Assembly: GCF_008831285.2 (NCBI RefSeq)
Contig: NC_045143.1
Coordinates: forward strand, 5,527,503-5,591,502
Origin: Nymphaea colorata
Taxonomy: Eukaryota; Streptophyta; Magnoliopsida; Nymphaeales; Nymphaeaceae
DNA: 64,000 nt
Direction: 5' to 3'
The notes beneath the pieces are model-generated. The model made no database searches. It was not told where the DNA came from and was given only the letters and a program-made list of their open reading frames with translations. Positions 1-64,000 of the stretch are shown one piece after another (positions within the stretch are counted from its first letter, which is position 1; each line of letters opens with the position of its first letter). The position numbers were made by a program, and so were the translations under genes.

Positions 1-850
1 CTTCGACCTCGATAGAGCTGCTTATATCCACGAGAATAGTGCTCCTCTAGCACTCGCTTTGATCTTGAAGGCCCCTTCCAAGTTTCCCAACCTTACTAGG
101 CCTCCCCGAGCAATAGACCTGCCGGCTCGAAAGTCCGTGTGAAATTTTTTGCTTTCCGGCTACCACTTGCCTACGATAAAGGGAAAAAACGAGATTCTTG
201 GATTGCGCCTTTCGCATGAATGTCACTTTTAAGAGAACATTGTTTATTGCTAATATTTTACGACCTTCTATCATTCAATTACATTTTTAATGCTTTGCTT
301 TTCTTTTATTGTTTTAAGTTTTTATTTACAGTTCAGTTAGGAGAATTCATCTTCATTGTAAAACCATCAAGGTTATACCCTTGTCAGCTTGTGCAGTCTT
401 ACCACCTGATTGCACTATACCTCTTGAGGCTAATAAATATAATTTAAAGATCAAACATTTTCAGACAGTTTTTACGAAAAAAGTATGCTTTTTATTTAAT
501 TTTTTTTTTTACAATTACAAGGGAAACAAATCCCAATCACATCTATCAGAAAGATAACACAAATAGTGCACAATCATTCGGGAAAAGAATCATCCTACCA
601 AGTAACATAATACAACACTTTATCGACACAACACATCATTAAGATAGTACCAAATATTTACTGTCTATGTACACATGACACAGACAATCTATCAGCAACA
701 GCATCAACTATTGGAATCCATACCGTCAAAGTAAAATATACTTCCAGCTACAGGACATTGCCAGGCCTCCCCAGCAACAGGACAAGCAATCAAGATCTTC
801 TGAAAACCAAGCAATCGACCATAAGAGCTGTGGCAGCTAATTCTTTTAGT
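1..850. other. Gene-free stretch, left edge
   Basis: No reading frame here has recognisable protein similarity or a convincing splice pattern. The first 220 bases are less AT-rich than what follows, and the antisense frame at 47-274 has no family resemblance that I can see. I see no RNA gene or clear transposon end. Confidence 0.4.
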
Positions 851-929
851 TAACCATGTTATACTTTCAGGTGATTTTGTTTTTTCCTTTTTGGTGTTAT
901 GTGTTTTGGTGGGTAGCTGACATTGTCAA

Positions 930-1770
930 GAAATTAAACTCAGCAACATCCTGTTTTATATGGAGCGGTCATTCTTCCAACAAATTTGTGCCTCCCATTG
1001 CTTGGAAGCACATGTGCAGATCGATTTATGAGCGTGGGATTGGTCTCAGAAATAGGGATATGAGCCTGGCGCTGTGGCGCATTTAACTAACATGGCTGTT
1101 CTGATCTGCATCAATCTTCATGGACAAGGCTTGTAAACAGAAAGTACTTCAGGTTTTTTAGTTTGTAGACTTTCAAATCTGGCAAGAAATGTTCCGGTGT
1201 CTTGGAAAATAGGTGCAGGTCAGGTTAAATTTGCGTGATCGATGGGATTCCTGTTGCCTCCATTCAGTTCTGTCAGTGAGAGAATTTGCTGTCTTTGAGT
1301 AAGAGCTATCTTTCTAGGTAGCAGATGTCCCAATGACTTGATTTTGGAGCCAGAGTTTAAAAATTTACTGGTGAGACTTGGTATACGCGTCCTTGGCCTG
1401 AGCGGTTAGTGATTCTTTTGCTTGATGGTAAAGATATTGGAAGCCTTGAATCCAGAGACTTGAGCGAGATTAAGGTTGTATGAAGAATCTGGCCGAAGAG
1501 ATCAAGGGAATTTGGGGAGGATGTGTGGAATGTTTCCTGTTTCTGCTCAAGGATAAACCAGAAGATCTGCTTGAAAGCCGAACTTGGTTTTTATCTCTGG
1601 AAGATGGCCTGTCAAAGGGAGCTTTTCATCCAAATCATTTATAGATGTCATAGCGACAAAAGGATTCCGGCGTTTGGCGTTAGATTTGATGGTGGACAGA
1701 CTCACGTGACTCCTTGGCAGTTAAATCATCCTTGTGTGAGCAGGATGCTAACAATACAAATATAGAGTGT
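930..1770 (+). mobile_element. Decayed LINE (non-LTR retrotransposon) remnant
   Basis: The frame at 856-1086 encodes text typical of the C-terminal part of plant LINE reverse transcriptases: FIWSG, then KFVPPIAWKHMC, then GIGLRNRDMSLALW. In intact elements this stretch joins the polymerase thumb to the Cys/His zf-RVT region. The frame is broken by stops just after 1086 and shifts several times, and further weakly LINE-like text follows to about 1,770. No 5' end, endonuclease or poly(A) tail could be placed, so this is a dead internal fragment. The family call rests on the first 45 residues only. Confidence 0.55.
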
Positions 1771-1899
1771 AGAAGACTTCCCATTCCCCTTACGAGAGAG
1801 AATCCTATGCTGCGTTTGGGCCTTACGTAGAACACGATATAACCATTGGCATCCTTTAAGGAGCGCAGCAATTCCACCCTTTACGATCCCAAAAGAATA

Positions 1900-4023
1900 A
1901 CACCCACAAAAATCAAACTGTCATAAGGAGGCCCAGTTCTGTGCTTTACAGCGTTGTATCCCCTTGATTGTTGTTTGTCATGTTTGGCTATCTGTGGATG
2001 TTGCCTTAGAGTTTTATTGCTTCCACATCTGAAGGCTGATTGGAAATTTTGTTCACTGATTTTTTAAAATTTTTTATATTGCTTTTTGTGTGATTAATGA
2101 AGGTAAAAGGCCTATCCAACATGTCGTTTTCTAATAATAAGGGAGATATCATGTTGTTCTCCTTCCAGAGAATGCCTATATCAAAAAGGGCAAAATTGTC
2201 ATTGAATTTAATGCACATTAAATAACGGGTGGACTTAGATCTAAAACGTGAATTAAAAAAAAATGTGGGCGTTTTGAGAGTTATGAAGGAAGGTTGGGGC
2301 TCATATTAGTCATGAGTTGAGAAAGGAGTTTCGGGCTCTGGGATGAGAAAGGAGTTAAACTCTAAGAGATTTAGTCTCCCTCGCCCTTACTAATGATGAA
2401 TGGAGAAAGCCGGCCAGAATCTCAGGTGCGTTGAGCCGGGCAGCAGCGAACCGGAGACCGGAACCCCCATATTTGAACAGCTAGGATTTTTTATTCATGC
2501 TTTTCAATAGTAAGTTTTTATTAAATTTTAATTTTTTTAATTTTATGATTTCCACAAGTGGGATTCTTCTTAATTGTCTGACATTTTTTTACTGTTGGGG
2601 TGCATTATTTACATGCTTTAAACTTTAAACAAGCAAAGCAGCATGGCATGAAGTCAATATCCTCATCTATGCCTTTTTGTCCGAAGGGGCATAGCTGGTC
2701 TAGCTAGCGGGCTTGAAAACTGTAGGTTGATAGTTCTATTTTTCATGGACGCTTTTCTCTTGGGTCTTATAAGGTGAGACATGACATTGAATGGAAGGCA
2801 CCACTCTCAAGCTTGGACACAACTCTCGACCTACATAACATGCTGGCGTTGTTCACATAATTATTTTTGTCATAAGTAAAATTTTAGTCAACTTATGAAG
2901 ATGAAGATGAAAGTTTTTTAACTAAAAATTGAATAAGGTTAAATTTTTATCAGAAAAATGTTTGTAAGGGGATGTTTGATATATGTAATACGTTGTTACT
3001 GTCTCATGAATCTGCCTCGAAAAATCAAATAAATATTCTCATTAATTTATCAAAGAGAAACTTTTTTTTTCTTTTCTAGTTGACAAGGAAGAAATGCCAT
3101 TGTCCAAGTGAAGGCTCAAGGCTCTCTTTTCCCGTGTCTTTTTAAGGTTATGATTGCTTTTGGTGCTTCGGGGTGACATTTTACTTTACTTCAACTTACA
3201 TATCAGTGCTTCATTTTTCAACATAAAGAATTACTGCTATAAGAATTCAAAATGAGAATTAGCCGCCTATCAACCCCTATTTAAATATTCTCTTTTACAT
3301 TCTTTTCCTTTATAGGAGACTGTCCCTGCTTAAAAAAACTTAAGCACTTGTGCATGTAAATGAAGTAATGTTCATCTTCACTAGGCCTGATTGGACTTGC
3401 AAACGTTGATTATCACATTATTTTCCTTATTGTAAACTCTAATATTTAATATTGCTAACTTTCCAGTCATATAAAATTGAATGTTCATTACAAGCCACAT
3501 ATTTTAACAATAAAAATGATTTATTAAAGCTTAATCTTGCTAACTAAATTGGTGGCATATATGAAAACCGTCTCTGGTATTCTCTTTACATTAATGTTAA
3601 GCCAATAATATGAATCTCAATCACTATGGCCTGAATTGTTTTTTTTGTATTATTAAAATAAGTAAAACTAATCTATCATTTAAAAAATCGTAAAGGTAGC
3701 ACAATCGGCCACCCTGGTTTGACTTACTACTCTTCCAACCTTAATAACAAACAGCGTGGCAACAACTACTTAAGGGACATTATTGCCATATTAATAACAA
3801 TGCATATTTTTATTCCACTTTGTAATAAACACATTAAAAAATAATATATAATTAACAAAATAACGTCACTTTAATGCAATTGGGCACGTGGGCATTTATG
3901 AATGAAAATCTTCCAGTCTCACAAGGTAGATCTAAATATGTGGATCCGCTTCCTGATGTTTCATGCCAAGTAGATTTGCTTAAAAAATGTCTCCAAACGA
4001 TGGGTGTTGCGACAGTTTGTACT
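1900..4023. other. Gene-free AT-rich spacer
   Basis: No coding, RNA or repeat structure that I can support. The frames present are short and have no family resemblance. A slightly GC-richer patch at about 2,390-2,470 has no identifiable content. Confidence 0.4.
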
Positions 4024-4199
4024 TAGTGGTGGAGCCAGAAATTTTTGTTAGTTGAACATTATTTCAAGAATCTATATTTTTAGGGGAAACTAGTGTATAT
4101 AAATAAACAAATATTTAAAAACGCCTATACGCAGATAATAAAATTGTTTCGAGCTAGTGTGGACCACTGCTTATCGGCCAATATCTGGCTTTGCCACTG
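4024..4199. mobile_element. hAT-like MITE, copy at 4.0 kb
   Basis: A 176-base element. It begins TAGTGGTGGAGCCAGAAAT and ends ATATCTGGCTTTGCCACTG, which is the near-complement of the start. The flanks TTTGTACT (4016-4023) and TTTGTTAC (4200-4207) look like a diverged 8-base target duplication. It has no coding capacity. The ends match other elements in this window (for example 8149-8316 and 28551-28748). Assignment to the hAT superfamily is inferred from the 8-base duplication and the CAGNGGCGGAGCCA-type end. Confidence 0.6.
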
Positions 4200-4439
4200 T
4201 TTGTTACCGTTCCATGATTGGGGTTTAGATTTATGAAACGGATGTTTTGTTAATCTATCTCAATTTTTGAAGTAAATTTCAGTCACAAACTGTTTCTATT
4301 ACTACTATGTCCCCAAGATAATCACTCTGAATCATGTTTAAAAATGTTTGACTTCAAATCTTCAAATTGTGTTTGTTTCATCCACAGATCTGCGGATTTA
4401 AGGTCGAACTCCCCAAAATCTGACTTAGAATCCCTAAAA

Positions 4440-4790
4440 TCTCAACACATTTTTTTTTGAAAAAATAAAAAAAAAAGCAATAAGTTAAATGACCATTTAA
4501 AACTTAAAAAGGACGTGTTCTTTTAAATGTAAAAAACGAAAAAATGTGTTTTCTCACCCTTTTCAGTTTTTTTTTTTATTTTCTATTTTTTATTTGTTGC
4601 AAATCTACTTATCTTGTGATGTTTGTGTTAATAGTTTCTCACTTATCTTATTTTTTCTTAATTTTAGTTTTTTAAAAATTTTAAATATCGTATTTTCTCA
4701 TTTTTTTCAAGCTCGTTGTATTATATTCGAGAAAAACCTCACCATTTAAAACTCATAGACTAATTTGTGACCATGGCAAAATCACAACTT
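4440..4790. repeat. AT-rich dispersed repeat, copy 1 of 3
   Basis: This block shares ordered landmarks with 6390-6735 and 56750-57120: a homopolymer-rich start with AAAAACGAAAAAA, then TTTTTTATTTGTTGCAAATC, then GTTTGTGTTA or similar, then a CGTATTTT / TTTTTCAAGCTC stretch, and finally an end reading CGAGAAAAACCTCACCATTT followed by AAAACTC. No terminal inverted repeat or target duplication could be fixed, so the element class is unknown. Confidence 0.6.
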
Positions 4791-5689
4791 TTAATGGAGT
4801 ATCGAATCTTAGGATTATCAAAGGCAACCCGAATATATATATTTTTTTTAATTCTTGTAAGCATGGCGCATGGGACCATTTTATGTTTCAAAACTGGCAG
4901 TGTAGAGCAATAAAAAGATTTGTCAACTGAAGCGTTAGATGGAGCCCGTATTCTCGTTTCTCATCACATGATCACCTACCTCACCTCACCTCACCTCAGT
5001 CCATAATGCAGATGATTGCTTTTCCTTTTTCCCTTATGTGGGGCTCATTGTTAAAGTTGTCTGCTCTAAAAGATTTTTCATGGCATGATCTACGGGTTCT
5101 TCTGAAAAAGACAACAAGACAAGCAGTAATGAATATATAGAGAGGACGAGGCCGTGCTCTATGTAACCATGTGATGATTCCTTTCTTATAGATATAAAAT
5201 TAAGGGAGGCATGTACTGCCTCACGCCCATTGCTCATTGAGTCTCTCTTTCTCTCTTTTTCCAAGTGATGAGTAGCGCAACAACCAGTTAGTTGGGTGGA
5301 GTTAGATTTTTATAGAGTGCCATTATGAAGCCAAGTAGACCAGCTCATGTTCCTTCCTCTCCTCTCTCTCACACACATGCACACACACACACATACACAT
5401 ATATATGTAAGCATGTAGTTAGCAGATTGTATATTTCAAAAATCATCTGGACCATCAATTCCAAGAAAATTAAAGATAGAGATTAAATTGCAAATATGGA
5501 GGTTAAGCTATCTTTTCAAGAGTCCGAAGTACCTTTTAGAGGAGGAGATGATAAGAGAAAACTAAATGAGTTTCCTTACATGGGAGCTTTTGTTTCCTTA
5601 TTGGGGTATTTCAAGGTCTGAAAAAAAAAACAACAACTTAACTTTTATATTTGTAAGTTAATCTCTATTATCTAATCTTCTTAGAATCA

Positions 5690-5870
5690 TAGGTGGAGAT
5701 ATATCGAAGCTGCTATGGGGCACTAACACCAGCTCATCAAAAATTTATATAGAAGAACTTGAAATTACACTATGATAATTCAAAAATTATATGTTGTGTG
5801 CACACCAGACTGATGACTCAAGTGCTCTTCAGCTAAAAAACCCCAGATTCATCACTGCATGAAGTTAACG
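5690..5870. mobile_element. hAT-like MITE family, degraded copy
   Basis: GGTGGAGATATATCGAAGCT and the later CACTATGATAATTCAAAAAT match the internal order of the copy at 56602 (GGTGGAGATACATGGAGCTT, then ACATGATAACTCAAAAATTA). The right end and target duplication are not recognisable, so the limits are approximate. Confidence 0.4.
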
Positions 5871-6070
5871 ACTTAGATGATTTTCATTGAAATATATATA
5901 TATATGTGTGTGTGTGTAGTATCTTTTAAGGATGTTAAGATGAAATAATTAAGTCTCAACTCAACTGGTCGGTAAAGATGAAATGGTGAAGGACTTTATT
6001 TTGAAGAAGGTTCAGATGAAAGAGTGGTGCTCTTTTGGTGATCGATGCAGGGCGAAGGAAATTCTCTACC

Positions 6071-6231
6071 GTTCAAGAAAAAGGAACAAAATCACCATAC
6101 TTTTACACAGAAACAGGTGAAGTTGCATCCAGACAAGCAGTTTAGTGTCTGTTCAAGAAAAATTGAAAAAAATCACCATATTTTTATACAGAAATTGTGG
6201 AGAAGCTGTATCCAGAGGAGCAGTTTAGTGT
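6071..6231 (+). repeat. Diverged tandem duplication, about 80 bp unit
   Basis: Two units, 6071-6150 and 6151-6231, each begin GTTCAAGAAAAA, contain ATCACCATA.TTTT and CAGAAA, and end with GCAGTTTAGTGT. A reading frame at 6045-6248 runs through both, but its repetitive basic product resembles no family I know, so I treat it as chance. Confidence 0.55.
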
Positions 6232-6389
6232 TTGATGGAGAAAGATGAACCACTTGACTCGCGCCCACAGAATTTATTTAGAGGAGAAAGGTAGCAAGAA
6301 CAGAAGAGAAACTATCCAAGAGTCCCACCAGCCGCACAATGTTTTTTACAAGATGAGAAAAATAGGGCTCTGGATGTAAATTACGTTTG

Positions 6390-6735
6390 TAACCTTTTCA
6401 AAAAAACACATTTAAAAAAAAAATTAAAACGAAAAAACGTGTTTTTAAAGCATTTTTAACATGTTTTTTTCTCGTTTTTTCACTGTTTTCATTTTTTTCA
6501 GTTTTTTTTAATACCAAGCAGTATTTTTTTTCATTTTCATTTTTTATTTGCTGCAAATCTATTCGATGTTTGAGTTATTTATTTTTCACTTATTTTATTT
6601 TTCCTCGATTTTTAGCTTTTGATTTTTTTTTAAAAGTTATCGTATTTTTTCTGTTTTTTTAAGCTCACCATATTTTATTCGAAAAAAACCTCGCCGTTTA
6701 AAACTCCGAGTCGTTATTTGCGACTATAAGATATC
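6390..6735. repeat. AT-rich dispersed repeat, copy 2 of 3
   Basis: Same ordered landmarks as the copies at 4440-4790 and 56750-57120, including TTTATTTGCTGCAAATCTAT, ATCGTATTTTTTC and the terminal AAAACCTCGCCGTTTAAAAC followed by CGTTATTTGCGACTAT. It contains an additional homopolymer-rich stretch. Confidence 0.6.
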
Positions 6736-7308
6736 TATCTTTGACATTGTGTGAATAAAACAGCGAATCTACTTAAAACTATCAGTTGAATAGTCTGGGC
6801 GGAGCTAATCCACTTATCTCTATATCAGTGTTGCAAAGATCGATGCTATCAACGAACAAAATCTGCAGTTATGAATCAGCCAAAGTACTCAAAACTCATT
6901 TTGGAAAAAGAGTAAATAGAAATATACAAACACAAACAAATTATTCCTTAAACTATTTTAAAATATAGTTAAAGTTGACCATTGAGAATCTTGATCCAAA
7001 ATTAAATCGGCTGGCCAATTTAGGTTGATTTAACACAGCTCCATGTGCCCAATAGCAATATAGGAATTGGGTCAAACTTTTCTTATTACAATTGAAGTCA
7101 TCCCAGCAGCACACAATTTAATTAAATAGACTTTACCTTAAGTCGAATAAATGGGAGTTGAATCTCTGGTTCAATTACAAATTCCAGTCACCCCAGGCCA
7201 CGTACTAAGCCAAGGTGACCGGATCCTGTTCTTACCAGACCCATCCAATTGAATCCAGATTCATGTGGGCAGTGCATGTGCATGGTCAACCTATTCAAAA
7301 ATGCATAG

Positions 7309-7477
7309 AGCCTTCAAGTATATAACATAAAATGATTGAGAAGGGTATTGAGCAAATTAAGGAGGGGACCCAATATATGAATAAGTAAATGGTTGGAGAT
7401 TGATTGCCCATATATAAATAAAAGAAAATTGCAAGACCGTGTGGGCAACTGCCCGCACATGCCCAGCTCGGCCGCTA
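7309..7477. mobile_element. hAT-like MITE, copy with lost left end
   Basis: The right end reads GTGTGGGCAACTGCCCGCAC followed by CAGCTCGGCCGCTA, related to the ends near 18,520 and 25,210. The flanks ATGCATAG (7301-7308) and ATGTTTAG (7478-7485) match at 6 of 8 bases and may be an aged target duplication. The left terminal repeat is not clear. Confidence 0.4.
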
Positions 7478-8148
7478 ATGTTTAGCTCAACACCAACATT
7501 GAAACTCCCCTTCTATTATCATTCTCCAAGTATGGTGACATATCCATGATGTGTTAGAGTTAAGGAATGAGGATACTTCATTTTCCAGAGAGAGAGAGAA
7601 GTTGACTCACTGGTCTTTGTTTACGTCTGTGAACAGATGCACAGCTTTGAACATTGTACAAAAGCTTTTGTTTGTTGAAAAGCAAACGTTTTCTATAGGC
7701 TCACTTGGTCAAAATCTCTTTATGGAATGTTACGCCAAATTAAATAACTAAAAACCACCAGATTGGGTTGCGTGTACAAGGGTGTGCATGCAACAAGCAT
7801 GCACCAAAGGGGGAGGAGGCATTTTTGAAGTGTTTTTATAAAGGAAATGAATATTTTAAACTCTTCTCATTTTTCACAGTGTTTTTCTACCCCTTTTAAA
7901 AAGTTTTTTTTTTTTTTAATTGAAGTATTTTGGTCATCGCCACCCTGTGCATGTAACCAGCTTCAAAAAACCACATGAGCAGCCTTCTTTGTGCGTTAAC
8001 ACACTAAGGTTGTGTTTGATAAGGTTGTGTTTGATAGCTTCACATCTTAAATCTGAAGTTGACCTGAAATCTCTTTTATGTGGGACTCACAAAGTAAGTA
8101 AATTGGATGTTACTGCTATGTAAAGAAAGAAGATTTGAAATCCTCAAT

Positions 8149-8316
8149 CAGTAGTGAAGCTATTCGTTGGCTGGTGCCCATGCCAGCCTATCGAAAATTT
8201 CATATAATGTGTTAACTTTACACTGTTATGACTTTAAATTTATATATAATGCCCACATCAAAGTTATGTCACCTACACAAGTACCCCACTGATGAAAAAT
8301 GATGGCTCCACCTCTG
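8149..8316. mobile_element. hAT-like MITE with perfect 8-bp target duplication
   Basis: A 168-base element flanked on both sides by TCCTCAAT (8141-8148 and 8317-8324), a perfect 8-base direct duplication. It starts CAGTAGTGAAGC and ends GATGGCTCCACCTCTG, whose complement is CAGAGGTGGAGCCATC. There is no coding capacity. An 8-base duplication with CAG-type ends is the usual signature of hAT elements. This copy fixes the boundaries for the rest of the family in the window. Confidence 0.75.
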
Positions 8317-9313
8317 TCCTCAATATACTGCAAAGACCTGAGATTTCATGTCCGGTGGAAAGGGGTCCAACAATTATATCCTTAGAACAGAGATCCTCTA
8401 ATGTTCTTAGATCACCTCAGATCTCATAGTCAATGTAAACAAACGTCTCCTAAAGGCATTGTTGAGACAAATTAAGACACATGATCGAACCCATTTATCT
8501 TCTTGACAAACAAAAAATTATAGGAAATTTCAGTAAAGCCAACTGGTAAAGTAGGAGTAAACCAGCCTAATAATTAAGAAAGTGATGCAGCCCACTCTAA
8601 TGGTAGGGAAGAAAAAGTAGAATTACAAGAAAAGTAAATAAAAATGAAACAGAAATAAAACAAGAATCAACAAAGGAGATTAAGGCAAACTCAAACAATA
8701 AATCTTCATTAACTGTCAAAAGAACAAAACCCTTAGATAGGACTTCTTATGCATGTTGGCTCTTTGCATCCAAACCTAAAATGAAAGGAGAGGGCCAAAC
8801 ACGATACTTCAATGAAGTAGATGAAAGAATTTAAATGAAACAGATAAATATGGATCCATCCTAAGATCTAAACTAGATAGACTAGCTCCTGCGTCAGAAA
8901 GCCATTTGTTTAACTTTAAACTTTATTATGGTATTAAGATTAACAAGCCGTAAACCAGCGTTGATTCGAAAGCAACCGCGTAAGTAATTGAGGATTTTCT
9001 GGATCTCAGATTCTCAGTCTTGAGTTGCTTGAAGAAACAGGCAAGCGTGGAATTACCCATGATGATTCTTGCCAAAAGCTTAGATCCGACGGTTTGAAAC
9101 AGATGTTCGAAATAAAATACAGATACCATTTTATCATCTTATGGAATAAGCCTAATGTCAACCGCCATGATCATTTTTTACGCAGCTTGAGCAGATGCTT
9201 CATTGGTAATCAAAGGTGTACATGGAGTTTACTTCAAATAGATTGTTAACTCATCTTTTTCAGATAGAGATATAGAGAGAAAGAAGCTCCAGGAAATCCC
9301 AAGAATTGTAGAG

Positions 9314-10378
9314 ATGATGAAAGGCATGGACGCTTCTAACAGGTACTACGTACCAGCCATTGTAGCCGGATATGCTCTGTCCTCAGCCTTACTTGCCATT
9401 ATCAACAAATTCGCAGTCACCATGTTCTCTTTTCCAGCCATCCTCACCGCACTGCAGTACCTGACTTCCGTCGTCGGCGTTCGGTCATTTTCTATGCTTG
9501 GCCTCCTTCAACACGATCCCTTCACATATGACATGGCCCGCAAATTTCTCCCTGCAGCTACCATCTTCTACCTCGCCGTTTTCACCAACACCAACCTCCT
9601 TAAGAACGCAAACGTAGACACATTCATTGTTTTCAGATCCCTAACACCTCTTCTGGTCGCTGTTTCTGATACAGTTTTCAGAAAGCAACCTTGGCCATCA
9701 AGAGCTACATTTGCATCCTTGGTAGTGATTCTTGCTGGTGCAGTTGGGTATGTCTCTTGTGATTCAACGTTCACACTAACTGCTTATTCATGGGCTTTCG
9801 CGTATCTGGTGGTCATAACCACAGAGATGGTCTACATAAAGCATCTGGTTATGAATCTCGGATTGAGTACCTGGGGTTTTGTTTACTACAACAATCTGAT
9901 TTCTTTGATGATTGCGCCGGTTTTCTGGTTAATGACCGGAGAATTCCAGGAAATTTTGGCCCTCTTGAATCCCAAAAAGCTTGCTGAAGGAGATTCAGAT
10001 TCGAACACCATGATCACAGCAATAGCAGTCGCTGCATCATGTGTCTTTGGGCTCTCAATAAGCTTCTTCGGGTTCGCAGCAAGGAAGGCTATTTCTGCTA
10101 CAGCATTTACTGTAACTGGAGTGGTGAACAAGTTGCTCACCGTGTTGATCAATGTGGCAGTTTGGGACAAACATGCCACCCCTTCTGGGCTGGGTTTTTT
10201 GCTGGTGACAATTGGGGGAGGAGCGATGTATCAGCAGTCGGTGAGGAAGCCATTACCAAAGCCAGAACATAAAAGTGACGTAGAAAAAGCAACAGAAGAT
10301 CACAGAGAGGAAATAGAAGGGCTGATGGATGGCCATCAAGACTTCAAAGAAGAATCTACGAAAAATTTTGTGAAATAG
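9314..10378 (+). CDS. GFT1: Golgi GDP-fucose transporter, GFT1/GONST4-like
   Basis: An intronless 354-residue membrane protein of the drug/metabolite transporter, nucleotide-sugar transporter family. It should import GDP-L-fucose into the Golgi lumen in exchange for GMP, for fucosylation of cell-wall polymers and glycoproteins. Visible features are about ten hydrophobic segments; FLPAATIFYLAVFTNTNLL (78-96) and NANVDTFIVFRSLTPLL (98-114); ITTEMVYIKH (168-177); and GVVNK (269-273), the GxxNK nucleotide-binding motif of the GDP-sugar group. The tail from about residue 315 is acidic and hydrophilic, as expected facing the cytosol. FRSLTPLLVA and AGAVGYV fit the GFT1/GONST4 branch better than GONST3. 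Met-1, Met-2 and Met-5 are all possible starts; I use the first. A polypyrimidine tract ending in CAG just upstream (about 9,250-9,263) may be the 3' end of a 5'UTR intron. No lesions are seen. Confidence 0.88.
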   Translation: MMKGMDASNRYYVPAIVAGYALSSALLAIINKFAVTMFSFPAILTALQYLTSVVGVRSFSMLGLLQHDPFTYDMARKFLPAATIFYLAVFTNTNLLKNANVDTFIVFRSLTPLLVAVSDTVFRKQPWPSRATFASLVVILAGAVGYVSCDSTFTLTAYSWAFAYLVVITTEMVYIKHLVMNLGLSTWGFVYYNNLISLMIAPVFWLMTGEFQEILALLNPKKLAEGDSDSNTMITAIAVAASCVFGLSISFFGFAARKAISATAFTVTGVVNKLLTVLINVAVWDKHATPSGLGFLLVTIGGGAMYQQSVRKPLPKPEHKSDVEKATEDHREEIEGLMDGHQDFKEESTKNFVK

Positions 10379-12577
10379 GACATTGTTCTGCAGATGCTAC
10401 GATCTCTCACCAGGATATCTTTCTCTTTGTTTGATATCAGGAAAGTGGTACAGCTTGTTCTCACTTCTCAAGAATTTGTAAGCACCAACAGCAATTTATA
10501 TCTATGGTTAACACAGTAGCAAGTTCAAAAATTCAGGGAGTGAAATGACCTGTTTGTAACGGTTCGTTTTCATGTTTTTTTTTTCCCGGAACTACTCGCC
10601 ATTAACTCTGTTCTGCTTGTTAGTGGAATAATACTTTCAACGCTCTGTTTTCCTTAATCAGTTGACAGATATGTTCATAGAAGTAAATGGTTAAATTGAC
10701 ATATAGCTACAAAGATTATTGTTAGTAACAGAGAAATGACTTCAAAAGAACCGAACTGGGGAGTCAGTATCGTATAGATCACTGACAAATGAAGTTTAGA
10801 AACAGCTATGAAAAATTAGTAACCGCACAATTGAGTTTCCTTTTATCCTAATTATTCACGTAACGTGGCTCAATTGAACTTAAGTACCACACCGCGGAGA
10901 CCACATCAAAAGGACATCTTTTCATAGACAATTAAAGCAAATACTCCACATTATGAAAAGAAAAAAAAGAAAGAAAGAGAAGTCTTAGCCTAAAACAAAT
11001 ATTCGAATTCTTATCAGGCACTCTGAGATTCTGAAGAATGCCTGCTCACTCTCCGATTTTTCTAGTGTTCAGCTTACCCTCCGAGCAGTTGTGTTCATTA
11101 GATCAAGCATATAGAACAAGATCATATAATGACGGCAGACGTTGGCAGACTCTAATTGAACAGATATAATGACAGAAAAAATATGACGCATGTGGACATC
11201 CAAAGGCATGGTGTATGTAGATGGTGTAGCGGTGAGGGGTTAATGCCATGTTGGGTAGTGGGCCTAGTGGCTCTTCATTGTGCGCATGGTTCGCTATATA
11301 TGACGAGACAAGGAGGTAAGTGATGTGCCTTGGGGGACTGCTAGTTGTTCCTTTTCCTTTCTTCATCTAATGAAAGAACGTGTTGTGTGGCGGCCATCCT
11401 AGCCATATCTATCTTGTGTATGAAACAAAACCAGCAGGTATGAATTTCCTGTTTTCTTCAACAATTAATAAGACGAAACTGGGAAACCAAATTAAAGTTC
11501 TAAAAGGGACAGCCATCGAGAGAGCGTGATTACAGTAATCGAACTGACCATTAAGGTCCCTCTTCCATATATGGTAGTAGAACAATGTGCAGATGAGTCC
11601 CATCAAGTAGTTGAGCCCAGGCTCACCCACATTGATTTTATAAATTGCAGTGCTCGAGACTTGTTTGATTTCTCTCTCTCTCCCTCTCCCTCTCTCTCTC
11701 TCTTAATTGACCCTTCTTTGGAAGCAGCTAAATGACCATGAGATGTGGCTTGTTCTATGACATCCGTTGTAGCTTTCAAATCCTAAAGAACGGCACCAAG
11801 GGGTGTAGCATATTTAGTTGAGGTGGTGGTCCGTGGGAGCTAGATTGTCAGTTTGATTGTTGTGGGCGTTATTTTTCTGTACTGCAAATGGTGGATATCT
11901 TATATTACAGTTGATTGGTGTATGACTTCCCACATAAGTTTTGAAGAACCCCGAGAACAGGAGGAAGAAGGCAAGGTAATCTTCACCTGTCATCGAATCA
12001 CCAAACCTATAGAACGGGGAATGATTCATATGAAAGTTGAACCAACTGCGACTGCTGCTTTGCTCATCCATACCGTCCATGATTCCAGGCACATCTATAA
12101 CTTTGTAAAGCTTTTGTTTCCTGCAGAACTTTTGCCAAAAATGGCGGCTTCTCGTCTACTTCCCTTACTTTTATCTAACAAGGCAAACTTCTGTCCAGCA
12201 AAATTTTGCCATTTACCCACCCTTTTAACTCAGTCAAACTTTTTCCCCTCGTGAAGACGAAAAGACCCTTTCTAAACTGGATCACCACCTTATCTTGTAA
12301 GACTTGCTCATTCAGCCAAACATGATATATATATATATATATTCTTTTCCTATTCAACCAAACCTTGCAAAACTTTTGCTAGACATATATTTTGACTAGA
12401 AAAAATTTCCACATTCCAAAGTTTTTCTTATGACAAAAGATTTTGTCTTGAATAAAAGAACCCCTAGAGCACAATATGCCAACCTTTATAAACATTTCTC
12501 CTACGAGGCAAATGATGATAAATAACTTGCATCACTAATAAAAACAATTAATGACTACATACTTTCGAATTTTTATG
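10379..12577. other. Intergenic, between convergent GFT1-like and GL2-like genes
   Basis: Holds the 3' flanks of two convergent genes. Short frames such as 11853-12254 (+) have no family resemblance. There is a CT-rich run at about 11,672-11,702 and a short (AT)n at about 12,326-12,342. I see no gene or element. Confidence 0.45.
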
Positions 12578-21088
<8,511 letters not shown>

Positions 21089-21121
21089 CCGTCGTCGAAT
21101 GTGCGCCGGAAAACTCGACCC

Positions 21122-21165
21122 CCAAAGAGAGAGAGAGGGAGAGAGAGAGAGAGAGAGAAGGTTTG
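21122..21165. repeat. GA/CT tract in the 5' leader of the GL2-like gene
   Basis: A run of GA dinucleotides starts about 35 bases upstream of the ATG and reads as CT repeats in the transcript. Pyrimidine-rich leaders and GAGA sites bound by BBR/BPC proteins are common in plant developmental genes. A regulatory role here is an inference. Confidence 0.5.
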
Positions 21166-21614
21166 GAGGAGGATGAATGAGAGTGGGGTCTCGTAAAATT
21201 AAGGGAATAAAACAAAGAGATTGAAGCGTTATGCTGGTAGGAGAATGATGCGAGAGAGAAGTAGAGAGAGAGAGGGAGAACGTGCAGAAGCTTGGCTAGT
21301 AGGTGTAGAATGGTAGATGGAACAGACAGGGGCAAAATGGGAAAAAACTGGTACTTTCAGGCGCAGCGAAGGGAGACTGACGAGAGGATTCATGGTCAGA
21401 AACCGAATCGACGAGGAGGAAATGTCCAAAACGCCCTCGCCACGCAGGAGCCACCACCGTGCACGCCATGGATGAGAATGGCGATGAAGTTTAGAAACCT
21501 TCATGGGGTTTTTATGCTATTAGAAGACATAAATGCCCTCTCTCGAGACCAAAATGACACATGAGGACCAATATATCGATCGATCATTTAAATTCACCGA
21601 TTGATAGAAAAATA

Positions 21615-21646
<32 letters not shown>

Positions 21647-24093
21647 AAATGAAAATGTTTATCACTTTTTTTCATTATTTTTTTTAAGTATCCATCTTGT
21701 TATATCAAATGATGTAGATTAGATGACTGATATATATATAAAAGATGAGTAAACTCAACTCACTCAAGTCACCCAACGCCAAATGTATGTCTTGGCTTGA
21801 GCAATGATGACTAGCATTTTATAATCATCCACCTATCTAATTAGGATAGTTCAATTTATCATGGAAAACAGTTAAATAAAAAGTAAAAATGTGATGAGTA
21901 ATTAGGATAGTTCAATTTATCATACATTATTAATCCACACTTTTTTCTATATGTTTACAAAAACTAACTTGATCAAATTATACTTCACTTTAAGTTGTTT
22001 TCATGAAATATGGGGATTTCTCTATAATATTTTTTTTTTATGTTATATGAACAGTTCAGTTTTATTTGTTGTAAAAATATGATTAAATTCAAAAAATGGT
22101 GTATTTAATGTAGGTTTCCCATCAACTTATTCTTGAGATCATATCTTTAAGGCGAGATCGAAAAAAAAAAACACCATAATCTTTGCAATTTAAGTTGGGT
22201 TTACGTCGTTGATCTAGTGGTTGTCATATATATATATATATATATATACACGCCACATGTATGTATATAGCATTAAAGAAGTGAATAATGACAAAAGCTG
22301 TGTTACCGACACTGATTTATTACTTGTAACTTCTATGCAGATGAGGCTGACACAGAATGCATGTAATGTAATGACACGCATTTAGTCTGCATATCCATTG
22401 ACTATATATCTTTCATTTATCATCAGGCGTTTGTCAAACATGAGAGACGGATTAGTTTTGGCGCGGTGAATTGGGTAATATCAGAACCAAATATTCTGAG
22501 TCTCGATCGGTTGGAAAAAGCCAAAATAGAGCAGGCATGCGCTTGTCCTAACCTGAAAAACCTCTACGGAAGGAAGAGCATGTTTGAGGTTATGTATGAA
22601 ACCCAGTTATTGTCTCTTTCTCACTTCGTTTACCAAGTCACGTTCAATACACTCAAACTCTAGATTGCGACATTGCACATGCAGAGGAAAATAATCTTGA
22701 GTTGAAAAATTTTACATACTTAGTTTGATTATTCTGTTTTCACCTTTGTTTGTGGGTATAACAATGAAGCATTCAAGGATAAATTGAAAGCAATCAGATT
22801 GGATATTTGGGTTGGGCCAATCTTGGACATATATATTACATTATGCGACACCCAGCTATTTAATTTGCATTATTCAATCCAACATGAAAGAAAATTAAGG
22901 AGAAAAAGGTGATAACATATTTTTTTTTTCTTGTTGTTCTCTAACTATATATCTACTATATATCTGCATGGACGATCTTGATTAGATGACTGAGTGACTA
23001 TCTGACATATATATATATATATACATGACCCTCATATGCTAGACTGATGGGAATCATTGAACCATCAATTTTAAAGAACATGGTGGAGATTAAGTTGTAT
23101 TTTTTAATATAGTTTCTATTTTCTAGATATCTAAGTACCTTATAAAAAAGGAAAACAAATGAGTTTCCTGAATGGAGACTTCTTGCCTCCTTGAAAGAAT
23201 ATGTTTGTCTCCGGAACATACAATATGACTTCTACTTTCTTCAACTTAATCTCAACCTTTCAATTTCCTTAAAATCTGATCAATCCTATGAAGTCTGGTA
23301 TATAAGGGTCTGGTGAAAAGCTTTTATGGGGTTGAAGTAAATATGGCTTAGGTAACTGGCTTGCATGTATAACTGTGACTGTCTCTAATATCATATTATG
23401 TGATATCCACTCTTCTAGTTAAAAATTAAGAAAATGAACGAAAGAGCAACTGAGGAATGCCCTCCCTTAAGTTCTTGAAGGTCAATTCTCTCTTGTCATG
23501 AAAGTTCATTGAGTTCTTAAAGAACTTTTCGACATTAAGTGAAAATTTGATGACATACATTGTCAGACCTTTCCGATATTAATCACTTCCTATCACATAT
23601 GCAAGCAATGAGAATTGAGAGTAATTTCTGTAGCTTTAAATGAAGAAAAAGATAATTAACTTTGCCACTTATCGTTAAGTTCTTTGCATATTTTATCGTC
23701 GCAGGTAGAATACTATAACAAACTACCTGTTGTAGAGGAAATTATTATACATAAATAAAATAAGATTTGTGGGCTGGTGTGGGCCTAGAGCGTAGTTCCA
23801 ATCTCCATTAATTCCCAGCGGATGAATGCAGTTATTAAAAAGTAAAAAAAAATCCCCCAAAACGACCCACCTCATTGCTGATCGTCAAGCAGTAAATAAC
23901 ATTCAACACATCTCCATATACAATCATGCTTGTTCACGTCACGCTAAAATAAAATAAAAGATAATTGTTTGTCCTACGTCCAAAAACGAAGGACCGGTCG
24001 TATGTAGAAGATAAGGGCAGACTGATAGGTAAATGTCACCAAGGAGGACGTCACGGCGGCATGTACTTGATTTTCCTACAAACACCTGCATTT

Positions 24094-24170
<77 letters not shown>

Positions 24171-25207
24171 GATCAATATCTTTATTTTTAATCAGATCAA
24201 TAACTAGTATCTACTTTATGAATGTCATTTTTACGTTTAGAAATTATAGTTTTAGAAAAATAATACATTGAAATGTTCAAATAAGATTTTAAAGTCGATG
24301 TGCTAAATGTTTTTTTTGCTCCTAAAACTCTTTAGTTATGTGTACAAAAAAAAGTCACGTGACACGTTAGTGTCTACACATACAAATTACAAAACAAAAC
24401 TAGCTCAATGCATAAATGCATTTTTTGTATAAATAAAGTTATTTATATATAAACACATTTTTTGGTGAGTTAATTTTGATCATATCCAATATTAATATTT
24501 GAATTGAAATGACGAGAGGTAGGAGGGCCTTGCCCCAGGCAGCTTGTTATCAGGTCAATCACGAACTCTGTTTGGGCTCTCGTGAGCTTGTCGGCCCTTT
24601 ACAGGTCGGATAATGGGCTGGCCTAGTCAATGCCCGGTGCCTTGTCCGGCAGTTGGTCCCACTTCTTATATTTTTAAAAATTCAAAATTTTATATGTAAA
24701 TTTTAAAAAAATTAATTTAATTTATATAAAAAAATTGTATTTCAACTTTTTGGTATGATTTTAAAACTATAGCAGCCAAACTGTCCTAACTCTGCCCTTG
24801 CCTGCACATCACAAGCCCAATAATCAGGTTTATGTGTTTGGGTCTACCAAAGACTGTTTGTCCCGTTCGTCCCGTTCATTCATGTACAACAACTGATGGA
24901 ATTTGGACGGTGTGAAACGTGCACATTCCACAATATCTGGTGCCTATGCTGGTTCATGGCCCCCGTCCTGGACAAGCAATATGTTTCCAATGCATGCATG
25001 CGTTTTCTTGTTCTCTACTAGCTCCCATGGGACGTGCACGGGTTCCCATTAGATTGTGCCAATAGGTATGCCTCATGCATGGTCTTAGGCCGGCCCACAA
25101 TCGGGATTTTTTTATTGTTAACCTCTTGTTTGCTAGCGTATATAAAACTATCAAATTATTGAACATAGAACTATTAAGTAATGCTAATAAAAACAAATTT
25201 CCATTTT
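21166..25207. other. Upstream flank of GL2-like gene and gene-free spacer
   Basis: The proximal part is presumably the GL2-like promoter region. It contains short (TA)n runs (about 21,615-21,640 and 22,227-22,249) and a 25-base direct repeat TTAGGATAGTTCAATTTATC (about 21,841 and 21,901). A GC-richer patch at 24,515-24,800 has ends that could be a transposon, but I could not pair them. No gene is recognised. Confidence 0.4.
24096..24168. repeat. (TA)n microsatellite
   Basis: About 36 uninterrupted TA units. The frame at 23965-24207 runs through it and is not a gene. Confidence 0.95.
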
Positions 25208-25290
25208 CAGTGGCAGAGGTACATGTGGACTTGTATGGGCAATTGCCCATACAAACCCATATAAATTGCACATTTTAGGTATGTAAATCT
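25208..25290. mobile_element. hAT-like MITE end, truncated
   Basis: CAGTGGCAGAGGTACATGTG followed by GGGCAATTGCCC matches the complement of the 18,556 end. The opposite end was not found downstream, so only the terminal 80 bases or so are supported. Confidence 0.4.
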
Positions 25291-25717
25291 CCACACGCAT
25301 GAGTGAGAGAGAGAGAGAATGAACTCTAGCTATGAGTCCAATCTTTTGAATAGTTTTTTGGCTCAAATATGGCATGTGTGAATTCATGAAAACTATGCAA
25401 TATTTGCAATCCCAAGAACTTGGCCTTCGGTGATCATGGTTAAGAACATGATAAGACATCGATTGAATGGAAGACTAATCTCACTGCTCGATTAAAGGAT
25501 TACCCCTTTCTCTCTTCCCCTCACATTTCATTTTAGGGTTGCTTTCAGTGTCTCGAGTTCGAGTTGATGCTCTCGTTATGTTTCAATTTACATATTGATG
25601 TCCTTTCTTTTGCAACACATAAAATTGACACTATCAAAATTTAAAATAAAAACTAACCGTCTATCAACCCCCTGCCCTCCCTTTAGTAACCCTTTTGGGA
25701 ATAGTAACATTCACAAT

Positions 25718-25749
25718 CTCTAGGCAGCCAGGAATTTCTTTGTCATAGG

Positions 25750-25785
<36 letters not shown>

Positions 25786-25869
25786 AAGGGCACCAACAAG
25801 TAACACACGAAAGCACGTGGATTCATTATGGAACTTCCCAACACATGCCCACATGCTGATCCACCATTG
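25718..25869. mobile_element. hAT-like MITE with internal (TA)n
   Basis: Starts CTCTAGGCAGCCAGGAATTT and ends CCCACATGCTGATCCACCATTG in two adjoining pieces, whose complement resembles the 25,208 end. The flanks TTCACAAT (25710-25717) and TTCACTGT (25870-25877) match at 6 of 8 bases. A (TA)n run of about 15 units lies inside. Confidence 0.45.
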
Positions 25870-26059
25870 TTCACTGTTCATAATAAGTAAGATGCTCCTC
25901 TTAACGTCATGGCTGCCATGGAGAATTCTGTCTGGCCCTAGCGACAAGGAATACTTAGTTTAACAGGAAAGAAACTTAAGTTGTCTTTAATGAAGCATTC
26001 CGACAGACTTGGTAGTGCTGGTTTAACTTGTACCATCAGATTTTTCCTGCTCTCTGTCC

Positions 26060-26640
26060 ATGGTATGCAATCTAAAGTTAAAAAGGAGAAAGAAAGAAGC
26101 CCACTATGCTGGGTGGCTGCAGAGGATGGTGGCATCTCCCTGGATTGAGCATGTCGTGAGCCTCATCGAGGTGAGTGACAGAGAGGAAAGGTTACTGTGG
26201 AGATGGAAAGGTGTAAATAGAGTTCAAACTTCAAAGAGAGCCATCCACCTACCATTCAAGTTCCTTACAGTCGTGGTGATCTCTTGGTTTTGACCTCAAG
26301 CAAAGATTTACTATTTGTCACTCAGCAGAAGAATCGACCCACCACCTGTCGTGTGACACAGCAACTGGTCTTACTCGGGCACGTCCAGATCAGTCCGCTT
26401 CAGGCCTGAATCGATGTTTCTTGATCTTATTCGGTGGTCTTTTCCAACTGAGAGACAGCAAGAAATGGAAGTTCCATGACTGTTTACCTTCTGGTGGGTC
26501 ATTTGGGATGCCAGGAGTATCGTCATGGACCTCACCTGTAGAGGAGACAGCTCTCGACCTATCTTCCCTGCCCAGCTGATGGACACCTGATCATGACACT
26601 TTTTTCTGCATTAGGCAGAAGAGGAACAGCTCGAGAATGA
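26060..26640 (+). mobile_element. Possible LINE zf-RVT remnant
   Basis: One frame near 26,320-26,380 reads AEESTHHLSCDTATG. This resembles the Cys/His-rich zf-RVT region of plant LINE reverse transcriptases, where an EESxxHLxxxC pattern is usual. The upstream frame at 26,060-26,293 has Trp-rich basic text. Several stops and frame changes are present. The call is weak. Confidence 0.35.
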
Positions 26641-27016
26641 CCTTGACATGAAATTCTACATGCTTCTTTCTGAATAACTTTTCCCATTTAAGTTCTGTTA
26701 TACCTTGAGGGAGACGTGGAATGCTTGCGTTGAGAATATTCTGTAATTGAAATGGACTGATCATGCTCTCAAGGCAATTCGCCTCTGCTTATGCACATGC
26801 ATCTTTAGTCCTATCTGGTAGAAACCTGAAATGGAAGGATATGCTGTTGGGATTGCATATGGGAGAAGATCTTCAGATCACTTTTGCCCTGGAATTATTT
26901 GGCAAGATGGCCGGCAAATTCCGAGCCTTATTCTGGTTGACATTAACGTTGTGTTTTAATTGTGTTTGATAGCTTTGATCTTGGATCCAAAGCTGCATGG
27001 CAAGATTCTTGCGCTT

Positions 27017-27140
27017 CATCTGATTCTTGCGCTTCCCAAAGATGAAGATCTTGGTAACATCGATTTTAAATTGATGTTCATCTGATTCTTGCGCTTCCCA
27101 AAGATGAAGATCTTGGTAACATCGATTTTAAATTGATGTT
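27017..27140 (+). repeat. Perfect 62-bp tandem duplication
   Basis: 27017-27078 and 27079-27140 are identical by eye, each beginning CATCTGATTCTTGCGCTTCC and ending TTTTAAATTGATGTT. Perfect identity implies a recent duplication or an assembly slip. Confidence 0.9.
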
Positions 27141-27227
27141 ACATGTTAAAAACCATGGGTTTAAGGTAGGACTAGTTGGGGATGAGAGGGAGGGAAGGAG
27201 CCTGACCTTAAATACTTTGTACGCGAG

Positions 27228-27337
27228 TATGGTTAATGACAAAAATACCCTAGTTAATAAAGCAAAGTAAAATTTGTGCACGGAATATGGTTAATGACAA
27301 AAATGCCCTAGTTAATAAAGCAAAGTAAAATTTTTGT
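27228..27337 (+). repeat. Second tandem duplication, 58-bp unit
   Basis: 27228-27285 and about 27286-27337 share TATGGTTAATGACAAAAAT and CCCTAGTTAATAAAGCAAAG with only a few changes. Confidence 0.85.
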
Positions 27338-28550
27338 AAGGACAAAAAAAAATGAAGAAAGTTAAAAGACTAACAAGGACACTCTTTTTAAATAATTTTC
27401 AAAATACCCTCACTCCCTACCTTTTGTTTTCTTTTTTGGTGTACGTGTGTGCGTGCACCGAATGGCAGACACAACTTATTCTCCGGCCTACCAGCCAACG
27501 AAGTTGGTTGCGTGCACACCGTTGTGCATAAATAGGAGTGTGTAATGACTAAAATACTCTATTAAATTAAAAACGAGAAACTTTTAAAAGGATAAAAGGG
27601 AATTATAAAAATATTAACATACTAAAATGTACATACCTTTGTAAAAAAATTCTAAAATGCTTCCACCTCCTTTCTTCCCTTTTACAGTGTGTATTGGTTG
27701 CATGCACAAAGGCGTGCACGGAACTCAACCTCACCAGCCAAGGCCTTCTTTAGTTGTGTTAGGCCCTCTTTGTTGTCTTGTATATTTTATTACTCTATTT
27801 TGTTTTTGCGGTTTGTTTTTGTATCTAGGGGACTTACTGTATCCAAATTTTAGTATGCATTCTCATTTTACGGCTCTCTCTCTCTCATATATTCAAATTT
27901 TCAAAGCTTTAAATAGTTCTTTGTCTGTCAAAAAGTTTGTGCAATGTTGGGCGTATCCTTTTCCATTTTTCATTTTTCCCTATTCCTTGCTAATTATGCT
28001 GGAGGGGAAGTGGCAAAGCCAATGATTTCAAACCTTTCACCTTTAAATGTCCAAGACAACTAAGTCCTAACAGTAGGGGCAGTCTAATTCTCAAGGTAAT
28101 CAGCCCACAAAGGATATGTGTTTCATTTTATTACACAAGCTTGAGTTAGGCAGAGGCCTACCCATTTATGCTAAGATTCATCATATATGAGGTACTGAAC
28201 TTCTTCAACAACTCAAGAACTCAAGTCATACGCAAAGATATTGATCTCTATTAAACTTAAGAAGTATTAAATGAGGTAACTATAAGGGTATATTCCCCTT
28301 CCTTGCTTACCAAGGAAAAGGGAGGAATCATATTACTTTAGAAAAGAAGTAGAAAGGGAGCATTGCCTTCCCCACCCATGGAGCTGCTTTAAGTCCCCTT
28401 TTAGAAAAAAAAATGCATTTTTCTAATTAAAGGTAACTTTGAATCATTTTCTTTAATTAAAAACATTTCCCTCTTTTGTATTTGATATGAATAAACAAAA
28501 TGGTCCTTGGAAACATATTTCTCCTTTTTTCCCTGTAACACTATACCAAC

Positions 28551-28748
28551 CAGGGGTAGAGCCAAAGTAGGGCTCGTTTGGATCCTGTCCCCACCTCAAA
28601 ATTTAAAAAACAAAAATTAACATGTAAGTTTTTTTTAAAAAAACAATTGTTCTGTATAAAAATTTTGAAAAATGATATTTGGGTCCCAGTCAAAATTTAA
28701 AAACTTTAATTTGACACGCCTTATGAACAATTTCTGGTTCCGCCTCTG
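28551..28748. mobile_element. hAT-like MITE, copy at 28.6 kb
   Basis: Starts CAGGGGTAGAGCCAAAG and ends TTTCTGGTTCCGCCTCTG, whose complement is CAGAGGCGGAACCAGAAA. The flanks ATACCAAC (28543-28550) and ATGCCAAG (28749-28756) match at 6 of 8 bases. The internal sequence differs from the 8149 copy, so it may be another subfamily with shared ends. Confidence 0.6.
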
Positions 28749-30393
28749 ATGCCAAGTACCTCAATCTTATTCTTTTCACTCTAATGGTTCTCCCTCATGA
28801 TGTTACTAATTTGGCAAGATTCATTTTCAGAATCAGCATGTCTACAATTGATCTAATGTGTAGAGAGATTTAATTAGATCGGAACTTAGCAATATCAATA
28901 TCAACTTTAATCATACAGATTTGAATATTAGGCTTCCAGATTGGGTGCACATTTGGTTCATATATATCTGAATGAGACTCAAATATGGAAAAAAAAAATC
29001 CACACCCAAACGTGATTTGGATCTGAATTTGGTCTTGTTTTCAACATTCAATCAATTGGTCGGCATGTCAGTATACACAGTCAAGGCCTCCATGTTTGAG
29101 AGGGTTGGTCGGCGCATTCTTTCTCATGCACAATGACCTGATCTCAATTACTAAGTACGTGCATATTCAGGACAGCTGAGTACATAAATATTTGTCTCCA
29201 AATCAGAGACCAAATTGCTGTAGAAGATCAATTTTCGCTTTTACAAAAATGACTTAAACTAAAACATGTTTTATATTAAATTAGTATCTACAAACACATT
29301 AGAAGGTTCATATTTTGTTTAAAATATGTTGTAAACAAGAAGTTAAGAATCTTGGTTTTAATTTCTTGCGCAAGTAGTCTGGTATCTACCCATATATATA
29401 TATATATATATATAAGTTGATGAAACTCAAATGATTATATGTTGATGACACCGTATAGTCACTGTCATCAATTGTAACTCTAAACTGGCAAAATAGATTC
29501 GTGGCTCGCATTCATTTCGTCAGCAAAATATGCTCATCGAGCGCCGCCTCATAAATTCTGCTCACTCGTGATTACTGCTTCTTACTTAACTACAGTGTCT
29601 CCGATAGGCGCGAGACAGTTGTTGGAGTTAAATTTATTAAAGAGTGACAAATCCGAGTCATGGGAGGCCATCAATAATGAGCAATAGCTCAAGCGGCCTC
29701 ATTACTTAATAATGGCCAACACCCGCTATTAAATTCAATGCAGTCCGGACGGCCTTATAAATTTCTGTGCATTCATTCACTCTAGGCTCTCATTACCAGT
29801 AAAATTAGTTGCGCCTCACTTTGCTTCTCATCTCCTCTCCGGTTGATCTTCTTCTCAAAAAGTTGTTGGTAGTTGTAGAATGGTAGATATGTGGTCATAT
29901 TCTCATGAGAAAGTCCGACATTTCTAAACCAGATACCACGTGTTATCACGAATCAATCAATCAATCGATCAATCTCTTTCTCTCTTTCAAGGGCTTTAGT
30001 GTAGCTGGTCGGACACTCGGATTGATGGGGTCGCTTACTTTGTCATCGGAGCAGAACCATCGGGGCATGGGCCATGGCTTCCTATCAATTTTTTTTTTTT
30101 TAAGAAAGATACATCTAATTCTATAATTTTAGCCTACAAAAAAAATTTAAAAAATTATGTTTTCAGCTCCTACTAAGATTTTGAAACTATAGTCCCAGCC
30201 TCACGATAAAAAATTCTTATTTTCACTCCTACCTATCATCAGTTTGATTCTCATTAATAGTAGGTTTTAGGTCAGAGATTGTGTTCTGCTACTGATTACC
30301 TTTTTATTCTCTTCCTCTCTCTTCGTTTTTGCTAACCTTTTGATGTTATTTGTGACCAGTCATCACTCAATTTTGTTCATGAATTTTTGTTCT

Positions 30394-30395
<2 letters not shown>

Positions 30396-30483
<88 letters not shown>
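30396..30483. repeat. (CT)n(AT)n microsatellite
   Basis: About 17 CT units followed by about 27 AT units, the same composite type as in GL2-like intron 6. Confidence 0.95.
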
Positions 30484-30485
<2 letters not shown>

Positions 30486-30756
30486 GGGGAGCTCTACTTT
30501 CAGATTGATTTTTTATTTTTCAGTGTTAAAAACACTTAAACTTGTTAGTAAATGTGTTGAAAACCCATGGCCAAACAAAAACTGTGGCTAATGCAACTTT
30601 TGTAATGGTTTTTGTATGACATAAAATAAATAAAAATTCATAACCAGATTCTTTTCTACTGAAGGTTGTTAAAACATAATAGTCCAATTTTGAGGGGAAC
30701 CATTATGTGATAAAATCAAATTATTTGGGTCTATATAAAGAACTGCCCCCACAAGC

Positions 30757-30955
30757 TAGGGCGGAGCCAAGGGCAGGTAAAGGCCATGGCTCCCCTTGAG
30801 ATTTTGAAGAAAAATAAATACATAGATCTTATATTTTTTAGTTTAGGTCGTGTGAAGAATTTGAAAGGTATCTTTCACCTGTTACAAAAAAAAAATCAAA
30901 AAATAATAAGAATAATAATTCAGTTTTTTAATGAAAAATTTTTAGCTCTGTCCCG
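30757..30955. mobile_element. hAT-like MITE, copy at 30.8 kb
   Basis: Starts TAGGGCGGAGCCAAGGGCAG and ends TTTTTAGCTCTGTCCCG, a diverged inverted pair of the family type. No convincing target duplication. Confidence 0.45.
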
Positions 30956-32151
30956 GCCGCACTAAGACCACATGTTGCTTGGCCTTTGTTGAGAAGGACT
31001 GCTTCGACCCAGTTTGCATCCGCCCACCCTTTAACCAGTGGTCGATTTACATCGCCCACACAGACCCATTGGCTTGTTATGATGCAATTGAAAGGTTAGG
31101 ATTTGTTTGAGATATTTAAATTTGGATTATGTTCACTAATATGCTTTCAGTGTCACTAATAACCTTCCGACGGCCCTACATGATCGTCACTAGAGAAGCT
31201 GCCACTAATAAATTGGTAACGAACTGTCATTTGAACTGATGATTGCCTGTGTCCATTTATGTATATAATTAAAAGGACGTTTTATGGTCGTTTATTTGCC
31301 CTGTGAAACTCCAAGCAAGTTCGGTCCCATGAACAGGTAGTGCGTGTTCTTGGGGTCATCACTTTAGCAAGTTGTAGATATTATCGGATTGGTTGTCTGG
31401 AAAATGTTGTCCTCGCATATAATTAAAGTATTTATCTTCATTTATGTCATTACAAGAAGATCAAATATTCACAGTGTGATCAAGCAGGGAACTTGTACAC
31501 TTCAGATGCATGGTTAGTTTTCCTTGCTCCAAATGGGTCTTTCTCCAATGAACTCTCCAAACACTAAAATTCAAATTTTCTCTTTGCACACATAATGTTT
31601 CTTTATCAATGAACTCTCGAGAGCAAACTTTATCAATATTCATCTATCATTATTATTATTATTTGAAGTTCAATCTGTAGCAGATAGGGCCATGCTGGTG
31701 TGACATAGCTACTGACATGGCTGCTTTATGTAGCAATCATGAAGATATCTATTATTCCAAGCAAGATGAACCACTATTTTCTTAGTAACTATATGTCACA
31801 TGCTAATGAACTGTTTATGGAATTAATTAGGTCAGTATATGGTTCATATGTGTCACATAAACTCTTCTGCATTATGGGCGTTTGCTTTTTAAGGCATTGG
31901 ATTAACATTCGCTTCTTAACGCTTCCGTCACATAATTCAGATGGCAGATGGTAGGGTCTGCTTCATCAAAAAAGGAAGAAACATGGCAACATCCAGTTAA
32001 ATTGACAGCAAGCAGTGTTAGCGACAGAAGCAGCTACTGCTGCTGATAGATAGCTAGAGTTCCATATTTTTGTCAGGTCAATCCATGCTTTTTAATTTTC
32101 CAACTGGCTTTTCTGCGTCGTCTTCTCAGAGGCTTCTTACTGTCATATTCT

Positions 32152-32224
32152 GAACTGCATTTCTGTTGAAAATTAAACATGAAGCAGTGAACTGCATTTC
32201 TGTTGAAAATTAAACATGAAGCAG
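32152..32224 (+). repeat. 37-bp tandem duplication
   Basis: 32152-32188 and 32189-32224 both read GAACTGCATTTCTGTTGAAA then ATTAAACATGAAGCAG, with no visible change. Confidence 0.9.
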
Positions 32225-32718
32225 AAATAAGAAGAAAGGCAATACATGGCATTCATCGACTTTAGAGTCTATAGTGCTCAATACAATGGCTTTTACAACT
32301 GTTTCTAAAAATTCCTTATAAATGAGCTTTTACATATGTTACAATGATCCATATCCTTTTGTTTTGGCACCATCGATATCCTTCCAGATTTTGTTGGCAT
32401 GCAACGTTGCATGAAAATCCATTTGTGAATTTATTTGCAGCAGCAATCTCGCTGCAAAATTAATTTCATTTTCTTATCAATTTATTTTGCCTTTTAATTG
32501 TGCTTCTATTGCTATTGCCTGCTTTCTCTAAACTCAAAATTTGTTTTTTATATAAAAACTCTCTCTCTTTTGTTCTAGGCTTTCCCTTCCTGCAGCCTTC
32601 AACACATCCTACTCCCCACATTATACCACTTTTTTAATTGCTTTTATTTTTCACAATTTTTTAATCCTCCCCATTGTTCGCATTTATTTTAATTACGAGC
32701 TTGACAGCTATGATTTTG

Positions 32719-32779
32719 ACATGATCAATTATATTTTGTCAGATCCTTTTTAGGAGCTGCATTTTCATATCCATTTTTT

Positions 32780-32876
<97 letters not shown>

Positions 32877-32985
32877 GATCTCTTAAATTTGTGTTAAAAC
32901 ATGATCAATTATATTTTGTCAGATCCTTTTTAGGTATCCATTTTTTCTTATATATATATGAGATCTCTTAAATTTGTGTTAAAAC
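32719..32985 (+). repeat. Tandem duplication with one hugely expanded (TA)n
   Basis: Two units, 32719-32898 and 32899-32985, share ACATGATCAATTATATTTTG, CAGATCCTTTTTAGG, ATCCATTTTTTC and ATCTCTTAAATTTGTG in that order. The (TA) run is about 45 units in the first copy and about 5 in the second; the first also has about 14 extra bases after TTTTTAGG. Confidence 0.85.
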
Positions 32986-35479
32986 GTGTTTTAAACAAAA
33001 TGTGAATTCTTAATACGTCTATAAACATTAATTTAATATAAATCATGTTTTAATTCCAAGTTTCTTTTGTGAAAAAATTAATGCATCTACCAACAAAATT
33101 TTGATGTTATAAAAGACATTTATTTTTTTTCCTTAAAAGCGCATCATTAATTTTTTTTTTAAATCTAATTTAATATATGTTCCTCCCCAAATTATTCTTA
33201 AGATCATGTATATCTATAAGAATTTTGTAGATCGCAAAAAAAAAAAAAAACTTTAGTACTTAATTTTAATGGGTCTAATTTTTGTCCCAAAAACAAAAAC
33301 AACTGTATTTTTGCCCGAGGATCACGCTTCATCACGTGAGAGGAGCTTGCGACGCTTAATTGTGTAGTAGAAGAGAAAGAATGGCAGTTGAAGAAGAAGG
33401 GCAGATAGCAGCCACTTTCTTCCAACCAGTAATGATGTAGATGTCGACAACCCATTATTCTCTCGCATTTACTTTTTCCTTTTCTCTTTCTTCGAAATCT
33501 GGATTCATCGGTCTTCTTCCTCATCCCATCCTCCTTTTTTTAAGCACTAAGTCTGTGTGTCTTAAATATCCGTTTGCACCAAACACCGACCGATTCGGGG
33601 ATGTATACAGCTGACTCTAATCGACTTTTGTGAATTAGCTAAAAATATAATTTTCTAAATCATTTTTTCAAGTGAGGAAAAATTAAGTAAAAGTAAAATT
33701 AAATTAAATTGTTTTTAGAAAAACAGCTAAAAACTGATACATGACACTCTTTCCCATTATTATAGTAGACCGAAAAAACTATTAGCCTCGAGCAAGAAAT
33801 ACTGAAGTCATAATTCATTAGATACTTTATACATTAGAATTAGAATTCTTGTCTGCCAATTCTTACTAGGTTTACGATTACTAGTACCGAAACGAGTCAC
33901 ATACGTACAAAGGTGCAACCATAAATTGGCATCGAATTAAATACCGACTTTGAGTACTCGGATGGGTTTCCAAGTGATAAAATGATAAAAATGCCCTTAA
34001 AAAATAGTGAAAACAAGAAACTAAAAGGTAGAAAAATATGTCTCAAGGAGTGCAGTGCAATTCGACAGACAAAAACAGGTTACATTTAAGGTGTTTGATG
34101 TTTAAATCATGTGGTCACTGTCACGTTTTAGTGTGTTACTTTTCTTGACTGCAAATAATGATAAGCATGACACCCAAGTTAAAAATATACCATATATTCA
34201 CCAGGCTCTCTGAAGCAAGTCAAAACCTTAGAGGTACAAGAGTATGACTTTGACAATTTGACGCTATGTTTCCCTTAAATAAACATTAAAAAAAAGGTGG
34301 AAAATGTCCCTCGCAAATCATGTGGCCTTTTTTGAGGGGTCGACCACTAAAACCCAGTGATCGGGTCTAAGCGTCATTCCTGCATAAAAAATTTTTCTTT
34401 TCTTTTCCTTTCTTTTCTTTTCTTTTTTTAAAGGAAAGGGCCTTGTCAAATACCCTCCTCCTCTTTCTTTGCATTGTCATAGGCATGGTATGATGACCCT
34501 TAATTGTCCACTCTATGGTGCATAAGCAAGAAAAAAATCTCAAAAACAATGATATGCAAAAACTTGATCTAATTCCTAATCAGATTCAAATTCAATGTGA
34601 AGATTCATAATTGAAGTCAAAATCCAAGTTAGTGGGCTCTTTACACATAAATGTTAAATCTTATGTTAGCAAGATCTAAAATCAATTGTAAATAACAGAT
34701 CCAAATTTGAGTCTGACTACATAAAATCGCCGAGGGGTTAGTGCAACAGTCATGGAGGGGGCTGGTAAGCAGCCAATTACTATTTTGAATCCTAGGACAT
34801 CAACTCCCTTGTGCTGCAAAAGGAAGCCACTGACGTTCAAATTGCTGAGGCACCAAAAGACAACCTTATATCCTACAGAAACAAGAGATTGGTAAAAACT
34901 TCGGGCCTCTTGTATGAGATAGGATGAAATACTCTTTCTATTTACCCAGAACGGACTAGGTCAAATTGGGTAAAGCTTAGATATAACTAAATTTGAATTG
35001 TTTACATCCCCACATTCAAACAAACAGCTGAACTAAATAAATCCATAGTAAATGGTACTAACTAGAGGTGCCTTCCTTGTTGTCCAGAAAGCACCTCAAG
35101 CAACCTCTCAAAACCACAATAAATTATTTTAGTAGGGACTTAAACAGTTCGGATTCAGGTTCAATCCAATCTCTACCATATTTTAACTTATTCAGATTCT
35201 ATATAACAAAATTCGGATGCTGGTCCTTTTCAGAAACAAATTCAGCTCCGGCTGTCGTAAGACCTGACGTTTATGTGGAACTGTATCAGATCTTTATGAA
35301 GATAAAAGTAGAAGTCAGATTCAGATTCTAATTTGGTTTAGAAACTGTATACTGAATCTGATCAGTGATGGAATTTATCAGGTCCGACTACGGCCATTGA
35401 AAATTGGATCCGTAGTTGTATTTATCGGATTCATTTATATGTCCCTTGATGCAATATGTGAATATGTGAAGAACAACTC

Positions 35480-35656
35480 CAGCAGGTTGAAGGTAGAAAT
35501 TTTTTTGGCTAAGCCTAAGAGGCATTAGTAATAAAATTTTAAATTTTTAAAGGCTTGCAATATGTGAGTCAGAAAAATTACTTTGATGTGTCAATGTGAA
35601 AGTAAACAATTTTTGTGGGTCTGTGTGGGCAATTGCCTACACTGCCTCCGCCCCTG
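35480..35656. mobile_element. hAT-like MITE next to the inverted duplication
   Basis: Starts CAGCAGGTTGAAGGTAGAAA and ends with GTGTGGGCAATTGCCTACAC then TGCCTCCGCCCCTG, the family end. The flanks AACAACTC and ACAACATC are related by a one-base shift. Confidence 0.5.
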
Positions 35657-35667
35657 ACAACATCCAG

Positions 35668-36021
35668 TTAAATTAAAGCTGGATCCTCTTCCAAAAGATT
35701 TTGAACCATTTCCCTTTCTACCCTCAAGAGAGCAGCTCCACTCTTGGACGTCAAGCTGAAATACTCAAGCCTCCTCGGCACCTCCTGGTTTCGGGTGAGC
35801 AGAGTTCGAGCTACTTTTTGAAAGAAAGCCGAAGCATCCACCCAACTCCTCATCTCCCAAGATATATAGCTGCATCGATGGCTCATGATGCTCCTGCTAC
35901 GCTTCAACTTGTATGTCGGTGGCCCCTTGATTGCATACCCAAGAGTTGGCTCTCTAGAAATCAAAGCGGAGGCTGGTCGCCTGCCAGCTCCTACGCATCC
36001 CGTTGGACCAACCTTCCCCAC
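35668..36021 (-). other. Unrecognised 117-codon open frame
   Basis: A GC-richer open frame in an AT-rich setting, with a long partially overlapping frame on the other strand (35701-36036). The predicted product is basic and contains SLTSKSGAALLRVEREM near its C-terminus. I recognise no family, and there is no sign of splicing or a partner exon. It could be a fragment of a transposon or a dead gene. Confidence 0.2.
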
Positions 36022-36300
36022 CTCCTGCTTGATTGAACAATTCAGAACAAAGCCAGCAGTGTGTACATTACTGCAATTTCAAACCCACCACTGAACACAG
36101 AAAAATATGTCGGCTCCATTTTTCTCTAAATATGGTGTTTCTCAAGAAGTTTTACATGTAATAAATTTAGATTACTTAAAAATCTAAAAGGGGACTTTTC
36201 ATTCATTAGATTTTAACTTATAGTGATCAAAACAACATGCTCTTTGAATATAGATGTACAAGGAATGAGTTAAACCAATTTCATTTCATTATAAGATCAT

Positions 36301-36470
36301 TTCAAGGGGCATAGTGCAATTGGGTGGCAAGGCTGCTCACACTCAGTGATCCGACGTTCAAATCTCCTAGTTGTTGTCATGCTCCAAAAATTCATTATAC
36401 GTTTGGGTTTCCATTAGTGTTAGTGTATATGCATGTGTGTGTGTGTGTTATATATATATAGACATGACCA
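36301..36470 (+). mobile_element. Probable tRNA-derived SINE
   Basis: GGCATAGTGCAATTGGGTGG resembles a Pol III A box and GACGTTCAAATCTCC, about 40 bases on, resembles a B box. The body ends in a TGTGTG / TATATA tail (about 36,436-36,460). This is the layout of plant SINEs. No target duplication was assigned. Confidence 0.45.
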
Positions 36471-37261
36471 TGCTTGCTCGTTGCCACAAAATTTTCCTTC
36501 ATCATAATTCTAGTAAACAAGAAAAATTATTACGAAGATGATACACATACAATGCGAGTAAAAAACTTAAAATGATACAAAAATTTTTAATAGTCTATCA
36601 ATTGTAGTTGTAACTATAAGTGCGATTCACATGCACACACTTACTTTTAATGCAAAATCACATACTACAAAAAACAAAGTAAAAATAAAACTGCACAAAA
36701 AATGGAACAAGAAAGAAAATCTGTCTCAGAAGAAGAAAATATAAAATTGAAAGACAAAGGCAAAAACTCATGTTGTCAATGAGAAAACCTTAGGCTATCT
36801 AGGCAATGTTTTAGGCATTTTCAGATTGCATGTTGCCTAAAACCGTGGGATGGTGGCAAAGCCATCTGCTGATTTTCTGCTAGCTCCACTCTGTGGCAGC
36901 CATAGTTACTGCACACTTCTATCTACGAGGGAATCTCACCTCTCAAGAAGCTTGTTTCGGAATCCGGGAACTTGACAATTCCTTGGAGAGGCGAAAACTT
37001 GGAGAAGCTTGGTTCTCACTTGCAGGAAGCACATCTCAAATAATTTATTTTCACTTCATTGTCTATTCTTTTATTTTATGATGCAGAGCGGGACCGAAAG
37101 AACCCTGTAAATCTGGATCTGCCAGATATATCCAGGAACTCACTTCCCCATAGGAGTGCCGTTGGATCCATGTGTGCATCATGACTGAGGACAGGTTGAA
37201 GTACAGGTGAGATGGTCCTCACGTGGGACGAAAGTGCAGATGAGTTGCTGGTTCAGTTCTT

Positions 37262-37650
37262 GGGGTTGTACACGAGTCGAGTCGAATTCAAGCCGGTCAG
37301 CTCAACTAGACTCATATTTTTCAGGTTGAGCTTTACTTGAACTGTACAAGATCAGCTTGAGCTCGACTCAATAGAGCAAGTCCTAGCTCAAGCTTGACTC
37401 ATTTAAGCTCGTTTAGCAACTCTTCATTTGACTTGGTTAATTTTTAGTTTGAAAATTATAAACAACAATGATTACCTAAATTAAACGAGTTTACTCAAGT
37501 TTAATCAAGTCGAGTTTATGCAACTCGAACTTGACTGGTTTGTAAGCTCAAGTTTTTATTTGAATTGGAGCTCAACTCATTTACAGACTAATCGAGTTTA
37601 AACTAGCAAATTCGAGTTGCACTCGAGTTGGGCCGGCCTGTTGTACAGCC
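37262..37650. mobile_element. MITE-like insertion, only in the left arm
   Basis: Starts GGGGTTGTACACGAGTCGAG and ends GGCCGGCCTGTTGTACAGCC, with short inverted ends around TGTACA. The interior is full of self-complementary TCGAG / AGCTCAA motifs. The right arm lacks it: there GCAATCATAGTTGTAAAGG runs straight through. TCAT near both sides of the left-only segment may be a short duplication, but the left-only segment begins at 37,184, about 78 bases before this element, so the event was not a clean insertion. Confidence 0.5.
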
Positions 37651-38689
37651 TCATTCATAGTCGTAAAGGACTCGGTTGGATTTCGGATAGTCCTATAGTT
37701 TTATTTATATTGGATATATTTCGACTTTTTTTTATTTCATTTAGATTGGACCCATTTACTAGATCCATATATCCATTTAGTATGTGTTGGCGTGGTATAA
37801 AGGGACCATACGTTCCTTTCTTGGGGCTAGTTGATGATTTTGGAGAAAACTATTGTTCTTTGTTCTCGATTATTTCATTACTTTCATTGCTTCTTCATTA
37901 GTCGACCTAACATTTATCAGTTGATTGTGAGTTAGAGTAGAAATCCTCTTCCCCACTGCATCACTTGCATTTTGTTCATTGTCTTATCCTTTTTCTTTTT
38001 TAGTTTACTTTGTACTTTTTACATTAATGTATACGATATTATGTTGCAGTAAATACAGAATTAATTTTTCTTGAACTGACTACTTACTTTCGTGTGTTTT
38101 ATTGATTTAAAGTATTGTTATATCATATATACTCTTTTTGCTTATATAATTGTTCTATATATACTGAACAATCTTGCTACCTGCTCCCTGGAAAAATTTG
38201 ACGTCTGCTTCCCCGCTTACGGTTCCTGAATTCATTTCTTTATCTTGGTAACTACTTGTCAAGCTGCCTGAATAGAGGCCAAAGGTTGATTTTCTAAAGA
38301 AAGTGATGTGAGGGAAAGGGCCATGACATGGATTTTCGTTAAGAAAGAGAAAAATTAAATTTTCTTAATAGTTACCTGCTCAAAACTATTTGGATGAAAG
38401 TAGCAACTGAAGCATGGGTTTTGAATGAGGCATGCATGTGGGTATTTCTTATGAGTATAAATATGAATGTCCAACAAAGAGGGTTTGAATCTGTGGGTAA
38501 TGAAGAGAAGAAGAGCCCTCTCTTGCAGATTTGGTACCTCAAATTGGTGTAGAATTTTGACATGTTGAGTTCATCACCTTCTGGCGTCTTCTATTCTTAG
38601 TCTGAAAGCAACCATCTTTGTCTTGTTTACCTTGCATTTTTCGGTTATTTAATTAGCCATCCATAAGTATTCATGTCATCATATAAGTG

Positions 38690-39830
38690 CATTTGCTGAA
38701 GAAGATATTGGGCGACATGCTATGGCTGCAACATCTCTTGGTGCTGCAAATGCTTGCAAATCTTCAGGATTACTGCAATGGTGTAGGATGAAGTAACTGA
38801 CGTTCTTAATCCTTCTTGTTTGTGCATTTAAGATATGATTGCACTTTTCGTTGAAGAACTTGTGAATAGATTGCTTGTAAGATGTGACGCTGCATTGCAG
38901 AGGCAAGAATTGTCCACAATGGCAGAATGTGCAAAAATTCTGCCACACGTGCGAGATTCTGATCTTGCCCTCTTGATATTTCACTTTTTACTGGATTCAA
39001 CAATCTTCTGCTATTAATTTCTATTTTCAGGTTTTACAGGGATTACATGTTTGATATTTTCTTTAACGTGATATAGATGACTCTGATTTGCTTGGCAGCT
39101 ATAAGTAGCCGTTATGCTACTTTAACAAAAGTAAAAATGAGCTTACGTTTGTGTAAAAATCACGGTATTGATATGGCAATTGACAAAGCCAAAATAGAAG
39201 TAATTTCATTATTTAACACACAAGCAGCATGAGGTTTTAAGCTTCACCTTATGTGCTTGGACATACAATGGTTGTCAAGTCATTGCATGAGAATATGCTT
39301 TTTGTCAAATTGAGGTTTAAGTTTCAACTTGGTACTTGGAACATAACCAATTGCTAAGCTTGCTATGTACTTGCATCAGAATATGCATTTTGTGATGGTT
39401 GGAAGTATTGAACATTGTTCTGTATCCCAGTGCTTCAAAACAGGTTCTGCTCTCTTATTTTCTACATGTCCTTCAGCTTTCAAGGTTGTGGTGTTGCTTT
39501 TATGGCGTGCAGTTTAACAGGGGTAGCTCTGCCATGCAACACTGTGTTGCTTCTCGACAAATCTTCATTCATGTGAAAGTGATGGTCTTAAAGATAATGC
39601 TACTGCAGCGTGACATCTGTGGCATGTGAGATTGATGACATCTAATGCGTCGCTGGTCTACGCTTGTAGAGGGAGAAGATGAGGTCGAAATGCGTTCAAG
39701 CTTGTTGAGGGAGAATAAGCTTTAGTTATCAACTCGAACAACCGAGGATGGATAAGGAGAATAAATGGTACAACTTGGAAAAATGACCATCTAAAAAACA
39801 GCTGATAGCGCAGAGGAGCAACGTATTGGA
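38690..39830 (+). pseudogene. 3' part of an unidentified gene, left-arm copy
   Basis: Exon-like blocks in order: about 38,690-38,790 (EEDIGRHAMAATSLGAANAC, absent from the right arm), 38,835-39,017 (LFVEELVNRLL, ALQRQELSTMAECAKILPHV), and about 39,660-39,780 (VEGEDEVEMRSSLLREN). The text is polar and coiled-coil-like, and I do not recognise the family. Compared with the right arm, the last block has lost bases near 39,776 and now reads through to a stop after TGGTACAACTTGG. Whether any of this is still spliced and translated is unknown. Confidence 0.3.
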
Positions 39831-40355
39831 ACTAAAGAATGGGAGGGACCCAGTTAGAGATGGAAAGCTGATGCTATTATGCAGAGACACGGACGGGACT
39901 TTGTCAGATTGGCTAGCGGTCTGTTGATTGATTCTGTAGCTGTGTTCGAGAGTAAGCCTTATTGTTGTGAGCGACTATGTCCAAGTAGTTTGTGTTTTTT
40001 TACCGGATTTGAGCATCCTAGTTCTTCTTGTAAATAGCTTTTGTTGGCATAAAAGTAAGGGGCTTACTTCCTCCCTTCAATTTTCATTGGAAGTACACCA
40101 AACAGTTTCAGATGGTGCAAGGAGTAATGGACACACCAATGAGAGGAAAACTATGACTGCGCATCTGACAAATGCCACTTTTTTCTCTCTCATTGTTGCA
40201 ACTAGTGAATAGAAAACTTGAAGATCACGAAGATTATAATAACCACCCTTCCCGAATTGCTTCCTACATATTAATATTCAAAAGACAGCATGTAACCACT
40301 TAAAGCAAGAGTCTGTCATCACACTAAAATGCAGATTCTAACTGCGTTTGAGTAT

Positions 40356-40972
40356 ATACCCAAGTTTGCTAGTCCAAGCCACACTACCATCAACACTCTC
40401 AAGTATATCCTCCACAAACTTTATCAACTAACACAATCCTCCCAAGAAGTTTTGATCAATCACTCTTTCTCCATCCACAACATGCGCGAAATCCACAAGC
40501 TTCACAGAAGCCGCCACCGGTCCCGGCCATACATCAACAGCACCGAAGTCAAGTAGAAGTGGTAGAACGTCTGCTTCTCGAACCACTGCTTCAATTCCAG
40601 CAACTGCGCCAGAACTCCGGTCGGACCGCCAAAGATGGTGGGTGCATGCGCGCAATCCGGCGAGCTTGAAGAAGTGTTTGATGAAACAAACGCCCTCAGG
40701 ACCGATCTAACTTTATCAGCACTGAGAATGGCCTTCACCCAACGCCTCCCAGGCTTCCATAAACCCAGTTCTTCAGTCTGGTACACCCGCAACCCAGAAA
40801 TCCTAAACCCCAGTTTCAAACTGGTGGAAGTTCTATCCTTTTCCACTCATTTGTCCACGTACTCATCCGACGCTTCCAGGCCCGAAGGACCGATTTTGAT
40901 GTCAATTACAGAGGGACGATAAAGGGATGAGACGACGTCGTTGATGAGAAGGTGCTCCCAGAGACCCGAACC
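40356..40972 (-). pseudogene. Broken antisense copy of the IPK2 gene
   Basis: The minus strand matches the IPK2 gene at 46,161-47,045 from about residue 85 onward. Lesions: the leader and N-terminal half are missing (junction about 40,972, corresponding to right-arm 45,852 joined to 46,400); the stretch after the PxxxDxKxG motif is altered; TGA at 40847-40849 replaces Cys-121 just before VEKDRTSTSLKLGFR; 19 bases are deleted at about 40,520, shifting the frame after LLMYGRD; and about 14 bases containing the native stop are gone. The 114-residue open frame 40502-40846 is therefore only an internal piece of a dead kinase gene. Confidence 0.9.
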
Positions 40973-41410
40973 TACATTTTGTTCTTAATCCCAGACATGA
41001 CTTCACGTTCTCAAAATTTCTACATGACTTCACGTTCTCAAAATTTCTGTTCTACATGACTTCATGTAACTCAATTTAATGATGGCAGTCATTACAACTT
41101 TTGGAGATTGCGATAATTCTTTAGTCAGCAGCAACTGGGGCAGCCGATAGCAATAGCTACACAGTAGAATAGTGGTGACAAGACTGCAGTAACCACAACT
41201 TCAATGGTGGAGTTTTTTGGTGATTGTCAAGCAGTACCAATAATGATAATTTGACCTGGTACTTGGTAGGATAATGAATTAAGCGATGGGAATGGCAGAG
41301 GCAGCAGCAGTATGGTAGCTGTTGGTAATGGGAAGGTGGCAGCGGCTAAGTGCTAGTAGTGAGGGCGAAGTTGGCCCATTTGCATAAGGAAAGCAACGTG
41401 AAACATAATG

Positions 41411-44400
41411 CTACGTCTTTCTTACTGTAAAAATGGGTCCGGAATTTAGAGGCAAGAGGCTCCAACAACGACCATTACTGTCAACACAACATGAGTGCCA
41501 ACCGCACTGATAAGTGCCCACGGGGAACGCGGAAACATCAAGCATGCATGTTGAGAAACCCTGCATGTTCTGGTTAGGCCGTGAACTTGCAAATGACTTC
41601 ACGAAACCTGACTTTTCAAGCCCTTCAACCGTTTCAGCTGTCCTGCCAGAAGCCTCACCCTTGATATACTGCAGTAATTTTTCATTTAAGTTCATCATTT
41701 CTTCAGTCTCCCAAGCTCGAAAACCTACACTCACTTGTTTCACATCCTCAGCATCTACCAGACAATCAGATGGTCTAGCTGCAACAATGCAGTACATCTT
41801 CATAATGCCAGTATGCAGCTTAGGTGGTAGATTTTTCATTTGAACGCAGAGATTAAGATGAAACCAACAGCCTTGAGCAGTCGACTGTACACAATCCTTG
41901 CTTCCCGAATTTGAAAAGATCTCTGCACCAATACAACGCCGACAACACAACCAAGAACAAGTTTGATTAGTAAAGATTGACAAATACCTCAAAAGCAATG
42001 GCAATCTCATTTATACAACAAAAGGATTGGCGACAGCAGTTTAACACATAAGATCGAAATAAACAGCTAGCTTATCCTACATGGAAATGAAGTTCTCGTA
42101 GTACGTGATGTAAAACTATGATGTAAAACGCATACCCATATGACTCTCTTGTAGCACCTTTTTGCAAGTAATGCAGAAGAATGCCACAAGAGGTTGGAAA
42201 TTATTTCTCAAAAATACAGAAAAAGGAAGAAACTATTGTAGGAGAAGATTTAACTCAAGGGTCCTGGAGCTCATGAAGTGGACGAAGTTTTCAAGTGCTA
42301 CGGCATCCTTTATACCAACCTAAAACAGAGCACGATGAGCAGCACTTATGCTCAGCAGCATTCAAATTACATGAAGAAGTTGTTGCTTCTATACCATGAT
42401 GCGACATCAATATCCAATACAGGTAAGGTTCAAAAGCATTTATTGTATGTGAGAAGGTACCTTGTTCGGAAAAAAAAGCCTGGGATACAGAAAGGCAGGT
42501 GAATCCATCTTCCCAATACTTCTGACAGATGAACCACCCCAGTCATCACTAGATCGACTCGGTCAATGTTACTGTTTTCCCCAACTGCACACTTTTGCAA
42601 CCTAAGCACCCGTGGTATAGCAAACCTGCAAATTTCGAGTGATCCCTCCAAGACATAGTCATAGCTAAAAAACTGTGTTCCAGATGGCAAGAAGAATACG
42701 TTCCCAAAAGTTCTTGAGAACAAAACAGTTCTTCACTGATCTCCGTATCTGCATGCCACAATCACTCAGCTAGATCTTGTACCAGCTTTGCATGAAGCTG
42801 CTTTCTTGAACTCCAAGAGCTCAACACATCAAATTCATTATCTGGCAGTTCAGGAAAAAAGACAACAAAGGCAGCAGAGAAGGCTAATAAGGAACAATTA
42901 AGTGCAAGAATCGAGATATATCTAAAGCTTTCCATTTCGATGTCCATGAATGACATGGCTAGAAGATCAAACTCTTTGGCTAAACTTCTGAACTGAAATG
43001 ACACGTGAGCTGATATGTCAGTGCATCCAAAATTTGCGCATTGTTTGGGAAAGCTCATCCTGACATTCTTTTCAGCAGGTTCTTCATTTCTGACGCTCCT
43101 TTTATCACAAGTGAAAAGTTCCAACATGCCTAACATGTCCGACAAATATTCAAGGGTCTTTGCTCTTAGCTTCAAAAACCATCTCTGAAAATAAAAAGTA
43201 GGTTCTAATGTAGTAGCAGTAGATAACATTACCTCTGCAAGACAAATTTTTCTGTGCACTTCTGCAACTTTAATTCCACATTCTTGCATGTAGGGTATTT
43301 TGGAGCAAAAGTCAGTGGCTTCCATTGCAAAAATCCTGCTAAATTTCCTGTCGTCATTTATCTTTACCCAGTCAAGAAATTGGATGGTTTTTTCATCAAA
43401 AAAGAGGCTGTGGAGTTCATTTTCAGCACAGGCAAAACCTGAAACTGATCGCAACCAACAATAACAAGAATCTGATTGCACTCCTCCAAGACAAAGCAAC
43501 TGGCTGAATATGAATGAAGTTGCAAACCAAGCACCTTGAATAGCAGCATATTTACTAATCTTGTAGACTATCCAAAATTATTCCGTCATTTTTTTTGCAA
43601 AATCCAAAGTGAAGCTTTCATGTTTAACTCAGAAAGAATCATGCTAGTTTTTCAGGCAATCATTTTCATGATTAGTTTCTGTCAGGCCACCAGTCCTTTT
43701 TCCACCATCACGGACCAGACATTGGCAGCTCACTGGTTAATTAAAACCTTCAGGTCCCTCCTGCCTACCGGAGAGTACACCCACCTTCAACCTCGTGCCA
43801 AGAGATGTCCCTCTTGAACTTCGAACTTGTTATCGACCATCAACTTGGTCATATTCATAAATTGCCCCCACCGAATAAGAGGCACTATTCTGAGAATTTT
43901 GTTTCAGACATTCATGCCTGCTGAAGATCGAACTCTGATTTGGTTTTTTCAATAAATTGAGCTTTACATGAAAATGCAGAAAGAATGAAACGATCATATA
44001 CATCCCAGAATTATGACTGAAGTTATCTTTCCAGACACATTCCATAAGCAAACTAACGGTATCGCTAATATTAGCATCAATAGTATCGGCTGCATCAAGA
44101 AAATCAAGACGTGCAAGAAAATCTGCATAAAGAAAACAACAGACTTGCAATTGATGAATCCAGCATCCTTCCTTGAATTGTAGGGACTTGACCACTAGAT
44201 GAGTGAGAATTTTCTTCATTATCGTAGCCTTTTCTCATTTCTTTGGAAATGACAACAGAATCACCATTTAATTTTCCCTGAGCACCAACCAAGGTTTCTA
44301 CCAAGCCTTTGACCCTGCAAAGTGCTAGGTGAGATACCATAGTATACTCCTTCATGAGAACCCTAACAAGTCCAAGTAAATGTTGCAATTCTTGCTCTAG

Positions 44401-45640
44401 CTCCCCATACAATTCATCCTTTGATCCACATATGGCTACTTCTGACTTGATCTCAGCAGCCCCCTTCTCACAAAGCAAAGTAATTTCATCCATTCTCAAC
44501 AGTGTCAGACTACATGGGAGAATTTGTAGATCATTTTCACCAGACAAGGGGCTTGTGCTTTGTGGATTAGTTTGATAGCACTTGGACATGATCAAGCATT
44601 CATCAAATTTATCACGCCAAGTTTCTGGGGTAATCTTCCTAACGCAGAAAGCTAAGTAGGCCAAAAGCAACATGTTTGACTGCCAGATTATGAGAACGAG
44701 CAGCAATTTCTACAACCTTTATCAAATCAACCACAATAGACTGATCCAGAGATGGTAGAGAAAAGCGGAAAATCTGTCAAGTAACAATGAAATTTTCAGT
44801 ATATAGCGAAAGGATAATTATTATTTTTTTCTCCTAATGTGTATGTAAGGAAGGTATGAGAGTGAGTGAGCTGAACATGCATACACACAGACAGATGGAG
44901 CTCAGGAGGAGGGGAGAGAGTAACCTTGCGCAAAACTCTCATGGCCTCACATCGCAAATTCACAGGACTATCAGACTTCTCTAAAAGTCCAAGAAGAGCT
45001 CTCAATGCATTCTCATGAACAGGAATACATGAAATTGCTTTTGGTGAAAGAAGCCAAAAACATTTCAATGCTGTTATATGTGAATCGGATGGCAGATCAA
45101 TCCTCAGAAATGAAAGGAGCAAATCCATCTGAGGCCAAGGTAAAGAAGAGCACAAATTAATGCCAGAAAAAAGGAATTTTTTTTATGACAACAACAAAGC
45201 ACCTAAAAGAAAATCCACCAAACTCAAGCAGTAGAATACTAGTGGCATATGAATGCTCTAATGACCAAAAAAAGTGTCTGGTAAAAGCCAGCAATAGCAC
45301 TATAAGAAGCACTTTAAGAAAAACCAAAAGTATCCACCTGTCAATATTGATAACCACAATAGCCAGCATAAATAGAAGCAACTACTTGTCTAAAAGGACA
45401 ACATAACGATACAAGCAAAAGAAATAATTAGTCAACCATAGCCTAGTTTCACATACTAGTGTAAAAAATAATGCAGCTCAACTGGTTGCTCACCTGGTCA
45501 GAAAGGAGAACTGATGACTTCGAAGCAAGTTTTTCAAGTGCTAGAAGCATGTCAGCCACAATTTCAGCATTTTGAGAATCCATAGTCAATTTTTTTTCCA
45601 GTCTACCAAGCATAAGATAAAAGTTCTCCAGTCAAAGGAT
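41411..45640 (-). pseudogene. 5'-truncated Integrator subunit 7-like gene
   Basis: Minus-strand exon-like blocks resemble the middle and C-terminal part of the plant ARM-repeat protein EMB1895 (INTS7-like). INTS7 is a scaffold subunit of the nuclear Integrator complex, which cleaves snRNA and other Pol II transcripts. Blocks: about 45,640-45,494 (GRLEKKLTMDSQNAEIVADM), 45128-44925 (HITALKCFWLLSPKA), 44773 to about 44,130, to about 43,830, about 43,540-42,430 (AAIQGAWFATSFIF; YFQRWFLKLRAKTLEYL), and about 41,930-41,411 (DVSAFPVGTYQCGWH). The first two joints have proper GT..AG. Damage: a stop at 44639-44641 with a frame change, another frame change near 44,130, TGA at 42762-42764 inside continuous homology, and a frame change near 42,720. 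The N-terminal half is absent because the copy stops at the inverted-repeat boundary. The family call is from memory and moderate. Confidence 0.55.
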
Positions 45641-46160
45641 GAACAAGTATTCGCTCTTCTTATTAGAACTTCATTCAGAAGCGGTGCATAGCTATCGGTT
45701 GCCCCAGTTGCTGCTGTCTAAAGAATAATCGCAACCTCCAAAAGTTGTAATGACTGCCGTCATTAAATTGAGTAACATGAAGTCATGTAGAACAAAAATT
45801 TTGAGAACGTGAAGTCATGAATGGGATTAAGAACAAAATGTAGGTTCTCAACTGAAGTGCATCTTTGAAATGCCCGCTACCTCACCGTAAAGCCACGGCG
45901 TTCCGGGTGGCGTGCTGGTTCTTCGCCGCATCGCACTTGTCAATCAAGACAAATAACGCGGCGAGACGCGGTTCCTCTTCCTTTGTGTCGGTGCGAGCCG
46001 TGCGGCATCTTCCATCGAATAGGCGGAAAAACTGGTGGTGGTTTATTCCTTCTTTTATATTGGACCGGCATCTTCTGTCGAACCCAAGGTGGAAAAGCTA
46101 GTGCTGGTTTCGGTTGCTATGCCGGGCTCTTGAGGGAGGAGGGAAGCAGAACGGAAGGAG

Positions 46161-47045
46161 ATGTTGCTGAAAGCCCCGCCGCACCAGGTCGCCGGCCACC
46201 AAGCGGCGGAAGGAAATCTCGGACCCCTTGTCGACGGCGCAGGGCGCTTCTTCAAGCCGCTGCAAGACCATGATCGGGGGTCGAAGGAGGTGGGGTTTTA
46301 CCAATCCTTCTGGTCGAACTCCCAGTTGCCACCGAATGTCTATCGATTCTTCCCATCCTTCTACGGTACCCAACTTTTAGAAGCTTCGGATGGTTCCGGT
46401 CCCCGCGAGCACCTTGTCATCAACGACGTCGTCTCATCCCTTTATCGTCCCTCTGTGATTGACGTCAAAATCGGGTCCCGAACGTGGTATCCCGGCGCGT
46501 CGGATGAGTACGTGGACAAATGCGTGGAGAAGGACAGAACTTCCACCAGTTTGAAACTGGGGTTTAGGATTTCTGGGTTGCAGGTGTACCAGACTGAAGA
46601 ACTGGGTTTATGGAAGCCTGGGAGGCGTTGGGTGAAGGCCATTCTCAGTATTGATCAAGTCAGGTCGGTCCTGAGGGCGTTCGTTTCATCGAACGCTTCT
46701 TCGAGTTCGCCGGATTGCACGCATGCACCCGCCATCTTTGGCGGTCCGACCGGAGTTCTGGCGCAGTTGCTGGAATTGAAGCAGTGGTTCGAGAGGCAGA
46801 CGTTCTACCACTTCTACTCGACGTCGGTGCTGTTGATGTATGGCCGGGATGAGGCCGACGGTAGCCGACCGGTGGCGGCTTCTGTGAAGCTCGTGGATTT
46901 CGCGCATGTTGTGGATGGGGAAGGAGTGATTGATCATAACTTCTTGGGAGGATTGTGTTCGTTGATAAAGTTTGTGGAGGATATACTTGAGAGTGTTGAT
47001 GGTAGTGTGGCTTGGACTAGCAAACTTGGGTCTGCAGCAGATTGA
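46161..47045 (+). CDS. IPK2: Inositol polyphosphate multikinase (IPK2/IPMK)
   Basis: An intronless, intact 294-residue kinase, close to the usual plant length of about 300. IPK2 phosphorylates Ins(1,4,5)P3 at the 6 and 3 positions to give Ins(1,3,4,5,6)P5, feeding InsP6 synthesis; plant IPK2 proteins are found in the nucleus and at the plasma membrane. Visible features: N-terminal APPHQVAGH and GPLVDGAGRFFKPLQ; the inositol-binding signature PSVIDVKIG (97-105; Asp-101, Lys-103); TSVLLMY (221-227), equivalent to the SSLL segment; the metal-binding VDF (245-247; Asp-246); and DHNFLGGL (259-266). The ATG at 46161 matches the expected MLK-type start of the family. It sits in the right arm of an inverted duplication; the left arm has a dead antisense copy. 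The region upstream (45,880-46,160) is distinctly GC-richer than its surroundings. Confidence 0.92.
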   Translation: MLLKAPPHQVAGHQAAEGNLGPLVDGAGRFFKPLQDHDRGSKEVGFYQSFWSNSQLPPNVYRFFPSFYGTQLLEASDGSGPREHLVINDVVSSLYRPSVIDVKIGSRTWYPGASDEYVDKCVEKDRTSTSLKLGFRISGLQVYQTEELGLWKPGRRWVKAILSIDQVRSVLRAFVSSNASSSSPDCTHAPAIFGGPTGVLAQLLELKQWFERQTFYHFYSTSVLLMYGRDEADGSRPVAASVKLVDFAHVVDGEGVIDHNFLGGLCSLIKFVEDILESVDGSVAWTSKLGSAAD

Positions 47046-47613
47046 TATACTCAAACGCAGTTAGAATCTGCATTTTAGTGTGATCACAGACTCTTGCTTT
47101 AAGTTGTTACATGCTATCTTTTGAATATTAATATGTAGGAAACTTTCAAGAGTTTGCATGTATGGCGATTCCAGAGGGTGGTTATAATAATCTTCGTGAT
47201 CTTCAAGTTTTCTGTTCACTAGTTGCGACAATGAGAGAGAAAATGTGGCATTTGTCAGATGGGCAGTCATAGTTTGCCTCTCATTGGTTTGTCCATTACT
47301 CCTTGCACCATCTGAAACTGTTTGGTGTACTTCCAATGAAAATTGAAGGGAGGAAGTAAGCCCCTTACTTTTATGCCAACTAAAGCTATTTACAAGAAGA
47401 ACTAGGACGCTCAAATCCGGTAAAAAACACAAACTACTTGAACATAGTCGCTCACAACAATAAGGCTACTCTCGAACACAACTACAGAATCAATCAACAG
47501 ACGGCTAGCCAATCTGACAAAGTCCCGTCTGTGTCTCTGCATAATATCATCAGCTTTCCATCTCTAACAGCGATCTTCTCATTCTTTTAGTTCCAATACA
47601 TTGCTCTGCGCTA

Positions 47614-48640
47614 TCAGCTGCTTTTTAGATGGCCATTTTCTTCTGCCTCCAAGCTGTACCATTTATTCTCCTTATCCATCCTCCGTTGTTCGAGTTGATG
47701 ATTATTCTCTCTCAACAAGCTTGAACGCATTTCGACCTCATCTTCTCCCTCTACAAGCGTAGACCAGCGACGCATTAGATGTCATCAAGCTCACATGCCA
47801 CAGATGTCACGCTGCAGTAGCATTATCTTTAAGCCCATCACTTTCACATGAATGAAGATTTGTCGAGAAGCAACACAGTGTTGCATGGCAGAGCTACCCC
47901 TGTTAAACTGCACGCCATAAAAGCAACACCACAACCTTGAAAGCTGAAGGACATGTAGAAAATAAGAGAGCAGAACCTGTTTTGAAGCACTGGGATACAG
48001 AACAATGTTCAATACTTTCAAGTTTCAACCATCACAAAATGCATATTCTGATGCAAGTACATAGCAAGCTTAGCAATTGGTTATGTTCCAAGTACCAAGT
48101 TGAAACTTAAACCTCAATTTGACAAAAAGCATATTCTCATGCAATGACTTGACAATCTTGACAACCATTGTATGTCCAAGCACATAAGGTGAAGCTTAAA
48201 ACCTCATGCTGCTTGTGTGTTAAATAATGAAATTACTTCTATTTTGGCTTTGTCAATTGCCATATCAATGCCGTGATTTTTACACAAACGTAAGTTCATT
48301 TTTACTTTTGTTAAAGTAGCATAACGGCTACTTATAGCTGCCAAGCAAATCAGAGCCATCTATATCACGTTAAAGAAAATACCAGAACATGTAATCCCTG
48401 TAAAACCTGAAAAAAGAAATTAATAGCAGAAGATTGTTGAATCCAGTAAAAAGTGAAATATCAAGAGGGCAAGATCAGAATCTCGCACGTGTGACAGAAT
48501 TTTTGCACATTCTGCCATTATGGACAATTCTTGCCTCTGCAATGCAGCATCAAATGTTACAAGCAATCTATTCACAAGTTCTTCAACGAAAAGTACAGTC
48601 ATATGTTAAATGCACAAACAAAATGGATTAAGAACGTCAT
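47614..48640 (-). pseudogene. 3' part of an unidentified gene, right-arm copy
   Basis: Counterpart of 38690-39830. The terminal block, 47760 down to the TGA at 47614-47616, reads VEGEDEVEMRSSLLREN then KENKWYSLEAEENGHLKSS and is open here but damaged in the left arm. A second block, 48602-48420, has VEELVNRLL and ALQRQELSIMAECAKIL. The first exon-like block of the left arm is missing. The text looks coiled-coil-like; I cannot name the family. No upstream exons are visible beyond the arm edge, so it is at best a 5'-truncated copy. Confidence 0.3.
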
Positions 48641-49771
48641 TTAATTCACATATTCAAACCCTCTTTTTTGGATATTCATGTTTATACTCATAAGAAATAC
48701 CCACATGCATGCCTCATTCAAAACCCATGCCTCAGTTGCTACTTTCATCCAAATAGTTTTGAGCAGGTAACTATTAAGAAAATTGAATTTTTCTCTTTCT
48801 TAACGAAAACCCATGTCATGGTCCTTTCCCTCACTTCACTTTAGAAAATCAACCTTTGGCCTCTTCTCAGGCAGCTTGACCAGTAGTTGCCAAGACAAAG
48901 ACATGGATTTCGTACAGCAAGATTATTCAGTATATAGGAGAATCATATAAGCAAAAAAATTATACGGTATAACAATACTTTCATTCAATAAAACACACGA
49001 AAGTAAGTAAGTAGTCAGTTAATGAAAAACTAATTATGTATTTACTACAACATAATATCGTATATATTAATGTAAAAAGTACAACGTAGATTTAAAAAGA
49101 AAAAGGATAAGACAATGAACAAAATGCAAGTGATGCAGTGGGGAAGAGGATTTCTCCTCTAACTCACAATCAACTCAGAAATATTAGGTCGACTAGTGAA
49201 GAAGCAATGAAAGTAATGAAATAATGGAGAACAAAAAAACAATAGTTTTCTCAGAAAATCATCAACAAGCCCCAAGAAAGGGATGTGTGGTCCCTTTATA
49301 CCACAACAACACATACTAAATGGATTTATGGATCTAGTAAATGGGTCCAACCTAAATGAAATTTAAAAAGTTGAGATATATCCAATATAAACAAAACTAT
49401 AGGACTATCCGAAATCCAACTGAGTCCTTTACAACTATGATTGCACACATGGATCTAACCGGCACTCCTATGGGGAGTGAGTTCCTGGATATATCTGGCA
49501 AATCCAGATCTACCGGGTCCTTTCGGTCCGGTCTGCAACATAAAGACTAGACAATGAAGTGAAAATAAATTATTTGAGATGTGCTTCCTGCAAGTGAGAA
49601 CCAAGCTTCTCCAAGTTTTCGCCTCTCCAAGGAATTGTCAAGTTCCTGGTTTCCTAAACAAACTTCTTGAGAGGTGAGATGCCCTCGTAGATAGAAGTGT
49701 GCAGTAACTATGGCTACCACAGAGTGGAGCTAGCAAAAATCAGCGGATGGCTCTGCCACCAACCCATGGTG

Positions 49772-50288
49772 AAGTGGCTGGAAATGGAGAGTCATTGGAG
49801 ATTATCCCAAAAGAAGACACATTAGGAGCAAGGATAGAATTTTTGGTACTGCTGGGGCTCTAGTTGCAACAATGAGAGAGAAAAAGTGGCATCTGTAGCC
49901 ATTTGATTAATTCCCACTTGGACGTTTGATGATCAGCGCTTCTCCCCAACAAAAATGACGCCACCTCGCCGGAAGCTGTGGGCGTGGCAAACAAGGATGA
50001 GAAAAGGGCTCCCGACACGAAGAACTGGTGCTAATCTGCGAAGGAATTTGCTTTAGTGAAGGGGGATTGACGTTTTCTTCGACGTCTCTGTATTTGGTCT
50101 TCTTCTTTGTCCTCTTTCTTGGAATTTCTATTCCCAGCAAATACTCTCTTTGTTTTATAGTATTTCATTTCTGCATTATGAAGAATATCGGTAGCCTTCG
50201 TGTTAAGTCCGACACTCTCTGTGTTTTTCTTATATGTGCAGCCGTCTTCTTTGCCTCGTGTCGTCCCTCTCGTTACTTGCGGTGACCC
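49772..50288. other. Junction region and 5' flank of the DAAT-like gene
   Basis: Contains a displaced scrap of the duplicated arm: GTTGCAACAATGAGAGAGAA at about 49,863-49,882 with AAAGTGGCAT following, which matches arm sequence at about 40,170-40,205 and 47,222-47,255. The remainder, to the ATG at 50289, is presumably promoter and leader of the DAAT-like gene. Confidence 0.5.
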
Positions 50289-53200
50289 ATGGATACCCTA
50301 GCAGCTATCTTGTCTCCAAAAATTGGAAACATATCACGGCGGCCGATTCAAACTGGCGGAGAAAATTGCTCTCTTAAGAAGTACCTACCGCATCTTCATT
50401 TAAAGGGTCGAGCTGGTCTTGCAGAGATCCGATGCGCGATTGGTGATTCTTCTCCTAGAGAAGCCATGGCAGGTTTAACATTTCGATCTTGACTGCATGC
50501 TACCTTTTTATTTGTTCTTGTTGTAATAATTGCACCAAATAACTGGAGAAATAACCGCAACAAGAACCAAAACAGTAGCTAATATCAATATGGAATAATG
50601 GAGTCCTCCCAACAGAAAGAAAACTCCACAAAAGAACTGAAAACCCCTTACATTAATGGAGCACTTAACCACAGCATAGTCGAACTGCTTCGACGGTTGC
50701 CCTCCACGGCAGGAACAGGTCTTGATTTCAGGATAGATCCTGAACCAACATGAAACATGCATCCAACAAAACGAAGGAAGACAAACTAGTAAAACCCATT
50801 CAACCATCTTAGAATCTGCCTATTTGACATTAAACAGACTACCATGTTGACCAACAAACATCTCCATAATCATGAAAGGCAAGGATCGGATAGAGACCAT
50901 GCCACACCTCCAAATAGTGCTGTCGTTGCCACTGCGTAGGAGAGTCTCAACTATCCTAAGTTTCATATGATAGGTTTCTCCGGCTCCCAATTATCCAGAC
51001 AAGCTGGATATTGTGGACTGAACTTAAAATCTCATATCTTGCACGTGGTCTGCAGAAATGGCTTATGGTGGAGTAGCACACACCTTACGTAGACCACTTC
51101 GTTAAGTTACACCAGAGATTTGTGGAGCATGATTTTGAAGCATTTATCACCTTTTGCATAGTGGAGCACAAAAGGGTTTAAATCTTCCTTCTTGTCCCAT
51201 TTAATTAGTCACCAGCTCCCTTTGTATGGGTTTGCAGGGTATTCAATAATTTTGAAGATAAATAATTTCTTTATGATATTTAACTTTTACTGGCACAGGC
51301 GTGTAAGAGAGAAGCAGTCATGGAGTATCCAGTCAACACAGTTTTTTAATTATTTTTTTAGTGGTGTCGACTTGAAATGAAGAGGCAATCAAGCTAGCAT
51401 ATATGCATATTTTGATAAAAAATTGATTTGATCGTTTGCTACTTTTGAGTATCTTTCGCTACTTTTGAGTATCTTTCGCTGATACTTAAATGGGTAAGAT
51501 ATGCATATTATGAATGGAGAAACTACTGAACCTCCCACTGTTGGTTGTATTTCTTGCCAGTAGATTTGTGTACCAACGCTCCTGGATACAGTGTTTCCCT
51601 TCTATCAACATCAGAGGTAGTGTTTCTTACATTGGCAATATTTTTCTTCCTTTTCTTGGAAAAAGTTGTTTAGCAGCAACAATGCATGATACTATTTCTT
51701 TTTTTCTCTGTCCAAATTGCCTTCTAGTAACAGTCGGTTTAGACTTAAATTTTCCTTGAAACTTTTCTAGTTTTAAGTTTTTAACCAACCAGAATAGCCC
51801 ACCACACAAGAAGACAAAGTTTGGATCATGTGGATACATTTTGCAATGTCTTTAGTAAAGTGTTTGTGTTAAATGAGATTGTTCTCCAAGTTATGGCTTT
51901 TTTGCGAATTTCCTTCTGAAAAAAAATAAAAGTTTCTAAGATGTAGTGCTTCATGCATGTCCCGTCCACATTAGAACTTAAACTTATACAGCCAGGTTGT
52001 CCTTGTCTATTGTCCTGTACATATACCCTGACTATCTTCATAAATACAAGGGTTTTGGCTCTTTTTTAGGATTATTTCATGTGCATTGCTGTAGAAACTT
52101 GCAGCTTCCACCTTATGTCATGATGCTTTCTTAAGTGGTTGGTTCAGTTAATAATTTTGTTAAACTACTGGCTTTTGTTGGCTCCTAAGGTCCTTGACAG
52201 ATTGAATGAGAATCAGTGGAATAGGCAGTCAAAGCAGCAGTTCTTAGCCATGTATTCCAGTATTTTTGGTGGCATAACTACAGACCCAGCTGTAATGGTA
52301 ATCCCAATGGATGATCACATGGTTCATAGAGGCCACGGTGTTTTTGACACAGCAACTGTAGTTGATGGGTGAGATTATCTTGGGCACTCAGACCTCTTTA
52401 CTAACAATACTTGTTTTGCTTCTCCTGCACAAACAGTAACCTTTGAATTCTCTGTGATTACTGTTTAATATCTCTCGCTGGCATCCTGTTGTATAATGAA
52501 TACTTATTGACTTTGTCTAATATCCATGTGTTTGATGTCCTTCGCTGAGACATGTTTTGTAGCCTTAGCCATCTTTATTGACTTTTCAGTTTCTGTTTGA
52601 ATGCTTTATTCTATTCTACTCAAAGCCACTTCGCGGTATGCTAATCATTCTTGTACATGTTCTCCAATAGCATAATTTACTTGCTCTTGTAGAAACTAGT
52701 TGTTTTTATTTTTGACTTGGCAAGTTGTAAAACTGATTCCTACTCAGACTGCTGTCATGTTTTCAGTGTTCATTTGCATTCCCGGAATAATGTCTCGATC
52801 ATGCTAATACAGTACTACCTAGTAGCGGATGCTGGTTTTTGATGGATTGCAGGTCAAGCATCGCCTATCCATTCCATGAAGCATTCCTAGTGAGAGTCAT
52901 GTTTTGAATAGTAGTCTGCCATCTGTCAGCAGATTTTTCTAGCTTCACAGATCAAGCCTTGTTCTTTATGATTGTGAAAAGTTGTGGTTTGACATCAAAA
53001 TTTGTGAAGTGCATGGAGAACTTGTTTCCCAGTACACAAGCCATGTTAAACCATATTAACTTCAGCAATTAAGATGAGCATCTATGGTTGTCTTGCCTGC
53101 TATGTCATACAGGTACGCCTGTTTTGCCCCTGTACCAGCACTGGTATGGCGGTATGGCACTGGTACGTTTGGATCGGTTTCAGGTTGGAACCGATCCAAA

Positions 53201-55305
53201 ACACAACTTTTTCTTTTGTTTTGAGTTTTTAAGATTGTTTTCATCATGTATTAGGTATGAATTTTGTTTTAAATTTGAGTTTTTGTGGAATTTAGCTTAT
53301 ATATCTGTGCTGTTCATAGATACTTTTTTTGTCGTACCTGCATATCCAAATTTTCTAAAATCGCCGTACCAGTACCCACGTCCCCTTACCTATACCTGTA
53401 CCTATGTGACTTAGCTTGCCTCACATTATATACTTGCTTGTTTTTGTGTGCCTTTGTTTGTCAAAAATTTGGGTCCTTCGATCACATCAATTGTGTCCCT
53501 TTATGTTGCTTGATCTACCAACTTTCTTGAGATCTATAGCTCAAGAAGTGCATGCTCATAACTGTGATGCCAGCATGACCTAAGGTGGATGTGCTGTCTT
53601 ATTTGTTTTCATGTACTTTCCTTTTGTGCTGTACCGTCTTTCTTATGGTTCTAACACTTATTTCCTTCTTGCTATGATCTCTTCTAGCAAGCCAATTTTC
53701 ATCATGGTTTGACATTCTTTTCATGAATATGTTTGTCTAGGTTTCTCTATGAATTAGATTCACATCTTGAACGCTTCCTGAGGTCTGCTAAAATGGCGAG
53801 AATTACATTGCCCTTTGATTTACCAATCATGAGAGCTATACTCATCCAAACTGTCAGTGCTTCTAAATGTAGAAATGGGTCGCTGAGATATTGGCTTTCT
53901 TCAGGACCTGGTGATTTCCTTTTGTCTCCATCTTGTCGTGAAAATCCTTCTCTTTATGCAGTTGTGATCCAAGATCAGTCTTTGCCCAATTATGGAGGTG
54001 TTAAAGTTGTAACATCAACTACACAGATAAAGTCTCCACAATTTGCAACCATGAAAAGTGTAAATTACCTGCCCAATGTTCTGTCAAAGATGGAGGCAGA
54101 GGATCAAGGTGCTTTCGCCTCAATTTGGTTAGACGATGAAGGCTTTGTTGCAGAAGGTCCAAATATGAATGTTGCATTTATCACAGAAGGAAAAGTGCTG
54201 TTGATGCCACGTTTTGATAAAATTCTCTCTGGGTGCACAGCAAAAAGAATTTTAGTTCTTGCAGAAAGGTTGGTAAAAGATGGAAGGCTTAATGGAATTA
54301 AAGTGGGAAATGTTGCAGTTGAAGAGGGGAAGGCTGCCTCAGAAATGATGCTCATCGGCAGTGGTACTCTGGTACGGCCTGTCATACAGTGGGATGAACA
54401 GCTCATAGGCAATGGTAATAATATATTTGTTCTTTCTCATTCATTTGTTTGTTATTTATAATTTTTGTTCTTATCTCTTCGACCTTATTTCAGCAAAGCC
54501 TTTCATTAATGTTAAGCAGAACCGAGAATGAGCTTGGTCTACCTTTCTTTGTCTAGTTCTCCTGTCATTTTCATGGTCAAACTATGTCTTTAACTAATAT
54601 CACCAGATAATGGAGGATCACTTGAAATTGTTAGATCAGGTTAATGTTTGAGTAATTGCAAATGTCAATGACTAGTTTGGTCAAGTAACTAGTGAAAAGC
54701 TTCTGGTACCCCCTAACAGTTTTTTCAGGTAAACTAGGTATGTAATTACTCTGGGTCTATGTCACAAGACTCTCAACTCACATGAAACTCCACGTTTCTC
54801 CTTTTGTGTCCCTTTATGAATCATACTATGAACGTCAGATGCTGTGGTACATCCCTGTATCCACATCCGTATCCATGTGGCATCAAGTTCTCTTAGTAAA
54901 TTGTGGTTATGAACCATACCGTCAGGTTTAAGTACGTCTGGGACTCTGGACTGTTGGCTGCTCTTTTATCTTTGTGGTACTGGCAAAAATCTTTTAATGT
55001 AGGTATGTGGTTCTATTAGTTTTTCAAAGGAAAAAGCATATCAGTTTTTTGCCTCGATGATTAGACTTTCATGTGCCTCCCTTGTCATCTTTCACTGCAG
55101 TAAGCGATTTACTGCCGGTGCACTTATTTGAATGCTTTCTCTGGCCAGAAACATATATTTGCCTTGAATTTTGAAACTCAAGTCCCTTTTTCTGTTTCCT
55201 ACGTGTACAGGGGAAGGAGGGCCTATAGCTTCAGCTCTTTTGGATCTTCTGCTGGATGATATGAAAAATTCCCCTACTTCAATTCGCATACCAGTTCCTT
55301 ATTGA
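50289..55305 (+). CDS. DAAT: Plastid D-amino-acid aminotransferase / ADC lyase-like, 5 exons
   Basis: Exons 50289-50472, 51561-51616, 52190-52368, 53741-54414, 55211-55305. All joints are GT..AG and phases agree, giving 1,188 bases (395 residues plus TGA); Arabidopsis DAAT is about 373. It is a class IV PLP-dependent aminotransferase. The family moves amino groups between D-amino acids and 2-oxoacids, and some members have 4-amino-4-deoxychorismate lyase activity in folate synthesis. Visible features: an N-terminus of about 85 residues that is basic and Ser-rich (plastid targeting inferred); DDHMVHRGHGVFDT (121-134); SLRYWLSSGPGDF; the PLP lysine in MKSVNYLPNVLS (Lys-245); EGPNMNVAF (278-286; Glu-278); LSGCTAKR (302-309); and a VPY C-terminus. 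The 56-base exon 2 was found because only it repairs the frame between exons 1 and 3 and supplies the expected Ser-rich VSLLSTSE. The start at 50289 is the first in-frame Met of exon 1. Confidence 0.9.
53110..53405. repeat. GTACC-rich inverted-ended repeat in DAAT-like intron 3
   Basis: The ends GGTACGCCTGTTTTGCCCCT (about 53,112) and ACCTATACCTGTACC (to about 53,403) form a diverged inverted pair, with further short palindromes (ACTGGTATGGCG, CGCCGTACCAGTAC) just inside. This looks like a non-autonomous transposon, but the class and target duplication are not determined. Confidence 0.4.
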
Positions 55306-56601
55306 GCAAGTAGCTTCACTTTGTATAGAAATTGCACGCTGGTGTCTAGTGTTCCCACTTATGCAAACAATTGGTCATAAAGCTCCCTTCATAATCATGT
55401 GGCATTGAAGCCTGCTGGAGCTATGAAGACAAGGATGATGGTATCTTAATTACATGTCGCCTTGCAATTCATTTGGGCAGCAAATGCCGCGTCTATTTTC
55501 TATTTATTCCTCTAAGCAGTCTGCTGGTCAACTAAAGGTCTCGGCAGTTTTCTTCGGCAAGAAGGATATGAACTCCAAGGAAATTGAGTCGGCCTTAGAG
55601 AGTCAGGCGACTAGACTTTCGGTTTGAAAAGCTAGACACGTAATGCAAGTTCTTCAATTCCTAAGCTCGCAGTAATGAAAATAACATAATAACCAGTTTG
55701 ACTTTGATTGATATGTGCACTGGTTCTATGTCCATTTTTCATCGGTGTTTGGCTTATCTGGTGTTTTTTCTTCAAGTAGCAGGATCAAAGTGGTCCCCCT
55801 TTAGAGGGTTCCTGTACTTAAAAGAAAGGGAAATTTTCAAAGATGCATCTGATGTTTGGCGATAATAAAAAACGCACTCAACTTTTCAGTATTTTGAGAA
55901 ACACGCTTAGGTTTTCAATATTTCATAATAAAGGTCTTTCAAATTTTTTATGACTTAGATTGTTAAATAAAATAAAGAGTCGCCGTTTTGCCCATGTATA
56001 CATTTAAGTTTCCCTTGGGTAACTTTCTTTCCCTAATAAAGAAAAAAAAAATCACCAAACTGATTTAAATATTAATAAACTACTGACTTACGTGTATGTG
56101 TTTAACCATTTACTGATGTTATTGGGTATAATGAAGAGCTCCACGCAAACTAACTCAAAGTTTATCTTATTTTGGTGACTTTTATCATAACCTAGGCTAT
56201 TTGAAAAAAGGAAAAGAAAGTTACTTGGGCTGTTTTTAACAATATAAAAAGGTTAGGTGCATTATCTATTATCACCAAATTCTCAAGTGAGTTTTCTGTG
56301 AATATTTTACAATATGGCATGCCTAACAAAATTTATTTTTAATTCAACCGTCCAAACAAGTCCTCGTCGTGAACTGCTTTCTATCATACAATTTCCTTTG
56401 TTCACTGTCTCATATGCATGGCCATAGATCTGAGAATGCCAAAATGGATAATATAAAGGCACGAGATTGACTACCCAGATGCCCTAAAAGTATGGATACT
56501 TTAATCCGTCCGTTGGTTTGTTCCAGCCAAGTTTCTCTAATTTATTGTTTTAGTGTATATTGCAGCGAAATTTAGATTGGCTGAGTACAGCGTTGTCAAA
56601 T

Positions 56602-56720
56602 CAGTGGTGGAGATACATGGAGCTTGTGTGGGCCACCAGCCCACTAAAATTTTCATTGAAATGCTTAAAATTATAACATGATAACTCAAAAATTAGGTAA
56701 GGTGCCGTCACAGGTCTAGT
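56602..56720. mobile_element. hAT-like MITE family, right end unclear
   Basis: Starts CAGTGGTGGAGATACATGGA with interior ACATGATAACTCAAAAATTA, matching the copies at 5,690 and 8,149. The other end could not be found; the AT-rich repeat begins about 30 bases further on. Confidence 0.4.
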
Positions 56721-56749
56721 GATTTAAAGTATCTATCAGCCATAGTCAC

Positions 56750-57120
56750 AGAAAACGCAACGCGTTTTTTTTAAGTGATAAATTAAATGGCAGTTTGAAA
56801 CTTAAAAAAACATATTTTAAAAAAAAAACATTAAAAACGAAAAAAACACATTTTTTCGATTTTTTCACTTTTTTTTGTTTTTTAATGTCAAACAGTTTTC
56901 TTTTTATTTTCTATTTTTTATTTGTTGCAAATCTACTTATCTTTTAATTATCTTTTAAAGTTTGTGTTATTAGTTTCTCATTTATTTTGTTTTTTCTTCA
57001 TTTTTAGTTTTTTTATTTTTTTAAAAATCTATTGCATTTTTTTCAAATTCACCGTATTATACCAGAGAAAACCTTGCCGTTTAAAACTTCGATACGTTAT
57101 TTGTGACTATGCGAGTCTCA
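56750..57120. repeat. AT-rich dispersed repeat, copy 3 of 3
   Basis: Same landmarks as 4440-4790 and 6390-6735, including TTTTATTTGTTGCAAATCTA, ACCGTATTATA, CCTTGCCGTTTAAAACTTCG and CGTTATTTGTGACTATG. It lies about 50 kb from the other two and in the same orientation. Confidence 0.6.
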
Positions 57121-59600
57121 GCTAAAAAAATCATGGCTTAGCTACTATGTTAAATTGTTATTAAAAGTTAGAGGTTAAGTTGGCAGTTCTTTGTCCTGAC
57201 CCAAAATGTACTCGTCCTATTCTTTATACCACTTTAAACTTGAAGGAGGTAAACCCCGGTTACATGATGAGATGTTGAAATGAACTAGGGCTGGACCTAA
57301 ATAAGAACTCACTTGGATATGGGTCTTCGCTCAATTATATTTAGTTAGAAAGAATGGATTCCAAACCCAAACCACATTGTTTAGATGGTGCTTAAAGCGT
57401 GTTTCCAAACTAGAAATTCAAAGAAAAGTTATTTGTTTCCCGGCCAAATCAAATACTTGAGAGACCATACGTTGGATAAATTTCTAATAGCGATGAATCT
57501 GGTTATGAAATTTAATCAATCTTCCATGTAAGACTACACTTTGATTTTCTTGAGGGGGTGTTCCATGGAAAAATAAGAATAAGTTATCATACAGTTCGGT
57601 GGTCGTAATTTTTCAAAGAAAACTCAAAGGTTATTGTGAGGATAAGATGAAATTTAAAAGGCATAAAAGATGTTAATGGAAAAAATGTATATAAAAAAAA
57701 AATTTCAGTGTTTGGCCCTGAATATAGTGTGGAAATTCTCTAATTAAAAAACACCTGAAATTTTTTTTCCAGTCGCCGATACTTTGACTGTTGATTTTAA
57801 CATTTTGGTTTGGCTCATGCTTCATTGGGATCTACGGGATTCGGTCCAATAACACCTGGACCGGCAGATTCTTGCACTACTGAATAACTCCACAAAGTTC
57901 CACTAAGGAGATTGTCAGCAATGATTTCATAACCTTTTGAATTCCAGAATTGCTTTTTAAATGGAAAGCCATGCTATCTGACAGAAGCTTTCATTTTCAC
58001 ACGGTCTTCAATGGAAAACCGCGGATTTGTCTCAGAAATATAATAAACGTATGAATCAACAATTGTTTCATGAACTTCCTTGTAATTCTAGAAAGTTGGT
58101 TTCTTTCGTTTGACCAGTGATTCAACAGAGAAAACGCAGTCGGTGTCAGAAATCAGCCTGCATGTAAGACCGATCGTAGAAGAAAAGAAGAAGGGAAAGA
58201 TCCAAAAGATCTTGTTGGTATACGGGTTTTGGATGGTATTCAAATAATAATTATTGGTTGTAATTCTTTCCAAACAGTATTAATGCCAACTATAGATATT
58301 GGTAGCATGATGCCTTGAGATTGAAGTCGGCTGGTCGTGGAGGTACCGTTACAGACATAATCTGAAGCATCTTGGTACTGTAGCTGATATACAAATGAAT
58401 AAGAAATGATAAAGTTTCTTTGTCGTCTGTTCATGGAGTTGGGTGAGGTTGAGATTATCCTACGGCTTAAGCGAGAGCCGAAGCTTCTTCTTCTTCCCTT
58501 GCCAACAAGATTTATTAAAGCTACTTCAGTACCAAGGGGTGCGATATCCATATATTTCCACTTGTATGTAGGGACTCATCCTCTTTTTACTGCAAGAGCA
58601 TTGCCGCATGGATCGAATTGGTGCGTCCGTTTGAACTATGCCCTTGTGATGTTACTAATTGCAAACTCGTGAACAAGTTTCAATCCATGTTTTCTCTGTA
58701 AAATGTGTTGCACATATCAAGGAATTCGCAAATATGAGACCGGAGTTTCATGTTTCGGGCAAAATTTCGGTCCCCAAATGAAAGATTCTCTGTTACATTC
58801 AGAAAAGGTAAACAAATAGAACCTAACGTGACCGATTCGTCCTCGAAGCGACGAAGCAGATCGGCTCAACCAAACCCAAAATGCTTTCTCCTCCATGAAG
58901 CAAGCCGTCACATCATGCGCGAGCTCCACAGAAAAAGGTTCTTTTCCATTCTTTAAGAAAAAGGAAGTTTCAATGTTCTCCACGAACGAATTGAAGAAGC
59001 TACCATTGTGCTCAATTATTCAATTTCCCATCTTTTCTCGTTCTCAAGAGAATGGTGAAAAACCAGGATATCGGTTTCTGTTCCCGAAGGTGATATCCCA
59101 TTTTATCGACGCACATGCCCACACTGGTTACAAACGTATCCAGATACATCTGGGAAATATCTCAAAATTCACATAGGGCAGGAGAGAGAGGACACGTGGT
59201 CACGCGAAGAATTGACAGGCGGCCGCCGTCAATAGGCGGCGGTCAGCGCTGTAAAAATTAGTTAGTAGGAGAAAGCGCAGAGGAGAGAGTGAAAGAGAAT
59301 TTGTGATTGCTTGTTTTGATGCGGCGCAGGCATAAGTGTGAACAAGAAAAAGGCAAAGCCTACATCTCCTCGATTCATTATCCCCACATAAATGATCATC
59401 TAATATCCATTTCTGAAAACAAAAGGAAAAGTAGGGACTCTCTCTCTCCCTCTCTTCCGACTTTGTCTGAAGCTGCAAAATCTCCATTCAGGCTAGCTAT
59501 CCTAGGGTTTTAGTGTCAACCCAAGTCGTCGGATAACCGGTTCTCCCTTGCTCATAGAAGGGAAAATTCGTTTCATCGTCGTCTGGGAGGGGAGAGCGAC

Positions 59601-62600
59601 ATGGTGAATGCGCTGGTGGAGGGGGCGACGAGCGATATGCTCGTTGGTCCTGATTGGGCCTTGAACCTCGAGATCTGCGATATCCTTAACAACGACCCTG
59701 GGTACTGGTCTTCCCTTTTCTGAACACAGTTTCTTCTTTTAGTTTTCTTGGTGTGGTTCGTCTGTTTTCTTCGATGGTTGATTACTTGATATTGATAGTC
59801 GTATGTCGAACTTTTGTTACCGTTAGTTTGAATTTCTAGAATCAACTTTAACTATTTGGTCTTCCTATACTGTGAAGAATTGGAATCTGTTTTGGATGAT
59901 TCATTGCGGAATTTCTGTTTTGAGTACTGCGTTCGTGCTGGGTTGTGGGGTGTCTTCAAAATTTTTTGTTCACGTCTGCCGTTATGTTGATTTTGAGAAA
60001 GACCCTTTGACATTTTCTTTAAATCACCTCAGGTTAGATTTTGTTTTTTCTTTCTGTTGTTTCCTTTTGGGGTTTGTTTGCAAGAAAGGCGCAGTTGCTT
60101 CATGTAAATTACTATATTGGCCTGATATGCACATGGAATTTATTATTTCGCTTTGACTTTTTTTTCCTTGTCAAGGCGAGGTCCATAAATAGTTGGTTTT
60201 GATGTTTCTCTACTGTGCCAAGGCAGTCAAGGTTGGTGGGTTATTGGAAACTACATTAAAGGTTATAGTAAAATTAAACTTCTTGTTGACAATATAACAA
60301 GTTAGTCATGACGATTAGAGATTGCACGGAATACGTGATGGTAATTCTATAAACAAACGAAGATGTTTCTGTGCCAAGTTCTAGCTTGTGAGCCTATTAA
60401 ATTATTAATCCTACAGAGTGATAATGTGAAAGAAACTCTCTGTCCTAGTTCTTCTTCAGTTTTTAGAAGGTTTCATTTATATTTTCTTGATTTATGGTTA
60501 TCTGTCTGAGACATTGTTTTTGTAAAGGTGAATTTGTGGTCCTCTTGATTGTTCTTGACTAGTAAAACTGTTTTGCAATAATGCGACAGCCAATGAAGTG
60601 TAGCCAGGCTTTAGTCATACTCATACCTCAGTAAGGAGGCAAAAGAGAGATCAGAGCAGTTTCATAGTAAATATTGAAATCTTGCAAAACTGTAAGTTTT
60701 AAAATGTTGGAAAAACATTAGAATTCAGTACATTATTTGTAAGTTAGCAATCAACAGCAAATAGGAATTTTAGGTGCTATTTTGATGCAAAATTAGGGCC
60801 GTAGTTTGAATTATCTGAACTAAACTATGATTTTGTTCAGACAAAAAGAGCAATATGAAATCATACAGAAAATGTCCATTGATTATTTCACCTTATAATC
60901 TGTTATGATCAATTTGGCACCAGGCCCCAAGTGTGAACTGTGCAGCTGGAGCTATCTATGATTCTGATAGTTCTCTGGATATGTTGTATGAACAGGCAAG
61001 CAAAGGATGTTGTAAAAGGACTTAAGAAACGCCTTGGAAGTAAAAATGCTAAAGTTCAGATTCTTTCCCTCATGGTAAGCATGTCATAAGCTTGTACCAG
61101 TTATCACTTCCATTAATGTCTATTCTGGTATGTAGTTCCAAGTCTAAGTATCCTATAGGGGCTGAAGAAAGGTTCGTTGCATTTTTTTCTTTTAAGATTT
61201 TCAATATGTTTTGTATGTATGGAGAACAATATAGTAGTCAAAATGGACTAATGGGTTATCTGTGCCATGTAGCAATGCATTTAATGATATCCTGATATCC
61301 TAGTTTAATTGCCATGTATTCTTCAAGTTATTTTTCCTTCAAAAAAAAAAAAAGAAACTTAGCAGTGATACATGCTAAATCATTTAACAATTATTTACTT
61401 ATGGGGTTCTGGGTTGAGGGTTAAGTCACCATGTGTGGTTGGTGATGCCTATAGTGAAAACGTATATATTATGCAATTTTTCTTGTGATGTGCTGTACAT
61501 GTGTGTTCACTATGGAAACTCAACCAATTGATTAAATTAATGGTGACCCTACTTTACAAAATTCAGTGAGTAAGGTCCCCACCTTCTTTCACTTTGAGAA
61601 CTAAACAAATGCTTATTGTGCGTCAACTATCTACCATCTGAATGATTTTGTTAAGATTATAATATAGCTGTTATTCGCATCAGACAAGTATTTGCATTCT
61701 TAATATTTGCTTGAGTCGCCAAGTTGGTTGACGCTTTGTTCATTTTAGGCTCCACAGGTGAGTAGGTGAAATGTGTTCATGCCTAGAGGGGCTTGAAAGA
61801 GCTCCTATTTACATACATGGTATATCTTTGTGTTACTCAATATTCTAACGCATGCAGTGAGTGGAAAGTTATAATTTACTTTTCAGTTCTAGTGTCTCTA
61901 AACTCGTGACTTTTATGTTGAAAATTTACGCTTTATTAGTTTATTAGCTGTTGGGACTTGAGACTTCTTTCCAAAAATGTTTTTTTTTCCTGGATTTCTT
62001 TTGTACTTCTTTTATTAGGAAAGTTCACCACATGAATGCAAGTTATTACCTGCTTTACCTACATTTGCCTTACCGCTGCTGTGCATTACAGCTTCTCGAG
62101 ATGTTGATGAAAAATTGTGGTGACGTTGTCCACATGCATGTAGCCGAGAGGGACGTTCTACACCAAATGGTGAAGATTGTTAGAAAAAGGGTAAATTGAT
62201 TCTTGCACCAATTAGGCTATGCTCTATCCAGTGCTTGAAGCTTTCGGTTCTAACTTTCAATGTTTGTTTGCAGCCTGTTGGGCATGTCAGGGAGAAGATC
62301 TTGTCTCTTATTGACACCTGGCAAGAAGCTTTTGGTGGGCCAAGGGCAAGATATCCACAATATTATGCTGCATACCAAGAGTTATTGGTAGATATCATTT
62401 CCTTTTTGGTGAAAGATACACACACACACTCACCAAGTGGTTCATTGGACATGCATAGGAGTGATGTAAAAATTTTCATATATTTGATGGGATGCCTCAC
62501 CTATTTGTATCGCACAGCATATAGCACATAAAGCAGCATAGCTTTTTCCCGTTTCTTCAAGAGCCTTTTCCAGTGTCTCCCAGAATAACATTGACAGTAG

Positions 62601-63057
62601 CTATTCATATATTAGTGACATACTAGTGGAATGCATTTATAAGATCTGGAACATTTAGCACTTTAGACACCCAAAAATCAGCAGCCTGAATCAGCTTCTA
62701 GATCTTTTAAAAATGAGAGTTAGTGAAATAATTCAAGTTGAAGCACCTTTGAGTAGTCAAGAATAAAAAAAATATATAAAGATTCAGAATATGAAAAATG
62801 CACATGCAACTATAGCTTCTTGAATGATCCCATGGCTTCCTTGGCCTGATTAACAAATGACAAATGTTTCATCTACATGCTTCTAGCACTTCACAGTTCA
62901 TTTGTCTCCAGAGTGCAGGTGCTGTATTTCCACAAAGATCTGAGGGAGCTGCTCCCATATTCACTCCTCCTCAAACACAGCCTCTGTCAAGTTACACTCA
63001 ATCCTTGACTGGCCCAGATTATCAGCGAGCAATCGGTTCAGAGTTTCCAACTTTGAG
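59601..63057 (+). CDS. TOM1-like (TOL) VHS-domain protein, 5' part of gene
   Basis: First five exons: 59601-59701, 60996-61074, 62092-62190, 62274-62387, 62912-63057. All joints are GT..AG with matching phases, giving 179 complete codons plus two bases; the gene continues past the window. The VHS domain occupies about residues 5-135: [88 protein letters not shown] proline-rich linker [12 protein letters not shown] and SEFPTL follow, where the GAT domain would start in family members. TOL proteins bind ubiquitinated plasma-membrane cargo and pass it to ESCRT for vacuolar degradation, including auxin carriers in Arabidopsis. The start is supported by the MVxALVExATSxMLxGPDW family pattern. The exact TOL paralogue is not assigned. 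Confidence 0.88.
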
Positions 63058-64000
63058 GTAGATGCAACTTATGTTTATGTGCGACATAAATTCCAGTGGA
63101 TAAATTTGTAGCCTAGGATCTCATTCAATTCATAACACAACTGTTTTGATAATTTCACCCTTCTTTTTCAACCTTAGCAAAGTAGTGGGGTAAACTTAGG
63201 TTTTCCTGTGATTAGTTTATGTATTACTGTCTTGTAGATCTGTTCAATTTATGTTGCATTGTTCCGCTAGATGTACAAATATTGCATTTATGCTACTTTT
63301 TCAATTTATTTCTAGAAATGAAGTAAATATATAATCCTTAGGAGTTAGGAGTTGTTGCTATCACAGGGAGAGTTAGGGATGAGAAACACACAATCAGCGT
63401 ACAGGGTCAGTTTAACTCATTAGATGCTTATTCATGGTTGCAATGTTTCCATAACCAGCAAGGGTTGTTTAACTTGTCTTGGCTCATATAAGCTCATTAA
63501 TATATGTTGTTATATATATATTACATATTATACATCTCATTTTGTGTTACATGTAAGATACTCTATGTAATGTTCTGTGGAGTTCAGATGTCTTGTAAAT
63601 TTTGTATGTATTTACTTTGCACATACATATATTTTTTCAAGATCAATTTTGATAGCTTTAAATGTCAGGTTTTGATCTACTTACAAGTTACAACAAACTG
63701 CTCGACTTGTTTATTATGTGTTTCTGTGCTATTTGTCAACAGTCTTCATTATTAATGAATCTGAAGAATAGCTGGACAATTGGTCCACTTACATGATAAT
63801 GTTTGCAACTCAACTTTAGAATGGGCCGATTTGTCTTTCTCAACAGGATGCCTTCATTGACATAATTTTTTGTCAGAAAGAAAAATGATTTTTTTTTCTC
63901 TGTAGCTTTAATGTCCTTTTATTGGATGATAGTAGCTCTGTAACAGCTCACTCTTGATTTAACATAAATTTGAGTCAAACAATGTCAAGCTAGCTCTCTC
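63058..64000 (+). other. TOL-like intron 5 to window end
   Basis: GTAGAT follows exon 5 at 63058. I found no acceptor leading into a GAT-domain exon before 64000, so the window ends inside an intron of at least 943 bases. The frame at 63,504-63,755 is AT-rich and not a gene. Confidence 0.6.

Follow-up and report, generated by a model that had tools for sequence, protein, structure and literature searches.

The inverted repeat and its gene content

Self-BLAST and alignment of the window (the whole stretch of 64,000 nucleotides from Nymphaea colorata) showed two inverted copies of one segment, at 36,842-41,154 (left arm) and 45,688-49,770 (right arm), flanking a 4.5 kb spacer at 41155-45687. 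The original prediction of head-to-head arms of about 4.1-4.3 kb around a 4.5 kb spacer was borne out, and the self-BLAST coordinates agreed with it. The arms were paired by four collinear inverted matches, right 45688-45819 with left 41154-41023 (93.9%), right 46392-48648 with left 40972-38789 (91.5%), right 48647-49443 with left 38495-37652 (85.8%), and right 49437-49770 with left 37182-36842 (91.5%). The longest inverted match was 2,273 bases, against 22-80 in the shuffled controls (n=5 windows, each shuffled as two-base blocks; E up to 10). A total of 193 substitutions were counted over 3,440 aligned columns (5.6%, K2P 0.0585), with indels in addition. The features of the locus are as follows.

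36842..41154, minus strand: left arm of the inverted duplication, with a dead IPK2 copy and a SEC10 fragment (self-BLAST, alignment, divergence)
37183..37651, no strand: 469 bp present in the left arm only, probably a later insertion (self-BLAST, alignment)
38683..39614, plus strand: frame-broken SEC10 (exocyst) fragment in the left arm, about residues 220-323 (Pfam PF07393, tblastn)
40357..40972, minus strand: IPK2 pseudogene reduced to its 3' part, with small deletions and two stops when read in register with the right copy (alignment, codon comparison, Pfam IPK in two frames)
40972..40973, no strand: deletion point in the left arm, where 549 bases of the right arm (45843-46391) are absent (alignment)
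41411..45592, minus strand: INTS7 pseudogene filling the spacer, 5' part absent (Pfam PF22966, E=1.8e-56; PF24437, E=3.3e-5; frames; tblastn)
45688..49770, plus strand: right arm of the inverted duplication, with intact IPK2 and a SEC10 fragment (self-BLAST, alignment, divergence)
46161..47045, plus strand: IPK2 (inositol polyphosphate multikinase), intact reading frame of 294 aa (Pfam PF03770, PDB match 4frf)
47701..48517, no strand: low-divergence tract in right-arm coordinates, about 38920-39719 in the left arm (divergence windows)
47806..48590, minus strand: SEC10 fragment in the right arm, about residues 256-323 (Pfam PF07393, tblastn, alignment)

Both IPK2 copies read outward from the spacer, the left one on the minus strand; the term antisense is true of its strand, yet the two copies are divergent. 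The INTS7 pseudogene, the SEC10 fragments of both arms and the low-divergence tract had gone unnoticed in the original prediction.

The right arm held an intact IPK2, as had been predicted, running from the ATG at 46161 to the stop at 47045. Pfam PF03770 (IPK) covered profile positions 1-189 of 190 in this frame (E=1.1e-44), and the best PDB match, with E=7.6e-89, was 4frf, an entry with the name inositol polyphosphate multikinase alpha. The frame also contained PSVIDVKIG (residue 97, PxxxDxKxG-type), SVLL and VDF, which we take to be IPK2 motifs. The right copy is an intact frame with the full-length IPK domain of a plant IPK2, and it looks like a working gene, with predicted kinase activity and expression. 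The CpG observed/expected ratio was 1.02 in the coding sequence and 1.09 in its 5' flank, while the 1-kb median in the window was 0.55. The CWG/GWC ratio was 0.88 in the frame, 1.00 in its 5' flank and 1.32 in the window, an ambiguous measure since CpG decay also creates CWG.

The left arm contained the 3' part of IPK2 only, in the opposite orientation (615 aligned columns), which agrees with the earlier claim. The 549 bases lost from it comprised 318 bases of 5' flank, the ATG and the first 231 coding bases, and the five-base microhomology GGTTC was found at both edges of the deletion. Codon comparison of the two copies gave 21 residue differences, including two stops. At 11 of these the 4frf protein, presumably that of Arabidopsis, agreed with the right copy, at 1 with the left copy, and at 9 with neither (or it had no residue there). 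The split of 11 to 1 gave a two-sided binomial value of 0.006; four of the 11 form one cluster at residues 106-111, possibly a single event, and with the cluster counted once the split was 8 to 1 (about 0.04). The comparison shows signs that the right IPK2 protein is under constraint, with the changes mostly on the left copy.

The SEC10 matches to PF07393 were weak and under the curated cut-off in the left arm (E=0.0044 and 6.9e-4) and in the right arm (E=1.5e-4 and 0.0039). An upstream SEC10 piece of 295 bp (left arm, 38499-38793) was missing from the right arm, and the SEC10 pieces had no match in PDB. In the spacer, INTS7 similarity on tblastn began at about residue 241, no more than 100 bases from the right arm, although the first tblastn piece taken alone was weak (E=0.33), and three stops lay within one continuous alignment (43643-42678). 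An INTS7 N-terminus was sought elsewhere in the window; the minus frames of 45.6-64.0 kb gave no Pfam match, and tblastn hits reached E=8.1 at best. The translated INTS7 exons had no match in PDB. The feature boundaries of INTS7 and SEC10 partly rest on these tblastn queries (for INTS7 an Arabidopsis protein) and are provisional.

The whole-frame Pfam scans were of limited sensitivity, as IPK and the INTS7 C-terminus were picked up but the INTS7 helical bundle only at E=0.85, and SEC10 fragments lying wholly or partly in range were missed. The scans covered the window apart from 1-19000 (both strands), minus 19000-26700, plus 38999-48599 and plus 58599-64000. A weak match to PF18897 (E=0.23) was taken as chance. 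The tRNA search of the window found none, and no Rfam family reached its gathering score.

Proposed origin and decay of the duplication

The arms, the broken genes, the deletion and the uneven divergence are seen directly in the sequence. They likely reflect a local segmental duplication of the ordinary inverted (head-to-head) kind, now decaying; in addition, we infer gene conversion and constraint on the right copy. The low-divergence tract had 10 substitutions in 800 aligned columns, the lowest of any 800-column window; on permutation of the window minimum, 0 of 10,000 reached 10, and the permuted minimum was 21. Interlocus gene conversion between the arms is the probable source of this tract, because its 0.8 kb are far more alike than the remaining arms. 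Local mutation-rate differences could imitate such a tract.

With moderate confidence, from one window and without an outgroup, the left arm would stand at the older site and the right arm would be the new copy, because INTS7 is truncated at the right junction and the left junction lies about 250 bp past its stop codon. Some 4 kb carrying IPK2 and the SEC10 fragment would have been duplicated in reverse, so placed that the right copy's inner edge adjoins the truncated 5' end of INTS7, itself now dead. Later, the left IPK2 would have lost 318 bases of its 5' flank, the start codon and the first 231 coding bases through the microhomology-flanked deletion and gathered stops, while the right frame, apparently constrained, would have stayed open. 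Gene conversion may at some time have re-homogenised 0.8 kb of the arms.

A mobile element that captured pieces of IPK2, SEC10 and INTS7, with the arms as its long terminal inverted repeats, would also bring together pieces of three unrelated genes bounded by inverted arms. It is unlikely, as the flanks of the outer ends (36841/49771), compared by eye, showed no target-site duplication and no transposase domain was found in the Pfam-scanned frames, which leave parts of the window outside; a terminal-inverted-repeat transposon was rejected on these two observations. Genome duplication followed by gene loss would also be expected to leave dead genes side by side, which counts against a mobile element. 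Palindromes are a recognised difficulty in assembly, and two haplotypes or paralogous contigs could have been joined in inverted orientation; yet the arms differ by 5.6% substitutions plus indels, very unevenly, the flanks are different and the spacer is unrelated. Fold-backs from sequencing should be almost identical, unlike these arms, and such an artefact is exceedingly improbable.

Proposed IPK2 silencing and comparison with known loci

The original prediction offered the locus as a candidate natural IPK2-silencing locus. Of this, the inverted duplication with an intact and a dead IPK2 stood, with arms similar enough to pair, while the silencing role was unsupported. A plus-strand transcript would have to run over the left copy in antisense, then through the INTS7 spacer and over the right copy in sense, and fold into a long hairpin, whose dicer products would direct silencing or methylation of IPK2, in cis or in trans, as at PAI1-PAI4, the soybean I locus or VIM4-VIM2 of Cvi-0; we consider this very unlikely for the IPK2 locus. 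In its favour, the left arm held 1,194 of the 4,063 right-arm 21-mers exactly (reverse complement), and its reverse complement contained perfect copies of 215 of the 868 21-mers of 46158-47045. The longest perfect arm-to-arm run was 71 nt in the IPK2 frame and up to 181 nt over the arms; the arms are long and similar enough for dsRNA. An Arabidopsis inverted repeat with 86% identity, IR1074, produces small RNAs (PMC3203196).

Since the copies diverge, a hairpin could form only from a transcript that began inside one of them or outside it and ran across the 4.5 kb spacer. The left copy also lacks the 318 bases of 5' flank and the start. On the plus strand, the Pfam scan of 29000-38998 gave no gene, a weak result because a SEC10 fragment in this range also went undetected. 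The right IPK2 coding sequence and its 5' flank showed no CpG depletion, and the signs of constraint on its protein also count against silencing. The C-to-T-type differences between the arms, counted with no neutral control, were 28/347 at CG, 21/456 at CHG and 65/1,962 at CHH cytosines. Right-arm CpGs altered in the left arm numbered 15 and left-arm CpGs altered in the right arm 13 (9 and 2 in IPK2, 5 and 11 on the 3' side). Overall, CpG loss was not one-sided, and hence methylation of the left copy alone is not shown.

The nearest published case is VIM4-VIM2 of Arabidopsis thaliana, also head-to-head, where the Col-0 allele has a gap of 2.8 kb and 92.22% identity, both close to the IPK2 locus, which differs in its 4.5 kb spacer with a dead gene and in having one copy broken. 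Small RNAs arise in the Cvi-0 allele, whose start codons lie about 96 bp apart and whose copies share 99.86% identity, while the comparable Col-0-type 2.8 kb arrangement is without the Cvi-specific small RNAs (PMC13213937). That arrangement argues against silencing at IPK2, but the head-to-head orientation alone is no bar, because the silencing VIM4-VIM2 of Cvi-0 is head-to-head.

Three further systems were compared. PAI1-PAI4 of Arabidopsis Ws, likewise an inverted duplication of a plant gene, is a tail-to-tail inverted repeat with read-through transcription, methylation and small RNAs (PMC3203196). The soybean I locus (CHS1-3-4), also a large inverted repeat with duplicated genes, functions as a 27-kb inverted repeat cluster of CHS genes, with siRNAs directed at CHS7 and CHS8, which speaks for silencing (PMC3804491). 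In rice, 437 of 11,956 pseudogenes lay at most 10 kb from the parent, as does the duplicated pseudogene here from its apparent parent, against 21 of 38 small-RNA pairs, an enrichment that favours silencing (PMC2708354). Small RNAs were mapped for the rice pairs. The IPK2 locus is head-to-head with a spacer where PAI1-PAI4 is tail-to-tail, and it has one gene where the I locus is a gene cluster. A literature search on plant IPK2 inverted repeats with siRNA found no paper.

It is also highly doubtful, though conceivable, that the locus acts as a natural silencer in inositol phosphate signalling, with occasional plus-strand read-through of the spacer yielding a long IPK2 hairpin by which IPK2 is adjusted in cis or related genes in trans. 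Gene conversion would then maintain part of the arm pairing, as in an early small-RNA gene. If small RNAs were found, the locus would resemble VIM4-VIM2 before or during the step from a harmless palindrome to a silencing locus, and would reveal whether a 4.5 kb spacer permits silencing. If it is an ordinary duplication, it would be a clean example of inverted-duplication decay, probably with a gene-conversion patch between the arms, and with one IPK2 truncated at its 5' end at a five-base microhomology and the other surviving.

The inverted repeat and its IPK2 copies

Self-BLAST of the window returned four collinear inverted matches between a left and a right arm, and the originally predicted imperfect palindrome was borne out together with its coordinates. 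The main elements are as follows.

36842-41154: left arm, IPK2 (inositol polyphosphate multikinase) copy on the minus strand
41155-45687: spacer of 4.5 kb
45688-49770: right arm, IPK2 copy on the plus strand
46161-47045, plus strand: intact IPK2 frame of 294 aa in the right arm (open reading frame and full IPK domain)

End-to-end alignment showed that the arms differed at 193 of 3,440 columns (5.6%, K2P 0.0585), with indels extra. The longest inverted match in five shuffled versions of the window, each shuffled in blocks of two bases, was 22-80 bases. An assembly fold-back is an unlikely source of the palindrome because the divergence is uneven, indels are present, the flanks differ and the spacer is unrelated to the arms. 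The left arm also contained a perfect 27-bp tandem duplication (40995-41048), present as one copy at the same place on the right, and a 469-bp segment of its own (37183-37651) with many CTCGA-type motifs by eye and ATGA-like repeats at its edges. This segment is a probable transposon insertion that postdates the duplication.

The right copy is intact, as predicted: its full IPK domain was recovered on Pfam (E=1.1e-44), and its best PDB match was 4frf, an Arabidopsis inositol polyphosphate multikinase alpha (E=7.6e-89). The left copy proved to be dead, also as predicted, retaining only the 3' part of IPK2 with two stops in the register of the right copy. Counting the stop, 204 of 295 codons aligned fully and 91 were gapped, 77 of them in a 5' deletion of 549 bases, which took away the beginning of the frame (231 coding bases, start codon included) together with 318 bases of 5' flank. 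Farther upstream, both arms retain about 150 bases of flank. GGTTC stands at both edges of the deletion; such a short repeat is the usual mark of microhomology-mediated deletion.

The two copies differed at 35 of the 204 codons; synonymous codons accounted for 14 of the nucleotide differences and nonsynonymous codons for 28. At the 21 residue differences (two being stops), 4frf matched the right copy at 11, the left at 1, and neither or no residue at 9 (11 versus 1, two-sided binomial 0.006). Four of the 11 sites cluster at residues 106-111 next to a small gap and may represent one event, which by our arithmetic gives 8 versus 1 (about 0.04). The older residues appear to be mostly kept in the right copy, with drift in the left.

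Gene remnants and other features

Each arm contained a broken SEC10 fragment, overlooked in the original prediction, that runs opposite to IPK2. On Pfam both fragments matched PF07393 below the curated cut-off, and comparison with a SEC10 protein sequence gave four pieces of 32-35 residues (60-69% identity) and two further pieces in the left arm (47% over 30 residues and 89% over 9). In the arm alignment, 295 bp with the first piece were in the left arm only.

The nature of the spacer was likewise overlooked. Far from neutral filler, it consists of a minus-strand INTS7 gene, with the plant INTS7 C-terminal domain (E=1.8e-56) and helical bundle (E=3.3e-5) on Pfam. Arabidopsis INTS7 aligned to it collinearly between 45592 and 41420, covering the protein from roughly residue 241 through its last residues; taken by itself the first piece was weak (E=0.33). 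Introns may account for some of the frame changes; three stops fall inside one continuous alignment (43643-42678), so the gene, judged from its sequence, is a pseudogene.

The only further recognised gene among the frames scanned was:

53748-54389, plus strand: aminotransferase class IV domain (PF01063, E=5.9e-36)

Self-BLAST also showed three dispersed direct copies of about 210-260 bp, 72-78% alike (4564-4775, 6475-6727 and 56851-57111), which may represent a small, old transposon or a SINE-like repeat. Long perfect (TA)n tracts, 54-89 bases each (14347-14431, 14854-14925, 24097-24167, 30430-30483 and 32786-32874) are possible slippage or sequencing trouble spots, and perfect two-copy tandem duplications at 27015-27140 (about 62 bp) and 32151-32224 (about 37 bp) are apparently recent.

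The proposed silencing role

The original prediction proposed that double-stranded IPK2 RNA could form here, making this a candidate natural silencing locus. Perfect runs between the arms reached 181 nt (71 nt within the IPK2 frame), and 215 of the 868 21-mers of 46158-47045 were shared with the other arm. An 86%-identical Arabidopsis inverted repeat is active (PMC3203196), and a rice survey (PMC2708354) places within 10 kb 21 of 38 small-RNA gene-pseudogene pairs versus 437 of 11,956 pseudogenes overall. Silencing is possible because of these long runs, the active repeat and the rice survey, from which our own division (21/437, one tissue) gives a rough prior of about 5%. Against silencing, VIM4-VIM2, the closest published head-to-head pair, made its small RNAs in the Cvi-0 allele (gap of ~96 bp, 99.86% identity) and not in Col-0 (2.8 kb, 92.22%) (PMC13213937).

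Also against it, the IPK2 copies point outward from a spacer of 4.5 kb, and transcription of the copies themselves would form a hairpin only if it started in or beyond the other copy. On the plus strand to the left (29000-38998), no Pfam gene was found by a scan that covered part of the window and missed the SEC10 fragment. CpG observed/expected was 1.02 in the right IPK2 and 1.09 in its 5' flank versus a window median of 0.55, which suggests no mark of lasting dense methylation, although coding composition may contribute. CWG/GWC, ambiguous as a CHG measure, was 0.88, 1.00 and 1.32 for IPK2, flank and window. Uncalibrated between-arm differences were more frequent at CG cytosines (28/347) than at CHG (21/456) or CHH (65/1,962), which is ordinary in plants, and CpG loss was not one-sided overall (15 versus 13). 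With outward copies, the wide spacer and the CpG content retained by the right-hand IPK2 frame and 5' flank, the silencing proposal found no support and no positive evidence, and such a role is very improbable.

Order of events

A 0.8-kb tract (right arm 47701-48517) had 10 substitutions in 800 columns, a count reached by none of 10,000 permutations (minimum 21), compared with 5.6-9.1% divergence elsewhere in the arms. Since no part of the tract falls in IPK2 and most of it is clear of the SEC10 matches, the arms have probably undergone gene conversion here.

The right arm's inner junction adjoins the truncated INTS7 5' end, with INTS7 similarity starting less than 100 bases from that edge, and the left arm's lies about 250 bp beyond the INTS7 stop codon. 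In the simplest order, IPK2 would originally have followed INTS7 at the left site, and the right arm would have arisen from the left as its inverted copy. If this order, deduced from a single window, holds, the surviving IPK2 would be the new copy. The locus is best read as an ordinary inverted duplication in which one IPK2 copy has survived and the other has died, and it holds more dead genes than originally described.
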